A stretch of 52,176 nt of DNA from Flavobacteriales bacterium (GTDB taxonomy: Bacteria > Bacteroidota > Bacteroidia > Flavobacteriales_F > PHOS-HE28). The position numbers and the translations under genes are program-made. The stretch's first letter is position 1. Each line of letters opens with the position of its first letter. Under the pieces are notes generated by a model, which saw nothing but the letters and a program-made list of their open reading frames with translations, searched no databases and was not told the DNA's origin. Of the stretch, positions 1 to 52,176 are shown one piece after another. The stretch lies in the NCBI GenBank assembly GCA_020848295.1, contig JADLAI010000012.1:1-52176 (forward strand), in the 5' to 3' direction.

Positions 1-711
1 ACACACCGGGGTTCATCGTGGCCGGTGCGTAGTTGCCGCCGACCACTGCACTTGGTCCGGTCCATGTGCCGCCTGCGTTCGGCGTGCCACCCAAGGATGA
101 ACTCAACGCAACGGCCACGCCATTGCTACAGACCGAAAGCGTTCCGTTGGTGCCGGCATTCGGCAGCGCATTCTCCGTCACCGTCACCGTGGCCGTCGAG
201 TTCACACAGGGTGCCACACCCGTTACCGTGTAGGTGTACACACCGGGGTTCATCGTGGCCGGTGCGTAGTTGCCGCCGACCACCACACTCGGCCCGGTCC
301 ATGTGCCACCCGCCACCGGGCTTCCGCCAAGTGCTCCAAAGAGGCTGGCCGCTGCGCTATTCGCACATACGGTCAAGGTGCCGTTGGTACCGGCATTGGG
401 GGCCACACTTTCTGATACAGTGACCGTAGCACTGGCGGGCGGACATGGAGCAACGCCAGGTACCGTGTACACGTACGCACCGGGTGTCATGGTAGCCGGG
501 ACGTACATACCACCGACCACGGCACTCGGCCCCGACCAGGTTCCACCAGCCTGCGGGCTACCGCCCAGTCCAGAGATCAGCGCGACAGAGGCACTATTGC
601 TGCAGAGGTCCAAGGTGCCATCCGTTCCTGGGTTCTGCCCACCCGTAGCACTCACAGCGACCGTGGCCGCATCCGTCTGGCATCCATTCCCCACGGTATA
701 GGTATAAGTGC
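1..711 (-). repeat. Tandem 237-bp domain repeats inside the secreted protein gene
   Basis: Bases 1-44 recur almost unchanged at 238-281, and a diverged copy begins near 475, a period of 237 bp or 79 codons. Each unit encodes one beta-sandwich-like module (AGGTWTGPS, VVGGNYAPATM, YTYTV). The strongly conserved 44-bp block surrounded by diverged sequence suggests recombination or gene conversion among units. Confidence 0.75.
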
Positions 712-2038
712 CGAAGGGATCACCGGGAGGAGTGAACGTCCCATCATGCACCGCTCCATTCGGGTCTGTCCACACGCCTCCCAGATCCGGCCCTCCACCA
801 AGGTTGGGGAACAGTGCGACAGCCGGGCTTCCCGGACAAGCGGATAAGACCCCGTTCGTACCCGCGTTCGGCGGGACCGCAGGTGGCTGCACCACCGTGA
901 TAAGGATCGAACTGGAAGCTTCATTCGGGATCGGACAGGAATCATCCGAGGCATGAACCAGGATGTTCGCCGGTGAAAATGTAGGGTCCGGGGTCCAACA
1001 GACCGTACCCACGGCCGGGTTCGTACCGACCACCGCGAACGTGGCCCCTGGCAACAATGCCGCCACATTGGAGGTGAGGGTGATGGCCGTCCCTGGATCG
1101 GTATCCGTGAATGGGATGTCCACGCAGAACGGCAGACCATCGCATACCTCGATCGCGCCGGCACCAACGATAAAGCCACTGGTACTGTTCGTGAGACCTG
1201 TAGTGGTGGGCGGTGTGGTCATACAATTCTGGACCACGAAGAGGAAATCCCGCATCACTGTGCCAATGGGGACACCCAGCCCATCGTAAGTCGTCACCTC
1301 GATCACCACCACGTAATTGCCCGTCACCGTGGGTGTGAAGGCCAGTTGGCCCGTCGCGGGGTCGAGCGTGATACCCGGAATGGGCGCTGCGGCGGTGAAG
1401 CCGGGTTGGTAGCCGATGTTGGTGGGGGCAGGTGCGGCGAACTGCGCCGAGATCAACTGGAACTGCATCGTATTCCCATCGGGATCGGTGATACCCGGAT
1501 TGTACAGGATCGGATCGTTCACACACACGAAGGGAATGCCGGTGTCGGCAATGGTGGGGGACGCATCACAGGTGCCACCCAGGTTGTTCACCGTGGCCTC
1601 CAGGTACATCCCGGAAGTCCCCACCAGGTTCTGCGTCGCATTACGGCAACAAATGTTCCAGGCGATCGTCCAGTCGTTGCAAGGTGAAAGGAAGACCGTT
1701 GTCACGAAGCGGTAATGCCTGATCCCTTGCAGCACACCGCCATTGCATGTGCTCAAGGGTAATGAAGCCGGACACAATTGCGAAACCTCTTCGGTAAGGA
1801 CCAAGGGCAGATTGGCCAACGAGAAGCTGACCCCACAGTCGTTGGTGAGTTGAAGACTTTGTGCGCTCAAAGGGGCTCCCGAACAATCCAGATAGAGATC
1901 GAGCGTGATCTCGAAGAAATTACCCCCGATACAGGTGTAGGTGATACTCCCGCCCGAATAGTGGTCGGCGCGTGCAGCCTGAGGCCACCACATCGCGAGG
2001 GCCAGACAAACGGGGAGAAGGATCCGACCGAAGGGCAT
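1..2038 (-). CDS. Large secreted repeat protein, 3' part cut by window edge
   Basis: The frame is open from an ATG at 2038 to the left edge, giving 679 visible residues and no stop. Residues 1-25 form a signal peptide (cleavage after ARA, before DHYSGGSITYTC). The Cys-rich start of the mature protein resembles the N-terminus of Bacteroidota surface proteins that end in a gliding-motility-associated sorting domain. About residues 170-360 look like cadherin/Ig-type folds. From about residue 370 tandem modules follow, containing NAGTNGTL, LGG-P-AGGTW and a closing YTYTV; the two nearest the edge are spaced exactly 237 bp (79 aa). A T9SS C-terminal domain would be expected beyond the window, but that is inference. 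The gene is divergent from the TonB receptor gene at 2310. Function is probably surface display or adhesion; no catalytic motif is visible. Confidence 0.8.
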   Translation of the reverse strand, partial: MPFGRILLPVCLALAMWWPQAARADHYSGGSITYTCIGGNFFEITLDLYLDCSGAPLSAQSLQLTNDCGVSFSLANLPLVLTEEVSQLCPASLPLSTCNGGVLQGIRHYRFVTTVFLSPCNDWTIAWNICCRNATQNLVGTSGMYLEATVNNLGGTCDASPTIADTGIPFVCVNDPILYNPGITDPDGNTMQFQLISAQFAAPAPTNIGYQPGFTAAAPIPGITLDPATGQLAFTPTVTGNYVVVIEVTTYDGLGVPIGTVMRDFLFVVQNCMTTPPTTTGLTNSTSGFIVGAGAIEVCDGLPFCVDIPFTDTDPGTAITLTSNVAALLPGATFAVVGTNPAVGTVCWTPDPTFSPANILVHASDDSCPIPNEASSSILITVVQPPAVPPNAGTNGVLSACPGSPAVALFPNLGGGPDLGGVWTDPNGAVHDGTFTPPGDPFGTYTYTVGNGCQTDAATVAVSATGGQNPGTDGTLDLCSNSASVALISGLGGSPQAGGTWSGPSAVVGGMYVPATMTPGAYVYTVPGVAPCPPASATVTVSESVAPNAGTNGTLTVCANSAAASLFGALGGSPVAGGTWTGPSVVVGGNYAPATMNPGVYTYTVTGVAPCVNSTATVTVTENALPNAGTNGTLSVCSNGVAVALSSSLGGTPNAGGTWTGPSAVVGGNYAPATMNPGV

Positions 2039-2070
2039 TGAAAGTAATGACGCAACAGCGACCCGGATGG

Positions 2071-2094
2071 TTCGCTGGAAAGCCAGCGAAATTA
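2071..2094 (-). promoter_or_regulatory. Hairpin and possible -7 box upstream of the repeat protein gene
   Basis: A perfect 8-bp inverted repeat (TTCGCTGG, 4-base loop, CCAGCGAA) occupies 2071-2090. On the minus strand TAATTTCG (2094 to 2087) resembles the Bacteroidota -7 element TAnnTTTG and lies 49 bases before the ATG at 2038. No convincing -33 element is seen. Confidence 0.3.
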
Positions 2095-2217
2095 ACGCCA
2101 AAACCGCTGGAGCGCAAGGAGAACCGCCGTTTGATGGACCGAACATTGATCCAGTCGTCCTAGTGATCCCACGGACCAGCCCCACCCCAATGACATACCA
2201 CGTGCGGTCGTGGCGAT

Positions 2218-2225
2218 TATCTTTG
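2218..2225 (+). promoter_or_regulatory. Candidate -7 promoter box TATCTTTG
   Basis: TATCTTTG matches the Bacteroidota primary-sigma -7 consensus TAnnTTTG exactly and lies 85 bases before the ATG at 2310, in the correct orientation for the TonB receptor operon. No TTG -33 element is obvious at the usual spacing. Confidence 0.4.
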
Positions 2226-2309
2226 GCGGCCGCTGTAATTTCTCCTGTTGGCATACCAAGGCCAACGAAAGGGAAGGCTATGGTGGGACCGGACCTTGTT
2301 ACCCCGCCG

Positions 2310-4844
2310 ATGACCAGGACAGTACTCGTTACAGCCATTCTATTCATGCTCGGCCAGGCAGGTCGCGCACAATCGGACACCACACTTGCGCCGGTGGTGC
2401 CTGACACGGGTGCGGTGAACCGCCCACAGCTACCGGTCTTCACCATCACGGCCGATGACCTGGATGCCGAGCTTGGTTCCCAGGACATTTCCGGTATCCT
2501 GCAATCCTCGCGCGATGTGTTCACGGCCGTGGCGGGCTTCAACTTCGGTTCCGCCCGTTTCCGCATCCGGGGCTATGATTCGGAGAACACGCTCGTCACC
2601 ATCAATGGGGTCCTGGTCAACGACCTGGAGACCGGGTGGGCACAGTGGTCGAGCTGGGCGGGCTTGAACGACGTGACGCGCTGGATGCAGGTACGCACGG
2701 GCCTGGGTGCCACGCGCTACAATTTTGGCGGTGTGGGCGGCGCTACGGACATCAATGTGCGTTCGAGCAGCTTGCGGAAGGGGGTCCGAGTATCGTACGC
2801 ATCCACCAACCGCGCCTATCGCAACCGTTTAATGGTGACGGGCTCCACCGGGCTGCTCAAGAACGGCTGGTCCTTCAGCTTCAGTGGATCGCGACGTTGG
2901 GCCGAGGAGGGTTACGTGGAAGGGACCTCCTTCGATGCCTATGCGTACTACCTGAGCGCCGAGCACAAGATCAACGAGAAGCATTCGGTGAGCTTCTCCG
3001 GGTTCGGTGCCCCGATCGTGCAGGGCCGTGCGGGTATTGCCGTTCAAGAGGCATACGATCTGGCCGGCACCAATTACTACAACCCGAACTGGGGCTTCCA
3101 GGATGGTAAGAAGCGCAATTCGCGCATGACATTCGACCATAAGCCCATGCTGATGGCCAGCCATTATTACAAACCCAAGGCCGGAACCGAGTGGAACACC
3201 AGTCTCTTTTACACCTTCGGGCGTGATGGCTCTTCCAGTCTGAACTGGTTCGATGCGAAGGACCCGCGTGCGGATTATTACCGGTACCTGCCCAGTTACT
3301 ACGAGGAAACGAACCCGGACGTTTTCGCGCGCATGCAGGAAGCCTGGCGCAACGACGTGAACGCGCGGCAGATCGATTGGGACCAGTTGTACTTCGCCAA
3401 CGGGAAGAACCTCCACACGGTACACAATGCGAACGGCATTCTCGGGAACGACGTGACCGGGAACCGCAGCAAATACATCGTGCAAGAACAGCGCGCCGAC
3501 CCGAACCGGTTCGGTCTGAACAGTGTGTACAGTGAGGAATTGACCAAGGACCGGCACCTCACCGTCGGCGGCAGTTTCAACCTGCAGCGCACGCACTACT
3601 TCAATACGGTCGACGACCTGTTGGGTGGTGACTATTGGGTGGATATCGACCAATTCGCCGACCGCGATTTCAACGACACGCTCATCTCACAGAACGACCT
3701 GGACCGCCCCAACAAGCTGGTGGAGGTGGGCGACGTGTTCGGCTGGGATTACCACATGAACACCCGACTGGTGAATGTGTTCGGGCAGATGGAGAAGAAA
3801 TGGCAGAAGGTCGAAGGCTACGTCGGCGTATCCATCGCCCAAACGGCGTTCTGGCGCGAAGGCCACATGCGCAATGGTCGGTTCCCAGAGACCTCCAAGG
3901 GGAAAGGGGAAGTGCATGACTTCCTGAACTTCGGCATCAAGGCGGGTGGCCTGTACAAACTCACCGGCCGTCATTTCATCGCCGCGAACGCCGCTTTCCT
4001 CAGCCGTCCGCCCGCGCCGAATGTCTCATACCTCAGTCCCCGTGTACATGATGGTGCCATCCCAGGCCTCACCAGTGAGAAGGTGTACACCGGCGACATC
4101 GGATACGTGGTGCGTTTCCCCCGGATAAAAGGACGCGCGACCCTGTATTACAGCAAGATCTATGACCAGGTCTGGTCGCGTAGTTTCTACCACGACGAGT
4201 ATCTCACCATCGTGAACTACAACATGACCGGGGTGGACCAGGTGAACCGAGGGGTGGAACTCGGCGTAGAGGCCAACCTCACCAGCACCTGGCAGCTCAC
4301 CGCGGTGTATGCCGGTGGCGACTACCGGTATGATTCGCGGCCCACGGCCACCATCACACGCAACAACAGTCCGGAGATCTTCGCATCGGAGCGCACCATC
4401 TACTGGAAGAACTACAAGGTGGGCGGCATGCCCCAGACCGCTGCATCGCTGGGTCTTCGGTACAACGCGCCCAAGTTCTGGTTCATCGGGGTGAACGCGA
4501 ATTGGTTCGACGATATCTACCTGGATCCCAATCCGGACCGCCGGACCGAGCAGGCCGTGGATGCCCTGGTGGTGAGCGACCCCCAGTGGGACGCCCTCCT
4601 GACCCAGGAGAAGTTGGAGGACAACATGACCGTGGATGCCTTCGCCGGGAAATCCTGGATGGTCAAGCGCAAATACCGCATCGCCTTCAACCTCTCGGTG
4701 AGCAACCTGCTCAACAACCAGGATTTCAAGGTGGGTGGCTTCGAGCAATTGCGGTATGACCGCATGGATGTGGGCCGCTTCCCACCCAAATACAGTTACC
4801 TCTTCGGGCGGAACTACTTCGCCATGTTGACCTTCAGCTTCTGA
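2310..4844 (+). CDS. TonB-dependent outer-membrane receptor
   Basis: The 844-aa product should be a gated outer-membrane importer driven by TonB-ExbBD. The frame is open further upstream, but the ATG at 2310 is preferred because it is followed directly by a signal peptide (TRTVLVTAILFMLGQAGRA). A plug domain spans about residues 35-165 (PVFTITADDL, FRIRGYDSENTLVTINGV, ending GGATDINVRSSS); the rest is a barrel of alternating aromatic strands ending in Phe (FAMLTFSF). There is no N-terminal carboxypeptidase-like/SusC extension. Its stop overlaps the start of the DUF5689 lipoprotein gene by one base (TGATG), so the two are probably translationally coupled and act together. The substrate is not readable from the sequence; the neighbouring OB-fold and EEP genes suggest nucleic-acid or phosphate-ester products. 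Confidence 0.88.
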   Translation: MTRTVLVTAILFMLGQAGRAQSDTTLAPVVPDTGAVNRPQLPVFTITADDLDAELGSQDISGILQSSRDVFTAVAGFNFGSARFRIRGYDSENTLVTINGVLVNDLETGWAQWSSWAGLNDVTRWMQVRTGLGATRYNFGGVGGATDINVRSSSLRKGVRVSYASTNRAYRNRLMVTGSTGLLKNGWSFSFSGSRRWAEEGYVEGTSFDAYAYYLSAEHKINEKHSVSFSGFGAPIVQGRAGIAVQEAYDLAGTNYYNPNWGFQDGKKRNSRMTFDHKPMLMASHYYKPKAGTEWNTSLFYTFGRDGSSSLNWFDAKDPRADYYRYLPSYYEETNPDVFARMQEAWRNDVNARQIDWDQLYFANGKNLHTVHNANGILGNDVTGNRSKYIVQEQRADPNRFGLNSVYSEELTKDRHLTVGGSFNLQRTHYFNTVDDLLGGDYWVDIDQFADRDFNDTLISQNDLDRPNKLVEVGDVFGWDYHMNTRLVNVFGQMEKKWQKVEGYVGVSIAQTAFWREGHMRNGRFPETSKGKGEVHDFLNFGIKAGGLYKLTGRHFIAANAAFLSRPPAPNVSYLSPRVHDGAIPGLTSEKVYTGDIGYVVRFPRIKGRATLYYSKIYDQVWSRSFYHDEYLTIVNYNMTGVDQVNRGVELGVEANLTSTWQLTAVYAGGDYRYDSRPTATITRNNSPEIFASERTIYWKNYKVGGMPQTAASLGLRYNAPKFWFIGVNANWFDDIYLDPNPDRRTEQAVDALVVSDPQWDALLTQEKLEDNMTVDAFAGKSWMVKRKYRIAFNLSVSNLLNNQDFKVGGFEQLRYDRMDVGRFPPKYSYLFGRNYFAMLTFSF

Positions 4845-6106
4845 TGCCCATGCAAACCCCAACCGTGAATAACCTACGGACCGCAGTGCTCGCACTGGGC
4901 GTGGCCATTGTGGCCGTTGCCTGCAAAAAGGAATTCGACACACCCCCGGAGCGCACTTTGCCCGAAGGCAGTGTGCTCACCATCGCCCAACTGAAGGCCC
5001 TGTACACCGGCACACGCGTCCACTTCCCGGAGCCGAAGAGCGTGTATGCCGTGGTCACTGCGGATGAGGTGGACGGCAACTTCTACAAGAACATCAGTGT
5101 GCAGGACCGCACTGGAGGGCTTACGTTACGGTTGTTGAACAGCGGTGGCCTGTACATCGGCGACAGCATCCGCATCTATTTGCCCGGCACGGTGCTCGCC
5201 CCCTACAATGGCCTGATGCAACTCGACAGCGTGGATGTGGACAACAACACAGTGAAGCAGGCGACAGGCGTACATGTGGAACCACTGAACGTGAACATCG
5301 GGCAATTGACCGTGGCCGCCATGGACACCCTGCAAAGCCGCCTGATCCGGCTGAACGATGTGGAGTTCACCGATCCCTGCGGCAAGACATGGGCGAACGC
5401 GGTGGCCCAGACCGTGGGCGAGAACAACCTGCGCGATTGCGGGATGAACAACGAGGTGATGGTGCGCACCAGCGGTTATGCGAGCTACGCTGGGGCACCC
5501 CTACCGATCGGCAAGGGATCCATCGTCTGCATTGCGGGGATCTTCGGGACCACCATCCAGCTCAGCAATCGGAGCATGGCCGGTGTGCAGATGAACGGTG
5601 CCCGGTGCGATGGTCAGTCCTGTCCGTTCTTCTTCAAGAACTTCAACGACGGGAGCGTAGGTTCGGGTGGGTGGAGCCAGTGGTCGGACAACAACATCCT
5701 ATGGACCACGAACTCGATCGGTTCGAGCGACAACACACCATACGGCCAGTGCAAGAATTACATCAATAACGCCAATGTCCCGGGGCAAGCGTGGCTCATC
5801 AGTGGGCCCATCAACCTGAGCGCGGCGACCAACCCGCGCCTCAGCTTCATGACCGCTTGCAACTACAACGGAGCGGCGCTGGAGGTGTTGGTGAGCACGG
5901 ACTACAATTCCGGCGACCCGAGCACCGGCACTTGGACAAGCCTGAACCCGACCCTCAGCACGGGGAGCTGGTCCTGGGTCCAGTCCGGGGAATTGGACCT
6001 GAGCGGCTTCGCCAGCGCAAGCACACGGATCGCCTTCAAATACTCCGGCACGAGCAGCGATGGCAAGACCTGGGAGCTCGACAACATCCGGATCAACGTG
6101 GACTGA
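4844..6106 (+). CDS. DUF5689 lipoprotein with choice-of-anchor J domain
   Basis: This 420-aa protein has a type II signal: a hydrophobic stretch ends in AIVAVAC with Cys27 as the predicted lipidated residue, followed by KK. Residues about 45-240 match DUF5689 (VLTIAQLKALYTG, YAVVTADEVDGNFYKN, SVQDRTGGLTLRLL, GDSIRIYLPG), an OB-like fold typically encoded beside TonB receptors in Bacteroidota. Residues about 260-420 resemble a choice-of-anchor J / jelly-roll module (FFFKNFNDGS, GQAWLISGPINLS, KTWELDNIRI). It probably sits on the outer membrane as the partner lipoprotein of the upstream receptor, in the way SusD-like proteins partner SusC. The start at 4844 overlaps the receptor stop; a second ATG at 4850 is equally compatible with the signal peptide. 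Confidence 0.82.
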   Translation: MPMQTPTVNNLRTAVLALGVAIVAVACKKEFDTPPERTLPEGSVLTIAQLKALYTGTRVHFPEPKSVYAVVTADEVDGNFYKNISVQDRTGGLTLRLLNSGGLYIGDSIRIYLPGTVLAPYNGLMQLDSVDVDNNTVKQATGVHVEPLNVNIGQLTVAAMDTLQSRLIRLNDVEFTDPCGKTWANAVAQTVGENNLRDCGMNNEVMVRTSGYASYAGAPLPIGKGSIVCIAGIFGTTIQLSNRSMAGVQMNGARCDGQSCPFFFKNFNDGSVGSGGWSQWSDNNILWTTNSIGSSDNTPYGQCKNYINNANVPGQAWLISGPINLSAATNPRLSFMTACNYNGAALEVLVSTDYNSGDPSTGTWTSLNPTLSTGSWSWVQSGELDLSGFASASTRIAFKYSGTSSDGKTWELDNIRINVD

Positions 6107-6142
6107 CGGCCACGACCACACGAACATCAACACCTAACGCGT

Positions 6143-7480
6143 ATGAAACACATTACCCTCAGCGCCCTGCTCCTGATCGGCATCGGGGCGAACGCACAGA
6201 TCTTCAGCAGCGACCTTGAAAGCTGGACGGACGGCAGCCCCGACGGCTTTGTTGGTGCCAAGACGAACATCCCGACGGACAGCATCTTCCAGGAGAACAC
6301 CAACCCACACGGCGGCAGTAGCGCAGTGAGGCTTCAGTTGAGCACGGGTACCCACAAGCGGTTCACCACCGCCCCCCAGAGCGTGACCGCAGGTGCCACC
6401 TACGACATCACCTTCTGGGTGCGTGGCACGGGGAGCATCCGCACCAGCATCTATGACGGCCGCGCGACCGGTTCGGGATACGCCAGCTATAACGACTATG
6501 TGGTACTTGCCGGTGCCGGTTGGCAGGAAGTGACCCAAAGCGTGACCGCCGAAATGACAACTGCGGATGCCGAGTTCATCTTCTCGGTCCTTTCCACCGC
6601 TGGACCTGATCACATCGTCCTGGATGATGTGAACATCGCCGACGGTGTTGTGGTGCCTCCGACGGATGCCACCATTTACCAGATCCAGTTCACGGAGGAT
6701 GCTTCTGGTAATTCCCCTTTGATGAACACGAACGTGAGCACCTCTGGGATCGTCACGGGCGCCAAGGCAGGAACGGGGTACTTCCTACAGGATGGCGCTG
6801 GTGCATGGAACGGGATCTTCGTGAATGATGCGGTGAACAACCCGGTGCTTGGCGACCTCGTGGAGGTGACCGCGTCGGTGCAGGAGAACTTCAACTACAC
6901 CCGCCTCAATGGGGTGACCGCCTTCGCCGTCCAGAGTTCGGGCAACGCGATCCCTGCACCTGAAGTGCTCAACCCCACCTCGGTCGCGAACGAGCAGTGG
7001 GAGTCCGTACTGGTGACGATCCAGGATGTTCAGTGCATGGAGGCTCCGAACTCCTTCGGCGAATGGCCGATCAGCAACTGGCTGGGCAGCATGCTCGTGG
7101 ACGACCTGCTTTACGCGCATGTGCCAACCGTGGGGGCCTTCTACAATGTCACCGGGCCCACCCAGTACGCCTTCTCCGCCTGGCGTGTCCTGCCACGCGA
7201 TATCAATGATGTGAGCGTGGGGACCAGCGTGATCGAACAAGCCGGGGTCCAGGTAAGTACCTATCCGAATCCGGCGACGGACCTGCTGTACATCGGGTTA
7301 CCGACCGCCGACCGTACCGAACTCCAATTGGTGGATGCGGCTGGCCGCACAGTGATCAACCAGGTCACTGCTTCCGATCGCGCGGTGTTGGAGATCCGCG
7401 ACCTGGCCAACGGGGTGTACATGCTCGCTATTCGTAACGCAACAGGCAGCAACACGGTGCGCGTGTCGATCCAGCACTGA
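6143..7480 (+). CDS. Secreted OB-fold protein with T9SS type A sorting domain
   Basis: 445 aa, with a signal peptide (MKHITLSALLLIGIGANA). Residues about 20-165 resemble a carbohydrate-binding-module-like jelly roll (DLESWTDGSPDGFVG, YDITFWVRG, HIVLDDVNIADG). Residues about 175-355 resemble the OB-fold that precedes the catalytic domain in secreted ExeM/YhcR-type nucleases (GYFLQDGAGAWNGIFVND, VLGDLVEVTASVQE, YTRLNGVTAF). Residues about 370-445 form a T9SS type A domain (STYPNPATDLLYIGL, LANGVYMLAIRN). It follows the DUF5689 gene by 36 bp, so it is likely the third gene of the operon. There is no catalytic nuclease domain here; a separate EEP enzyme is encoded convergently at 7781-8821. A nucleic-acid-binding surface subunit is therefore a plausible role, but this is inference. 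Confidence 0.78.
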   Translation: MKHITLSALLLIGIGANAQIFSSDLESWTDGSPDGFVGAKTNIPTDSIFQENTNPHGGSSAVRLQLSTGTHKRFTTAPQSVTAGATYDITFWVRGTGSIRTSIYDGRATGSGYASYNDYVVLAGAGWQEVTQSVTAEMTTADAEFIFSVLSTAGPDHIVLDDVNIADGVVVPPTDATIYQIQFTEDASGNSPLMNTNVSTSGIVTGAKAGTGYFLQDGAGAWNGIFVNDAVNNPVLGDLVEVTASVQENFNYTRLNGVTAFAVQSSGNAIPAPEVLNPTSVANEQWESVLVTIQDVQCMEAPNSFGEWPISNWLGSMLVDDLLYAHVPTVGAFYNVTGPTQYAFSAWRVLPRDINDVSVGTSVIEQAGVQVSTYPNPATDLLYIGLPTADRTELQLVDAAGRTVINQVTASDRAVLEIRDLANGVYMLAIRNATGSNTVRVSIQH

Positions 7481-7498
7481 TCTGTTGATCGATCTGAG

Positions 7499-7532
7499 AA
7501 GGGGCCGGCCCGCAAGGGTCGGCCCCTTTTTT
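7499..7532 (+). terminator. Rho-independent terminator
   Basis: A strong GC-rich stem (AAGGGGCCG GCCC paired with GGGT CGGCCCCTT) closes on a GCAA tetraloop and is followed by six T. It lies 19 bases after the stop of the OB-fold/T9SS gene. The A-rich other side gives weak T-tract potential for the convergent gene. Nothing further is recognisable between 7533 and 7780. Confidence 0.9.
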
Positions 7533-7780
7533 CGTTCGATCAATATTCCACCGGAACACAGGGGCGACCTTGGCTCCTGTTCTGAACGGATCTTACGTTT
7601 TGGCCTGCCCAACGGCCTGTATCCCTTGATGGACGGGGGTGCGTTGGTCGGGCTTGGGTGACCCGTGCTGTTATTTGCGTGTGTTCGATCGGCTCGGCCA
7701 AGGAACAGGCCGATATCCATGCGCTGACGGAGCGGGCATCGCGTTCTATTGCGCAGCGCACGGACCGGCAGGCTGATACG

Positions 7781-8821
7781 CTACCGCACCTCCTTCACCA
7801 GGATCACGAACACCGGGAAGTGGTCACTGTATCCTTCCTGGTAAGTGTCGCCCACGAAGCTGCGCAGCGGATAGCCCGCGAAGTTGCCTTCGGTCTGGCG
7901 CAGGTAGCCCTCGTTGAAGATGCGCACCCCGTAGTACTTGTAGTCGCCGCCCGCACCGGAGACCAACGCTGGTGAAAGGATGATCTGATCGAAGAGATTC
8001 CACGAATCGCGCCAGGCCAATGTGCCGATCCCTTTCATATACGGGTCATGCATGGCATTGAAGAAGACCTGGCCCACGGCTTTCGTTCGGTCACCTGTCG
8101 CGTTGAGGAACCGAGCTACGCTCACGTTCACTGGATCATCGTTGAGGTCGCCCATGACGAGGATCCGCGCGTCGTGGTCCAAAGCAAGCAGGGAATCGAC
8201 GATGTGGCGTGCAAGTTCGGCTGCGGCTTTGCGTTTCGGTGCTGAACGCTTCTCACCACCACGGCGGGAGGGCCAGTGGCATACGATCACGTGCGTGGTA
8301 TCGCCATCCAGCACCCCGCTCACGAGCAATTGGTCGCGTGTGCGGAAGGCCGTGTCGGGGGTTACCAAGCGGTAGGACTTGTGGTTGTACACCTGGTACC
8401 GGGCGGGATCATGGATCAGGGCCACATCCACCCCACGCCGATCGGGAGAATCCTCGTGTACGATGGCGTAGTGGCGGTCCTTCAATGCATCGGTACGCAC
8501 AAGGTCCTCCACCACGGCCCGGTTCTCCACCTCACAAAGGCCCAGGATCGCCATGCCTTGCGGATGCAGGTCCTTGCCCATCTCGGAGATCACCCGGGCC
8601 ATCCGGTTCAACTTGCTGTAGTACCGCTCACCGTTCCAGAGCTTGTTGCTGTTGGGCAGGAACTCGTGGTCGTCCGTGTTCGGCGAATCGATGGTGTCGT
8701 AGAGATTCTCGATGTTGTAGAAACCGATCAGCGCCGGAACGAATTGCTTCTTCGCCTCCTGCGGCCAGGAGCGCAGGACGAACAGGGCGGAAAGGATCAG
8801 GAGGGCGGTTCTCTTCTTCAT
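7781..8821 (-). CDS. Secreted endonuclease/exonuclease/phosphatase family protein
   Basis: 346 aa when started at the ATG at 8821, chosen because it opens directly into a signal peptide (KKRTALLILSALFVL); a further upstream ATG at 8875 lacks one. EEP superfamily motifs appear in order: FYNIENLYDTID, LGLCEVENR (metal-binding Glu), RRGVDVALIH, VIVCHWPSRRGG, ILVMGDLNDDP, DQIILSP and YSDHFPVF (catalytic His). These are the residues of a metal-dependent phosphodiesterase or phosphomonoesterase of the DNase I fold. Export and the convergent TonB/DUF5689/OB-fold operon fit degradation of extracellular DNA, RNA or other phosphate esters. Substrate preference cannot be read from the sequence. Confidence 0.88.
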   Translation of the reverse strand: MKKRTALLILSALFVLRSWPQEAKKQFVPALIGFYNIENLYDTIDSPNTDDHEFLPNSNKLWNGERYYSKLNRMARVISEMGKDLHPQGMAILGLCEVENRAVVEDLVRTDALKDRHYAIVHEDSPDRRGVDVALIHDPARYQVYNHKSYRLVTPDTAFRTRDQLLVSGVLDGDTTHVIVCHWPSRRGGEKRSAPKRKAAAELARHIVDSLLALDHDARILVMGDLNDDPVNVSVARFLNATGDRTKAVGQVFFNAMHDPYMKGIGTLAWRDSWNLFDQIILSPALVSGAGGDYKYYGVRIFNEGYLRQTEGNFAGYPLRSFVGDTYQEGYSDHFPVFVILVKEVR

Positions 8822-8847
8822 CGTGGCGTTCGCGAATGGACGGGCGC

Positions 8848-8855
8848 CGAAAATA
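8848..8855 (-). promoter_or_regulatory. Candidate -7 box TATTTTCG for the EEP gene
   Basis: On the minus strand TATTTTCG (8855 to 8848) differs from the Bacteroidota -7 consensus TAnnTTTG by one base and lies 26 bases before the ATG at 8821. No clear -33 element. Confidence 0.3.
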
Positions 8856-8951
8856 ACGCCCTTGCAGTTGACCATTCGTTAAGACAAGGTATCCAGCCAA
8901 TTCCCGTGCCGTACATGGGTCGCCAGCCCTGTGGCCGTCGTTCGTCGGCGG

Positions 8952-9578
8952 TCATTGCGGAAAAGTGAGCGGGTTCCGATCGTTGTACAAACGCAGGAAC
9001 CGGAAAAGGGCCTCCGTACTGTTCCGCTGCTTTTTCGACAAGGCGCGAAACTCCTCTGAAAGCACCCGGTCGTGCTGCAGGGCTTCATCCATGCCGCTCG
9101 CGTTGAAGGGCAGGATACCTCCGGTACGCATATCGAGCAGTTGCTGCACCAGTACCGTGCGGGTGACCCCACCCATGGGGTAGCCGTACATGTACGGGTC
9201 CCAGTCGCGATAGGTCTGCTCCACCACCAGGTGGCACAACATGCCCATGAGGCCGATACGGAAGAAGCCGGTCTCCGCCCCGATGTACACCACATCGTTC
9301 TGGCAGAAGCCCCAGACGGATCGGAGGTCGATCTGCTGCTGGGCACTGGTGTCGGGTATCCAGAATAGTTTCCCGGAAACACGGCGTAGATCGCTGACCG
9401 GAAGGCCTTGTGCATCGCGCACCCGCGCCAACGGAATGGCGGGGGCATTGTTCCTGAAGTCCTGGAGATCCAAGTACAGGCCATCGTGCAGATCCATGCC
9501 TGCGAAGTAGTCCGCACGTTCCTGTGCCTGCATCCTTTCAGATGCCAATAGGATGAACGCGCAGACCAGGACCCGCAT
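8952..9578 (-). CDS. Secreted protein of unknown function
   Basis: 208 aa with a probable signal peptide (RVLVCAFILLASERMQA, cleavage near QERADYF). The body is soluble and mixed alpha/beta; noticeable stretches are DLHDGLYLDLQDFRNN, VSGKLFWIPD, GFFRIGLMGMLCHLVVE and a charged C-terminal helix (EEFRALSKKQRNSTEALFRF). No catalytic motif or known domain was recognised. Its start codon overlaps the stop of the upstream alpha/beta hydrolase by one base, so it is the last gene of the pdxJ-hydrolase operon. It may be a lineage-specific periplasmic protein. Confidence 0.7.
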   Translation of the reverse strand: MRVLVCAFILLASERMQAQERADYFAGMDLHDGLYLDLQDFRNNAPAIPLARVRDAQGLPVSDLRRVSGKLFWIPDTSAQQQIDLRSVWGFCQNDVVYIGAETGFFRIGLMGMLCHLVVEQTYRDWDPYMYGYPMGGVTRTVLVQQLLDMRTGGILPFNASGMDEALQHDRVLSEEFRALSKKQRNSTEALFRFLRLYNDRNPLTFPQ

Positions 9579-10375
9579 CAGGTCGCTGCGCTTGCGCGGA
9601 TGATGGCGACCACCTCGTCCGGTGCCTGGGCATGTACCCAGTGTCCGGCGAAGGGCACGGTCTCCACCACGCTGTTCGGGAACTGTTCCTTGATCGCGGG
9701 TAGGTCCTCGCGTAGGATGTAGTCGCTTTGGCCACCGCGTATGAAGACCGTGGGCACACGCACCTTCTCCGGGCCGATGGCCGCCAGGATCGCGGGCAGT
9801 TCACGTTCCAGCAGGGTGGCATTCACGCGCCATCCCAGTTGATCCTCTGTATGCCAGTAGAGGTTCTTCATCAGGAACTGCACCACACCCGGCTCCTTCA
9901 CCAGGGTAGTGATGTGCGCCTCCACCTCCTTCCGTGTACGGCCGGGAGCGAGGTCGGCGGTACGCAGGGCCTCGATGATGTGCGCATGGTTGTTCTCGTG
10001 TTCACGTGGGCTTATGTCGACCACCACGAGTTTCCGAAGTAATTCGGGCCAACACTGTGCGAAGGTCATGGCGACCTTGCCCCCCATGCTATGCCCGACG
10101 AGCACCACATCGCGCAACCCCAGGCGTTGGAACAAGGCATGCACATCGTCGGCCATGATCGGGTACGAGATCGCATCGGTATGTGGCGAACGACCGTGAT
10201 CGCGCAGATCCACGAGGATCACGTCCAACGCCGGGATGGCCGTATCGGAGGGTTCTGCCAATTCGCGGCCTACCGACCCCCAGTTGTCGCTGGTGCCGAA
10301 AAGGCCGTGCAGGATCACCACGGGTGTGGCACCAACCCTACCGGAACGTCTGAAGAAGAGTTCGACGGCGCTCAT
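9578..10375 (-). CDS. Alpha/beta hydrolase (YbfF-type esterase)
   Basis: 265 aa without a signal peptide, so probably cytoplasmic. The fold is clear: oxyanion-hole motif [13 protein letters not shown] near residue 20, DLRDHGRS, the nucleophile elbow GHSMGG (Ser about 96), an acid residue in the [10 protein letters not shown] region, and the catalytic His in FAGHWVHA near the C-terminus. The closest remembered family is the YbfF/acyl-CoA-esterase-like group. The start overlaps the end of pdxJ by four bases (ATGA), implying translational coupling. A housekeeping thioesterase or carboxylesterase role is likely; the substrate is unknown. Confidence 0.85.
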
Positions 10376-11085
10376 CGCAGTTCCCGGAGGTAGAGCTGCA
10401 CGGTGTTCTCCATGCCGTAGCGGAGCGCATCACACACCAAGGCATGGCCGATCGAGACCTCCAGCAGGCCAGGCACGTTCGCTTTGAAATAAGCCAGGTT
10501 GGCCAGGTCCAGGTCGTGTCCGGCGTTTAGGCCCAGGCCCGATCGCTGTGCATGCTCGCCCGCGAGCACGAAGGGTGCCAATGCCGCCTCCCTCCCACCA
10601 TGGAAGCCCGCCGCGTAGGGTTCGGTGTAAAGTTCGATGCGGTCGGTGCCGGTCTCGGCGGCCAGGGCGATCAGTTCGGTATCGGTACCCATGAAGATCG
10701 AGGTGCGGATCCCGGCGGCCTTGAAGCGCGCGACCACCTGCTTGAGCGTGCCGAGGTGCGTGCGGGTATCCCACCCCGCATTGCTCGTGAGCACACCGGG
10801 CGGATCGGGCACCAGGGTGACCTGTGTCGGACGCACTTCGAGCACCAGCGCGATGAAGTCCTCGGAGGGATGGCCTTCGATATTGAACTCGGTGGTGAGC
10901 ACCGCGCGCAACGACCGCACATCGGCCCGGCGGATATGGCGTTCATCGGGCCGGGGATGCACGGTGATGCCCTGTGCCCCGGAACGCTCGATGTCCTGCG
11001 CCCAGCGCACCACATCGGGGTTGTTCCCGCCTCGCGCATTGCGCAGCGTGGCCAGCTTATTGATATTCACGCTCAACCGCGTCAT
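10372..11085 (-). CDS. pdxJ: Pyridoxine 5'-phosphate synthase
   Basis: 237 aa, the usual length of PdxJ, which condenses 1-deoxy-D-xylulose 5-phosphate with 3-amino-2-oxopropyl phosphate in the DXP-dependent vitamin B6 pathway. TIM-barrel signature motifs are present: [72 protein letters not shown] and [14 protein letters not shown]. The frame is open further upstream, but the ATG at 11085 matches the family N-terminus; the upstream extension overlaps the divergent CBS gene and has no family similarity. It is followed by a hydrolase gene with a 4-bp overlap. Confidence 0.96.
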
Positions 11086-11123
11086 CGCTATCCACTTACT
11101 TTGTTCCACCCGCCGTGGGTGGC

Positions 11124-11131
11124 CAAAAGTA
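11124..11131 (-). promoter_or_regulatory. Candidate -7 box TACTTTTG for pdxJ
   Basis: Within the 76-bp divergent gap between pdxJ and the CBS gene, the minus strand carries TACTTTTG (11131 to 11124), an exact TAnnTTTG match, 38 bases before the pdxJ ATG. On the plus strand TTACTTTG (11096-11103) is a near match that could serve the opposite direction. Confidence 0.4.
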
Positions 11132-11161
11132 AGGCCATGGGTGCGGGGCACGGGAAGCCAC

Positions 11162-11824
11162 ATGCACGCCATCGACCTCATCACCACCGACATCCCACCG
11201 CTGCGGCCGCAGGATGACGTATCGCGCGCCCTGGACTGGCTGGAGGAGTTCAAGGTGGGCCACCTGCCCGTGGTGGAGGGCGGACGCCTGGTAGGCATGG
11301 TGCGCGAGCAGGATGTGGTGGACCGCAACGATGTACACGGCACGGTGAGCGGTGTGATGGACCAGGTGGAGATCCCCTTCATCCGAGGGAACCAGCACAT
11401 CTATGACGTGATGCGCCTATTCACCGAGCGTGGCCTCACCGTGGTGCCGGTGCTCGACGAGATGGGGCGTTACCTGGGAGCGATCACCGAGCATGAGGCC
11501 CTGCGTCGGCTGGCGGAAGTGGCCAACATCCACGAACCGGGCAGCATCGTGGTGCTGGAGATGAACCAGATCGATTACAGCCTGCACCAGATCGCACGGA
11601 TCGTTGAAGGGAACGACGGCAAGATCCTCAGCGTCTACAGCCACCTCCTCCCCGATAGCACCCGGCTGGAGGTGACCCTGAAGATCAACCGGGAGGACAT
11701 CAGCGACATCCTGCAGAGCTTCGAGCGGTACGAGATCATGGTGAAGACCACCTACCAGGGATCCCGGTTCCATGATGACCTGCGCGGACGTTATGATGAG
11801 CTGATGCGCTTCATCAACCTGTGA
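11162..11824 (+). CDS. CBS-domain protein, AcuB-like
   Basis: 220 aa, started at the ATG at 11162 because the [14 protein letters not shown] beginning is that of paired CBS proteins. Two CBS motifs span about residues 1-60 ([20 protein letters not shown]) and 65-125 ([21 protein letters not shown]). A C-terminal ACT-like region follows ([40 protein letters not shown]). CBS pairs usually bind adenosine nucleotides and act as energy sensors; the partner is not apparent. It is divergent from pdxJ and stands first in the plus-strand envelope gene run, 9 bp ahead of an Omp85-family gene. Confidence 0.85.
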
Positions 11825-11833
11825 TCAGCCGGC

Positions 11834-13231
11834 ATGCGCCGCGCCCTGTCCCTATTCCTGCTCCTGCACCTGGCGGGGTCGGCCATGGCGCAGACCGCTC
11901 CGGCAGCTGCAGCCGACGTGCGCGTGATGGGGATCACGCTCAGTGGGAACAGGACCACCAAGGCCCGGATCATCCTGCGCGAGATGGTGGTGAACGAGGG
12001 GGACACGCTGGCCCATGAGGGTCTGTACCAACGCCTGGAGCGGAGTCGGCAGAACCTGATGAACACGGGACTCTTCAACACCGTGTCCGTACTACCACTG
12101 TACCTGGACCAGCGCCATGTGATGGTGGAGGTAACGGTGAACGAGCGTTGGTACCTCTGGCCCGCGATCATCTTCGACCTGGCGGATCCCAACTTCAATA
12201 CGTGGTGGCTCACGCGCGACCTGGACCGGGTGAACTACGGCCTGTACCTGTACCGCTACAACCTGCGGGGCCGGAACGAGACCGGCTACATCAAGGCGCA
12301 GTTCGGTTACACGCGCGAGTTCGCTTTCCGTTACAAGGTCCCCAACCTCACCCGTGACCAACGCTGGGGCATCAGTGCGGGCATGAGCTACGAGGAGCAG
12401 AGCGAGATCACCACGGGAACGGTGGACAACCTGCGGAACCTGGTACGCTACCCCTTCGGCAGCAATCGTGACCAGTGGAATGCCGATGTGGAGGTGACAC
12501 TGCGCCGCAACCACGACATCAGGCACATCGCACGCCTGCGATACACCCAGGCCGAGGTGAGGGACACGATCATTCACAGCGCGGTCGATTATTTCGAAGG
12601 ACCGGCCACCGCCACGCGCTTCCTCGCCCTGGGTTACTCCTTCGTTTGGGATCGGCGCGACTCCCGCGCCTTCCCGCGCAGGGGCCACTTCCAGGAGTTG
12701 CGCATCGACCGCCTCGGCCTGGGGATCATGGACCTGTCCGCACCGGGGATCACCACGATGTACGCCACCACAAAACGCTGGGTACACCTGCACGCGAAGT
12801 GGACCCTCGGGCTCTCGGCACGTGGCAAATACACCTTCGGTATGCCACCCTATTTCGTGCAGGAGGGGCTGGGCTATGGGAATTTCGTACGTGGCTATGA
12901 GTACAGGATCATCGATGGGGAGCACTTCGCATTGGGCAAGGCCAACCTCATCCTCCAACTGGTCAAGCCCCGTACCTATCGCGTGGAGCACATCCCGATC
13001 GAAGCCTTCCGCACGTTCTACTTCGCCCTGTATCTGAACCTGTACAGCGATCTGGGTCGGGTCTGGGACAGCCGATATGCAGCGTTGAACCCCTTATCCA
13101 ACCGCTGGATCAACGGGAACGGCCTGGGGCTGGACCTTGTGACGAGCTACGATCAGGTACTGCGTGCGGAGTACTCGGTGAACAGCCAGGGCGACCACGG
13201 TTTCTTCCTACATTTCACACAACCTTTCTGA
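11834..13231 (+). CDS. Short Omp85-family outer-membrane protein (one POTRA)
   Basis: 465 aa with a signal peptide ending AMAQ. Residues about 27-105 form a single POTRA domain (VRVMGITLSGNRTTKARIIL, LERSRQNLMNTGLFNTVSV, VMVEVTVNERW); the remainder is a 16-strand-type barrel with the family hallmarks YSFVWDRRDSRAFPRRGHF, GLGYGNFVRGYEYRIIDG and a C-terminal aromatic (FFLHFTQPF). It is clearly distinct from the five-POTRA BamA encoded 2.6 kb downstream. Short Omp85 proteins of Bacteroidota may help assemble or export particular envelope proteins; the exact role is unknown. It is 2 codons upstream of nadK and in the same transcription run. Confidence 0.85.
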   Translation: MRRALSLFLLLHLAGSAMAQTAPAAAADVRVMGITLSGNRTTKARIILREMVVNEGDTLAHEGLYQRLERSRQNLMNTGLFNTVSVLPLYLDQRHVMVEVTVNERWYLWPAIIFDLADPNFNTWWLTRDLDRVNYGLYLYRYNLRGRNETGYIKAQFGYTREFAFRYKVPNLTRDQRWGISAGMSYEEQSEITTGTVDNLRNLVRYPFGSNRDQWNADVEVTLRRNHDIRHIARLRYTQAEVRDTIIHSAVDYFEGPATATRFLALGYSFVWDRRDSRAFPRRGHFQELRIDRLGLGIMDLSAPGITTMYATTKRWVHLHAKWTLGLSARGKYTFGMPPYFVQEGLGYGNFVRGYEYRIIDGEHFALGKANLILQLVKPRTYRVEHIPIEAFRTFYFALYLNLYSDLGRVWDSRYAALNPLSNRWINGNGLGLDLVTSYDQVLRAEYSVNSQGDHGFFLHFTQPF

Positions 13232-13234
13232 ACG

Positions 13235-14125
13235 ATGCGTATCGGCGTGAATGGGCGGGCGATGGAAACCGACAGTGCGCCACTGGTGATGGGGACCATT
13301 GAACGCATGGTGGCTCACGGCATGGAACCGCTGCTCTCTCCATCCCTGGCCGGTTGGATGAGCGAAGTGGGCATGACACATGCCTGGCCCGTGGTACGGA
13401 CAGAGGATCTTCGCACCGCAGGCATCGATCTGTGCATCGGCCTGGGTGGTGATGGCACCTTGCTGGACACGGTGGCCTGGGTGGGCCGCACGGAGCTCCC
13501 CATCCTTGGGATCAATCTGGGGCGTTTGGGATTCCTGAGCAACGTGCGCTTGGATGGGGTGGAATTCGCACTGGCCTCGATCAAGGCAGGGCGCTACTTC
13601 CTTCAGGGCCGATCCCTGCTGGAAGTGACCGACCATCAGACCGCACTGGGGGCGTTGAACTTCGCACTGAATGAGGTGAGCATCCAGAAGCGGGAGAGCA
13701 GCAGCATGATCGCCATCCATGTCCATCTTGGCGCCGAATACTTGAACACCTACTGGGCGGATGGCCTCATCGTGGCCACACCCACGGGATCAACGGCCTA
13801 TTCCCTGAGCTGCGGTGGCCCCATCCTCCATCCCACGGCCGATGTGATGGTGATCAATCCGATCTGCCCACACAACTTGAACGTGCGGCCCTTCGTGGTC
13901 CCGGACCGGTACACCATCACCCTGCAACTCGAAGCGCGTTCGGACCGCTGCCTCATGAACCTGGACTCGCGCAACTTGAACATCGACGGCCAGAGCCGGA
14001 TCACCATACGGCGAGCGGATTTCACGGCGAAAATGGTCCAGCTCGAGAACACCGACTTCCTCGACACCCTCCGCACCAAGCTCAGCTGGGGGCTGGATGT
14101 GCGATCAAGTCCTCCGAAGGACTGA
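13235..14125 (+). CDS. nadK: NAD kinase
   Basis: 296 aa; phosphorylates NAD to NADP in the cytoplasm. Family motifs are intact: LGGDGTLLDTV (GGDGT at residues 71-75, catalytic Asp73), ILGINLGRLGFL, NEVSI (Asn146-Glu147, substrate contact) and DGLIVATPTGSTAYSLSCGG. Length and order are normal for bacterial PpnK. It starts 3 bp after the Omp85 gene and is followed by the DUF6089 gene, a placement seen in Bacteroidota where nadK leads the uppS-bamA cluster. Confidence 0.97.
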   Translation: MRIGVNGRAMETDSAPLVMGTIERMVAHGMEPLLSPSLAGWMSEVGMTHAWPVVRTEDLRTAGIDLCIGLGGDGTLLDTVAWVGRTELPILGINLGRLGFLSNVRLDGVEFALASIKAGRYFLQGRSLLEVTDHQTALGALNFALNEVSIQKRESSSMIAIHVHLGAEYLNTYWADGLIVATPTGSTAYSLSCGGPILHPTADVMVINPICPHNLNVRPFVVPDRYTITLQLEARSDRCLMNLDSRNLNIDGQSRITIRRADFTAKMVQLENTDFLDTLRTKLSWGLDVRSSPPKD

Positions 14126-14185
14126 ATTACCTTCGCACGCGCCACGCCCATGTACCAAAGCCCGGCCCCGCGCGTTCCTCCTCGG

Positions 14186-15034
14186 ATGTTCCGTTCCGTC
14201 CTCCTGGCCTTCGCGTGCTGTGCATCGTTCGCCCTGCGGGCCCAGGTGAGCGAATTGGGCCTCACGGTGGGAGGCACCTACTACATCGGTGACCTGAACC
14301 CCTACCGGCATTACCCGAAGGACACCAAGTTGGCTTACGGGGTATTGTACCGCTACAACTTCAGCGACCGGTATGCCCTACGGTTACAGGCCCTTACCGG
14401 CACCCTGCAGGCCTACGACGACCATTCCACGGACTCGTTGCAATTGATGCGGAACCTGCACTTCAGGGCGCGTTTGATCGAGATGTCGGCACTGTTCGAG
14501 GTGAACTTCAGGAAATACCGCAGCAAGGACAAGGACAGCAGGAAGTGGACCCCCTTCGTGTTCGCAGGACTGGCCTACTACCGCGCATCGCCCCAGGCCG
14601 AGTTGAACGGGGAATGGTACGCCCTGCAACCGTTGGGCACCGAAGGCCAGGGCACCACGGCACAACCGGGATCGGACGTCTATACGGTGGACAACGTGAG
14701 CATCCCCTTCGGTGCGGGATTCAAATGGAACGTGGGGCGCCTGGACTTCCAGGTGGAATGGGGCCTTCGACGCACCTACACCGACTACCTCGACGACGTG
14801 AGCGGCACGTACGTGGACCGCGACCTGTTGGCCTTTGAGAACGGCCCCCTGGCCGCCACCCTGGCCGACCCCGGCACCTTGGCCCAGGCCCCGGTATACC
14901 CCAACACGGGTCGGGCCCGCGGCGATGCCGACACCCGCGACTGGTACCAGTACACCGGCTTCTCCGTCACCTACATCATCTCGCGCTTCTCCGATTGCGA
15001 GGAGCAGTACAACTGGATGCGCAAGCGGCGCTGA
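14186..15034 (+). CDS. DUF6089 outer-membrane-type beta-barrel protein
   Basis: 282 aa from the ATG at 14186, which opens into a signal peptide (MFRSVLLAFACCASFALRAQ); an earlier ATG at 14150 would add 12 Pro/Arg-rich residues. Features are SELGLTVGGTYYIGDLNP, a YRYNFSDRYALRLQ strand, WTPFVFAGLAYYRASPQAE and VSIPFGAGFKWNVG, consistent with a small porin-like barrel. DUF6089 proteins are commonly found between nadK and uppS/bamA in Bacteroidota, as here, and are presumed to take part in envelope biogenesis, though the function is not established. The C-terminus (DCEEQYNWMRKRR) is polar rather than the usual barrel-terminating aromatic. Confidence 0.85.
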   Translation: MFRSVLLAFACCASFALRAQVSELGLTVGGTYYIGDLNPYRHYPKDTKLAYGVLYRYNFSDRYALRLQALTGTLQAYDDHSTDSLQLMRNLHFRARLIEMSALFEVNFRKYRSKDKDSRKWTPFVFAGLAYYRASPQAELNGEWYALQPLGTEGQGTTAQPGSDVYTVDNVSIPFGAGFKWNVGRLDFQVEWGLRRTYTDYLDDVSGTYVDRDLLAFENGPLAATLADPGTLAQAPVYPNTGRARGDADTRDWYQYTGFSVTYIISRFSDCEEQYNWMRKRR

Positions 15035-15066
15035 TCCAAGCCTTTTAGCGAACTTCGCACCCCGTT

Positions 15067-15837
15067 TTGCAAACCTCCGAGGACAAGACCGAAGCGCTGA
15101 AGCAGCGCATCGACCCCGAACGGGTCCCCCGGCACATCGCCATCATCATGGATGGCAACGGCCGCTGGGCCGAGCGTCAGGGCGAGCACCGCGTGGTCGG
15201 GCATGCCAATGGGGTGCGCTCGGTGCGCGAGGCCCTTGTGGCCTGCCGGGAGATCGGGGTGGGATACCTGACCCTCTATGCCTTCAGCACCGAGAATTGG
15301 AAGCGCCCGAAAGCCGAGGTGGACGCACTGATGGACCTGTTGGTGAGGACCGTGGTGGGTGAACTGGAGGAACTGAATGCCAATGGGGTACGGCTGCACA
15401 CCATCGGCGATACGGCCTCGTTGCCCGAAGGCTGCCGGAACACCTTGATGGAGGCCATCGCCGCCACGGCCAAGAACGACCGGATCACCATCACCCTGGC
15501 CCTGAGCTACAGCGCTCGTTGGGAACTGGTCCACATGGCCCGCACCATCGCCCAAGAAGCGAAAGCAGGGACCCTCGACCCCGAGGGGATCACTGATGCC
15601 ACCGTGGCCGCCAGGCTGAGCACGGTGGGCCTGCCCGATCCGGAATTGCTGATCCGCACCAGTGGCGAACAACGGGTGAGCAACTTCCTGCTCTGGCAGA
15701 TCGCTTATACCGAACTCTGGTTCACCCCGGTGCTCTGGCCGGATTTCCGCAAAGCGCACCTGTACGAGGCCGTGCTCGACTACCAGAACCGCGAGCGCCG
15801 CTTCGGATCGATCAGTGAACAAGTCACGCCGGGATGA
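15067..15837 (+). CDS. uppS: Isoprenyl transferase (undecaprenyl diphosphate synthase)
   Basis: 256 aa; makes the C55 lipid carrier used for peptidoglycan and O-antigen synthesis. Diagnostic motifs: HIAIIMDGNGRWA (catalytic Asp29), GHANGVRSVREAL, LTLYAFSTENWKRP, LALSYSARWEL, ELLIRTSGEQRVSNFLLWQ and FTPVLWPDFRK. The start is TTG at 15067; the only ATG nearby lies inside the catalytic motif, so an ATG start would remove essential residues. The gene's stop overlaps the start of bamA by four bases. A weak start next to a tightly coupled bamA may set relative expression. Confidence 0.95.
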   Translation: MQTSEDKTEALKQRIDPERVPRHIAIIMDGNGRWAERQGEHRVVGHANGVRSVREALVACREIGVGYLTLYAFSTENWKRPKAEVDALMDLLVRTVVGELEELNANGVRLHTIGDTASLPEGCRNTLMEAIAATAKNDRITITLALSYSARWELVHMARTIAQEAKAGTLDPEGITDATVAARLSTVGLPDPELLIRTSGEQRVSNFLLWQIAYTELWFTPVLWPDFRKAHLYEAVLDYQNRERRFGSISEQVTPG

Positions 15838-18377
15838 AGATGCGCACCCTCCTCACCCTGCTCATCGGCCTGTTGGCTGGTACGGCCATGGCGCAAACGG
15901 TACAACAGGCCGTGATGGACCCGGCAGTGCCGTTGGAGTATGAGATCGGCGGCATCACCGTGAGCGGTACCAGGACCACCGACCCCAACGCGGTGAAACT
16001 CTTCACCGGCCTGCAGGTGGGCGACAAGGTGACCATACCGGGCGAACGCATCAGCCGCGCGATCGAGAACCTGTGGGAACAGAAGCTCTTCACCGACATC
16101 AGCATCGAAGCGGCCGAGATCCGCGGCCGCACGATCTTCCTGCACATCATCGTCACGGAGAAACCCCGGCTCTCACGTTTCAAGTTCGAAGGGGTCACCA
16201 AGGGCGAAAGTGACAAGCTGCGCGACGAGATCCAACTCGTGCGCGGGCAACAGGTGAATGACGCGGTGGTGGCCAACACCCGCACGATGATCCGCAAGTA
16301 TTTCGTGGACAAGGGTTTCCTGCACACCACGGTCAACATCATCCAACGTGCGGATACGGCCCGCACGGCCCCGGAGAACAGCGACCTGCTCATCATCAGG
16401 GTGGAGAAGGGGTCGAAGGTGCGGATCAAGGATGTCACCTTCGAGGGGAACGAGCACATCAGCGACCGGCGACTGCGCCGGGCCATGAAGAAGACCAAAC
16501 GCAAGCGCTGGTACAATCCGTTCGGTGGCAGCAAATACATCAGCACCGATTACAAGGCGGACAAGAACGCCGTGATCGACCTGTACAACGAGAAGGGTTA
16601 CCGCAATGCCACCATCGTGAAGGACACGATCGGCGACTACAACAACAAGCGCATCCGCATCGGCATCACCGTGGACGAAGGGGCGGAGTTCCACTGGCGC
16701 AACGTCTCCATCACGGGCAACACCAAGCACAGCACGGATACGCTGCTCTCGATCCTGAACATCCGGAAGGGCGACGTGTACAACAAGAAGCTGCTGGACA
16801 GTCGCCTGTTCATGAACGCCAATGGGCGCGACATCACCTCGCTGTACATGGATGATGGCTACCTGAGCTTCTACCCCGATCCGGTGGAACTGCTGGTGGA
16901 GGGAGACAGCATCGACCTGGACCTGCGCATCCGCGAGGGGCGGCAGTTCCGGATCCGCAGCGTCCTGATCAAGGGGAACAGCAAGACCAACGAGCATGTG
17001 ATCCGACGGGAGATCCGCACCAAGCCGGGCCAGCTCTTCAACCGGAGCGATGTGATGCGCACCCAGCGGGAATTGAGCACCCTGGGCTACTTCAACCCGG
17101 AGACGCTCGGTGTGAACCCGATCCAGGACCCACGCACTGGCACGGTGGACCTGGAATACACCGTGGAGGAGAAGCCGAGCGATCGCCTGGAGCTGAGCGG
17201 TGGCTGGGGGGCAGGGCGTGTGGTGATGTCCCTGGGCGTCTCGTTCACGAACTTCAGCCTGCGCAACACCTTCAAGAAAGGGGCCTGGGCGCCCTTACCC
17301 TCCGGCGATGGCCAGACCCTGAACCTACGCGCACAGACCAACGGCCGTTACTTCCAAAGCTACAGCCTGAGCTTCGTGGAGCCCTGGCTCGGGGGCCGCA
17401 AGCCGAACTCGCTCAGCCTCTCGGTATACTACTCGGTCCAGTCCAACGGCGCCAGCCGATACATCGACACCGAGAATGGGCGCATCCGCAACCCGGCACA
17501 ACAATGGTTGGGGATCTGGGGGGCCACCGTGGGCCTGGGCAAACGGCTCACCTGGCCCGACGATTATTTCATCCTGCGGCAGAACCTGAGCTACCAGAAC
17601 TACGACCTGCGGAACTTCAGCAGTGGCGGTGTGGTCTTCGACTTCGTGAACGGGAACAGCAACGTACTGGCCTACCAGTTCCAGATCTCGCGCAACTCGG
17701 TGGATCAGCCCTTTTTCGCCCGCACCGGATCGGACATCAGCTTCAGCGTGAAGGCCACCCCACCCCTCTCGCTCTGGTTCCCCGGCGGTCGTGACTTCCG
17801 CCTACTTCCACCCGAGCAACGTTACCAGTGGGCCGAGTTCCACAAGTGGAAATTCACCACCCAGTGGTTCAACATGCTCACGCGCAGCAAGACCGGCCAC
17901 AACCTGGTGCTCATGGCGCGCGCGGGGTTCGGCTTCCTGGGCCGTTACAACGATGCGGTGGGCAACTCGCCTTTCGAGCGATTCTACCTCGGTGGGGCGG
18001 CCCTCACCGGTTTTCAGCTGGATGGCCGCGAAGTGGTGGGCCTGCGCGGCTACGACGACTTCTCCCTCTCGCCCAACACGGGCAACTTCGCCGTGGCCAA
18101 ATACACCGCCGAGCTCCGATTCCCGGTGTCGCTGAACCCCTCGGCCACCATCTACACCCTGGCCTTCGCACAGGCGGGCAATACCTGGAGTTCCTTCGAC
18201 ACCTTCTCCCCCTTCAAGCTCTACCGTTCGGCAGGGCTGGGTCTGCGCCTCTTCCTGCCCATGTTCGGCCCGATGGGCTTGGATTATGGCTGGCGGTTGG
18301 ACGACGTGCCCGGGCAGCCCAACATGGCCCGCAGTCAATTCCATTTCACGATCGGCATAGATCTTGGCGAACTGTGA
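15834..18377 (+). CDS. bamA: Outer membrane protein assembly factor BamA
   Basis: 847 aa, the core of the beta-barrel assembly machine. Signal peptide ends AMAQ. Five POTRA domains follow to about residue 440 (YEIGGITVSGTRTTD; LSRFKFEGVTKGE; VRIKDVTFEGNEHISDRRLR; FHWRNVSITGNTKHSTD; FRIRSVLIKGNSKTNEHVIR). The barrel starts near VEEKPSDRLELSGGWG and carries GFLGRYN, FERFYLGGAALTGF, the lid-lock type VVGLRGYDD and the closing GPMGLDYGW, ending FTIGIDLGEL. Basic insertions such as MKKTKRKRWYNPFGG are typical of Bacteroidota BamA. It is translationally coupled to uppS and followed by two OmpH/Skp-like genes, which supports an envelope-assembly operon. Confidence 0.96.
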   Translation: MKMRTLLTLLIGLLAGTAMAQTVQQAVMDPAVPLEYEIGGITVSGTRTTDPNAVKLFTGLQVGDKVTIPGERISRAIENLWEQKLFTDISIEAAEIRGRTIFLHIIVTEKPRLSRFKFEGVTKGESDKLRDEIQLVRGQQVNDAVVANTRTMIRKYFVDKGFLHTTVNIIQRADTARTAPENSDLLIIRVEKGSKVRIKDVTFEGNEHISDRRLRRAMKKTKRKRWYNPFGGSKYISTDYKADKNAVIDLYNEKGYRNATIVKDTIGDYNNKRIRIGITVDEGAEFHWRNVSITGNTKHSTDTLLSILNIRKGDVYNKKLLDSRLFMNANGRDITSLYMDDGYLSFYPDPVELLVEGDSIDLDLRIREGRQFRIRSVLIKGNSKTNEHVIRREIRTKPGQLFNRSDVMRTQRELSTLGYFNPETLGVNPIQDPRTGTVDLEYTVEEKPSDRLELSGGWGAGRVVMSLGVSFTNFSLRNTFKKGAWAPLPSGDGQTLNLRAQTNGRYFQSYSLSFVEPWLGGRKPNSLSLSVYYSVQSNGASRYIDTENGRIRNPAQQWLGIWGATVGLGKRLTWPDDYFILRQNLSYQNYDLRNFSSGGVVFDFVNGNSNVLAYQFQISRNSVDQPFFARTGSDISFSVKATPPLSLWFPGGRDFRLLPPEQRYQWAEFHKWKFTTQWFNMLTRSKTGHNLVLMARAGFGFLGRYNDAVGNSPFERFYLGGAALTGFQLDGREVVGLRGYDDFSLSPNTGNFAVAKYTAELRFPVSLNPSATIYTLAFAQAGNTWSSFDTFSPFKLYRSAGLGLRLFLPMFGPMGLDYGWRLDDVPGQPNMARSQFHFTIGIDLGEL

Positions 18378-18417
18378 CCAGTACCGTAACGGATCGCCTA
18401 TTTTCGACGGCTTCCGC

Positions 18418-19092
18418 ATGAAACGCACCCTCCATTCCCTGATCCTGCTGGTGGCGCTGGTCCAGGCCCCGATCCTGGCGGCCCAACGGATCGCGTTCGT
18501 CAACACGCGCTACATCCTGGACCAGATGCCGGAGTACGAGTCGGCCCAGAAAGAACTGGACCGGTTCTCCAAACAGTGGCAGGACGAGATCGACGAACGC
18601 TACCAGCAGATCCGGCGCATGCGCGATGCATACAACGCCGAGGCCATCCTGCTCACCGAGGAAATGAAGCGCTCGCGCTTGGACGAGATCGACCGCCACG
18701 AACGGGAGGCCCGGGACATGCAGAAGAAACGCTTCGGCCCGGAGGGCGACCTCTTCAAGAAACGGGTGGAACTGATCCAGCCGATCCAGGACCGGGTGTA
18801 CAACGCAGTGAAGGAGGTCGCAGGGCAGAGTTATGTGGCCGTCTTCGACCTGGGTGGCCAGGCGAGCAACCTGCTCTTCGCCAGCGAGAAGTACGACAAG
18901 AGCGACAGTGTGCTCCGGAAGTTGGGGATCCGACCCGGCAAGGACAAGAACAGTGGCGACACCCGGGATGACGAGGAATTCGGTGAACCGCCCACGGAAA
19001 AAGACCACGAGACCGCACCACCCGATGGTGGCAAGGACAGTCCGCAAAAAGGCATGGACCGCGGTGGAAGTGAGCCGATGAAAACCAAATGA
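18418..19092 (+). CDS. OmpH/Skp-family periplasmic chaperone with charged tail
   Basis: 224 aa from the ATG at 18418, chosen for the signal peptide (KRTLHSLILLVALVQAPILA). The OmpH core covers about residues 22-170: AQRIAFVNTRYILDQMPEY, then long charged coiled-coil helices (KELDRFSKQWQDEIDERYQQ and REARDMQKKRFGPEG), then AGQSYVAVFDLGGQASNLLF. Skp-like chaperones hold unfolded barrel proteins on the way to BamA. Unusual is a low-complexity acidic/Pro/Lys tail of about 55 residues (DDEEFGEPPTEKDHE and so on) beyond the normal family end. The stop overlaps the next OmpH gene by four bases. Confidence 0.9.
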   Translation: MKRTLHSLILLVALVQAPILAAQRIAFVNTRYILDQMPEYESAQKELDRFSKQWQDEIDERYQQIRRMRDAYNAEAILLTEEMKRSRLDEIDRHEREARDMQKKRFGPEGDLFKKRVELIQPIQDRVYNAVKEVAGQSYVAVFDLGGQASNLLFASEKYDKSDSVLRKLGIRPGKDKNSGDTRDDEEFGEPPTEKDHETAPPDGGKDSPQKGMDRGGSEPMKTK

Positions 19093-19604
19093 AGATGAAA
19101 CACCTTTTGATCGCCTGCGCGTTCGCACTTACCAGCGCCCCCGCAGCAATCGCCCAAACAGCCCCCAAGCTCGGGCACATCGACCGGCAGAAGCTGATGT
19201 TGATGCTGCCCGAACGCAAGGACGCCGAGACCAAGATGCAAGCCTTCGCGAAGACACTCGATGAGCGGTTGAAGGCCATGGGCACGGAATACCAGGCCAA
19301 GGTGACCGATGCCCAGGCCCGTGCCGCCACGATGACCCAGACCGAGAAGGACGTGGCCCTGCGCGAGATCAGCGACCTGGAGACACGCATCCAGGCCGCC
19401 CAGGAGAAAGCCCAGGAGGACCTCTCCAAGCAGGAGGAGGAACTGTTGCGCCCCATGGTGGAACGCACCAACGCGGCGATCGCGGAGGTGGCTGCTGCCA
19501 ATGGTTTCACGTATGTGTTCGACGTGAGCACCGGCACGGTCCTGTACTATGAGAAGGGCGAGGACCTTCTACCCTTGGTGAAGACCAAGCTCGGTATCCA
19601 ATAA
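19089..19604 (+). CDS. OmpH/Skp-family periplasmic chaperone
   Basis: 171 aa, normal Skp length, with a signal peptide (KHLLIACAFALTSAPAAIA). The core is KLGHIDRQKLMLMLPERKD, a coiled-coil pair of helices rich in Ala, Glu and Lys, and a closing strand region AAANGFTYVFDVSTGTVLYY. It is the second of two adjacent OmpH paralogues directly downstream of bamA, the standard Bacteroidota arrangement; the first copy has an extended tail and this one does not. It presumably escorts outer-membrane proteins across the periplasm. Confidence 0.92.
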   Translation: MKMKHLLIACAFALTSAPAAIAQTAPKLGHIDRQKLMLMLPERKDAETKMQAFAKTLDERLKAMGTEYQAKVTDAQARAATMTQTEKDVALREISDLETRIQAAQEKAQEDLSKQEEELLRPMVERTNAAIAEVAAANGFTYVFDVSTGTVLYYEKGEDLLPLVKTKLGIQ

Positions 19605-19610
19605 GCACGG

Positions 19611-20438
19611 ATGGTGAGTGACGACCGCCCGATCGGCATCTTCGATTCCGGCATCGGAGGTCTCACGGTCACGGCCCGGATCAGGCAGGCGCTCCCCGCG
19701 GAGCGCCTGCTCTATTTCGGCGATAGTGCCCATGTGCCCTATGGGCCTCGTGGGTTGGAGCAGGTGCGGGCCTTCAGCTTCGCGATCACCGAAGCGCTGC
19801 TCGCCCGTGGGGCGAAGGCGATCGTGATCGCATGCAACACGGCCAGTGCCGCCGCCCTCCGTGCCCTGCGCGAGGCCCATCCCGATATCCCCTTCATCGG
19901 GATGGAACCCGCGGTGAAGCCGGCCGTGGAGCACACCCGCACCGGTGTGGTGGGCGTGATCGCCACGGTGGCCACCTTCCAGAGTGAGCTTTATGCCACC
20001 ATCGTGGAGCGATTCGCACAGGGTGTGGAGGTCTTGCACCAACCGTGCCCGAGCCTGGTGAAACAGATCGAGGCCGGCGACTTCGACACGCCGATCACCG
20101 AGGCCATGCTGCGTGGCTGGCTGGAGCCGATGCTCGCACGGAACATCGATGCGCTCGTGCTGGGCTGCACGCATTACCCGATCGTACGGCCGCTCATCGA
20201 GCGGATCGTGGGACCCGATGTACGGGTGATCGACCCTACACCGGCCATCGCCCGACAGCTGGATCGCATCCTGCAACGCGATGGCATCGGCCGGGACCCG
20301 TCGGCTTCTGGCGATCTGATCTGTTACACGAGCGGGGATCCAGTGGAATTCCACCGCATGATGGAACGTCTCGGACTGGAAGGCGCCCCCGTGTACCAGG
20401 CGACCTGGGACGGATCGGTCAGGCTCGATCGTCCGTGA
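19611..20438 (+). CDS. murI: Glutamate racemase
   Basis: 275 aa; interconverts L- and D-glutamate to supply peptidoglycan synthesis. Motifs: IGIFDSGIGGLTV (Asp12), YFGDSAHVPYGPRG, and the two catalytic cysteines Cys75 in IACNTASA and Cys186 in LGCTHYPIVRP. Length matches the family. It starts 6 bp after the second OmpH gene and is the last gene of the plus-strand envelope run. Its last 20 bp overlap the end of the convergent gamma-carbonic-anhydrase-like gene. Confidence 0.97.
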   Translation: MVSDDRPIGIFDSGIGGLTVTARIRQALPAERLLYFGDSAHVPYGPRGLEQVRAFSFAITEALLARGAKAIVIACNTASAAALRALREAHPDIPFIGMEPAVKPAVEHTRTGVVGVIATVATFQSELYATIVERFAQGVEVLHQPCPSLVKQIEAGDFDTPITEAMLRGWLEPMLARNIDALVLGCTHYPIVRPLIERIVGPDVRVIDPTPAIARQLDRILQRDGIGRDPSASGDLICYTSGDPVEFHRMMERLGLEGAPVYQATWDGSVRLDRP

Positions 20439-20943
20439 ACCAGCTTGCGTAAAGCTGGTAATTGCGGGCGATCCGTTCGATCTCGCCCTCGCTCAGGTCC
20501 TTGCTCACCGCACCGATGCGTCGGGCAGGCACACCGGCCATGAGGCTACCGGGAGGCACCATGGTCCGTTGCGTGACCACCGCCCCGGCCGCGATCACGC
20601 TACCCGTTCCGATCACGACCTCGTCCATCACGATGGCACCCATACCGATGAGCACCTTGTCCTCCACGGTACAACCATGCACGATCGCGTTATGGCCGAT
20701 GCTCACGTCGTTGCCGATGCGCAGGCCGCACTTCTGATAGGTGCAGTGCAGTACGGCACCGTCCTGCACATTCACTCGGTCGCCGATCCGGATATTGTTC
20801 ACGTCACCGCGCACCACGGCGTTGTACCACACGCTGCAATGTGCTCCCATCACCACATCGCCGATCACCACGGCGGTCTCGGCAAGGAAGATCCCTGGGC
20901 CGAATTGTGGTGTATGCCCGCGTAGCGTTCTGATCAGTGCCAT
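20419..20943 (-). CDS. Gamma-carbonic-anhydrase-like hexapeptide-repeat protein
   Basis: 174 aa left-handed beta-helix protein of the YrdA/CaiE family. Hexapeptide repeats run from GPGIFLAETAVVIGDVVMG to about residue 130. The metal-ligand pattern is recognisable: VQDGAVLHC followed by SIGHNAIVHGC, giving three His positions of the gamma-CA site. The family forms trimers in the cytoplasm; some members are carbonic anhydrases, many have no shown activity. It ends tail-to-tail in murI with a 20-bp overlap. There is no signal peptide. Confidence 0.9.
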   Translation of the reverse strand: MALIRTLRGHTPQFGPGIFLAETAVVIGDVVMGAHCSVWYNAVVRGDVNNIRIGDRVNVQDGAVLHCTYQKCGLRIGNDVSIGHNAIVHGCTVEDKVLIGMGAIVMDEVVIGTGSVIAAGAVVTQRTMVPPGSLMAGVPARRIGAVSKDLSEGEIERIARNYQLYASWFTDDRA

Positions 20944-21014
20944 GTTCCTTGGGTCGGTGTGAAGGTTCTTCTACTGGTATGCATCAAGGGAACGGTCTCC
21001 GCATGGGGTCCGAT

Positions 21015-21062
21015 GGTTCGTGCGTGCGCGGGTCAAGACCGCTACCCTCGCACGCACGAGCC
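21015..21062. repeat. Stem-loop in the 20944-21179 intergenic gap
   Basis: GGTTCGTGCGTGCG (21015-21028) is complementary, apart from one position, to CGCACGCACGAGCC (21049-21062) across a 20-base loop. It lies between the end of the HMA gene and the start of the gamma-CA-like gene, both on the minus strand. It could end the copper-type operon, but no T-run follows it. The rest of 20944-21179 shows no gene. Confidence 0.5.
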
Positions 21063-21179
21063 ATTTCACCCCGTCCATCCATTTCCGCAACGACCGGATC
21101 TTCGTCACCGGATCGGTCATGCACACGGCGACCGTTCGGGCCATCGCCCATCTGCGCTCCCCATCCCCTTGTTGCTGCG

Positions 21180-21557
21180 TCAATGTTTCTCCGCCGGTAG
21201 GCCACAACCCTCCTTCTGGCAGCATTCCGGCAATTTCTTGAACGCCTCGGCATCACCGGGGATGTCGTCGGCCATGTAGCCCAGCTTGCTCACGGCCAGG
21301 CGCAGGTTCTCCGGCGAGTTCTTGCGCGGATCATAATCCACATGGATCTCATTGGTGGCCAGTTCCACATCCACGCTCTTCACGCCCTTCTCATAGATCA
21401 GGTTCCCTTCGATGGTCGCCACACACATGTCGCAGACCGTGCTGGTGCGGATATCGAGGTGCGCGCGTTTCTTGTTCGTCGGCTGGTCTGTAGCCGGGTC
21501 CTGGGCCAGCAGCGAAGAGCTCGCCAGCAGGAGTGATAGGATGATCGTGGTCTTCAT
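21180..21557 (-). CDS. Secreted heavy-metal-associated (HMA) domain protein
   Basis: 125 aa with a signal peptide (KTTIILSLLLASSSLLA). The HMA fold is complete: the metal-binding loop TSTVCDMCVATIE (Cys42, Cys45), GVKSVDVELATNEIHVDYD and LRLAVSKLGYMADD. A C-terminal extension carries three more cysteines (PECCQKEGCG; Cys112, Cys113, Cys118), an additional possible soft-metal site. It probably binds Cu(I) or another soft metal in the periplasm. Its start overlaps the stop of the TonB receptor gene by four bases, so both are made together. A copper-handling role fits the neighbouring Cys-rich gene, but zinc or another metal is not excluded. Confidence 0.88.
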   Translation of the reverse strand: MKTTIILSLLLASSSLLAQDPATDQPTNKKRAHLDIRTSTVCDMCVATIEGNLIYEKGVKSVDVELATNEIHVDYDPRKNSPENLRLAVSKLGYMADDIPGDAEAFKKLPECCQKEGCGLPAEKH

Positions 21558-23800
21558 GGTGTGGTGGGCTGCTTGTCTTCTTTGCGGTCGAGTTGGAAAC
21601 GGAGGCCACCATAGAACATGGCCTTGTTGGTGGGTCCCCAGATCATGGAAGCGTCAAAATACGGGCCGTAGGGATCCTCGGGTGCGATGATCTGTTGTTG
21701 TTGCAGTGTACTGGTGGCATTCTCCACCCCAAGGTACACCTCCCAGTCGCCCAGGATGCGGGTGACCTGGGCATGCACCACGGAATAGGATGGTGAATGT
21801 TCGGGCATGCGATACTCCTCCGGGTTGGCCCGGGTGTAGGGGATCCGGCCCTTACCGAAAACGCTCAAGGTGAGGTCCATGCGCCAGTGCTCCTTGGGAT
21901 CGGTGAAGGCCAGGGAGGCCATGCCGCGGTGCTGCGGGGTGAACGGCCGCTCGCGCAGCACCCCGTCGTAGGTGGCACGCACGTCGTACCAGCGATGGGA
22001 GAGCTTCAGGTCGAGATCCCGGGTCACCTCAACTTGTATGTCGGTGAGCAAACTGGTGGCATAGGAGCGACCATCGAGCATGTAGAAGGCCACGGTGCGC
22101 GGATGACGATCCATGTCGGTGATGATCTGGTCCTGGAACTCCGTGCGGTACACATCGATCCCGATGGCCCACTTACGCTCGATCCATTTGAACTTGTGAA
22201 GCACGGATGCCCCGAAGTTCCAGGCACGTTCCATGCCAAGATCGCCTTGTACGATCACCTGCCGCGAACTGGCCAGTACGGTCGCATTCTCCACGAACGG
22301 GTTTGCGCTGCGGAAGCCATGACCGACGGATAGTCGGGCGTTGGTCAACGGTCCGATGTCGTACTTCAGGTGCAGTCGTGGGCTCACCACATTGCCGTAG
22401 TACGAGTTCGCATCGGCACGCAAGCCACCCACCATGGTGAGCGGGCCGCGTTGCATGGTATACTCGGCGAAGAGGCCCGGCATGCGTTCGATCCGTGCGA
22501 AGCCGCTGTCCAGGAAGACCTCTTCGTACTGGTCGAACTGGAAGGCAACGCCAGCCTTCAGTTGATCGCTGCCCTTCCCCACCAGCATTTGATACACGGC
22601 ACTGCCATAGAAGCTGTCCTGCGTACCCGAATAGGTCCGGTGTCCGAAACGCGAGCCCACGTCGTGGCGGCGCGCTGCGAACATGAAACCCACGCTCTTA
22701 CTGGGATCGTTCTTGAAGATGATGCCCTGCTTGCCGAAAAGGTCCACAAGTTCGTTGTGGATGTCCACCTGATATGGATCGCCCGAATGAATCGCATGTT
22801 CGGGTTCGTTCATGCTCATGGCGGTCTGGCCACCCGTGCGGTCATCGGTCACATAACGCAGGCCGACCTGTGTCATGCCGCGTTCGGTGCGCCGCATCCA
22901 ACGGTCCATCACATTGAAGCGGCGGGTGCGTGGTGCATCCATGAAGCCGTCGTTGTTCTGGTCCATGTCCCGTTGAAAGAGGTTGCCATGCAACAGGAGC
23001 AGGTTGCCGCTGTTGGTTCCGGTCTTCTGCGCGAGGTGTACGTTGCCTTCCACCCGCCCCTGGGAGTTCGCGTACAGGTTCATGAAGAGCGGCGGTTCGG
23101 AAAGCGGGTCGAGCAGGCACAGGTCGATCTGGCCGGTCATGGCATTGGGGCCGTTCACGGCGGTGCCCACCCCCTTGCTCAGGTTGATGTCCTTGATCCA
23201 GGTGCCGGGCACGAGCGTGAGGCCATAGGCGGTGGAGAGGCCGCGGATGAAGGGCAGGTTCTCCATGCTGATCTGCGCGTACTTACCGTCGAGGCCCAGC
23301 ATGCGGATGGTCTTGGTGCCGCTGATCGCATCGCTGTAATTCACGTCCACGGTGGCGTTGGTCTCGAAGCTCTCGCTGAGGTCGCAGCACGCTGCCCGCT
23401 TCAGTTCCTTCTGTCCGATGATCTCCGTGGAGTTGATGGTGCGGGAGTCCATGCGAGTTCCCGCTACGCGGTCCACGATCTCCACGGGGCCCATTTCCAC
23501 GGCCCAACGCAGTTTGATGCGCAATGGGGTGGTGGGTGGTGAGGTCAGTCGTAGCGTATCCGCCTTGTAACCTACGAACGAGGTGATGAGGGTGGCAGGC
23601 CAGTTCCCTGGGAGGGTGAGGGAAAAAGCGCCATTCGCATCGGTGGCGGTGCCGATGGTGGTGCCGAGCCAGTGGAGATTGGCCCCCGGCAAGGCTTCGG
23701 CTTCCGTCCCGGTCACGTGGCCGGTGATGACCTGCGCCCCTGCGACCGGACCGCAGACCAGGCCGAGTACTGCGTGAAGGATCCTGAATTTGAATGTCAT
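21554..23800 (-). CDS. TonB-dependent receptor, metal (copper?) type
   Basis: 748 aa with a signal peptide (RILHAVLGLVCGPVAGA). Residues about 23-100 are a carboxypeptidase-like regulatory domain (VITGHVTGTEAEALPGANL, GAFSLTLPGNWPATLITSFV), residues about 105-235 the plug (ACCDLSESFETNATVDVNYS, IRMLGLDGKYAQISMENLP, TGQIDLCL) and the rest a barrel ending FYGGLRFQLDRKED. The CCDLSESFETN plug segment is typical of Bacteroidota receptors encoded with HMA proteins. The coupled HMA gene downstream and the Cys-rich gene 79 bp upstream support uptake or removal of a soft metal. The C-terminus extends beyond the last strand by a short Lys/Pro tail. Confidence 0.87.
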   Translation of the reverse strand: MTFKFRILHAVLGLVCGPVAGAQVITGHVTGTEAEALPGANLHWLGTTIGTATDANGAFSLTLPGNWPATLITSFVGYKADTLRLTSPPTTPLRIKLRWAVEMGPVEIVDRVAGTRMDSRTINSTEIIGQKELKRAACCDLSESFETNATVDVNYSDAISGTKTIRMLGLDGKYAQISMENLPFIRGLSTAYGLTLVPGTWIKDINLSKGVGTAVNGPNAMTGQIDLCLLDPLSEPPLFMNLYANSQGRVEGNVHLAQKTGTNSGNLLLLHGNLFQRDMDQNNDGFMDAPRTRRFNVMDRWMRRTERGMTQVGLRYVTDDRTGGQTAMSMNEPEHAIHSGDPYQVDIHNELVDLFGKQGIIFKNDPSKSVGFMFAARRHDVGSRFGHRTYSGTQDSFYGSAVYQMLVGKGSDQLKAGVAFQFDQYEEVFLDSGFARIERMPGLFAEYTMQRGPLTMVGGLRADANSYYGNVVSPRLHLKYDIGPLTNARLSVGHGFRSANPFVENATVLASSRQVIVQGDLGMERAWNFGASVLHKFKWIERKWAIGIDVYRTEFQDQIITDMDRHPRTVAFYMLDGRSYATSLLTDIQVEVTRDLDLKLSHRWYDVRATYDGVLRERPFTPQHRGMASLAFTDPKEHWRMDLTLSVFGKGRIPYTRANPEEYRMPEHSPSYSVVHAQVTRILGDWEVYLGVENATSTLQQQQIIAPEDPYGPYFDASMIWGPTNKAMFYGGLRFQLDRKEDKQPTTP

Positions 23801-23879
23801 GGTATGGAATTCCTGTTGATGTGATGGACACCGGGTCGTGGCACGACCCCATCGCCCTGTGGGCGGGAACAGGAAAGTC

Positions 23880-24284
23880 CTAAACGCGCTGCACGCTGAT
23901 CACCGAGAGCCTATCGGGGGCCGAACGTGGTGGCGGACGGGATGCCAGCCACGGGATCGAACGCACGGTTGCAGGCGGCGAGACCTGGGTCACATGAAGC
24001 CAAAGGTCAATGGTGTCAATGTGATGGTTGATGCCGATGTTCGGAAGGATGTTGTCACGTTCCCCCTTCACCAAGGCCAGCTCGCAACAGGAGGCCTTGA
24101 ACGTGGGGGTATCGCTCGGCTCGCCCTCATCCGGGCAGCAACCGGTGCTCACGCCCAGACTGAGGACGCTGTGGCCGCCCTCCAAGCAGGTCATGCGGCT
24201 GATGGTCATCCCATTGGTGGCCACCAGAAAGAGGCCCACGACCATGTAGGTGATCCACCTGTGCCGTTGAAGCAGTGAGCGCAT
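23880..24284 (-). CDS. Small Cys-rich membrane-anchored protein (HYC_CC_PP-like)
   Basis: 134 aa from the ATG at 24284; the frame is open further upstream but that part overlaps nfuA. An N-terminal hydrophobic segment (ITYMVVGLFLVATNGM) could be a signal or anchor. It contains Cys33 and His38 in MTCLEGGHSV, Cys49-Cys50 in STGCCPDE and Cys66-Cys67 in KASCCELA, then a Pro-rich stretch (RPPPRSAP). This spacing of H/C, CC, CC and PP resembles the HYC_CC_PP family found beside HMA and TonB receptor genes in Bacteroidota. It is the first gene of the presumed metal operon. The exact function is unknown; metal sensing or shuttling is inferred. Confidence 0.7.
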   Translation of the reverse strand: MRSLLQRHRWITYMVVGLFLVATNGMTISRMTCLEGGHSVLSLGVSTGCCPDEGEPSDTPTFKASCCELALVKGERDNILPNIGINHHIDTIDLWLHVTQVSPPATVRSIPWLASRPPPRSAPDRLSVISVQRV

Positions 24285-24288
24285 CGCG

Positions 24289-24300
24289 CTACAAAAGTAG
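24289..24300 (-). promoter_or_regulatory. Candidate -7 box TACTTTTG in a small palindrome
   Basis: CTACAAAAGTAG is CTAC and GTAG around AAAA; on the minus strand it reads CTACTTTTGTAG and includes TACTTTTG, an exact TAnnTTTG match. It ends only 7 bases before the ATG at 24284, so transcription would begin at or beside the start codon and the mRNA would be leaderless or nearly so. Confidence 0.4.
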
Positions 24301-24405
24301 ACCTTACGGCCACTGGGGCCATGACCCATCTCGTGGATCCTTGAGAAGCCAAGGGGGGTGAGCGGCGGTATCTTCGCGCCGCACCGGGGCACATAGGGCC
24401 CGTGC

Positions 24406-25029
24406 ATGACGTCCATGAGCACCGAGAAAAGGAAGCATCCGGCCAACCTGTATCTGGAATCCACGCCCAATCCGCTCACCATGCGGTACGTATGTGATCG
24501 GTTGCTGATCGAAGAGGGCCGCCTGTTGGAATTCCGCACACCGCAGGAGCCGGTTAACGTATCGCCCCTGGCCGAGCGGATCTTCAACCTGCCTTTCGTC
24601 ACCGGGGTCTTCATCAGCAGCAACTTCATCACGGTGACCCGCAACAACAGCGTGGATTGGGACCTGGTGGGCATGGAACTGCGCGACTACATCCTGGAGT
24701 ACCTGCGCACCGATGGTCGGGTGGTGTACGAGGATGCTCCAGCGCAAGCCCTTGCCGATGCGAATGAGCGGGCGAGCACACACGCGGAGGCGAAGGGCCC
24801 GGACGACGAGAAGATCATCCGCGTGCTGGAGGAGTACATCCGGCCTGCGGTGGAGGGCGATGGGGGCCACATCGCGTTCAAGAGTTACGAGGAAGGGATC
24901 GTCACCGTGTCGCTGCGTGGATCATGCAGTGGTTGCCCCAGCAGCATGATCACCTTGAAGCAAGGGATCGAGAACATGCTGAAGCACGAGGTGCCCGGTG
25001 TGCGCGAGGTGGTGGCGGAGGCGTTGTGA
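24406..25029 (+). CDS. nfuA: NifU-family Fe-S cluster carrier (NfuA type)
   Basis: 207 aa. Residues about 12-100 form an Nfu N-terminal domain (NLYLESTPNPLTMRYVCDR, LPFVTGVFISSNFITVTR), residues about 130-207 a NifU C-terminal domain with the cluster-binding CSGCPSS (Cys174 and Cys177) in SLRGSCSGCPSSMITLKQ. Such scaffold/carrier proteins deliver [4Fe-4S] clusters to target enzymes in the cytoplasm. A second ATG at 24415 is an alternative start. It is divergent from the Cys-rich gene; 24285-24405 holds no other gene. Confidence 0.93.
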   Translation: MTSMSTEKRKHPANLYLESTPNPLTMRYVCDRLLIEEGRLLEFRTPQEPVNVSPLAERIFNLPFVTGVFISSNFITVTRNNSVDWDLVGMELRDYILEYLRTDGRVVYEDAPAQALADANERASTHAEAKGPDDEKIIRVLEEYIRPAVEGDGGHIAFKSYEEGIVTVSLRGSCSGCPSSMITLKQGIENMLKHEVPGVREVVAEAL

Positions 25030-25065
25030 TCGTACTGATCGCTGGGTGAACACCTTGGGACCGCT

Positions 25066-25082
25066 CCTTGCTGGCAGCAAGG
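25066..25082. repeat. Perfect short palindrome after nfuA
   Basis: CCTTGCTG G CAGCAAGG, an 8-bp perfect inverted repeat with one central base, lies 37 bases after the nfuA stop. It could form a terminator hairpin but no T-run follows; it is equally placed to be an operator for the locus starting at 25135. Confidence 0.4.
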
Positions 25083-25134
25083 GTGCCCGTATGCATTCCG
25101 GCAGGTTCCGGCATCTCCATGGGAACGACCTGCG

Positions 25135-25864
25135 ATGCGACACACCACCCTGTTCATGAGCACCCTCTTGATCGGATCGATCCAAGGGCAACAAAGCGGC
25201 GAGATCCGCGGTCGTGTGCTTGATCCCGATGGTGGCACCCTTCCCTCTGCGAGCGTGTACACCCGCATCGCCGGCGAACTGGTCGGCACCAATACCGACC
25301 TCGATGGCCGGTTCGTGCTCAAACCTGTGCCTGCCGGTATCCATCCGGTCACCATCTCCTTCACCGGCTACACCACACTGGAGGTCGTTGGCGTGGTGGT
25401 GACCACGGACCGCGCGACCTACTTGAACGATGTACGCTTGACGTTCATGAAGGACCTGAGGACATTCGAGAAGATCGGGTTCACACGGAAATTGATCGAC
25501 CGTGACGACCCCAGCCGCATGAGCCTCCTGGCCTCCCGATCCCACGCGCAAGGACCCGATCCAATTCCTCAGCAAGAACTTCGCCGGGGTCACCGCCGCG
25601 CCGAACGGTGAGGGCCTGTACTTCCGCGGATCGCATACGGAGAATACGGTGAGCTACCTCGACGGGGTGAAGATCAGTGGTGGGGTGCCACGCGTGCCAC
25701 CGAGCGCGATCAGCAGCGTGAGCGTGTACACCGGTGGACTGCCTGCGCGTTACGGCGACGTGACCGGCGGGGTGATCGTGTTTGAGACCCGGACCTATGG
25801 CGAGATCCACGAAGCGGAACGTCGGCGAGCGGTCCAACGAACGGAGAGCGAGGATCTGCCTTGA
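25135..25864 (+). pseudogene. Frameshifted carboxypeptidase-like / TonB-plug protein
   Basis: The first frame runs from ATG 25135 with a signal peptide (LFMSTLLIGSIQGQ) and a carboxypeptidase-like regulatory domain (GEIRGRVLDPDGGTLPSASV, NTDLDGRFVLKPVPAG, VTISFTGYTTLEVVGV). Homology then moves to the next frame: removing one C from CCC at 25535-25537 joins ...LLAS to DPTRKDPIQFLSKN and a TonB plug (GVTAAPNGEGLYFRGSHTEN, VSYLDGVKISGG, GGLPARYGDVTGGVIVFETR), ending at TGA 25862-25864 for about 242 residues. There is no barrel, so it is a plug-only protein or a truncated receptor. The frameshift may be genuine decay or a sequencing error in a short C-run. A sigma-like gene begins one base after the stop. 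Confidence 0.78.
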
Positions 25865-25865
25865 G

Positions 25866-26618
25866 ATGTTCCTGCGGCGCAAGGCCATAGCGACCCGCTC
25901 CGACGAGGAGTTGGTGGGTCTCCTGCGGGAGGGGCACCTTTCCGCGATGGCCGACCTATGGGACCGCTATGCCGAGTTGCTGTACGGGGTGGGCATGAAG
26001 TACCTGAAGGATCCGGAGCACAGCAAGGATGAGGTGGTGGAACTCTTCGCCGGTTAGAAGGACCTGGTATCGTGGCATGAAGTGGAACGGTTCAGACCGT
26101 GGGTGCATACGGTGATGCGCAATCGTTGTCTCCAGCGTATGCGTCGTGAAATACCCGGCATCCTGGTCGGCATGGAGACGTACGGCCACGAACCAGGGCT
26201 CGAACAACTGACAACGGGTGTGGATGCGCGGTACCCGACCGGGGTGGAGCAGCAAGTGGCCAGGCAACAGGAACGGCACATCGCTTACCTCACATACATG
26301 GATGAAGCGTTGGGCAAATTCGTGCGCAAGGGCTGTCTGGCCGAACTGGAACACCTGCTCGCACAGTACCCCGATGATGTGAACGCATTGTTCTATGCCG
26401 GCCTGTGCAGCTACAACATGGGGAAGAGCACACGTGCCGAACGTTTCCTGGACCGTGCGGCCAGGCATCGGTTCCATGCGTTCGACGAAGAGGCGGACTG
26501 GTACCATGCGTTGGCCATGGAACGTTCCGGTGAACAGGGGTCAGCACAGGCCGCGTTCGCGCGGATCGCTGCCGGCAACGGGTTCTATGCGGCAAGGGCA
26601 CAGGAACATGTGCGGTGA
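25866..26618 (+). pseudogene. ECF sigma-like gene with in-frame TAG, fused to a TPR tail
   Basis: ATG 25866 opens 63 codons resembling sigma-70 region 2 (SDEELVGLLREGHLSAMADL, WDRYAELLYGVGMKYLKD), interrupted by TAG at 26055-26057. The same frame continues exactly with KDLVSWHEVERFRPWVHTVM and RNRCLQRMRRE, the rest of region 2. Region 4, needed for -35 recognition, is not recognisable. Instead the frame runs on into a TPR-like tail (LLAQYPDDVNALFYAGLCSY, AFDEEADWYHALAMERSGEQ, AGNGFYAARAQEHVR) that resembles the end of a separate TPR protein often adjacent to such sigma genes. The whole looks like an amber mutation plus a deletion fusion. If the TAG is real, only a 63-aa fragment and possibly a re-initiated product are made. 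Confidence 0.75.
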
Positions 26619-26648
26619 CCTTCACGTGTTCGCAAGTCCAGCAGCGGT

Positions 26649-26771
26649 AATACCATTCACGTATTCAGCGCCGGCCAGGGGATACGACGCGATCTTTTCG
26701 GTGGACGATACTTCGTGGCTGCGCTTTGACCCTCATGGCCATACCAAAGGCAGGGAATGCCCAAATGGTAT
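26649..26771 (+). repeat. Dispersed repeat copy with inverted ends
   Basis: Bases 26649-26711 align without gaps to 35700-35762 at about three quarters identity. The left end ATACCATTCACGTATTC (26650-26666) is an imperfect inverted repeat of GAATGCCCAAATGGTAT (26755-26771), giving a 122-bp unit with miniature-element-like ends. Inside the right end ATACCA-GGCA and TGCC-TGGTAT form a local hairpin (26741-26771). It lies in the convergent gap between the broken sigma gene and the large T9SS gene. Confidence 0.6.
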
Positions 26772-26814
26772 CAGCACCGTGTGGTGTTCACACCTGCCGA
26801 CCGATCCGATCCAA

Positions 26815-26844
26815 AAGCAAGAACCCCGCGCCAATGGCGCGGGG
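26815..26844 (-). terminator. Terminator of the 1650-aa T9SS gene
   Basis: CCCCGCGCC (26824-26832), a 3-base loop and GGCGCGGGG (26836-26844) form a perfect 9-bp stem. Read on the minus strand it is followed by TTCTTGCTTTT. It lies 25 bases after the stop of the minus-strand gene at 26870. Confidence 0.8.
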
Positions 26845-26869
26845 CTCTTCATTCAACGTCCCTGGTCCG

Positions 26870-29800
26870 TTACGGTTGGATCACCAATCGTTCCGTGTAG
26901 GTCTTGTCGCCGGCGGTGATGTTCACCATGTACAGGCCACTGGCCAGCTCACCATTCAGGTCAAGGCTCGTCTTCACAAAGCCATCCTGTACAGCGATCG
27001 TACGGGTGCTCACGCGCTTGCCGGTGAGATCGAGGATATCCATACTGACCGTCCGTACACCTTCGGCCACATGGCTCAGGCTCACAAGGAGCTGATCGCC
27101 ATGGTTCGGGTTCGGGTACATCGTGAGGGCGCCTTCGCCTTCCAGTGACATGCTGTTGCTGCCTCCGTCCACACCATTGTTGTCGCAGGTGATGGTCACC
27201 AGGCACACTTTGCCCCAGTCCTCCGTATCGGCGCAGGCCGAAGCCTCATCCGAAGTGGCCGGGCCGAAGCACCAGGTTGCGCCGCCATCGAGGCTCACGC
27301 GCACATCCACATCATAGGTCTTGCTGCATACCAGCGGCGTACCGGTGGTCCAGTTCAGCACCATGCGGGCGCTGGTCTGGGGCGGACGAACGATGCAAAC
27401 GCCTTCGCCCGGAATGCGGAAGCGGAACTGGTAACGCACATTGCTGCTGGCCACGGCCGGCACCGGCTGGGGCGGGTTCGCGTAAATGCGATTGTTCGCG
27501 CTGCTCGCGCCTCCGAAGGTCCGGCTCACACCGCAGCTGAAGTCCGAGGTGTTCGCCGGGTTATCCTGCAGGCTCACACGCGGGCAAGCGGCCAGAATGG
27601 CGTCGATCTTGAACTGGCAGGCCGGGCCGAACTCCAGGTTGTTGCCCGCTACTCGGCCGCGTACACGCACGTTCAGCAGGGTGTTTGCGGGCAAATGCGG
27701 GGTCGCCACACTGTGTACCCAACCGTTCACCTTGAAGTGGCAGGCGCGGTTCGCACCGGAACCGTAACCATCGCTGGTTGCGTGGCTGCGGAAGCGACGG
27801 AAGCTGTAGCTACCGTTCGGGTCATAGAACCAGAACTCGTAGCCGCTCGTGGTGTTGGTCACCCCGTACTGGGCGGTGACCGCTGCATTGGCATGGCATA
27901 CGATGAACTTGTTGTTCACCCAGTCCAACTTGTCGCAGCTGCTGTAGATCATCTTGTCCGTACCCAGCGGCAGGCAGAAGCCCTGTCCACCCATGATCTG
28001 GCTGGTGGAACCGGTGCTGAAGTTGTTGCGGTTGTCGATGATCCGCTCGCCAGCGCCCGTGGTACGCAGGATGTAGCCACCGGTGGTCATACCATCGCCG
28101 GCCGCATCCAATACGCGCAGGTAGAAGCAACCGTCGGGCAGGCAGGTGAAGTTGGTCTCCACACTGTTCTGCGGATTCAGCGGGCCACCTTGCTGCACCA
28201 CGAAATCGGTGCCTTGCTCCACGAGTTCCCAGGTGGTCTCCCACGGGTTGCCGTCGGTCTGGAACTCCAGGGTCAGGTCGTTGCTGCATGGCACAGGACC
28301 GGAGCCCACGCACTCGCAACCGGTGATCGCACCAGAGGTGAACAACGGTCCAGCATAGCAGGGGCCGCCCTCCTCGCCCGGGGTCTCGGGGCAGCTATCC
28401 ACGCAGTCCAGCAGACCATCGCTGTCCAGGTCCGTCGTTTGAAGCACTTCGTTGTACGCGATGGTGAAGTTGGTGCCGTAGTTGTATCCATCCACGATCA
28501 CGTAGTAGGTCTCACCGGCGGCCACTTCGAACTTCGGAGTTTCATACACCCAGTTCCACACCTGCGGGTCGTAGTTGAACCAGCTGTACTGGAAGCACGC
28601 TCCGCTTGTCACTTGGGCGTTGTATGTGGGCTGGTCCGTAGGCGGGAACAGGACCACGTTGTCCGAAGCCCTCCGGATCATCAATCCGAAATAGGTGGAG
28701 GGATAGGCAGCGGGGAGGCAGAGCGACACGGTGGCCGAATCGGCACATTGCGAGGCGGTGAACTTGTACCAGGCATCATTGCCCCAGTAGTTGGACTCCA
28801 AGCTGCTGTAGCCATTGGCCGAGAACTGGTTGCCTGCGTATGCCACACCATCCGACAAGGGGATGGCGTTGGTGGCCCCGTTGCCGCCCACACGGAAGGT
28901 CCAATCGGTGGGGCAGCTGGCGGTACCGTAGCTGTTCTTGGGCACCACGCGCCAGGACGCAGGCTGTCCAAGTCCCACCAAAGCCATCACTGCGGCGGTG
29001 GTGTAACTGGGGCTGCTGATGCTGGTATTCGGCGTGTTGGCCACCAGGTTGCCCTGGAAGTACACATCGTAGCTCGTCGCACCGAACACGGCAGGCCAGG
29101 AGAATGCGATCGGGTTGGTGTTCACGGCCAAGGTGGTCCCATTGGCAGGCGCAGTTGGCGCGCCTACACAACCAGGTATACCTGGGCAGCCCAAGGTGAA
29201 GGGTCGTTTGTGTACGGTGTAGTTCGCATCGCTCATGATGTAGTAATCACCCGCAGCAGGTACGTTGAAGGTGATGATCCCCCCCACATTGGCCGCTGCC
29301 GTACCGATACAGGTGAACGCGCTGGCCGCACATCCGTTCGCCACGGATGTGACCACGTAGCCGATGTTGCTGGTACCCATATCGGACACCCCGGCGATGA
29401 TGGCATGGGTGCCTGCCTCCGAAGCGGTGAAGCGATACAAACGCTCCGGGCCATTCGCCGCTGCGCTACCGCCCAAGCAGGATTGGGCACTGGTGTAAGT
29501 GGTGTTCTCGTAGACCGCGGAACCGTTCAAATAGGGAGCTGGCGCATTGTCATCCGACACGTACTCGTTGCAGGAGATCACCTGTGCGGTGGAGCAATCC
29601 ATGCTGGTACTGAACCGGGTACGGAAGCTGTTGGTCGAGTAGGTAGGACCCGCACAGATCTGGCGCACATACACATCGTAGGTTGTGAGTGCTGTCAGAC
29701 CGGTGATGGTGACGGGGCCGCTTGGGAACGTACCGAAGATGACACCGTTCACACCAGCCGTGGCACCCGTCCCAGGGGTGAATCCCGCCGGACCATACTC

Positions 29801-31822
29801 CACGACACTCGAATTCCCGGCATTGCCCCAGATCACCGTGGCTGAGTTGCCCCCGATGTTGCTGATCGTAATGTTATTGGGCGTGGAGCAGGCTGGTGCA
29901 GGGCCGCAGGTCACATTGGACTGCATACCCTGATCGTAGAAGTTATAGTTGAATGCCTTGAAGTTCAGTGTAAGGCAACCGTTGGCCGCCGTGCTGGTGA
30001 AGGGGCCAGGTGAAGTACCGGGGTTACCGGGCGTATTCCGGTAGGTGGTACCGCGGAAAGCACCAGCGGGCAGCGTATTCAATCCGTATGTGACCGCAGG
30101 CATGCCCGAGTTGAAGATCGGTGCGGCAATGCTGTTCCCATCATGCACGAATACACCAACGGCTTCAGAATTACCCGTTCCGAAGGAGAACTTCGGAATG
30201 GTCAGGGTGACCACATCACCCACGTTGTCCGGGCAGATCACCGCGACACTATCCCAACCACCGACCGGGACCGGATTGTATAGGGCGTACGCGTTGGAGT
30301 TGAACAGATCATATGGTCCTCCGCAACCCGGCTTGGTGCGGAAGTTCAAGGCAGGGCTGCTCCAAGCACTGGGGTCATCGCCCACGCCTTGGTCATCGCA
30401 CAGTCCGCGGAAGTACACGGTGTACTTCGTGTTGGCCGCGAGCGCTGCCGCGGTCGTGGCCGTACCCGAAGCGCTGGTACCGGTTGTGATGGCCGCATCA
30501 CCGGGGGCACCACCGAAGGCTACCACCTTGTATTCCACATTGGGCGAGGCACCCGGATTCCAGCTGAAGCTGGCGTCGTGTACCGTGGTCGAAGTGACCG
30601 TACGAGCCGTAGGTGCGAAGCAGGTCGGAGCCGGGGCACAGGTGAAGTCGGCGCTCCAGCCATAGGGAGAACCCGTCCAAAGTCCATAGGAGAAGACCTT
30701 GACCGTGAGGCAGCCGCTGGCATGGCTCGAAGTGATGATCGGGGGTTCGGATACCCAACCACCGGCGGGAACGGTCCAGCCTGTTTCCGTGTAGCCGGTA
30801 CCGGTACCGGTGATCATCGGGTCCGTGATGTCATCCCCATCGAAGATGAACATGGCCGAGCGCTGCAAGGCACCACCGTTCCAGGTGAACCCACCCCAAT
30901 AAGTGAAATCCAAGGTCACCACATCACCAGGAGTGCTGGGGCAAACGGTATGTGTTTGAATGAACCTTTGATCGGTCAAGGTGTTGTAACCACCTGGGCT
31001 TACCCACGTGCTGCCACAGCCCATGGAGGTCGTAAAGGCCAACGGGACCCAACTGCTCATATCGCCACCACCACAATCCGCACGCACATAGAACGTGTAA
31101 GCGGTGAAAGTGGAGAGCGCGGTCGCCGAGGCCGTGAGCCCTGCTGCTGTGCCGCTGGCGGCCAACCCGGTGGGGCCGCTACCAGGTGCACCACTGCTGC
31201 GAACCTCCCAGATGTATCCATTGGAAGGGTTGCTGACACTGGCCGTCCAACTGAAGTCCGCGGAATTCGCGGCCACAGCCGTGGTTCCCGGTGCACTGGG
31301 GGCGAAGCAAGTGGGGAGGATCACCGCCGCCGCAAAATCCACCACATGGCCGTACGACACGGTACCACATGCCCCAACCGGCCCATAATAGTCACAGACC
31401 ACCCGTACCTGGCTGGTTCCTGGGGTTGCGGCGAGAGGCACGTTCACCGCCCCTGAAACTCCGGCACCGGAACACCCGGAAGTGAGTGTACCCAGGTTCA
31501 CCGAGGTTTCCCAAGTACCGTCGTCATCCCAATCGAAGTAGGCGGAAATGTTGAAGGGATACCCCGAAGTATTCCCGTTCACATTGAGCGTATAACTCGA
31601 ACCCGCATCCATGTGCGCCGTGCTGGTGGTGAGGTCCACGTAACCGGTACCGCTTGAGATACTGGTGAGGTTCAAGTCCGACAAGGTGATCGAGCAGATC
31701 GGGTAGATCGCACCGGCGGATCCCGCACAATAGGTCTGAGCTGGGGCCCGGCCCAGGAAAAGCAGGGATGCCAAAGCCGTCAAGGCTCCGTGCATCGCCG
31801 TGTGTAAGGTTCTTGAACGCAT
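26870..31822 (-). CDS. Very large secreted multidomain protein, T9SS type A
   Basis: 1650 aa from the ATG at 31822, which precedes a signal peptide (HGALTALASLLFLGRAPAQ); an ATG 19 codons earlier is possible. Residues about 35-170 form a GEVED-type domain (YFDWDDDGTWETSVNLG, VVCDYYGPVGACGTVSYGHV). A series of fibronectin-III-like and adhesin modules follows (repeated ...YTFYVRADCG, TKYTVYFRGLCDDQ, TTYDVYVRQICAG). A Ca-binding TSP3-like segment is seen at DLDSDGLLDCVDSCPETPGE. The C-terminus carries a T9SS type A domain (MYPNPNHGDQLLVSL, SGLYMVNITAGDKTYTERLV). Secretion through the outer membrane and surface attachment or release is expected. No catalytic motif is visible; adhesion is the likeliest role. 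Confidence 0.87.
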   Translation of the reverse strand: MRSRTLHTAMHGALTALASLLFLGRAPAQTYCAGSAGAIYPICSITLSDLNLTSISSGTGYVDLTTSTAHMDAGSSYTLNVNGNTSGYPFNISAYFDWDDDGTWETSVNLGTLTSGCSGAGVSGAVNVPLAATPGTSQVRVVCDYYGPVGACGTVSYGHVVDFAAAVILPTCFAPSAPGTTAVAANSADFSWTASVSNPSNGYIWEVRSSGAPGSGPTGLAASGTAAGLTASATALSTFTAYTFYVRADCGGGDMSSWVPLAFTTSMGCGSTWVSPGGYNTLTDQRFIQTHTVCPSTPGDVVTLDFTYWGGFTWNGGALQRSAMFIFDGDDITDPMITGTGTGYTETGWTVPAGGWVSEPPIITSSHASGCLTVKVFSYGLWTGSPYGWSADFTCAPAPTCFAPTARTVTSTTVHDASFSWNPGASPNVEYKVVAFGGAPGDAAITTGTSASGTATTAAALAANTKYTVYFRGLCDDQGVGDDPSAWSSPALNFRTKPGCGGPYDLFNSNAYALYNPVPVGGWDSVAVICPDNVGDVVTLTIPKFSFGTGNSEAVGVFVHDGNSIAAPIFNSGMPAVTYGLNTLPAGAFRGTTYRNTPGNPGTSPGPFTSTAANGCLTLNFKAFNYNFYDQGMQSNVTCGPAPACSTPNNITISNIGGNSATVIWGNAGNSSVVEYGPAGFTPGTGATAGVNGVIFGTFPSGPVTITGLTALTTYDVYVRQICAGPTYSTNSFRTRFSTSMDCSTAQVISCNEYVSDDNAPAPYLNGSAVYENTTYTSAQSCLGGSAAANGPERLYRFTASEAGTHAIIAGVSDMGTSNIGYVVTSVANGCAASAFTCIGTAAANVGGIITFNVPAAGDYYIMSDANYTVHKRPFTLGCPGIPGCVGAPTAPANGTTLAVNTNPIAFSWPAVFGATSYDVYFQGNLVANTPNTSISSPSYTTAAVMALVGLGQPASWRVVPKNSYGTASCPTDWTFRVGGNGATNAIPLSDGVAYAGNQFSANGYSSLESNYWGNDAWYKFTASQCADSATVSLCLPAAYPSTYFGLMIRRASDNVVLFPPTDQPTYNAQVTSGACFQYSWFNYDPQVWNWVYETPKFEVAAGETYYVIVDGYNYGTNFTIAYNEVLQTTDLDSDGLLDCVDSCPETPGEEGGPCYAGPLFTSGAITGCECVGSGPVPCSNDLTLEFQTDGNPWETTWELVEQGTDFVVQQGGPLNPQNSVETNFTCLPDGCFYLRVLDAAGDGMTTGGYILRTTGAGERIIDNRNNFSTGSTSQIMGGQGFCLPLGTDKMIYSSCDKLDWVNNKFIVCHANAAVTAQYGVTNTTSGYEFWFYDPNGSYSFRRFRSHATSDGYGSGANRACHFKVNGWVHSVATPHLPANTLLNVRVRGRVAGNNLEFGPACQFKIDAILAACPRVSLQDNPANTSDFSCGVSRTFGGASSANNRIYANPPQPVPAVASSNVRYQFRFRIPGEGVCIVRPPQTSARMVLNWTTGTPLVCSKTYDVDVRVSLDGGATWCFGPATSDEASACADTEDWGKVCLVTITCDNNGVDGGSNSMSLEGEGALTMYPNPNHGDQLLVSLSHVAEGVRTVSMDILDLTGKRVSTRTIAVQDGFVKTSLDLNGELASGLYMVNITAGDKTYTERLVIQP

Positions 31823-32043
31823 TTTGCTGAGAGTGTTGGTGAGTTGAGATTGAGCGTGAGGGACTGAGAGGGTGTGCACACCCGCCAGCGTTGCCGACAG
31901 CGGGTCAGGGGGTGGATACGTTCAGGAACACCAAGGATCCTGGCCGTTCTCATACGGGCGGATGCCAAGCATCGCAACCGTATGTGTCGCAATAAGGTGT
32001 GGACTAAGGCTGGGTTGAGAGCAGTTGGATGGTCGTATCCGGT

Positions 32044-32051
32044 GTGAGAGG
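32044..32051 (-). promoter_or_regulatory. CCTCTCAC element upstream of the 1650-aa gene
   Basis: On the minus strand CTCTCACCTCTCACACC contains a doubled CTCTCAC. It lies about 220 bases 5' of the ATG at 31822, in the gene's orientation. Similar words occur 5' of three other genes here. Confidence 0.3.
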
Positions 32052-32384
32052 TGAGAGTATTGTTCGCCAACATTAGTCCGATCCAATGACAAAAGCAAAT
32101 CCATCAGGAAATAGCACACGGCCCCACGTTCCGAATTCACCCACCCCTGCGCCAGAAGTGCCGAAAGGTGCGATCGACCCGCGATCCATATAGCGGCCCT
32201 TACGCTCCGTATTGGTACCTCATGCGGGTGGTGGAAGCGATCCCTGTCGGTCCGCAGCAGTGGAATGACCACGTCCAGGGCCGAATTGGAGTGCGCCAGG
32301 CCGGGTTGATCACAGAAAATGGAGGTCCCTGTCGAACGAGGCCGATTCGTGCGTAGACTTGTGGGTATTTCTCTTCCATACGTG

Positions 32385-32392
32385 CCTCTCAC
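32385..32392 (+). promoter_or_regulatory. CCTCTCAC element upstream of the 32518 gene
   Basis: CGTGCCTCTCACAC at 32381-32394 shares the 12-mer CGTGCCTCTCAC with the minus strand at 48054-48043, upstream of another T9SS gene. A second CTCTCAC directly precedes the ATG at 32419, an alternative start for this gene. Confidence 0.3.
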
Positions 32393-32517
32393 ACTCGTAT
32401 GGTGATCCATGCTCTCACATGATCAAACTCTCCACCTGTCGATCCGCCACCTCTCGGCGTAGGTGTGTGCTCCGGGCTACAAGGCCCACTGAGCCGAACA
32501 TTCCGACCAGTGATCGG

Positions 32518-35500
32518 ATGGGACCCCATCGTGCATCGGAGCGGTACGCCGTATTCCGTTCACTGGTGGTGACCATGCTCCTCCTTGGGGTCGGGGCACC
32601 GAGCAAGGCCCAGCAGATCAGTGATGATCCTTCGGATGCCACCACAGGCTTGACCTTCAACACGAACGCGGGGATATCGACCACGTTGACCGCCTCTTGT
32701 ACCACTGGCTCCCTGAACCCGGCCACAGGCGACTTCTCGTTGGCCTTGGCTCCAGTGGCACCGGCCACCAGTAGTACAGCGGGCAGCTATCCACCTTGTG
32801 GCAACTTCTTCACCCCGCCGCCGAATCCCGCCAGCCCCGCACCGGATGTTTGGTTCCGGATCGATGCACCGGTAGCGGCACATCGTTTCCGCATCACCGT
32901 GATCAGCGGCACCATGACCAATGGGGGTATCGCGGTGTACGAGGCGCCGAATGCCACCGGTCCTTTCCGACTGATGGAATGTGCCACCGGTGGGAGTTCC
33001 ATCACCCTGGCACAGAACCAACCCGCGATCGATGCCGTGTGTTACACACCGGGCAACAAGTTGTATGTGCGTGTTTGGGACCAGAATGCCCGTGCCAACA
33101 ACCTCACCTTCCGTCTGTGTGTGCAGGGTCAGACCGAAAGCACCATGCCTCCGCGCGGGGCATCGGAGACCGCTTGCACTGCACCAACCATCAATGCGAG
33201 CGCCAGCTTCACCAATGTGGATTACGTCTTCGCCTGCGATGAGTCGCCCTGGCTCTTCGCCGATTCAGGGGGGTATGTCGGAGGTGATCTTTGGTTGAAG
33301 CTCACCGTACCACCCACAGGTGTGGTCGGCATGATCATCGCACGCGGACTTGCTGGTACCGCCAATACGATCGGGGTGACGGCCTATTCGGCAACGAATT
33401 GCGGTGATCCGCTGACCTATCGGCAACTTGGAGACTTCCATGGCACCCTCCCTGCAAGCACCCCCGCCCTACCGAACCTCACGCTATCGTGCTTGGTGCC
33501 GGGCAGCACCCTGTATGTGCGGATCCATTCGGTGCGCACGGCACAGAGCGCCACCCTCCGATATGGCCGGATCCGTTTCCGGTGGACGATAGGCCCCAGT
33601 CCGGGTGGCACACCGCCGAGCAACAACCTTCCCTGTGGCGCCACCCCGCTCACCTTCGGCGGAAGCTGCCCGATCGGTACCACGCCCATGAGCACCAACC
33701 TGGACGCGTGTAATACAGGTGGTATCCCCAACCCCGGTTGTGGCAATTTCGACGGGAACAGCAGGGATGTGTGGTACTCCTTCGTAGCTCCGGCCAGTGG
33801 TACGATCCACCTGGATGTGGCACCGTATGGCATGAGCCTACCGGGCAATCCAGCAATGGCCTTGTATGGCACGGGTGGCAATGGGTGCAGCGGGCGCTTC
33901 ACGCTACTGGAATGCGACGACCGGCAGGGATTGGTCCACGGTGCGGCCATCATCCGTACCGGCCTGATGCCCGGCGAGACGTATTACGTGCGTGTGTGGG
34001 TGGAGGGGACGGGCTCTCCCGTCGGGCAGTTCACCATCTGCCTCACCGAGCCGACCCCACCAGCGGGAACCTGCTTCTATGTGATGGAGCTTTGGGCCGC
34101 GAATCCACCGGCTGCGGATACCTACCAAGGGGTACAATACGAGATCAACGGTGGTGCGCCGGTGATCCTGCAAACACCATTGGGAGGCGAGGCGAGCGAG
34201 ATCTACCTGATCCCAGTACCTACCGGAGGACAACTGCACATCCAGTACTTCAACCAGAACGTGGGCAACTACATCTATGCCCTCTATCAGTTGGGCGATA
34301 CGACCCAGGTTTGGCAGTACCACGGAGGCATTCCCGTATTCGGCCCACACCCATCGCCTGTGTACCAACACACGGTGACCAGTGCCTGTAATATCCTCAC
34401 CGCACCGGTAACGGACTGCCTGGGTGCAGAAACGGTATGCACCCCGAATACCGAGGTCGGTAACCTTCGAGGTGCTGTCTCTCCCGGCATCCGCATGGAT
34501 CTTGATGCCACGAATATGGGCTGCTTAAGTGCGCCTGAGGACGGGGGGATCGCATGGTTGATCTTCCGTCCTACGGAAGACGGGACGGTGGCCTTCTGGT
34601 TCGATGCCACGGCGAATGCCCCGACCACCGACCTGGATTTCGCCATTTGGGATGCGGGGCCCGTGATCTACACCCCGTCGTTGCCCAACATCGACGGTTC
34701 GATCTGTGCGCCCAATTCACCGCCGGTCCGTTGCACCAGCGCACGCCTGAACCAGTCCACCGGCCTCATGCCCGGATTGGAGGGTGTGTATCAGGAAGGC
34801 ACCGGTGGAACAGGGTGGTTGTCCCCGTTACCCGTGCTCCAGGAGCACGTGTACCTGGTCGCACTGGTGCGCGCCTCCGGTCCGATCGCGAATGTTTCAT
34901 ACCAGATGCGCTGGACCCAGTACACGAACAGCCTGGGGGCAACGAGCACCACGATGCTCGGTTGCACATCCATGATCCTCCCGGTGGAACTGTTGCTTCT
35001 CGAGGCCACACCCACCGAAGGGACCGTGGAACTGCATTGGGCCACAGGCAGTGAACGGAACAGCGATCATTTCGTGGTGGAGCGAAGCCGTAATGGCAAG
35101 GAATTCGAAGCGATCGGCATGGTGGATGCGGCCGGGAGCTCCAGCCAGCGCATCGATTATCTGTTCGTGGATCCTGCACCGTTCCAAGGTGCCAACTACT
35201 ATCGCCTTCGCCAGGTGGACCAGGACCATCACGAGGACATGAGCAATATCGTGGTGGCCATGTTCGGTGGATCCAGCCACCTGCTGCTCTTCCCCAATCC
35301 CACCACGGGCGAGCTGTTCCTCACGCTTCCTCCAACCAAAGCAGAAGGACCGATGATGATCGGCATCACCGATGTGATGGGACGGCTGGTACATACACGA
35401 ACGATCGCGGCGGGGGTGGGATCGGCCCTATCGATCTCCACGGATGAGCTGCCTTCAGGAGCATACCTGTTGAGTGTTGCGGATCAGAGCGGTCACTATA

Positions 35501-35529
35501 TGGAAAGCACCCGCTTCGTGAAGCAATAA
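32518..35529 (+). CDS. Large secreted protein with PPC-like domains, T9SS type A
   Basis: 1003 aa from the ATG at 32518, followed by a signal peptide (VFRSLVVTMLLLGVGAPSKA); the in-frame ATG at 32419 would add 33 basic residues. About residues 30-560 contain repeated beta-sandwich domains like bacterial pre-peptidase C-terminal (PPC) modules: PDVWFRIDAPVAAHRFRIT, NKLYVRVWDQNARANNLTF, RDVWYSFVAPASGTIHLDV, MPGETYYVRVWVEG. A further such module is DGGIAWLIFRPTEDGTVAFW. A T9SS-associated module WATGSERNSDHFVVERSRNG precedes the type A sorting domain (LLFPNPTTGELFLTL, SGAYLLSVADQSG). It is divergent from the 1650-aa gene. Probably a surface or secreted binding protein; no active site seen. Confidence 0.86.
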   Translation: MGPHRASERYAVFRSLVVTMLLLGVGAPSKAQQISDDPSDATTGLTFNTNAGISTTLTASCTTGSLNPATGDFSLALAPVAPATSSTAGSYPPCGNFFTPPPNPASPAPDVWFRIDAPVAAHRFRITVISGTMTNGGIAVYEAPNATGPFRLMECATGGSSITLAQNQPAIDAVCYTPGNKLYVRVWDQNARANNLTFRLCVQGQTESTMPPRGASETACTAPTINASASFTNVDYVFACDESPWLFADSGGYVGGDLWLKLTVPPTGVVGMIIARGLAGTANTIGVTAYSATNCGDPLTYRQLGDFHGTLPASTPALPNLTLSCLVPGSTLYVRIHSVRTAQSATLRYGRIRFRWTIGPSPGGTPPSNNLPCGATPLTFGGSCPIGTTPMSTNLDACNTGGIPNPGCGNFDGNSRDVWYSFVAPASGTIHLDVAPYGMSLPGNPAMALYGTGGNGCSGRFTLLECDDRQGLVHGAAIIRTGLMPGETYYVRVWVEGTGSPVGQFTICLTEPTPPAGTCFYVMELWAANPPAADTYQGVQYEINGGAPVILQTPLGGEASEIYLIPVPTGGQLHIQYFNQNVGNYIYALYQLGDTTQVWQYHGGIPVFGPHPSPVYQHTVTSACNILTAPVTDCLGAETVCTPNTEVGNLRGAVSPGIRMDLDATNMGCLSAPEDGGIAWLIFRPTEDGTVAFWFDATANAPTTDLDFAIWDAGPVIYTPSLPNIDGSICAPNSPPVRCTSARLNQSTGLMPGLEGVYQEGTGGTGWLSPLPVLQEHVYLVALVRASGPIANVSYQMRWTQYTNSLGATSTTMLGCTSMILPVELLLLEATPTEGTVELHWATGSERNSDHFVVERSRNGKEFEAIGMVDAAGSSSQRIDYLFVDPAPFQGANYYRLRQVDQDHHEDMSNIVVAMFGGSSHLLLFPNPTTGELFLTLPPTKAEGPMMIGITDVMGRLVHTRTIAAGVGSALSISTDELPSGAYLLSVADQSGHYMESTRFVKQ

Positions 35530-35540
35530 GTCCGGCCATT

Positions 35541-35584
35541 GCATTCCCTGAAGGGTGGTGCCCAACCGTATAGCCACCGAATGC
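35541..35584 (+). repeat. Imperfect stem-loop after the 32518 gene
   Basis: GCATTC (35541-35546) pairs with GAATGC (35579-35584), and inside it GGTGG (35554-35558) pairs with CCACC (35574-35578). It begins 12 bases after the stop codon and may serve as a terminator or mRNA 3' end, but it lacks a T-run. Confidence 0.4.
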
Positions 35585-35699
35585 GGGCACTGCGGATGGA
35601 ACATTTGCTGCCATCATGAAGAGCCCATCGGCATCCCAGCGCACTGGTCCTCCACCGCAATTCGTCCGATCGATATCGGACCCGGCTCAGCCGGAAATT

Positions 35700-35762
35700 C
35701 ATACCATTTACGCATTCAAGGTCGGCCATGAGATGTACCGCGATCCTCTCGGAGGACGGTAC
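35700..35762 (+). repeat. Second copy of the dispersed repeat
   Basis: Aligns without gaps to 26649-26711 at about three quarters identity. Substitutions tend to fall on third positions of a frame reading TIYAF-VG-E-YRD-LGGRY, ending at a TAG; the other copy reads TIHVFSAG---RRDLFGGRY. Two small perfect palindromes precede it (CCGATCGATATCGG and CCGGCTCAGCCGG). The remaining 35763-35916 shows nothing recognisable. Confidence 0.6.
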
Positions 35763-35916
35763 GCGGAACTGGTCGCGTAGCAGGCCTAAGGCGGATCTTG
35801 AACGTGTATTTGGCATGTACACGTGGTTCCATGCGCTACCAACGCGGCGGATGACGTGTCCGATCGGCTCCATCCGCCCCGAAACGATGGAAAGGATCCG
35901 ACACCCACGGGAAACA

Positions 35917-35943
35917 GGAAGCCGCTCGAGAAAAGCGGCTTCC
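35917..35943 (-). terminator. Terminator of the 868-aa T9SS gene
   Basis: GGAAGCCGCT and AGCGGCTTCC form a perfect 10-bp stem around a 7-base loop, 23 bases after the minus-strand stop at 35967. On the minus strand it is followed by TGTTTCCC, a weak T-tract. Confidence 0.7.
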
Positions 35944-35966
35944 AAAGGCAGTGAGAGGAGGAACGA

Positions 35967-38573
35967 TCAGTGCATCACTCGCAACATGGTGGATACGGTC
36001 CGTTGTCCGTTCCGCAGGACCACCACATAACTGCCCGCCGCCACGCGTGTGAGATCCAGTGGGATGACCTGCCCACCCGACCCGCTCATGCGCACCAGCT
36101 GCATCCGGCGCCCTGCAAGATCAAGTACTTCAATCTCCATGCGGCCCCCAAAACCATGAGGCAGCACGAGCGTGAAGACCCCATCCCCGGGATCCGGATA
36201 TATCGTCAAACGACCGGGGGCGATCTCTTCGATCCCCACACCGCATCCGTCAGAAAGTGCAATGGAGGTCAACGAACACAGGGCACTGGCCCCGTCCACG
36301 CCCACCACCACTGAAGTTCCGTTCGTGAACGGCCCGATCGTATACGGGCCGGTATTGGTCGCGGTGACCACCGGTGCCCCGGCGTCATTCGTGATCAGCA
36401 CCTGGTCGGCCGAACCGAGGTCGGTGAGATGCACCACGACCGAGAACCGGCCCAGATCACAGTCTTCCTCAACGCTGAACGTGGCCTCAGGTCCCAGGCA
36501 ACCGTCATAACATGAAACGATGTAGCTCCATTCGGCGGCCTGGCCCGTGACACAGCTTTGGCTACCATCGGCCAACACTTGCAACATGATGGTGTTGCTC
36601 GTGATCGATGAGGTGAAAAGCCTGCCATTGAGGTCTCCTCCATTCACCAGACCAAGCGGGGAGCTGGTGAATTCGTCCGGCCCATCATACACATTGAGCA
36701 CATCGCCAGAGGCCAGACCGCCCGAAAGGAAGCGGATGCCGATCCGATCGGAAGCCGTCTCTCCACTATACGCGAACTTGCTGCCATCACTGTTGTGGTA
36801 GCAATAGATGATCGTGTCGGGCCCGCACCCGACAATGGGGCAAACGCCGTTGCTCAGCAAGGTGGAAACTGCATCGCAATACATGTTCGTAGCATGGTTC
36901 GCCGTGACGATGACAGCAGTGCCATTCACGAAAGGACCCACCGAATACAGGCCGATGGTGCTGGCGACGACCTCCGGTGCACCGCCATCGTTACTGATGA
37001 TCACCGTTGGGGAGGACCCCATCCCGAAGACCTGCACGTTCACCGAGAATCGGCCTTCCTCACAATCATCCAGCACTTGGAATCCCGCAAGCACAGGCTC
37101 ACAATCCCAACATCCCACCTCCCATTCCATCGGCGTGATGAACTCTTGCATGGCACAGGAGCCGACCTCGTCAGCCACGAGCGTCATGGTGAGTTGCGTT
37201 CCGGAAGAATTGACCACCTGGCCCGCTATAGCACCATTGGCCGAGGAGAAAAGCATCGGAGACTGGTCGGTCGGCCCATCATAGATCCGCAGCAGGTCGG
37301 TATTGTGGATGATCCCGGAATGGATCACCAGACGTAGTGGAGTGGTGCTGGAGTAATGCCAAGAGCGCGTTTCGAGGTCCGAATAGCAGTGCTCGAATGT
37401 TTGGGGTGGTTGACCACAGACCACCTCCACGAAACCCTCTGTCGAGAATGGCATGCCGGCACCCCATGACGATTGACCTGTACCACAATCCGCACGCACA
37501 TACACGAAAAGCAATTGATCAACGGGCAACCCGTTCAAGGCGACACTGGTCCCGGGGACGGCCGACCCGCTCAGCAAGGCAGGTTCTGTTGATGCGCCCG
37601 TGGTGATGATGTAATCATAGCTCGATGCGCCGGGAACCGTATTCCAGGAAAGGGTGCCCGAGATCGCACCAGCACTATTGGTCAGGTCGGTCACCTGGAT
37701 CCCGTTGACCGTACAGCCCGGCGGTGTCCAAGTGAAAGTAAGTCCCTGTGGAAGGTTGGTCGCCGATGCTGGTGGTCTGCAGGTGGCGGCGTTGCTTCCA
37801 CCAGGCTGGCTCAAGGTCCAATCATAAGGCGCCGCGGACACGGAGCGGTTGTTGAAGTCGGTCGGGTCCATGCCACCCAGCCCCACTTGCCCGGCCAGTG
37901 CTGTATTCTGTGCCATGCCTCCATAGACGACCTGCACGATCTGTTGTGCAGGATCTCCACCGCCCTCGTGCAACCGGATCTGGAAACTGAGCAGACCTGA
38001 TCCCCCCGAACGCAGCACGTTCCACTCGGCGATGAAGATGCGGTTCGGGGCGGCAAAAGCCGTTCGTATCTGGATGGGCCAGGTACCACCGTTCCCCATG
38101 GCCGCCAGATCCATGGCAAAGCCGGCTACGCGGTTCCGTCGCGCTGGATCGATCCCTGCTGGTACCGCAACGCTCAGTGGCTGGTAGGCTTCACTCCCGA
38201 TCGGCACATACACGGCAGCGAGCCCATCGCTCGACTTACCAAAAGCAAGCCACCCTTCCATACTCAGGCCCACACGATCATACTGCTGACCATTGAAGTT
38301 GAAAGGGAACCCGATCGGCCAGCCATTGCCCGAGGTGGCACCACCCATCGGTAACTGTTCCCCTTGGGTCACGAACGAGTTATCGTCGAACGCGAACTCC
38401 GGTGGAAGACCTGGCATGCCCATCGGGGTACCACTCCCTGCGATCGGCTGCCAGGTACCCACCTCCTGCGTGAAGGAATACGCCGCAACCTGTGCCTTCG
38501 TGGTGGTAGGTGCGTTCATGGCGAGCACCATGCCCATCGCGAACACCGATCGAATATCGCATCGTCTTGACAT
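35967..38573 (-). CDS. Secreted CUB-like/FN3 protein, T9SS type A (paralogue 1)
   Basis: 868 aa with a signal peptide (VFAMGMVLAMNAPTTTKAQ). About residues 30-270 form an N-terminal beta domain (AYSFTQEVGTW, GFPFNFNGQQYDRVGLSMEG, NRVAGFAMDLAAMG). About residues 295-385 is a fibronectin-III-like module. Two repeats of a CUB-like domain plus an Ig-like domain follow (QTFEHCYSDLETRSWHYSST, LLRIYDGPTDQSPMLF; DTIIYCYHNSDGSKFAYSGE, VLNVYDGPDEFTSSPLG). The C-terminus is a T9SS type A domain (LTIYPDPGDGVFTLVL). The architecture repeats almost exactly in the next gene upstream, so the pair arose by tandem duplication. CUB-type modules usually bind proteins or glycans; no catalysis is apparent. Confidence 0.85.
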   Translation of the reverse strand: MSRRCDIRSVFAMGMVLAMNAPTTTKAQVAAYSFTQEVGTWQPIAGSGTPMGMPGLPPEFAFDDNSFVTQGEQLPMGGATSGNGWPIGFPFNFNGQQYDRVGLSMEGWLAFGKSSDGLAAVYVPIGSEAYQPLSVAVPAGIDPARRNRVAGFAMDLAAMGNGGTWPIQIRTAFAAPNRIFIAEWNVLRSGGSGLLSFQIRLHEGGGDPAQQIVQVVYGGMAQNTALAGQVGLGGMDPTDFNNRSVSAAPYDWTLSQPGGSNAATCRPPASATNLPQGLTFTWTPPGCTVNGIQVTDLTNSAGAISGTLSWNTVPGASSYDYIITTGASTEPALLSGSAVPGTSVALNGLPVDQLLFVYVRADCGTGQSSWGAGMPFSTEGFVEVVCGQPPQTFEHCYSDLETRSWHYSSTTPLRLVIHSGIIHNTDLLRIYDGPTDQSPMLFSSANGAIAGQVVNSSGTQLTMTLVADEVGSCAMQEFITPMEWEVGCWDCEPVLAGFQVLDDCEEGRFSVNVQVFGMGSSPTVIISNDGGAPEVVASTIGLYSVGPFVNGTAVIVTANHATNMYCDAVSTLLSNGVCPIVGCGPDTIIYCYHNSDGSKFAYSGETASDRIGIRFLSGGLASGDVLNVYDGPDEFTSSPLGLVNGGDLNGRLFTSSITSNTIMLQVLADGSQSCVTGQAAEWSYIVSCYDGCLGPEATFSVEEDCDLGRFSVVVHLTDLGSADQVLITNDAGAPVVTATNTGPYTIGPFTNGTSVVVGVDGASALCSLTSIALSDGCGVGIEEIAPGRLTIYPDPGDGVFTLVLPHGFGGRMEIEVLDLAGRRMQLVRMSGSGGQVIPLDLTRVAAGSYVVVLRNGQRTVSTMLRVMH

Positions 38574-38595
38574 GCTTGGGTCGAAGGGTGGACTT

Positions 38596-38627
38596 TCGCG
38601 GGGAGGGTATTGTCCCCCTCCCCGCGA
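38596..38627 (-). promoter_or_regulatory. Strong hairpin between the two paralogous genes
   Basis: TCGCGGGGAGGG (38596-38607) and CCCTCCCCGCGA (38616-38627) form a perfect 12-bp stem with an 8-base loop in the 66-bp gap between two minus-strand genes. No T-run follows on the minus strand. It may attenuate, terminate or mark a processing site that sets the ratio of the two paralogues. Confidence 0.55.
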
Positions 38628-38639
38628 TGGCCCGATGGA

Positions 38640-41351
38640 TCAATGTTGAATGCTCACCCGTGCATGGATGCGCTCGCCATTCCCGATCGCCCAAACGGTG
38701 TACAAGCCACTTGGCAGGTTGGCGAGATCCATGGTGATGGCCCCGGTCGTTGTAGCGGTGATCTGCTGAGCCACCATACGTCCGGACATATCAAGGACCT
38801 GTAGCTCGGTGCGGCCGGTGATCCCGTTGGGGAGTTCTACGCGGAATACGCCATCGTTGGGGTTGGGGAAGAGTTGCAGCCGGGACCGGTCAACCTCCTC
38901 CACTCCGACGAAACAGTCCGGGTTCATCGCATAAGAGGTCCAGGAGCAGAGTGTGCTCGCACCTTCCACCTCGATGGTCACCGGCGACCCAGTGGTGAAT
39001 GGACCCACGGTGTAAGTTCCCACCTGGCTCGCTGGCACGTTCGCAGCGCCTCCGTTGTTGGTGATGTTCACATTGCCTCCACTACCCATCGCAGTGAGCG
39101 TGACGTTCACCTCGAACTGGGTTCCGCTCAGGCAATTCGTTGCGAAGGTGGCGGTGGGCTGGGTGCAGCCGTCGTAACAGCCCACCACATAACGCCATTC
39201 GGCAGAAGCACCGAACAAGGTGTCAGGGTCGGCGCAGCTTTGCGCGTTGTCGGCTACCACCTCCAGGACCAAGGTATGGTCCGTATTGGGTGTACCGGAA
39301 GTGCGAAGGACATTGATCAGGCTGGAAGGAAGTGCGGTGGAGGTGGCGCTATTCGGATCGGCTCCGTTGTAGGTCCGCGCGAAGTCGCCCATTCCTACGC
39401 TACCCTCAATGAACCGGATACCGATCTCCTGGCCACCGGTGCTGGTGTATGCACGTTGGGCCCAATCATTGTCCGCGTAGCACAACGTGTATTCCGTGGG
39501 TCCGCAATCCGCAGTGGCACATGGCATATTGATCATGGGAACGCTGATCATGCTGCAAGTGGCATTCGCTGCGTTCTCCATGGTCACGATCACGGATGTT
39601 CCAGCTTCGAATGGACCGACCTGATGCAGACCCGTGGTGGTGACCGCAGGAATGGAGATCTGTTGCGAGTTCACCACATTCAAGGAAGTGGCAGTACCCA
39701 TGCTGAAGACATTCACACCGACGAAGAATTCATCTTCATCACAGTTCACATCACCTGCGGTGAAGGTGACCAATGGGTCCGTGCAATTCTTGCAACCCAC
39801 GCGCCACTCGATCGGAAGGTACCAGGGTTGGGCTTCGCACGCTCCAGCATCGGTCGTCAGTTGGATGAAGATCTCTGGGCCAACTGAGGTGTAGGTGACC
39901 CCAGTGAGGTCGCCCGTCGGGCTGAAGGCGGCCGCCCCTACCGGTGCATTCCCGTTCCAGATCCCGAAGGATTCACCTGATACCGATCCGACCAAGCCAC
40001 CCAGGAAGTCGATCTTCACGGGTGAGAACCCATCCTCGGAGACGTAATGCCAGGTGTAGGTGGAGAATTGTGCGCTACAGATCGTCGATTCAGTGGGTGT
40101 ACCTGGGCAGCTCAGGAAGCCGCCGCCACGGGTGGTGAAGGGGGTTCCCAAGCTCCAGCCACCAGGTGCACCATCGCAATAGCTACGAACGAAGATGAAG
40201 TACGCTGTGGTCGGCTCAAGACCTTCGATGAACGCTTCGGGGTCGGTCACGGTTCCAGAGGCCACTTCAGGGCCGTTGGGATCATTCACGGTGGAAACGA
40301 GGAAATCGTACGCCTCGGAACCATTCGGGTCCCATGAAACCGAAGCTGCATTGAAGTCCAACGTATTGATCACGAACGGCCATGCGGGAGGTGGGCAGGC
40401 CTGTGGTGTCCAACGGAAGGTCAACCCCTCCACCGGCGGCACACCGGAGCCGTCGGGCTGGCCTGGTTCAGGTGCCGCGAATTCACAGTAGGCCAGCATG
40501 GTATCCATGGGTACGGTCTGGTTCCAGTCGTGCAGGAAGGCCGGTTCCTCGAACACGGTCATGCGCCCGTTGAAGTCCGCATTGGTCCTTCCGCTCAAGC
40601 CCACCTGTGTACGCACATAGCGTCCGAGGTCAGAGACCCAATCCATGTGCCCATAAACCACTTCGACCGAGTTATCGGCTTCGTTCAGCCGGATCTGGAA
40701 GTTGATCTTATTGATCGAAACGGTCACGTCGTTGAACAGACCGAAGTCCTTCCATTGTACCACGCAGACCCTATTGGGTGCCGTTCCGATCGTGGCCACC
40801 CGGATGTTGGAGTACGGGCCCGGAGGCACCAGAGAGGTCCAATTCACCAATTGGAGTCCGCTGTTGCCGAAGCCGGCCACACGGTTCCGCTTGTAGGTGG
40901 GCTCTGGACCATTGTACCATTGAATGAGTGGATCGGCCTGGACCGTACCGCGATCATTATAGACCCAAACGGCCTGGAGGGCATCGGTCGACTTGCCGAA
41001 GCTGATCCAGCCACCATTGGAGATGCCGATCCGATCGAAGACGTCCCCGTTGAAGGTGAAGTCGAATCCAATGGGATAACCTGGACCGATGGCGGGGCTG
41101 AAGTAGCCACTTTGCGTCACTTGGCCATCGGGATCATTGAACGGGTTGTTCACCCAGGCACGGTTGTTGAACACCTGGGGCCAATAGGTGGGTACACCCA
41201 GGCTCACACCGCCATCGGCTTCGGAGATCTCGGTGTAGGTCCCCACGGATTCCTCGAATTCGTACAGGCTCACTTGGGCCTGAACGGGTCGGCCCACCAT
41301 AAGGGCCGACAACAGCCCTCCGAGGGCGATCGCGTAATTCTGTTGGGTCAT
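38640..41351 (-). CDS. Secreted CUB-like/FN3 protein, T9SS type A (paralogue 2)
   Basis: 903 aa with a signal peptide (AIALGGLLSALMVGRPVQAQ). The domain order equals that of the neighbouring 868-aa protein: N-terminal beta domain (YEFEESVGTYTEI, YPIGFDFTFNGDVFDRIGIS, RNRVAGFGNSGLQLV), an FN3-like module (TTAYFIFVRSYCDGAPGGWS), then two CUB-like plus Ig-like units (ESTICSAQFSTYTWHYVSED; PTEYTLCYADNDWAQRAYTS). It closes with a T9SS type A domain (LQLFPNPNDGVFRVELPNG, SGLYTVWAIGNGERIHARVS). The 5' leader is rich in A and C. Many paired cysteines (for example GCYDGC, GCKNC) suggest disulphide-stabilised extracellular domains. Likely a surface binding protein. Confidence 0.86.
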   Translation of the reverse strand: MTQQNYAIALGGLLSALMVGRPVQAQVSLYEFEESVGTYTEISEADGGVSLGVPTYWPQVFNNRAWVNNPFNDPDGQVTQSGYFSPAIGPGYPIGFDFTFNGDVFDRIGISNGGWISFGKSTDALQAVWVYNDRGTVQADPLIQWYNGPEPTYKRNRVAGFGNSGLQLVNWTSLVPPGPYSNIRVATIGTAPNRVCVVQWKDFGLFNDVTVSINKINFQIRLNEADNSVEVVYGHMDWVSDLGRYVRTQVGLSGRTNADFNGRMTVFEEPAFLHDWNQTVPMDTMLAYCEFAAPEPGQPDGSGVPPVEGLTFRWTPQACPPPAWPFVINTLDFNAASVSWDPNGSEAYDFLVSTVNDPNGPEVASGTVTDPEAFIEGLEPTTAYFIFVRSYCDGAPGGWSLGTPFTTRGGGFLSCPGTPTESTICSAQFSTYTWHYVSEDGFSPVKIDFLGGLVGSVSGESFGIWNGNAPVGAAAFSPTGDLTGVTYTSVGPEIFIQLTTDAGACEAQPWYLPIEWRVGCKNCTDPLVTFTAGDVNCDEDEFFVGVNVFSMGTATSLNVVNSQQISIPAVTTTGLHQVGPFEAGTSVIVTMENAANATCSMISVPMINMPCATADCGPTEYTLCYADNDWAQRAYTSTGGQEIGIRFIEGSVGMGDFARTYNGADPNSATSTALPSSLINVLRTSGTPNTDHTLVLEVVADNAQSCADPDTLFGASAEWRYVVGCYDGCTQPTATFATNCLSGTQFEVNVTLTAMGSGGNVNITNNGGAANVPASQVGTYTVGPFTTGSPVTIEVEGASTLCSWTSYAMNPDCFVGVEEVDRSRLQLFPNPNDGVFRVELPNGITGRTELQVLDMSGRMVAQQITATTTGAITMDLANLPSGLYTVWAIGNGERIHARVSIQH

Positions 41352-41429
41352 GGTCTGGTCGTTGGGTTTGTGTTGTTGGTCCGGCGGTTCACGGTGCCTG
41401 TGGATCGGGAGCCGATGGAGCAGGAGGAT

Positions 41430-43094
41430 TCAATGTTGCAGGCTTATTGGCGCGGTCAGGTGTAGGTTCGTGCCCAGCGCCGACAGGGTGTATGGACCGT
41501 CGGGCAAATGAGCGGCATCGATGGTGATGAACTCGGCGGTCGTTGGGATCGATCGCTGCAAGACCACCCGCCCCGCAAGGTCGATCAGGCGGAGCTCGGC
41601 ACCTCGAACCAATGCAGCAGGCAACTCCACCCCGATGACCCCAGTGGATGGATTCGGGAAGACCCGCAGGTGCGACGTGGTCGCCTGTGTGGCTACATGA
41701 GCTGCCGCTGCACAAGGTGCGGGACTACCAGCCAATACCAAGGTTCCTGTCGCATCCGGATCGAGCCACGGCTTGAGCTTTATCGCTGCGGTGTTCGGGT
41801 TATTGGTCCAGTGGTAGCTCATCTTCCCGAAATAAGCCGTCCCCGTGTTGTTCACACAGGTCATGCCTGCGCTACTACCGGTCAAAGTGCCGATCAGCAG
41901 TGGCCCGTTCGCCGTGTTCGGTTTGAACAGGCCCGCACCGCTGGATCCGAATTCGGTGACCCCATGACCATTCGATGTGGCCGCCCACTTCGCTTTGTAG
42001 TGCGACATGAGCCCCGACGATGCCATGGGATGTCCGGTGGTGAGTGTTTGTGTGTACGAACTGATCCGCTTCGGGGCACCGGTGGGATGATGGATGCATA
42101 CCCCATCGGCGGTCACAGCGGAGATGTTGGTGGCATCCCATCCTGCCCAATACGGTTGGAATTGATCAGGGATCGCGGCCGTGGTGCGCAATAGCATGAA
42201 GTCCGATCCTCCAAGACCTCCTAAGTTCGGGGCATAGTCGTTGCTGTAGGCGACGCGCTCTGCCCCGGTCAGGAACTGGGCCGTGCTGTACGCCCCACCG
42301 GTACATGTCGCGTACTGGAAGTTGAAATAGAACTTGTACTGGTTGAATTGGGCAGCAGTGGAAGTACGGCCACAATGGAACGCTGAAAGGATGAAGGGGG
42401 CACAATCCTGGCGCACATTGTTCACCAAGGTGCCGGTACACCAGCCATTTCCTTCTGGTGTGACGACGCTGATCCGTACAGTAGCCTTGATCACATCCTC
42501 CCAGCCGATCGATTCGGGCTCACAAGCCACGTTCACATGGCAGGTGCCTTCGCGTTGGATCCCATCCACATACCGATAGGCATGAGCCACTCCTTGAATG
42601 GAAAAGCGGCCCTCGAACGCGGCATCGAAGGGTTCGCGGTACTCCAGCACGATGTCATCCGCGAACACCATCGGGGACGAGGTTTCATGGATGGAAGAAG
42701 GCAGGTCAAGCGATACCATTGGGGCAAGTTCCCGCCCATCGTCACCACGCAGGAGCAACGTGGCCCCCGGTGGCACCAGCACGTGTTCCAGGAGGAGTTC
42801 CATGGCCAGCGCACCCTGGGATCGCACGCGAATGCGGCAAACGCGCTCCGCCCCTTCCGCATACCATCGGCCATGTTCCGATGTGGTGAGCGACAAGGTT
42901 TGCGTGCGGGCATAGAGTTCAAGTTCGCCGATGGCCGCACGGTGCTGGTCATCGATCCGCACGGCGGCCGCATCGAACACCGCTGCTTGGTACGGATGTA
43001 GTTCGGGCCAGCGGACCACCTGGCCCATACTGGCGGTGGCACACCAACAGGAGGTGGTCACAACGATGGGTGCTATGATGCGAAAAGGTTTCAT
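41430..43094 (-). CDS. Secreted trypsin-like serine peptidase, T9SS type A
   Basis: 554 aa from the ATG at 43094, which opens into a signal region (FRIIAPIVVTTSCWCATASM); the upstream part of the frame overlaps the preceding gene. About residues 30-190 form a pro-region. The S1 catalytic triad is visible: His240 in FILSAFHCG, Asp298 in GGSDFMLL and Ser385 in FGSSGAGLF, with conserved GNGWCTGTLVNN ahead of the His as in lysyl endopeptidase-like enzymes. The C-terminal domain is T9SS type A (LRVFPNPSTGVIGVELP, LPDGPYTLSAL). Its start overlaps the stop of the anchor-L gene by four bases (ATGA), so it is the third gene of the operon. Specificity cannot be judged; the active-site Ser context is atypical (GSSGAG rather than GDSGG). 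Confidence 0.9.
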   Translation of the reverse strand: MKPFRIIAPIVVTTSCWCATASMGQVVRWPELHPYQAAVFDAAAVRIDDQHRAAIGELELYARTQTLSLTTSEHGRWYAEGAERVCRIRVRSQGALAMELLLEHVLVPPGATLLLRGDDGRELAPMVSLDLPSSIHETSSPMVFADDIVLEYREPFDAAFEGRFSIQGVAHAYRYVDGIQREGTCHVNVACEPESIGWEDVIKATVRISVVTPEGNGWCTGTLVNNVRQDCAPFILSAFHCGRTSTAAQFNQYKFYFNFQYATCTGGAYSTAQFLTGAERVAYSNDYAPNLGGLGGSDFMLLRTTAAIPDQFQPYWAGWDATNISAVTADGVCIHHPTGAPKRISSYTQTLTTGHPMASSGLMSHYKAKWAATSNGHGVTEFGSSGAGLFKPNTANGPLLIGTLTGSSAGMTCVNNTGTAYFGKMSYHWTNNPNTAAIKLKPWLDPDATGTLVLAGSPAPCAAAAHVATQATTSHLRVFPNPSTGVIGVELPAALVRGAELRLIDLAGRVVLQRSIPTTAEFITIDAAHLPDGPYTLSALGTNLHLTAPISLQH

Positions 43095-46000
43095 CGTAGC
43101 AGAACGACATGGCCGAGTCCTTGTGCAAGCGGCAATTTCTGGCCCTTGACCAGGTACTTGTACTGGTACACCCCGTTCATCACCTGCTCTCCGTCCTGGG
43201 TCCCATCCCAGCGATGAACGAGGTCGTTGCTCTGGAAGATGATCCTGCCCCAACGGTCGAAGACCCACAGTTCGTAGCGGTCCAGTAGTGCCCCTTCACC
43301 ACCGAAGGTCTCATTGATCCCGTCGCCATTCGGGCTGAAGGCATTGGGGAAATAGATGGTGGCCTCCGGTGGGGTCGTCCGTATGCTATCAACGGCCAGG
43401 CAACCCTGCTCGGTCACCATGTACAGGTACACCCAATGGGCATCCATATCGTCATACTGATGGGACACTTGGCTGGCATTCTGCGCCGTGGTACCATCGC
43501 CCAGATCCCACTCCAGCTCATTCCCGGTCGTGGGTATCATGCGTGCCTGGAATGACCAGTTACTATCGCCATGGTCCGTGGCCGTGATCCAGACCTGTGC
43601 TGGATAGGCTGCAAGCTGCACCGTTCCACTGACCGTCTCGCCGCAAGCATCGGTCACGATCACCTGGGCCTCGTGGTCGTCGTGCCCAGCCGTCCATTGC
43701 ACGGTATCTCCTGCGCCAAGGCCGGGCCAGTTGAACGTATGGCCTCCAGCACCTCCGCTCACCTGCGCCCATAACGACACTTGCTCTCCGGGGCAAACCG
43801 TGGTATCGTTCGACGTCACCAGTTCAAGAGGATCGTGATCCTCCACCATGGCCAACAGGGTGGTGTCCGCCGTATTTCCACATTGGTCGGTCACGGTCAC
43901 TGTGAAGAAAGCATCATCCGCAACCCGCACCTCCAGGGTGGGGCCATCGTTGTTCCCAGTCCCAGGAGGCGACCAGGCGTAGCTGTACGTACCTCCTCCG
44001 CCGGTCACCTGGATCACCTGCAACAACAACGGCATATCGGCGCACAGGACCGTATCGCCTTCGGCATGTAGCAGGAGTGGCGGGGTCGGCCCCGTGGTGA
44101 CCACCACTTGCCCTGTCATGGATTGACCACATTGGTCGGTCACTTCCACCTGATATACCTCGAGCACTGCGGCCGGTACATTGATGGAGGCCCCTGTTCC
44201 GATCAAGGTTCCGGCACCATCGGTCCAACTTTGGCTGATCACACCTCCACCACCGCTCACCACCACCTCCAGATCGGCGGTGCCCAGGCATGGGATGGCG
44301 GTATCCGGTGACAAGGTGATCACCAAGGGCACAGGAGGTGCTTGAGAGACGAGCACCGAATCGCTGGTCACCACCCCGCAGAGATCGGTAACATGGGCGA
44401 CGTAGTATAGTGGAGCGATCGGTGCGGTCACATTCAACGTGGGGTCCGTTCCCTGCACGGCACCACCTTGTGTCCATGCGTAGGTATAGCCCCCGGATCC
44501 AAGTGCCGCGACCACTTCCAGGTCGGCATTGCCCAGGCATGGGATCGCGGTGTCGGGGGTCAGCGTCAATACCATCGGGTCGTATGGTGGCAGGGTGACC
44601 CAAGCACTGTCCGTTACCGGGAAGGCCCAGCAGCTATCACTGACCGTAACCCAGAATTGCGTGGTCTGGTCCACATACGGGCTGATGGTCGGCGTGGACT
44701 CGCCGGTGCTCCACAGGTAGGTGAACGCAGCGGGGTCATTGGAGCCGCCTGTCACCTCTGGTGTCAACAACACCACGGCGGGGCAATCCAGGTCAACATC
44801 GTCCAAAGTGACCATCAAGGGATCACGTTGATCGATCGTGAAGTTGTACGTCTGGATCTTGGCACCGTTGCAGGTGATGATGTTCACCACGAGATCCTCC
44901 AGGCCATCGGCATCAAGCGGCACCGCGATGGGGACGACCACCAACGAGTCGAACGGGCTGAAATGAATGCTGTCCGGCAAAGCCTGGAGATAGTCCACTG
45001 CGGATGTGGCACTCCCACCAGTGCTGATCTGTAAGTATTCATCCAAGTAGAACCCGCCCCAGCGACGGAACTGTAGGTGGACGCTATCACAATCACTCTC
45101 GATCAAGATGGTGTCGTTCGCGGCATACTCCACGTTGGGGCCGGGGGCCACATCCATGCTGAAACGATCACTGCTCGTGAATGAACCCTGTTCCAGAAAA
45201 ACCGCCGAGGGGAACCAATTGTCGTTGACGTTGCCGATGCCCATCTTGATGTGGTACGATTGCCCACATTGCACCGCCGCACTTGCCGTGAGCACAACGG
45301 TCATCCCGTTGTGCTGTATGTAATAGGGATCCGTGTTGTAAGGTGCTGCGAGTTGTGGTGCACCACCGCCCGGTTGTGGATAAGGCCATTGTCCTCCAAA
45401 ACTCCGGTAATACTGTGCATTGCTCTGCCAATTGGGGTCGGAAGTACAATAGACGAATGCATCGGTCCAAGGTCCGTTCGCATTGTTGGCATCCATCAGG
45501 CCGCTATTGATCGTATTGATGGACACACGCGAATTGGACCCCGGGACCAACGCCAGGTTGATGGCATTGTTGGCGAAGGGCCCATTGATACCAGGGCCGC
45601 TCAGGAAGAAACCGAAGACATCGTTGTATTGACTACAGGCCCAGCGCTCATATTCTTCCGAGGAGAACACGTAACGCACACTGATCATGTCCTTGATCGG
45701 GACAAAGTCGAACTCAAGAACGGATCTGTTCCCGATGTTGCTTCCCCCACTGGCGAACCAGTTGGGATCGCCGGTCAGTTGGCTGAGGTCAAGGTCCGGA
45801 CTATTCCAGAAGCCACCACCACCAAGACCACCGCCCAGCTGCAACAGCAGATCATTGGGTCCTGGAATGTGCGTGGATGCATCGTTGGTGCAGAGGAAGA
45901 CACCACCGGGAAGGTCAAGGTTGCAATTGGTGCCATTGAAACGGCCGATCTGCCCCAAGGTCGTGAACAAGGGTGCCACCACCGATCCTGGATCACCGTT

Positions 46001-46171
46001 GAAGGTGACATTGCTGGCGAAGACCCCGGAACCCATCAATACGTTCTGCACGAGCACGTTCGGGGTCTGGGTCTGATTGAGGATGATCTGTGCGTTCGTA
46101 CGGATCGATGCCAGGCCACCGGACACGGCAAGCAGCATGCTCAACACGATCGGTGGCCAATACTTCCTCAT
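43091..46171 (-). CDS. Choice-of-anchor L protein with gliding-type (T9SS B) C-terminus
   Basis: 1026 aa with a signal peptide (PPIVLSMLLAVSGGLA). About residues 35-270 match the choice-of-anchor L domain (NVLVQNVLMGSGVFASNVTF, FVPIKDMISVRYVFSSEEYE, YNDVFGFFLSGPGINGP). About residues 440-850 contain serial Ig/PKD-like modules; two adjacent ones begin almost identically (LTPDTAIPCLGNADLEVV, LSPDTAIPCLGTADLEVV). A PKD unit follows (LEWDLGDGTTAQN) and then a gliding-motility-associated C-terminal domain (IYFPNAFSPNGDGINETFGG, LWVFDRWGRIIF, GVYQYKYLVKG), which targets the type IX system. It overlaps both neighbours by ATGA, in the middle of a three-gene operon. A large surface fibre or matrix protein is likely. 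Confidence 0.88.
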   Translation of the reverse strand: MRKYWPPIVLSMLLAVSGGLASIRTNAQIILNQTQTPNVLVQNVLMGSGVFASNVTFNGDPGSVVAPLFTTLGQIGRFNGTNCNLDLPGGVFLCTNDASTHIPGPNDLLLQLGGGLGGGGFWNSPDLDLSQLTGDPNWFASGGSNIGNRSVLEFDFVPIKDMISVRYVFSSEEYERWACSQYNDVFGFFLSGPGINGPFANNAINLALVPGSNSRVSINTINSGLMDANNANGPWTDAFVYCTSDPNWQSNAQYYRSFGGQWPYPQPGGGAPQLAAPYNTDPYYIQHNGMTVVLTASAAVQCGQSYHIKMGIGNVNDNWFPSAVFLEQGSFTSSDRFSMDVAPGPNVEYAANDTILIESDCDSVHLQFRRWGGFYLDEYLQISTGGSATSAVDYLQALPDSIHFSPFDSLVVVPIAVPLDADGLEDLVVNIITCNGAKIQTYNFTIDQRDPLMVTLDDVDLDCPAVVLLTPEVTGGSNDPAAFTYLWSTGESTPTISPYVDQTTQFWVTVSDSCWAFPVTDSAWVTLPPYDPMVLTLTPDTAIPCLGNADLEVVAALGSGGYTYAWTQGGAVQGTDPTLNVTAPIAPLYYVAHVTDLCGVVTSDSVLVSQAPPVPLVITLSPDTAIPCLGTADLEVVVSGGGGVISQSWTDGAGTLIGTGASINVPAAVLEVYQVEVTDQCGQSMTGQVVVTTGPTPPLLLHAEGDTVLCADMPLLLQVIQVTGGGGTYSYAWSPPGTGNNDGPTLEVRVADDAFFTVTVTDQCGNTADTTLLAMVEDHDPLELVTSNDTTVCPGEQVSLWAQVSGGAGGHTFNWPGLGAGDTVQWTAGHDDHEAQVIVTDACGETVSGTVQLAAYPAQVWITATDHGDSNWSFQARMIPTTGNELEWDLGDGTTAQNASQVSHQYDDMDAHWVYLYMVTEQGCLAVDSIRTTPPEATIYFPNAFSPNGDGINETFGGEGALLDRYELWVFDRWGRIIFQSNDLVHRWDGTQDGEQVMNGVYQYKYLVKGQKLPLAQGLGHVVLLR

Positions 46172-48018
46172 CGCACCAGGGTCACGTGTCCGGTGATCGT
46201 CCCGATCCGGGTATCATCAGGAGTGACGATATAGTAGTAGGTGCCGTCCGGTGCATCGCCACCGGTCCAGCCTTGCTCCAAAGAGCGGGTGCTGAACACC
46301 TGCTGGCCCCAGCGATTGTAGATCTCGAGCAAGGCCGTGGTGCCGTCAGGCTTCATCGGCAGGAATCGATCATTGCGCGCATCGCCGTTCGGGCTGAACA
46401 CGTTGGGCATCTCGATCGCTCCGGAGGCGATCACACGCACCACGGACCGCACCGTATCCACGCATCCGTTCGCGTTGCTCACCACCAAGAACACCGGGTA
46501 TTCCCCTTCGACCGCAGGGAATGTCACGGAAAGCGAGGGGTCGGTCGAGGAAGAAGGTTCGGCCACACCCAGGTCCCACCACCAGTTCACCACATCGCCG
46601 GTCCCGGTACCTGTAAGGGTCACCACCGGATCCTCGATCATCGCCGGATCGGGTGTGGCGGTCACCTGGCCGGAGACCGCGGGGAAAACGACCACGGCAT
46701 CCTCGAGCATCGTTTCCCCGATGCACCCCGCCCCATCCTGCACACGAAGCGTAACATCGTAGGTACCTGGTGTGGAATAGGTATGCACGAAAGCGCTGTC
46801 GTTACCGGCCGGGCCGACACCTACATCCCAGGAAAGCGTGGTGACCCCAGCGCCAGTGGTATCGGCGAAGGCCACCGTGAGCGGGGCGCATCCGGTCGCT
46901 GGCACAAGCGCAGGACGGGGGGTCGGTGGGATCGGAGGTGGAATGTAGGACGCTCCCATGAGACATTCTCCGTTGAGTGAACTGGCCAGGGTGTAGGTAC
47001 CACCATCCAATCCCAATGCACTCACGTTCAAGTTCGGGCTTGTCTGGCCGACAACGGCGACCCCGTTCCGATACCACTGAAGGTTGGTGGCTCCCGGTGG
47101 TGGTACACCTACGGTCGCGGCCGTGCCTGCGCACATGGATCCACTGGCCATGACCGGCAGTAGTGCTTGATCTCCTGCCACCGTCAACATCAGCTCATCC
47201 ACCACGAAGTAGGGGGTGGCGAAGTAGGTGTCACCAGCAGCGTTGGTGATGCTACGGCCAACGAATGAGGCCGGGGTATCACAACCACCACCGATCATGA
47301 TCGAGTGCATGTCCTCTGTGGGGGTGAAGGTGATCGACACCCGGGACCAGTCCCATGCGGGCTGCACCATCACACGACCCAGTTCCGTCCATGCCGGATC
47401 GAACCCGATACAATCCATGGTTCCGATGGGGAATTGTACACAAGCGTTCGCATGGCCGAAGATGGCCAGGGGTAGCTGGTCGGTGAAGTAGGAAGGATCG
47501 GCCTGCGCCAGGGTCTGCGAATGCACATCATTCACGGCCGCTGTGGAGATCCACATCGAGATGGTGTAGGTGACGCCCGCCAGAAGCGGGTTCGCCGGAA
47601 GAGGGTAGGTAAGGCAGGTGCCCACATATTCGAAGTATCCGGGGAAGGCGAAGAAGCCCACCGCACCATCCCCATCGGGAGGGGGCAGGTTGAATCCTTC
47701 GGGCGAGTAGCCGCATTCGTGGAAATAATCCGAGGTGGCGTTCGTGGCCTGTTGCCAGCCTGAGGCACAACTCAGCCAGGGTGGTGAAACCATGGAGACG
47801 AAACCGAACGGGCAGCACATCTGCTCCTCGAATGAGTGATTGCGGATGTAACTGGGGGTACCTTCGCCGAACACGGCCGTTGCACACGGACAGTCCGGGT
47901 CGTTCAGGTCGATGAGCCCATCGGTATCATCGTCGATGGCGTTGTTGCAGATCTCCTGGGCACTGACCCATAAAGGGAGCAGGGCCAGGGTAAGCGGCAG
48001 TATCCGGGTGTGGTTCAT
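46168..48018 (-). CDS. PKD-domain surface protein with gliding-type (T9SS B) C-terminus
   Basis: 616 aa from the ATG at 48018, which precedes a signal peptide (HTRILPLTLALLPLWVSAQ). The mature start is EICNNAIDDDTDGLIDLNDP, a Cys/Asp-rich Ca-binding-like motif common on Bacteroidota surface proteins. A jelly-roll-like region follows (TYTISMWISTAAVNDV, DWSRVSITFTPTEDMHSIMI), then two PKD modules near residues 385-540 (CAPLTVAFADTTGAGVTTLS, VNWWWDLGVAEPSSS), then the gliding-motility-associated C-terminal domain (MPNVFSPNGDARNDRFLPM, LEIYNRWGQQVFSTRS). It is the first gene of the three-gene operon and overlaps the next gene by ATGA. An inverted repeat and a CCTCTCAC motif lie in its 5' region. 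Confidence 0.87.
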   Translation of the reverse strand: MNHTRILPLTLALLPLWVSAQEICNNAIDDDTDGLIDLNDPDCPCATAVFGEGTPSYIRNHSFEEQMCCPFGFVSMVSPPWLSCASGWQQATNATSDYFHECGYSPEGFNLPPPDGDGAVGFFAFPGYFEYVGTCLTYPLPANPLLAGVTYTISMWISTAAVNDVHSQTLAQADPSYFTDQLPLAIFGHANACVQFPIGTMDCIGFDPAWTELGRVMVQPAWDWSRVSITFTPTEDMHSIMIGGGCDTPASFVGRSITNAAGDTYFATPYFVVDELMLTVAGDQALLPVMASGSMCAGTAATVGVPPPGATNLQWYRNGVAVVGQTSPNLNVSALGLDGGTYTLASSLNGECLMGASYIPPPIPPTPRPALVPATGCAPLTVAFADTTGAGVTTLSWDVGVGPAGNDSAFVHTYSTPGTYDVTLRVQDGAGCIGETMLEDAVVVFPAVSGQVTATPDPAMIEDPVVTLTGTGTGDVVNWWWDLGVAEPSSSTDPSLSVTFPAVEGEYPVFLVVSNANGCVDTVRSVVRVIASGAIEMPNVFSPNGDARNDRFLPMKPDGTTALLEIYNRWGQQVFSTRSLEQGWTGGDAPDGTYYYIVTPDDTRIGTITGHVTLVR

Positions 48019-48042
48019 GTAAGCCGAGAGCAGGCCCTTGGG

Positions 48043-48054
48043 GTGAGAGGCACG
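48043..48054 (-). promoter_or_regulatory. CGTGCCTCTCAC element 24 bases before the operon start
   Basis: On the minus strand CGTGCCTCTCAC (48054 to 48043) ends 24 bases before the ATG at 48018. The identical 12-mer occurs on the plus strand at 32381-32392 ahead of another T9SS gene. Confidence 0.3.
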
Positions 48055-48083
48055 CAATGTAGCCATAATCGAGCAGCTCGTCA

Positions 48084-48113
48084 CCATTTGTAGAATATTC
48101 GCTACAAAAATGG
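48084..48113. promoter_or_regulatory. Inverted repeat upstream of the three-gene T9SS operon
   Basis: CCATTTGTAG (48084-48093) and CTACAAAAATGG (48102-48113) are inverted copies separated by 8 bases; the right arm has two extra A. This AT-rich palindrome stands in otherwise GC-rich DNA, 66-95 bases 5' of the operon start and just after the histidine kinase gene end (48141). A related word, CTACAAAATG, occurs 5' of the response regulator gene at 51925-51934. This suits a two-component regulator binding site, though no regulon data were available. Confidence 0.45.
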
Positions 48114-48140
48114 GGACGTTCCGAGAACGGGGGAAGTTGC

Positions 48141-51100
48141 CTATGATCTTGGCACGGGGAATCCGTCCTGCGGCAGGTCCAAGATAATGCGGGTACCCAT
48201 CCCCTCGGCGCTCTCCACGGCAAGCTGGCCTCCGAGCAGTTGCATCAGGTCGGCCATGATGAGCAGCCCCAGGCCTTGCACATCCCGTTCACCTTCGTGG
48301 TCCATGGCTCCGAGCGCACCCTGTGCCTGCACCCGCTTGGCATGGCGCAGCACCGGTCCGGGCATGCCAATGCCGTCGTCCTGCACGATGATCCGGTATC
48401 CCTCGCCCCGGCTCTCGCCAAATAGCGAGATGGTCGATGCCGCACTGTGGGTGACCGCATTGGCCACGGCATTGTTCAGGATGATCGCCAGCACGTTCGG
48501 ATCGGTACGTATGGTATCATCCACGGGCACCGCGTTCACCAGGCGTACCGTACTATCCGCAGCTCGTTCGTGTTCTCGCGCGAACACTTCCCCTACGAGC
48601 AGATGGACCACCACGTTGCGGGGCCGTAGCTCGATGCGACCATCCTGGCGTTTGATCCATTGTAACAGTCCCTGTGCATTGGCGTGCAACTTCTCCGAGG
48701 AATTGGCCAGGTCGGAGAGGGTGCTGGAGAGTCGTCGTTCCGCGTCCTCCGGCACACGACGCGCCACGCCGCTTGCCACCCGGGCAATGAAGCGCAATGG
48801 GGTCACGATGTCGTGCGAGATGATCGAAACGAGCATCTCCTTCATCTCCAAGGACCTTCGCAGATCGGCATTGGCCTCGATCAGCTCACGGGTGCGATCG
48901 GAGACCTTCTGTTCCAGTTGCGCATTGCGTTTGCGCAGCCGACGTGCGTTGAGTTGGACGAGACCCACGAAGGCGAGGACGGTGCCTACGGCCAAAAGGA
49001 AAATGAACCAAGGCCTTCTGAACAACGGTGCCGACACATGGATGGGAAGTTCGACGACCCCCTCCCTGTTCCGTAGATGGCCACCCACCTTTCGGATCCG
49101 CAGGATGTGGTCTCCGATGGGAATGCTCGCGAAATGCAATTCACGTTGTCCATTGGCCAAAGTGGTCCAAGCCCCCTCTTCCTGATCGAGTGCGTATTCC
49201 AACCGCGCGTTCTCCGGCCCTCCCCAATAGGCAAGGGAAAGGTACACGACCAATTCCCGATGGTCCCAGGGAAGGTTGAGTTCGCGTACGCCTCGCACTT
49301 GGCCGTTGACCACAACGGATTCGATCCGTATGGGTCGGGTCGGGAAGGCATCCGGGATAGCCTCGGGCCTGAACCACACCAGGCCGTCCATGGTCGGGAA
49401 CGAGGCCCATCCATCCTCGGTCCGCACGTAGGAGGGGTAGCATCCACCGTTGAACTCCGCATTATTGATGCCCGCACGTTTGCCATAGTAGGCATAGAAA
49501 ATGGCCTGGGTGGTATCGCTGACCCATGCTTCCAGGTCCTTCAGCGCCATTCGGAAAAGGCCCTGATTGGTGCTCATCCAGAGCGAGCCCATGGAATCGG
49601 GCATGAACGCATGCACATGGGTCAGGAAGCCCTGTTCATCCTGGGGCAGTCGCAGGACCCTTCCGTTGGCCCGTACCAAATAGGCACCAGCACCATAGGT
49701 ACCGACGAACACCTGATCACCGATCACCTCCAGGGTACGGGCACAGATCCGTTCCAGACCCGGCACGGCCTCCCATCGGCCCTTCGCTGTAAGCCGGTAC
49801 ACTCCGAAACATGTGGCCATCCAGATCTCCTTCTGCGGGGTCCGGCACAGCGCGTTCGGTCGTGAGGACAGGTCGTCGCCGGTCAACGGATAGGTCAGGT
49901 CCACCACCCCTTGATGCACCCGGTGAAGCCCTGTAGTGCTGCCGACCCAGACCACGTCGCCCTCATCCAGGAAACACATGGGCTTAAGCCCGACCCGAAG
50001 GTTCGATTCATTCCGGCGCACGGGATCGTAGGTGACCAGGGTGTCACCTCGCCCATACCAATAAACGCCATTGCGGTCCAACAGGATCGCCACATCATTG
50101 AACCCGCGGATATCGGGGATCCGGTCCGAACAACCGGACGGATCGAATACGCGCACACCACGACGATTGCTGGTGACCACCCGGTCCTTGCCGAAGGGAG
50201 CTTGGGCATTGTACGCGTTGTTCACCCCATCGGCCAGGCTGCTGCACAGCAGGCTTCGCATGAACTGGTTGCGGTAGATGAACAAGCCCTTGGTGTCTGT
50301 GCCGATGGCCACGACATACCCTGGTTCAAGCCACACCACGGAGCTCACCTTGGCGTTCGTCGGTAGGATCAGTGGCACATGGGTGAAGGTGAGCGTATCA
50401 CCCTTCGCATTGGTCGCCATGGTGTACAGCCGATCCGCAGCGATCAGTGACGCTGTCATCGTCTGGGGATCCCAGAACAAGCGCCAATTCAGATGGCCAT
50501 TGCGTACATCCACCACCGGTGCCCCAACGGCCACCATGTTGGTGGTGCTCTTCCGTTCCGGATCGACACGAAAAGCTCGACCTTGCTCATCGAATCCGAT
50601 AAGGTGCGTACCCAAGCGCATGATATGAACGCTTCGGCCTGGCGGTAGGTCCATCGAGCCCTCCAGGACCGTGTCCTGGTAGACCAGTAGTGTCCGGTCG
50701 GTACGCAGACACCATCTGTGGTCATCCATGGTCACCGCACGGATCACATTGGGCCAGGAGGATTTCGATCGGAACGCGGAATCGGGGTCCAGCGCCTTCA
50801 CCGTTGCCGATCGGGAACCAAGCGAACCGGTGAACCGGGAGGTGTATTGCCGGGTAGGCGCATCGGAAGTGATCGAGGAGAGGGAATCCTCACGAAAGAG
50901 GTATTGTCGGGAACCGGCATCGCGGATCACATAGGCGCCATCGGTGGTGGGCAGGACCTCCAGCACACGTGAGGGTTTCATGCCTTCGGCCGCCCGGATC
51001 CCGATCTGTTTGAACCGCGCGCCATCGAACCGGACAAGGCCACCTTCCGTACCGATGAGCAAAGCGCCCCACCGGTCGAGCACCATATCATGCACCCGGT

Positions 51101-51236
51101 TCTGGAGCAGCCCGTTCTCGGACATGTACTGCTCCGCTGTCCATGTATCCTGACCACTGGACCAGGTCGGAAGGAAGATCCCGTACAGCAGCGGCAGCGC
51201 TGCGACCATGTGGTGCGAGAACTGCCTCCGTAGCAT
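48141..51236 (-). CDS. Beta-propeller sensor histidine kinase
   Basis: 1031 aa. A signal peptide (MVAALPLLYGIFLPTWSSGQ) leads into a periplasmic two-component-type beta-propeller (about residues 30-610; for example VHDMVLDRWGALLIGTEGGL, LWMSTNQGLFRMALKD) and a Y_Y_Y domain (NARLEYALDQEEGAWTTL, IPIGDHILRIRKVGG). One transmembrane helix (WFIFLLAVGTVLAFVGLVQL, near residue 750) and a short coiled coil (LEQKVSDRTRELIEANADL) connect to the kinase core: H box SIISHDIVTPLRF with phospho-acceptor His808, N box LNNAVANAVTHS, G boxes DDGIGMP and GLGLLIM. There is no receiver or DNA-binding domain, so it is not a hybrid HTCS. Its start overlaps the response regulator stop by one base. The ligand is unknown. 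Confidence 0.92.
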   Translation of the reverse strand: MLRRQFSHHMVAALPLLYGIFLPTWSSGQDTWTAEQYMSENGLLQNRVHDMVLDRWGALLIGTEGGLVRFDGARFKQIGIRAAEGMKPSRVLEVLPTTDGAYVIRDAGSRQYLFREDSLSSITSDAPTRQYTSRFTGSLGSRSATVKALDPDSAFRSKSSWPNVIRAVTMDDHRWCLRTDRTLLVYQDTVLEGSMDLPPGRSVHIMRLGTHLIGFDEQGRAFRVDPERKSTTNMVAVGAPVVDVRNGHLNWRLFWDPQTMTASLIAADRLYTMATNAKGDTLTFTHVPLILPTNAKVSSVVWLEPGYVVAIGTDTKGLFIYRNQFMRSLLCSSLADGVNNAYNAQAPFGKDRVVTSNRRGVRVFDPSGCSDRIPDIRGFNDVAILLDRNGVYWYGRGDTLVTYDPVRRNESNLRVGLKPMCFLDEGDVVWVGSTTGLHRVHQGVVDLTYPLTGDDLSSRPNALCRTPQKEIWMATCFGVYRLTAKGRWEAVPGLERICARTLEVIGDQVFVGTYGAGAYLVRANGRVLRLPQDEQGFLTHVHAFMPDSMGSLWMSTNQGLFRMALKDLEAWVSDTTQAIFYAYYGKRAGINNAEFNGGCYPSYVRTEDGWASFPTMDGLVWFRPEAIPDAFPTRPIRIESVVVNGQVRGVRELNLPWDHRELVVYLSLAYWGGPENARLEYALDQEEGAWTTLANGQRELHFASIPIGDHILRIRKVGGHLRNREGVVELPIHVSAPLFRRPWFIFLLAVGTVLAFVGLVQLNARRLRKRNAQLEQKVSDRTRELIEANADLRRSLEMKEMLVSIISHDIVTPLRFIARVASGVARRVPEDAERRLSSTLSDLANSSEKLHANAQGLLQWIKRQDGRIELRPRNVVVHLLVGEVFAREHERAADSTVRLVNAVPVDDTIRTDPNVLAIILNNAVANAVTHSAASTISLFGESRGEGYRIIVQDDGIGMPGPVLRHAKRVQAQGALGAMDHEGERDVQGLGLLIMADLMQLLGGQLAVESAEGMGTRIILDLPQDGFPVPRS

Positions 51237-51883
51237 CAGGATCCAATGTTGCGATGGAGCAACACCAGGCTCTGGAGGTCGATGATGTTCGACACGCCCA
51301 GTTTATCGAATAGCCGAGCCTTGTACGTGGCGACCGTGGTGGGCTGCACCCCGAGCCTCATGGAGATCTCCTTGACCCCCTTCCCTTCCAGGAGGTCCTC
51401 CATCACGGCGATCTCCCGATCGGAAAGCTGGGCGAATGGGTCTCGCACCTGAACCGGCCCACGGTCGTGTTGATGCATCTCGGCCCGTGGACTCATGTAC
51501 TCGAACCCCTGCAGCACCCGTCGGATCGCCCGGACCACTTCTTCCTCACTGCTCTCCTTGCTCAAGTATCCTACACTTCCGAGCATCATCACCCGTTGTG
51601 CGTAGACAGCTTCGGACCGCATGCTATAGATCAACACCTTCATTTCCGGATTGGCCTTGCAGATCCGTTCAAGATGATCCAATGCACTGCCATCGGTCAT
51701 TTGCAGGTCCAGGATCAACAGATCGGGCACCCATTCGCGTAACGTGGTATCCAGGTCCTTAAGGGTGGCCACTTCCCTGATGGCCGACGCCCTGAACTGA
51801 TCCTGGATGAGGTTGAGCAAACCCCTTCTCACGATCATGTGATCATCGGCGATCAAGAATTTGTCCGGCATTGGGTATTCCAT
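51236..51883 (-). CDS. LuxR/NarL-type response regulator
   Basis: 215 aa if started at ATG 51883; ATG 51871 (PDKFLIADDH) is equally likely and 51910 is possible. The receiver domain has IADDH acidic residues, phospho-acceptor Asp59 in LLILDLQMTDG, the switch Ser in LIYSMRSEA and the conserved Lys in GYLSKES. The C-terminal LuxR-type helix-turn-helix is LSDREIAVMEDLLEGKGVKE and VQPTTVATYKARLFDKLGVS. It is the cognate partner of the histidine kinase whose gene follows with a one-base overlap. Its probable targets are genes of the adjacent T9SS operon, judged only from position and shared upstream words. Confidence 0.92.
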   Translation of the reverse strand: MEYPMPDKFLIADDHMIVRRGLLNLIQDQFRASAIREVATLKDLDTTLREWVPDLLILDLQMTDGSALDHLERICKANPEMKVLIYSMRSEAVYAQRVMMLGSVGYLSKESSEEEVVRAIRRVLQGFEYMSPRAEMHQHDRGPVQVRDPFAQLSDREIAVMEDLLEGKGVKEISMRLGVQPTTVATYKARLFDKLGVSNIIDLQSLVLLHRNIGS

Positions 51884-51922
51884 GGTCCTGAATGTGGCAC
51901 ACGCCTGCATTCGTGGCTAAAA

Positions 51923-51935
51923 TTCTACAAAATGC
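51923..51935 (-). promoter_or_regulatory. Half-site like the operon palindrome, 5' of the regulator
   Basis: TTCTACAAAATGC on the plus strand resembles the right arm of the 48084-48113 inverted repeat. A near-direct repeat, CTAAAATT, stands immediately before it (51917-51924). Location 40-50 bases before the response regulator start is compatible with autoregulation. Confidence 0.35.
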
Positions 51936-51972
51936 CCCACATGCACCGGTCTAAGTTTGCCACGAACTCTCG

Positions 51973-51980
51973 GTGAGAGG
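51973..51980 (-). promoter_or_regulatory. CCTCTCAC element upstream of the response regulator
   Basis: CCTCTCAC on the minus strand, 90 bases 5' of the regulator ATG at 51883 and in the gene's orientation. It is one of the copies of this word found 5' of T9SS or regulator genes. Confidence 0.25.
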
Positions 51981-52085
51981 AGGGTTCGTTGAACCGGTTC
52001 CTTGCGTCGTGTGCCCTATGGTCTGTGTGCTGGAAATGAGAGATTCCGGTGCGCAACGATGACTTGGGGAAGCACACGCACTGGA

Positions 52086-52163
52086 TTGGCCGAGGTCCTA
52101 CCTCTGGGTCATGGGGCGTTGAGAGCGCTTGAGAGACCATGAACCCAGAGGTGGACCAGCCAA
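52086..52163. repeat. Long imperfect inverted repeat at the right edge
   Basis: TTGGC...GGTCC and ACCTCTGGGTCATGG (52086-52114) are inverted against CCATGAACCCAGAGGT...GGACC and GCCAA (52137-52163), about 25 paired positions with a few bulges around a 22-base loop. It may end a gene beyond the window or be a palindromic repeat element. No coding function is supported between 51884 and 52176. Confidence 0.6.
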
Positions 52164-52176
52164 GGTAGTACATCGG

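Follow-up and report, generated by a model that had tools for sequence, protein, structure and literature searches.

A two-component locus of uncultured Flavobacteriales with a dedicated operator and a predicted small RNA complementary to secreted-protein leaders

What is known of small-RNA regulation in the Bacteroidota comes mainly from Bacteroides, and to our knowledge the control of the Bacteroides small RNAs themselves is mostly open. Surface-protein genes of Bacteroides are controlled by HTCS proteins, in which the kinases are of the Reg_prop periplasmic propeller type. In the gammaproteobacterial GacS/GacA system, the GacA site is an 18-bp palindrome, TGTAAG-N6-CTTACA, positioned upstream of the small RNA (PMC4950607), and in the LisRK-LhrC1-5 system of Listeria the two-component-induced small RNAs repeat a short motif and target a surface-protein mRNA at its initiation region (PMC4132741). 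Closer phylogenetically, GibS and FopS of B. thetaiotaomicron pair at mRNA initiation regions, that of the surface gene susC included (PMC11697453). In F. psychrophilum, the mRNAs of several secreted proteases and adhesins are predicted partners of one stem-loop of the structured small RNA Rfp18 (PMC9723704). A literature search found no control layout of the kind described below reported for Bacteroidota.

The present study analyzes a stretch of 52,176 nucleotides (the window) from a 2.59-Mb, 66%-complete draft genome of Flavobacteriales, with a comparison sample of 45 genomes of the genus, nearly all of them drafts from uncultured organisms. We consider it probable, at roughly 0.7, that the locus is a dedicated two-component and small-RNA circuit for secreted surface proteins, in which the RNA pairs with the leaders of its targets and probably limits their translation, a reading drawn from sequence comparison. 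Features of the locus are collected in Table 1.

Table 1. Position of genes, operators, promoter boxes, leaders and the predicted RNA in the window.
Feature	Coordinates	Strand	Remarks
Predicted small RNA with GAGAG loops	51964..52161	+	3' end and terminator beyond contig end
Divergent -7 box TAAGTTT	51952..51958	+	22 bp from regulator-side operator
Operator, regulator side, 18-bp	51912..51929	-	TGTAGAATTTTAGCCACG; conserved 5' of regulator in syntenic loci
NarL/LuxR-type response regulator	51236..51871	-	receiver PF00072 and GerE HTH PF00196; ORF opens at 51910
Reg_prop propeller (periplasmic) sensor kinase	48141..51236	-	Reg_prop and HATPase_c
Operator, secreted operon side, 18-bp	48089..48106	-	TGTAGCGAATATTCTACA on gene strand
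-7 box TACATTG, secreted operon	48055..48061	-	27 bp downstream of operator
PKD-gene leader, 31-nt, two CUCUC sites	48019..48049	-	second site 7 nt before AUG
PKD / T9SS type-B surface protein	46168..48018	-	PKD_4, CHU_C, T9SS type B domain
Choice-of-anchor-L / T9SS type-B surface protein	43091..46171	-	NF038133 1e-49; ATGA overlap with PKD gene
Lysyl-endopeptidase-like S1 serine peptidase	41430..43094	-	PDB 4nsy E=1e-31; weak T9SS type-A tail
FN1, T9SS type-A secreted protein	38640..41351	-	gene order conserved in relatives
FN2, T9SS type-A secreted protein	35967..38573	-	
GBD_T9SS_assoc / T9SS type-A protein	32518..35529 (start 32518 or 32575)	+	predicted trans target
Leader of divergent T9SS gene, four CUCUC sites	32386..32455	+	
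FN3 -7 box TAATGTTGG	32067-32075	-	
FN3 leader, five CUCUC sites (32017-32057, 31829-31870)	31823..32066	-	operator absent
FN3, large fn3/GEVED T9SS type-A protein	26870..31822	-	predicted trans target

The original prediction placed five genes on the minus strand, a regulator and kinase pair and then genes for a PKD protein, an anchor-L protein and a peptidase, and all five were found where it put them, with both ATGA overlaps in the secreted operon real. The regulator and kinase reading frames share a TGATG overlap. For the regulator the best NCBIfam match is UvrY/SirA/GacA, at 119.8 bits against a cut-off of 280 and thus below equivalog level, while the kinase has the H-box SHDIVTPLR, lacks a receiver or HTH of its own, and is unchanged around H808 across 15 homologues. 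The HCG/SDF/GSSG triad motifs of the peptidase align with PDB 4nsy. The operon had been described as three genes; this stands for the trio joined by ATGA, and two further T9SS genes, FN1 and FN2, follow the peptidase. T9SS sorting domains (CHU_C, TIGR04131, TIGR04183 or PF18962) are present on the operon proteins and on the FN3 and GBD proteins, with the C-terminal sorting tails of the peptidase and FN2 scoring under the Pfam cut-off, and in the window the T9SS gene cluster, which is putatively co-regulated, reaches about 26.9 kb. Outside this cluster, at 21554-23800, there is a TonB-dependent receptor with a carboxypeptidase-regulatory-like domain (SusC-like). Assigning a function to the PKD protein by fold search was abandoned, as the matches were only Ig/PKD-like domain chains, GhpA grappling-hook fragments among them, and the global rmsd was far too large.

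Synteny of the locus is kept in more than 10 species, its named counterparts belonging to metagenome-assembled genomes of uncultured Flavobacteriales and Bacteroidetes, and this supports the two-component pair and secreted operon as a conserved unit with one dedicated, shared operator. The idea of a system contained within five genes fails, because CUCUC leaders tie in other secreted-protein genes. The window has a single copy of the palindrome noted earlier 5' of the operon, TTTGTAG-N8-CTACAAA (48087-48108), a sequence found in 0 of 100 shuffles and without a second copy in the 66%-complete host draft genome. What had been called a half-site 5' of the regulator proved to be the 18-bp operator in full, if slightly degenerate; comparison of the intergenic regions showed that both sites are one element, TGTAG-N8-CTACA, facing opposite ways with respect to the genes.

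A degenerate pattern, TGTAGWATNWTNNCBACR, was searched over the 45 genomes and gave 31 sites in 15 of them and none in 30, counts that are non-independent because the species are related; the backwards pattern had 5 matches in total. Typically a genome with the operator has one site by the regulator and one before the secreted operon. Each of the 12 genomes whose kinase orthologue has at least 50% identity contains the operator, partly by construction since some of these loci served to derive the pattern, and the 23 other genus genomes of the kinase-orthologue search lack it; the remaining three of the 15 operator genomes likewise carry the system. The lack of sites elsewhere and the presence of extra ones do not depend on how the pattern was derived. 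These extra operators are few, lie on other contigs, and each precede PKD or anchor-L genes, which are duplicated in some relatives; a second PKD copy is preceded by an operator in loci L039 and L040. L032, L037 and L040 lack an operator immediately following the kinase, the site in L040 being the one before the second PKD copy. With L032 (G000:C171) the host genome has a further copy of the system, a paralogue (regulator 80%, kinase 62%) with its own RNA and PKD gene. Palindromes of the TGTAGTAAAATTACTACA type were also seen about 100 nt upstream of three Chitinophagaceae kinases (L156, L162, L165). In one operator-preceded gene (L085, G032:C152:2425 and downstream) about 15 consecutive G lie close to the start, possibly a phase-variable tract.

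Both kinds of operator keep a constant distance to a promoter box. On the operon side the -7 box, of the Bacteroidota TAnnTTG type, lies 26-29 bp downstream of the operator across loci and points into the operon; a TAnnTTGY promoter class is documented in F. psychrophilum (PMC9723704). Because this conserved box and the leader lie between 48087 and 48018, the start of the PKD gene, originally put at 48087, was corrected to 48018. On the regulator side the operator is 21-22 bp from a divergent box in orthologous loci, and this box points away from the regulator. No -7 box toward the regulator was found at constant spacing from the operator in the loci compared, and autoregulation through this operator was rejected on that ground; the geometry is that of a divergent promoter, predicted to make a small RNA. 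At distant regulator-kinase paralogues, with kinases about 30-39% identical, the operator and a 21-bp spacing are seen again; L163 and L167, from two other Bacteroidota, have them too, there before an apparent divergent signal-peptide gene in place of the RNA.

Downstream of the divergent box there was an unannotated stretch of about 200-270 nt in 16 loci, which appears from its sequence to be a previously undescribed structured noncoding RNA. Its structure covaries, with a consensus fold of -27.6 for one set of 9 sequences (column shuffles -3.4+-2.2, opposite strand -16.5) and -61.7 for another of 6 (column shuffles -18.5+-3.7, opposite strand -43.2). U-run terminator hairpins were found in L037 and L082, and GNRA and UUCG loops occur on the divergent strand; the terminator of the window RNA is not visible because the RNA extends to near the contig end. 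There was no Rfam 15 match above gathering score. A peptide-coding role was rejected, no conserved ORF being present in the RNA. Model R1 of the RNA matches the window at 52092-52157; the possibility of extra copies elsewhere was dropped, as this model finds copies beside regulators only and in clade A only. GAGAG occurs 63 times in the 16 RNAs, mostly unpaired, where 14.8 copies would be expected, and CTCTC once. The divergent stretch at distant paralogues (L044, L045, L046, L048, L148, L179) has a single GGAGAG hairpin, in several cases with a terminator.

Leaders on the PKD side show the complement, with 30 CTCTC and 0 GAGAG. CUCUC sites are often found at the predicted 5' end of the transcript and again near the AUG, and many abut or overlap the start codon. 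Within four stitched cluster regions, 20 of 26 CTCTC clusters were in same-strand leaders, in a classification made by eye that leaves out clusters merely antisense to the RNA; the binomial p for this enrichment is about 1e-21 with 5% leader space as an assumption. A trans-target search of the 45 genomes requiring two ACTCTCCA recovered, by motif alone, the cognate operons and orthologous FN3 leaders in four system genomes. These four leaders precede very large T9SS proteins and have a -7 box and no operator. Outside the system genomes the pair was found once in G059 and in a low-complexity tract in G066. A looser pair, CTCTCCA twice, was discarded as a marker since it was about equally common in genomes without the system, so that two short motifs alone are not diagnostic. 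Secreted-protein genes with CUCUC leaders lie up to about 40 kb away, one of them on another contig. The leaders of gamma-glutamyltransferase genes have three to six sites in clade A and zero to two in clade B. In an unlinked gamma-glutamyltransferase gene (L267, G000:C126:219-1808) a -7-like box is closely followed by four CTCTC sites, which suggests a trans target outside the cluster.

The bases flanking the two motifs changed in step. G precedes none of the 30 GAGAG copies of clade A and 19 of the 30 of clade B, while C follows CTCTC in 3 of 44 and 35 of 38, respectively, clade A having mostly A (29 of 44). This is what would be expected if RNA and leaders pair, with Fisher values overstating independence because the change is essentially one event between two clades. 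The longest perfect pairings sum to 254 nt, compared with 188+-5 in composition shuffles, and reach 14 nt in clade B; those of clade A are 7-9 nt and individually not significant. RNAduplex energies were strong for several clade B leaders and weak and poorly discriminating for clade A, and energy was dropped as target evidence for the latter reason.

It could be argued that there is no functional small RNA, the region being the 5' leader of the regulator, with CUCUC bound by a pyrimidine-tract RNA-binding protein or affecting initiation and GAGAG a mere complement. The divergent RNA is antisense to the regulator's own probable leader, so that its GAGAG is by necessity CUCUC on the regulator-leader strand, and in nine clade-B loci a plus-oriented -7-like box (TAnnTT) about 300 bp upstream of the regulator makes a long CUCUC leader plausible. 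We regard this as improbable, however, since the individual sequence of each of the 16 loci folds better on the divergent strand, the clade B alignment has 58 G-U versus 9 A-C cells on that strand, and the GNRA and UUCG loops and U-run terminators are likewise on it. Moreover, the 21-22 bp spacing is fixed divergently, the side facing the regulator lacking a consistent box, operator, box and GGAGAG hairpin are retained divergently at distant paralogues, and the two other Bacteroidota have a signal-peptide gene in that position. Full complementarity to a probable regulator leader, itself supposed from the plus-oriented box, could also mean that the RNA acts as a cis-antisense brake confined to the regulator-kinase message and that CUCUC repeats elsewhere are unrelated. 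This is very improbable, given that, within the same genomes, several unrelated genes for secreted proteins have leaders marked by CUCUC clusters, that motif search alone recovered the orthologous FN3 leaders, and that the base flanking CUCUC follows that of the RNA.

A further alternative accepts pairing with the leaders and reverses its sign, the RNA activating or stabilising target mRNAs in a coherent feed-forward with the regulator. Sites at the 5' end of leaders, where a duplex could block degradation, are consistent with this, as is the lowering of two secreted-protease mRNAs on deletion of Rfp18 in F. psychrophilum (PMC9723704). We nevertheless consider activation unlikely, as many sites touch or cover the start codon, a position at which pairing normally prevents initiation, and Bacteroides FopS and GibS pair at initiation regions and repress (PMC11697453).

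From the operator, promoter geometry, RNA structure, motif complementarity and co-occurrence read in these genomes, the circuit of the preferred reading, in which the RNA limits translation, may be drawn as follows. The propeller kinase would phosphorylate the NarL-type regulator, which would then bind TGTAG-N8-CTACA at two kinds of place. Bound 26-29 bp before the -7 box it would activate the PKD/choice-of-anchor-L/peptidase/T9SS operon, and bound 21-22 bp before the divergent box it would activate the noncoding RNA of about 200-270 nt. In the cell, GAGAG loops of this RNA would pair with CUCUC repeats in the operon leader and in those of operator-less secreted-protein genes. Limited translation initiation is the likeliest effect, argued from the position of the CUCUC sites alone and favoured because they are close to start codons. 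The operon would then be under incoherent feed-forward control and the other CUCUC-leader genes controlled directly by the RNA. More tentatively, a single RNA driven by the regulator, through its several GAGAG loops, might form a multivalent code with many mRNAs that have two to eight CUCUC sites apiece, a shared pairing network that sets the ratios of large T9SS surface proteins and whose code and targets drift together between clades, as a CsrA-free analogue of Gac/Rsm.

If the circuit is true, a complete linked system of sensor, operator, RNA and targets would be available, with sequence rules precise enough for searching other genomes and for trial by point mutation, and the Gac/Rsm layout of a NarL-type regulator driving a multi-loop RNA would exist without CsrA. 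It would also suggest how uncultured Flavobacteriales co-ordinate very large secreted proteins.

In HTCS proteins a single chain comprises the kinase, the receiver and an AraC HTH, whereas the locus has a separate regulator with a GerE HTH. The nearest flavobacterial parallel, likened by description, is Rfp18, for which a linked regulator and repeated CUCUC leaders are not described in the accessible part of the source (PMC9723704). GibS and FopS have a single-stranded 5' seed and a terminator, and in the available portion of their report no dedicated two-component regulator is described (PMC11697453). LhrC sets UCCC against a G-rich leader, where here GAGAG faces repeated CUCUC; LhrC1-5 also differ from the present single locus beside its regulator, with many targets in one cluster, in Bacteroidota. 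GacS/GacA-RsmX/Y/Z (UvrY-CsrB) of gammaproteobacteria share with the locus a NarL-family regulator, an 18-bp palindrome and repeated purine loop motifs. The palindrome here, a putative binding site, is likewise at fixed promoter spacing but differs in sequence (TGTAG-N8-CTACA), the RNA gene diverges from that of its own regulator, and the motif in clade A is GAGAG rather than GGA. CsrA/RsmA (PF02599) was found in 0 of the 45 genomes, with three control genomes positive, and titration of CsrA by the RNA was rejected on this basis. Since CsrA is absent from these genomes and the conserved loop motif is GAGAG without the repeated GGA of Gac/Rsm small RNAs, the system is not a member of that family, and the CUCUC on the targets, being complementary to GAGAG, argues for base pairing and not protein titration. 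By analogy, the best reading of the logic of the locus is Gac/Rsm-like or LhrC-like.
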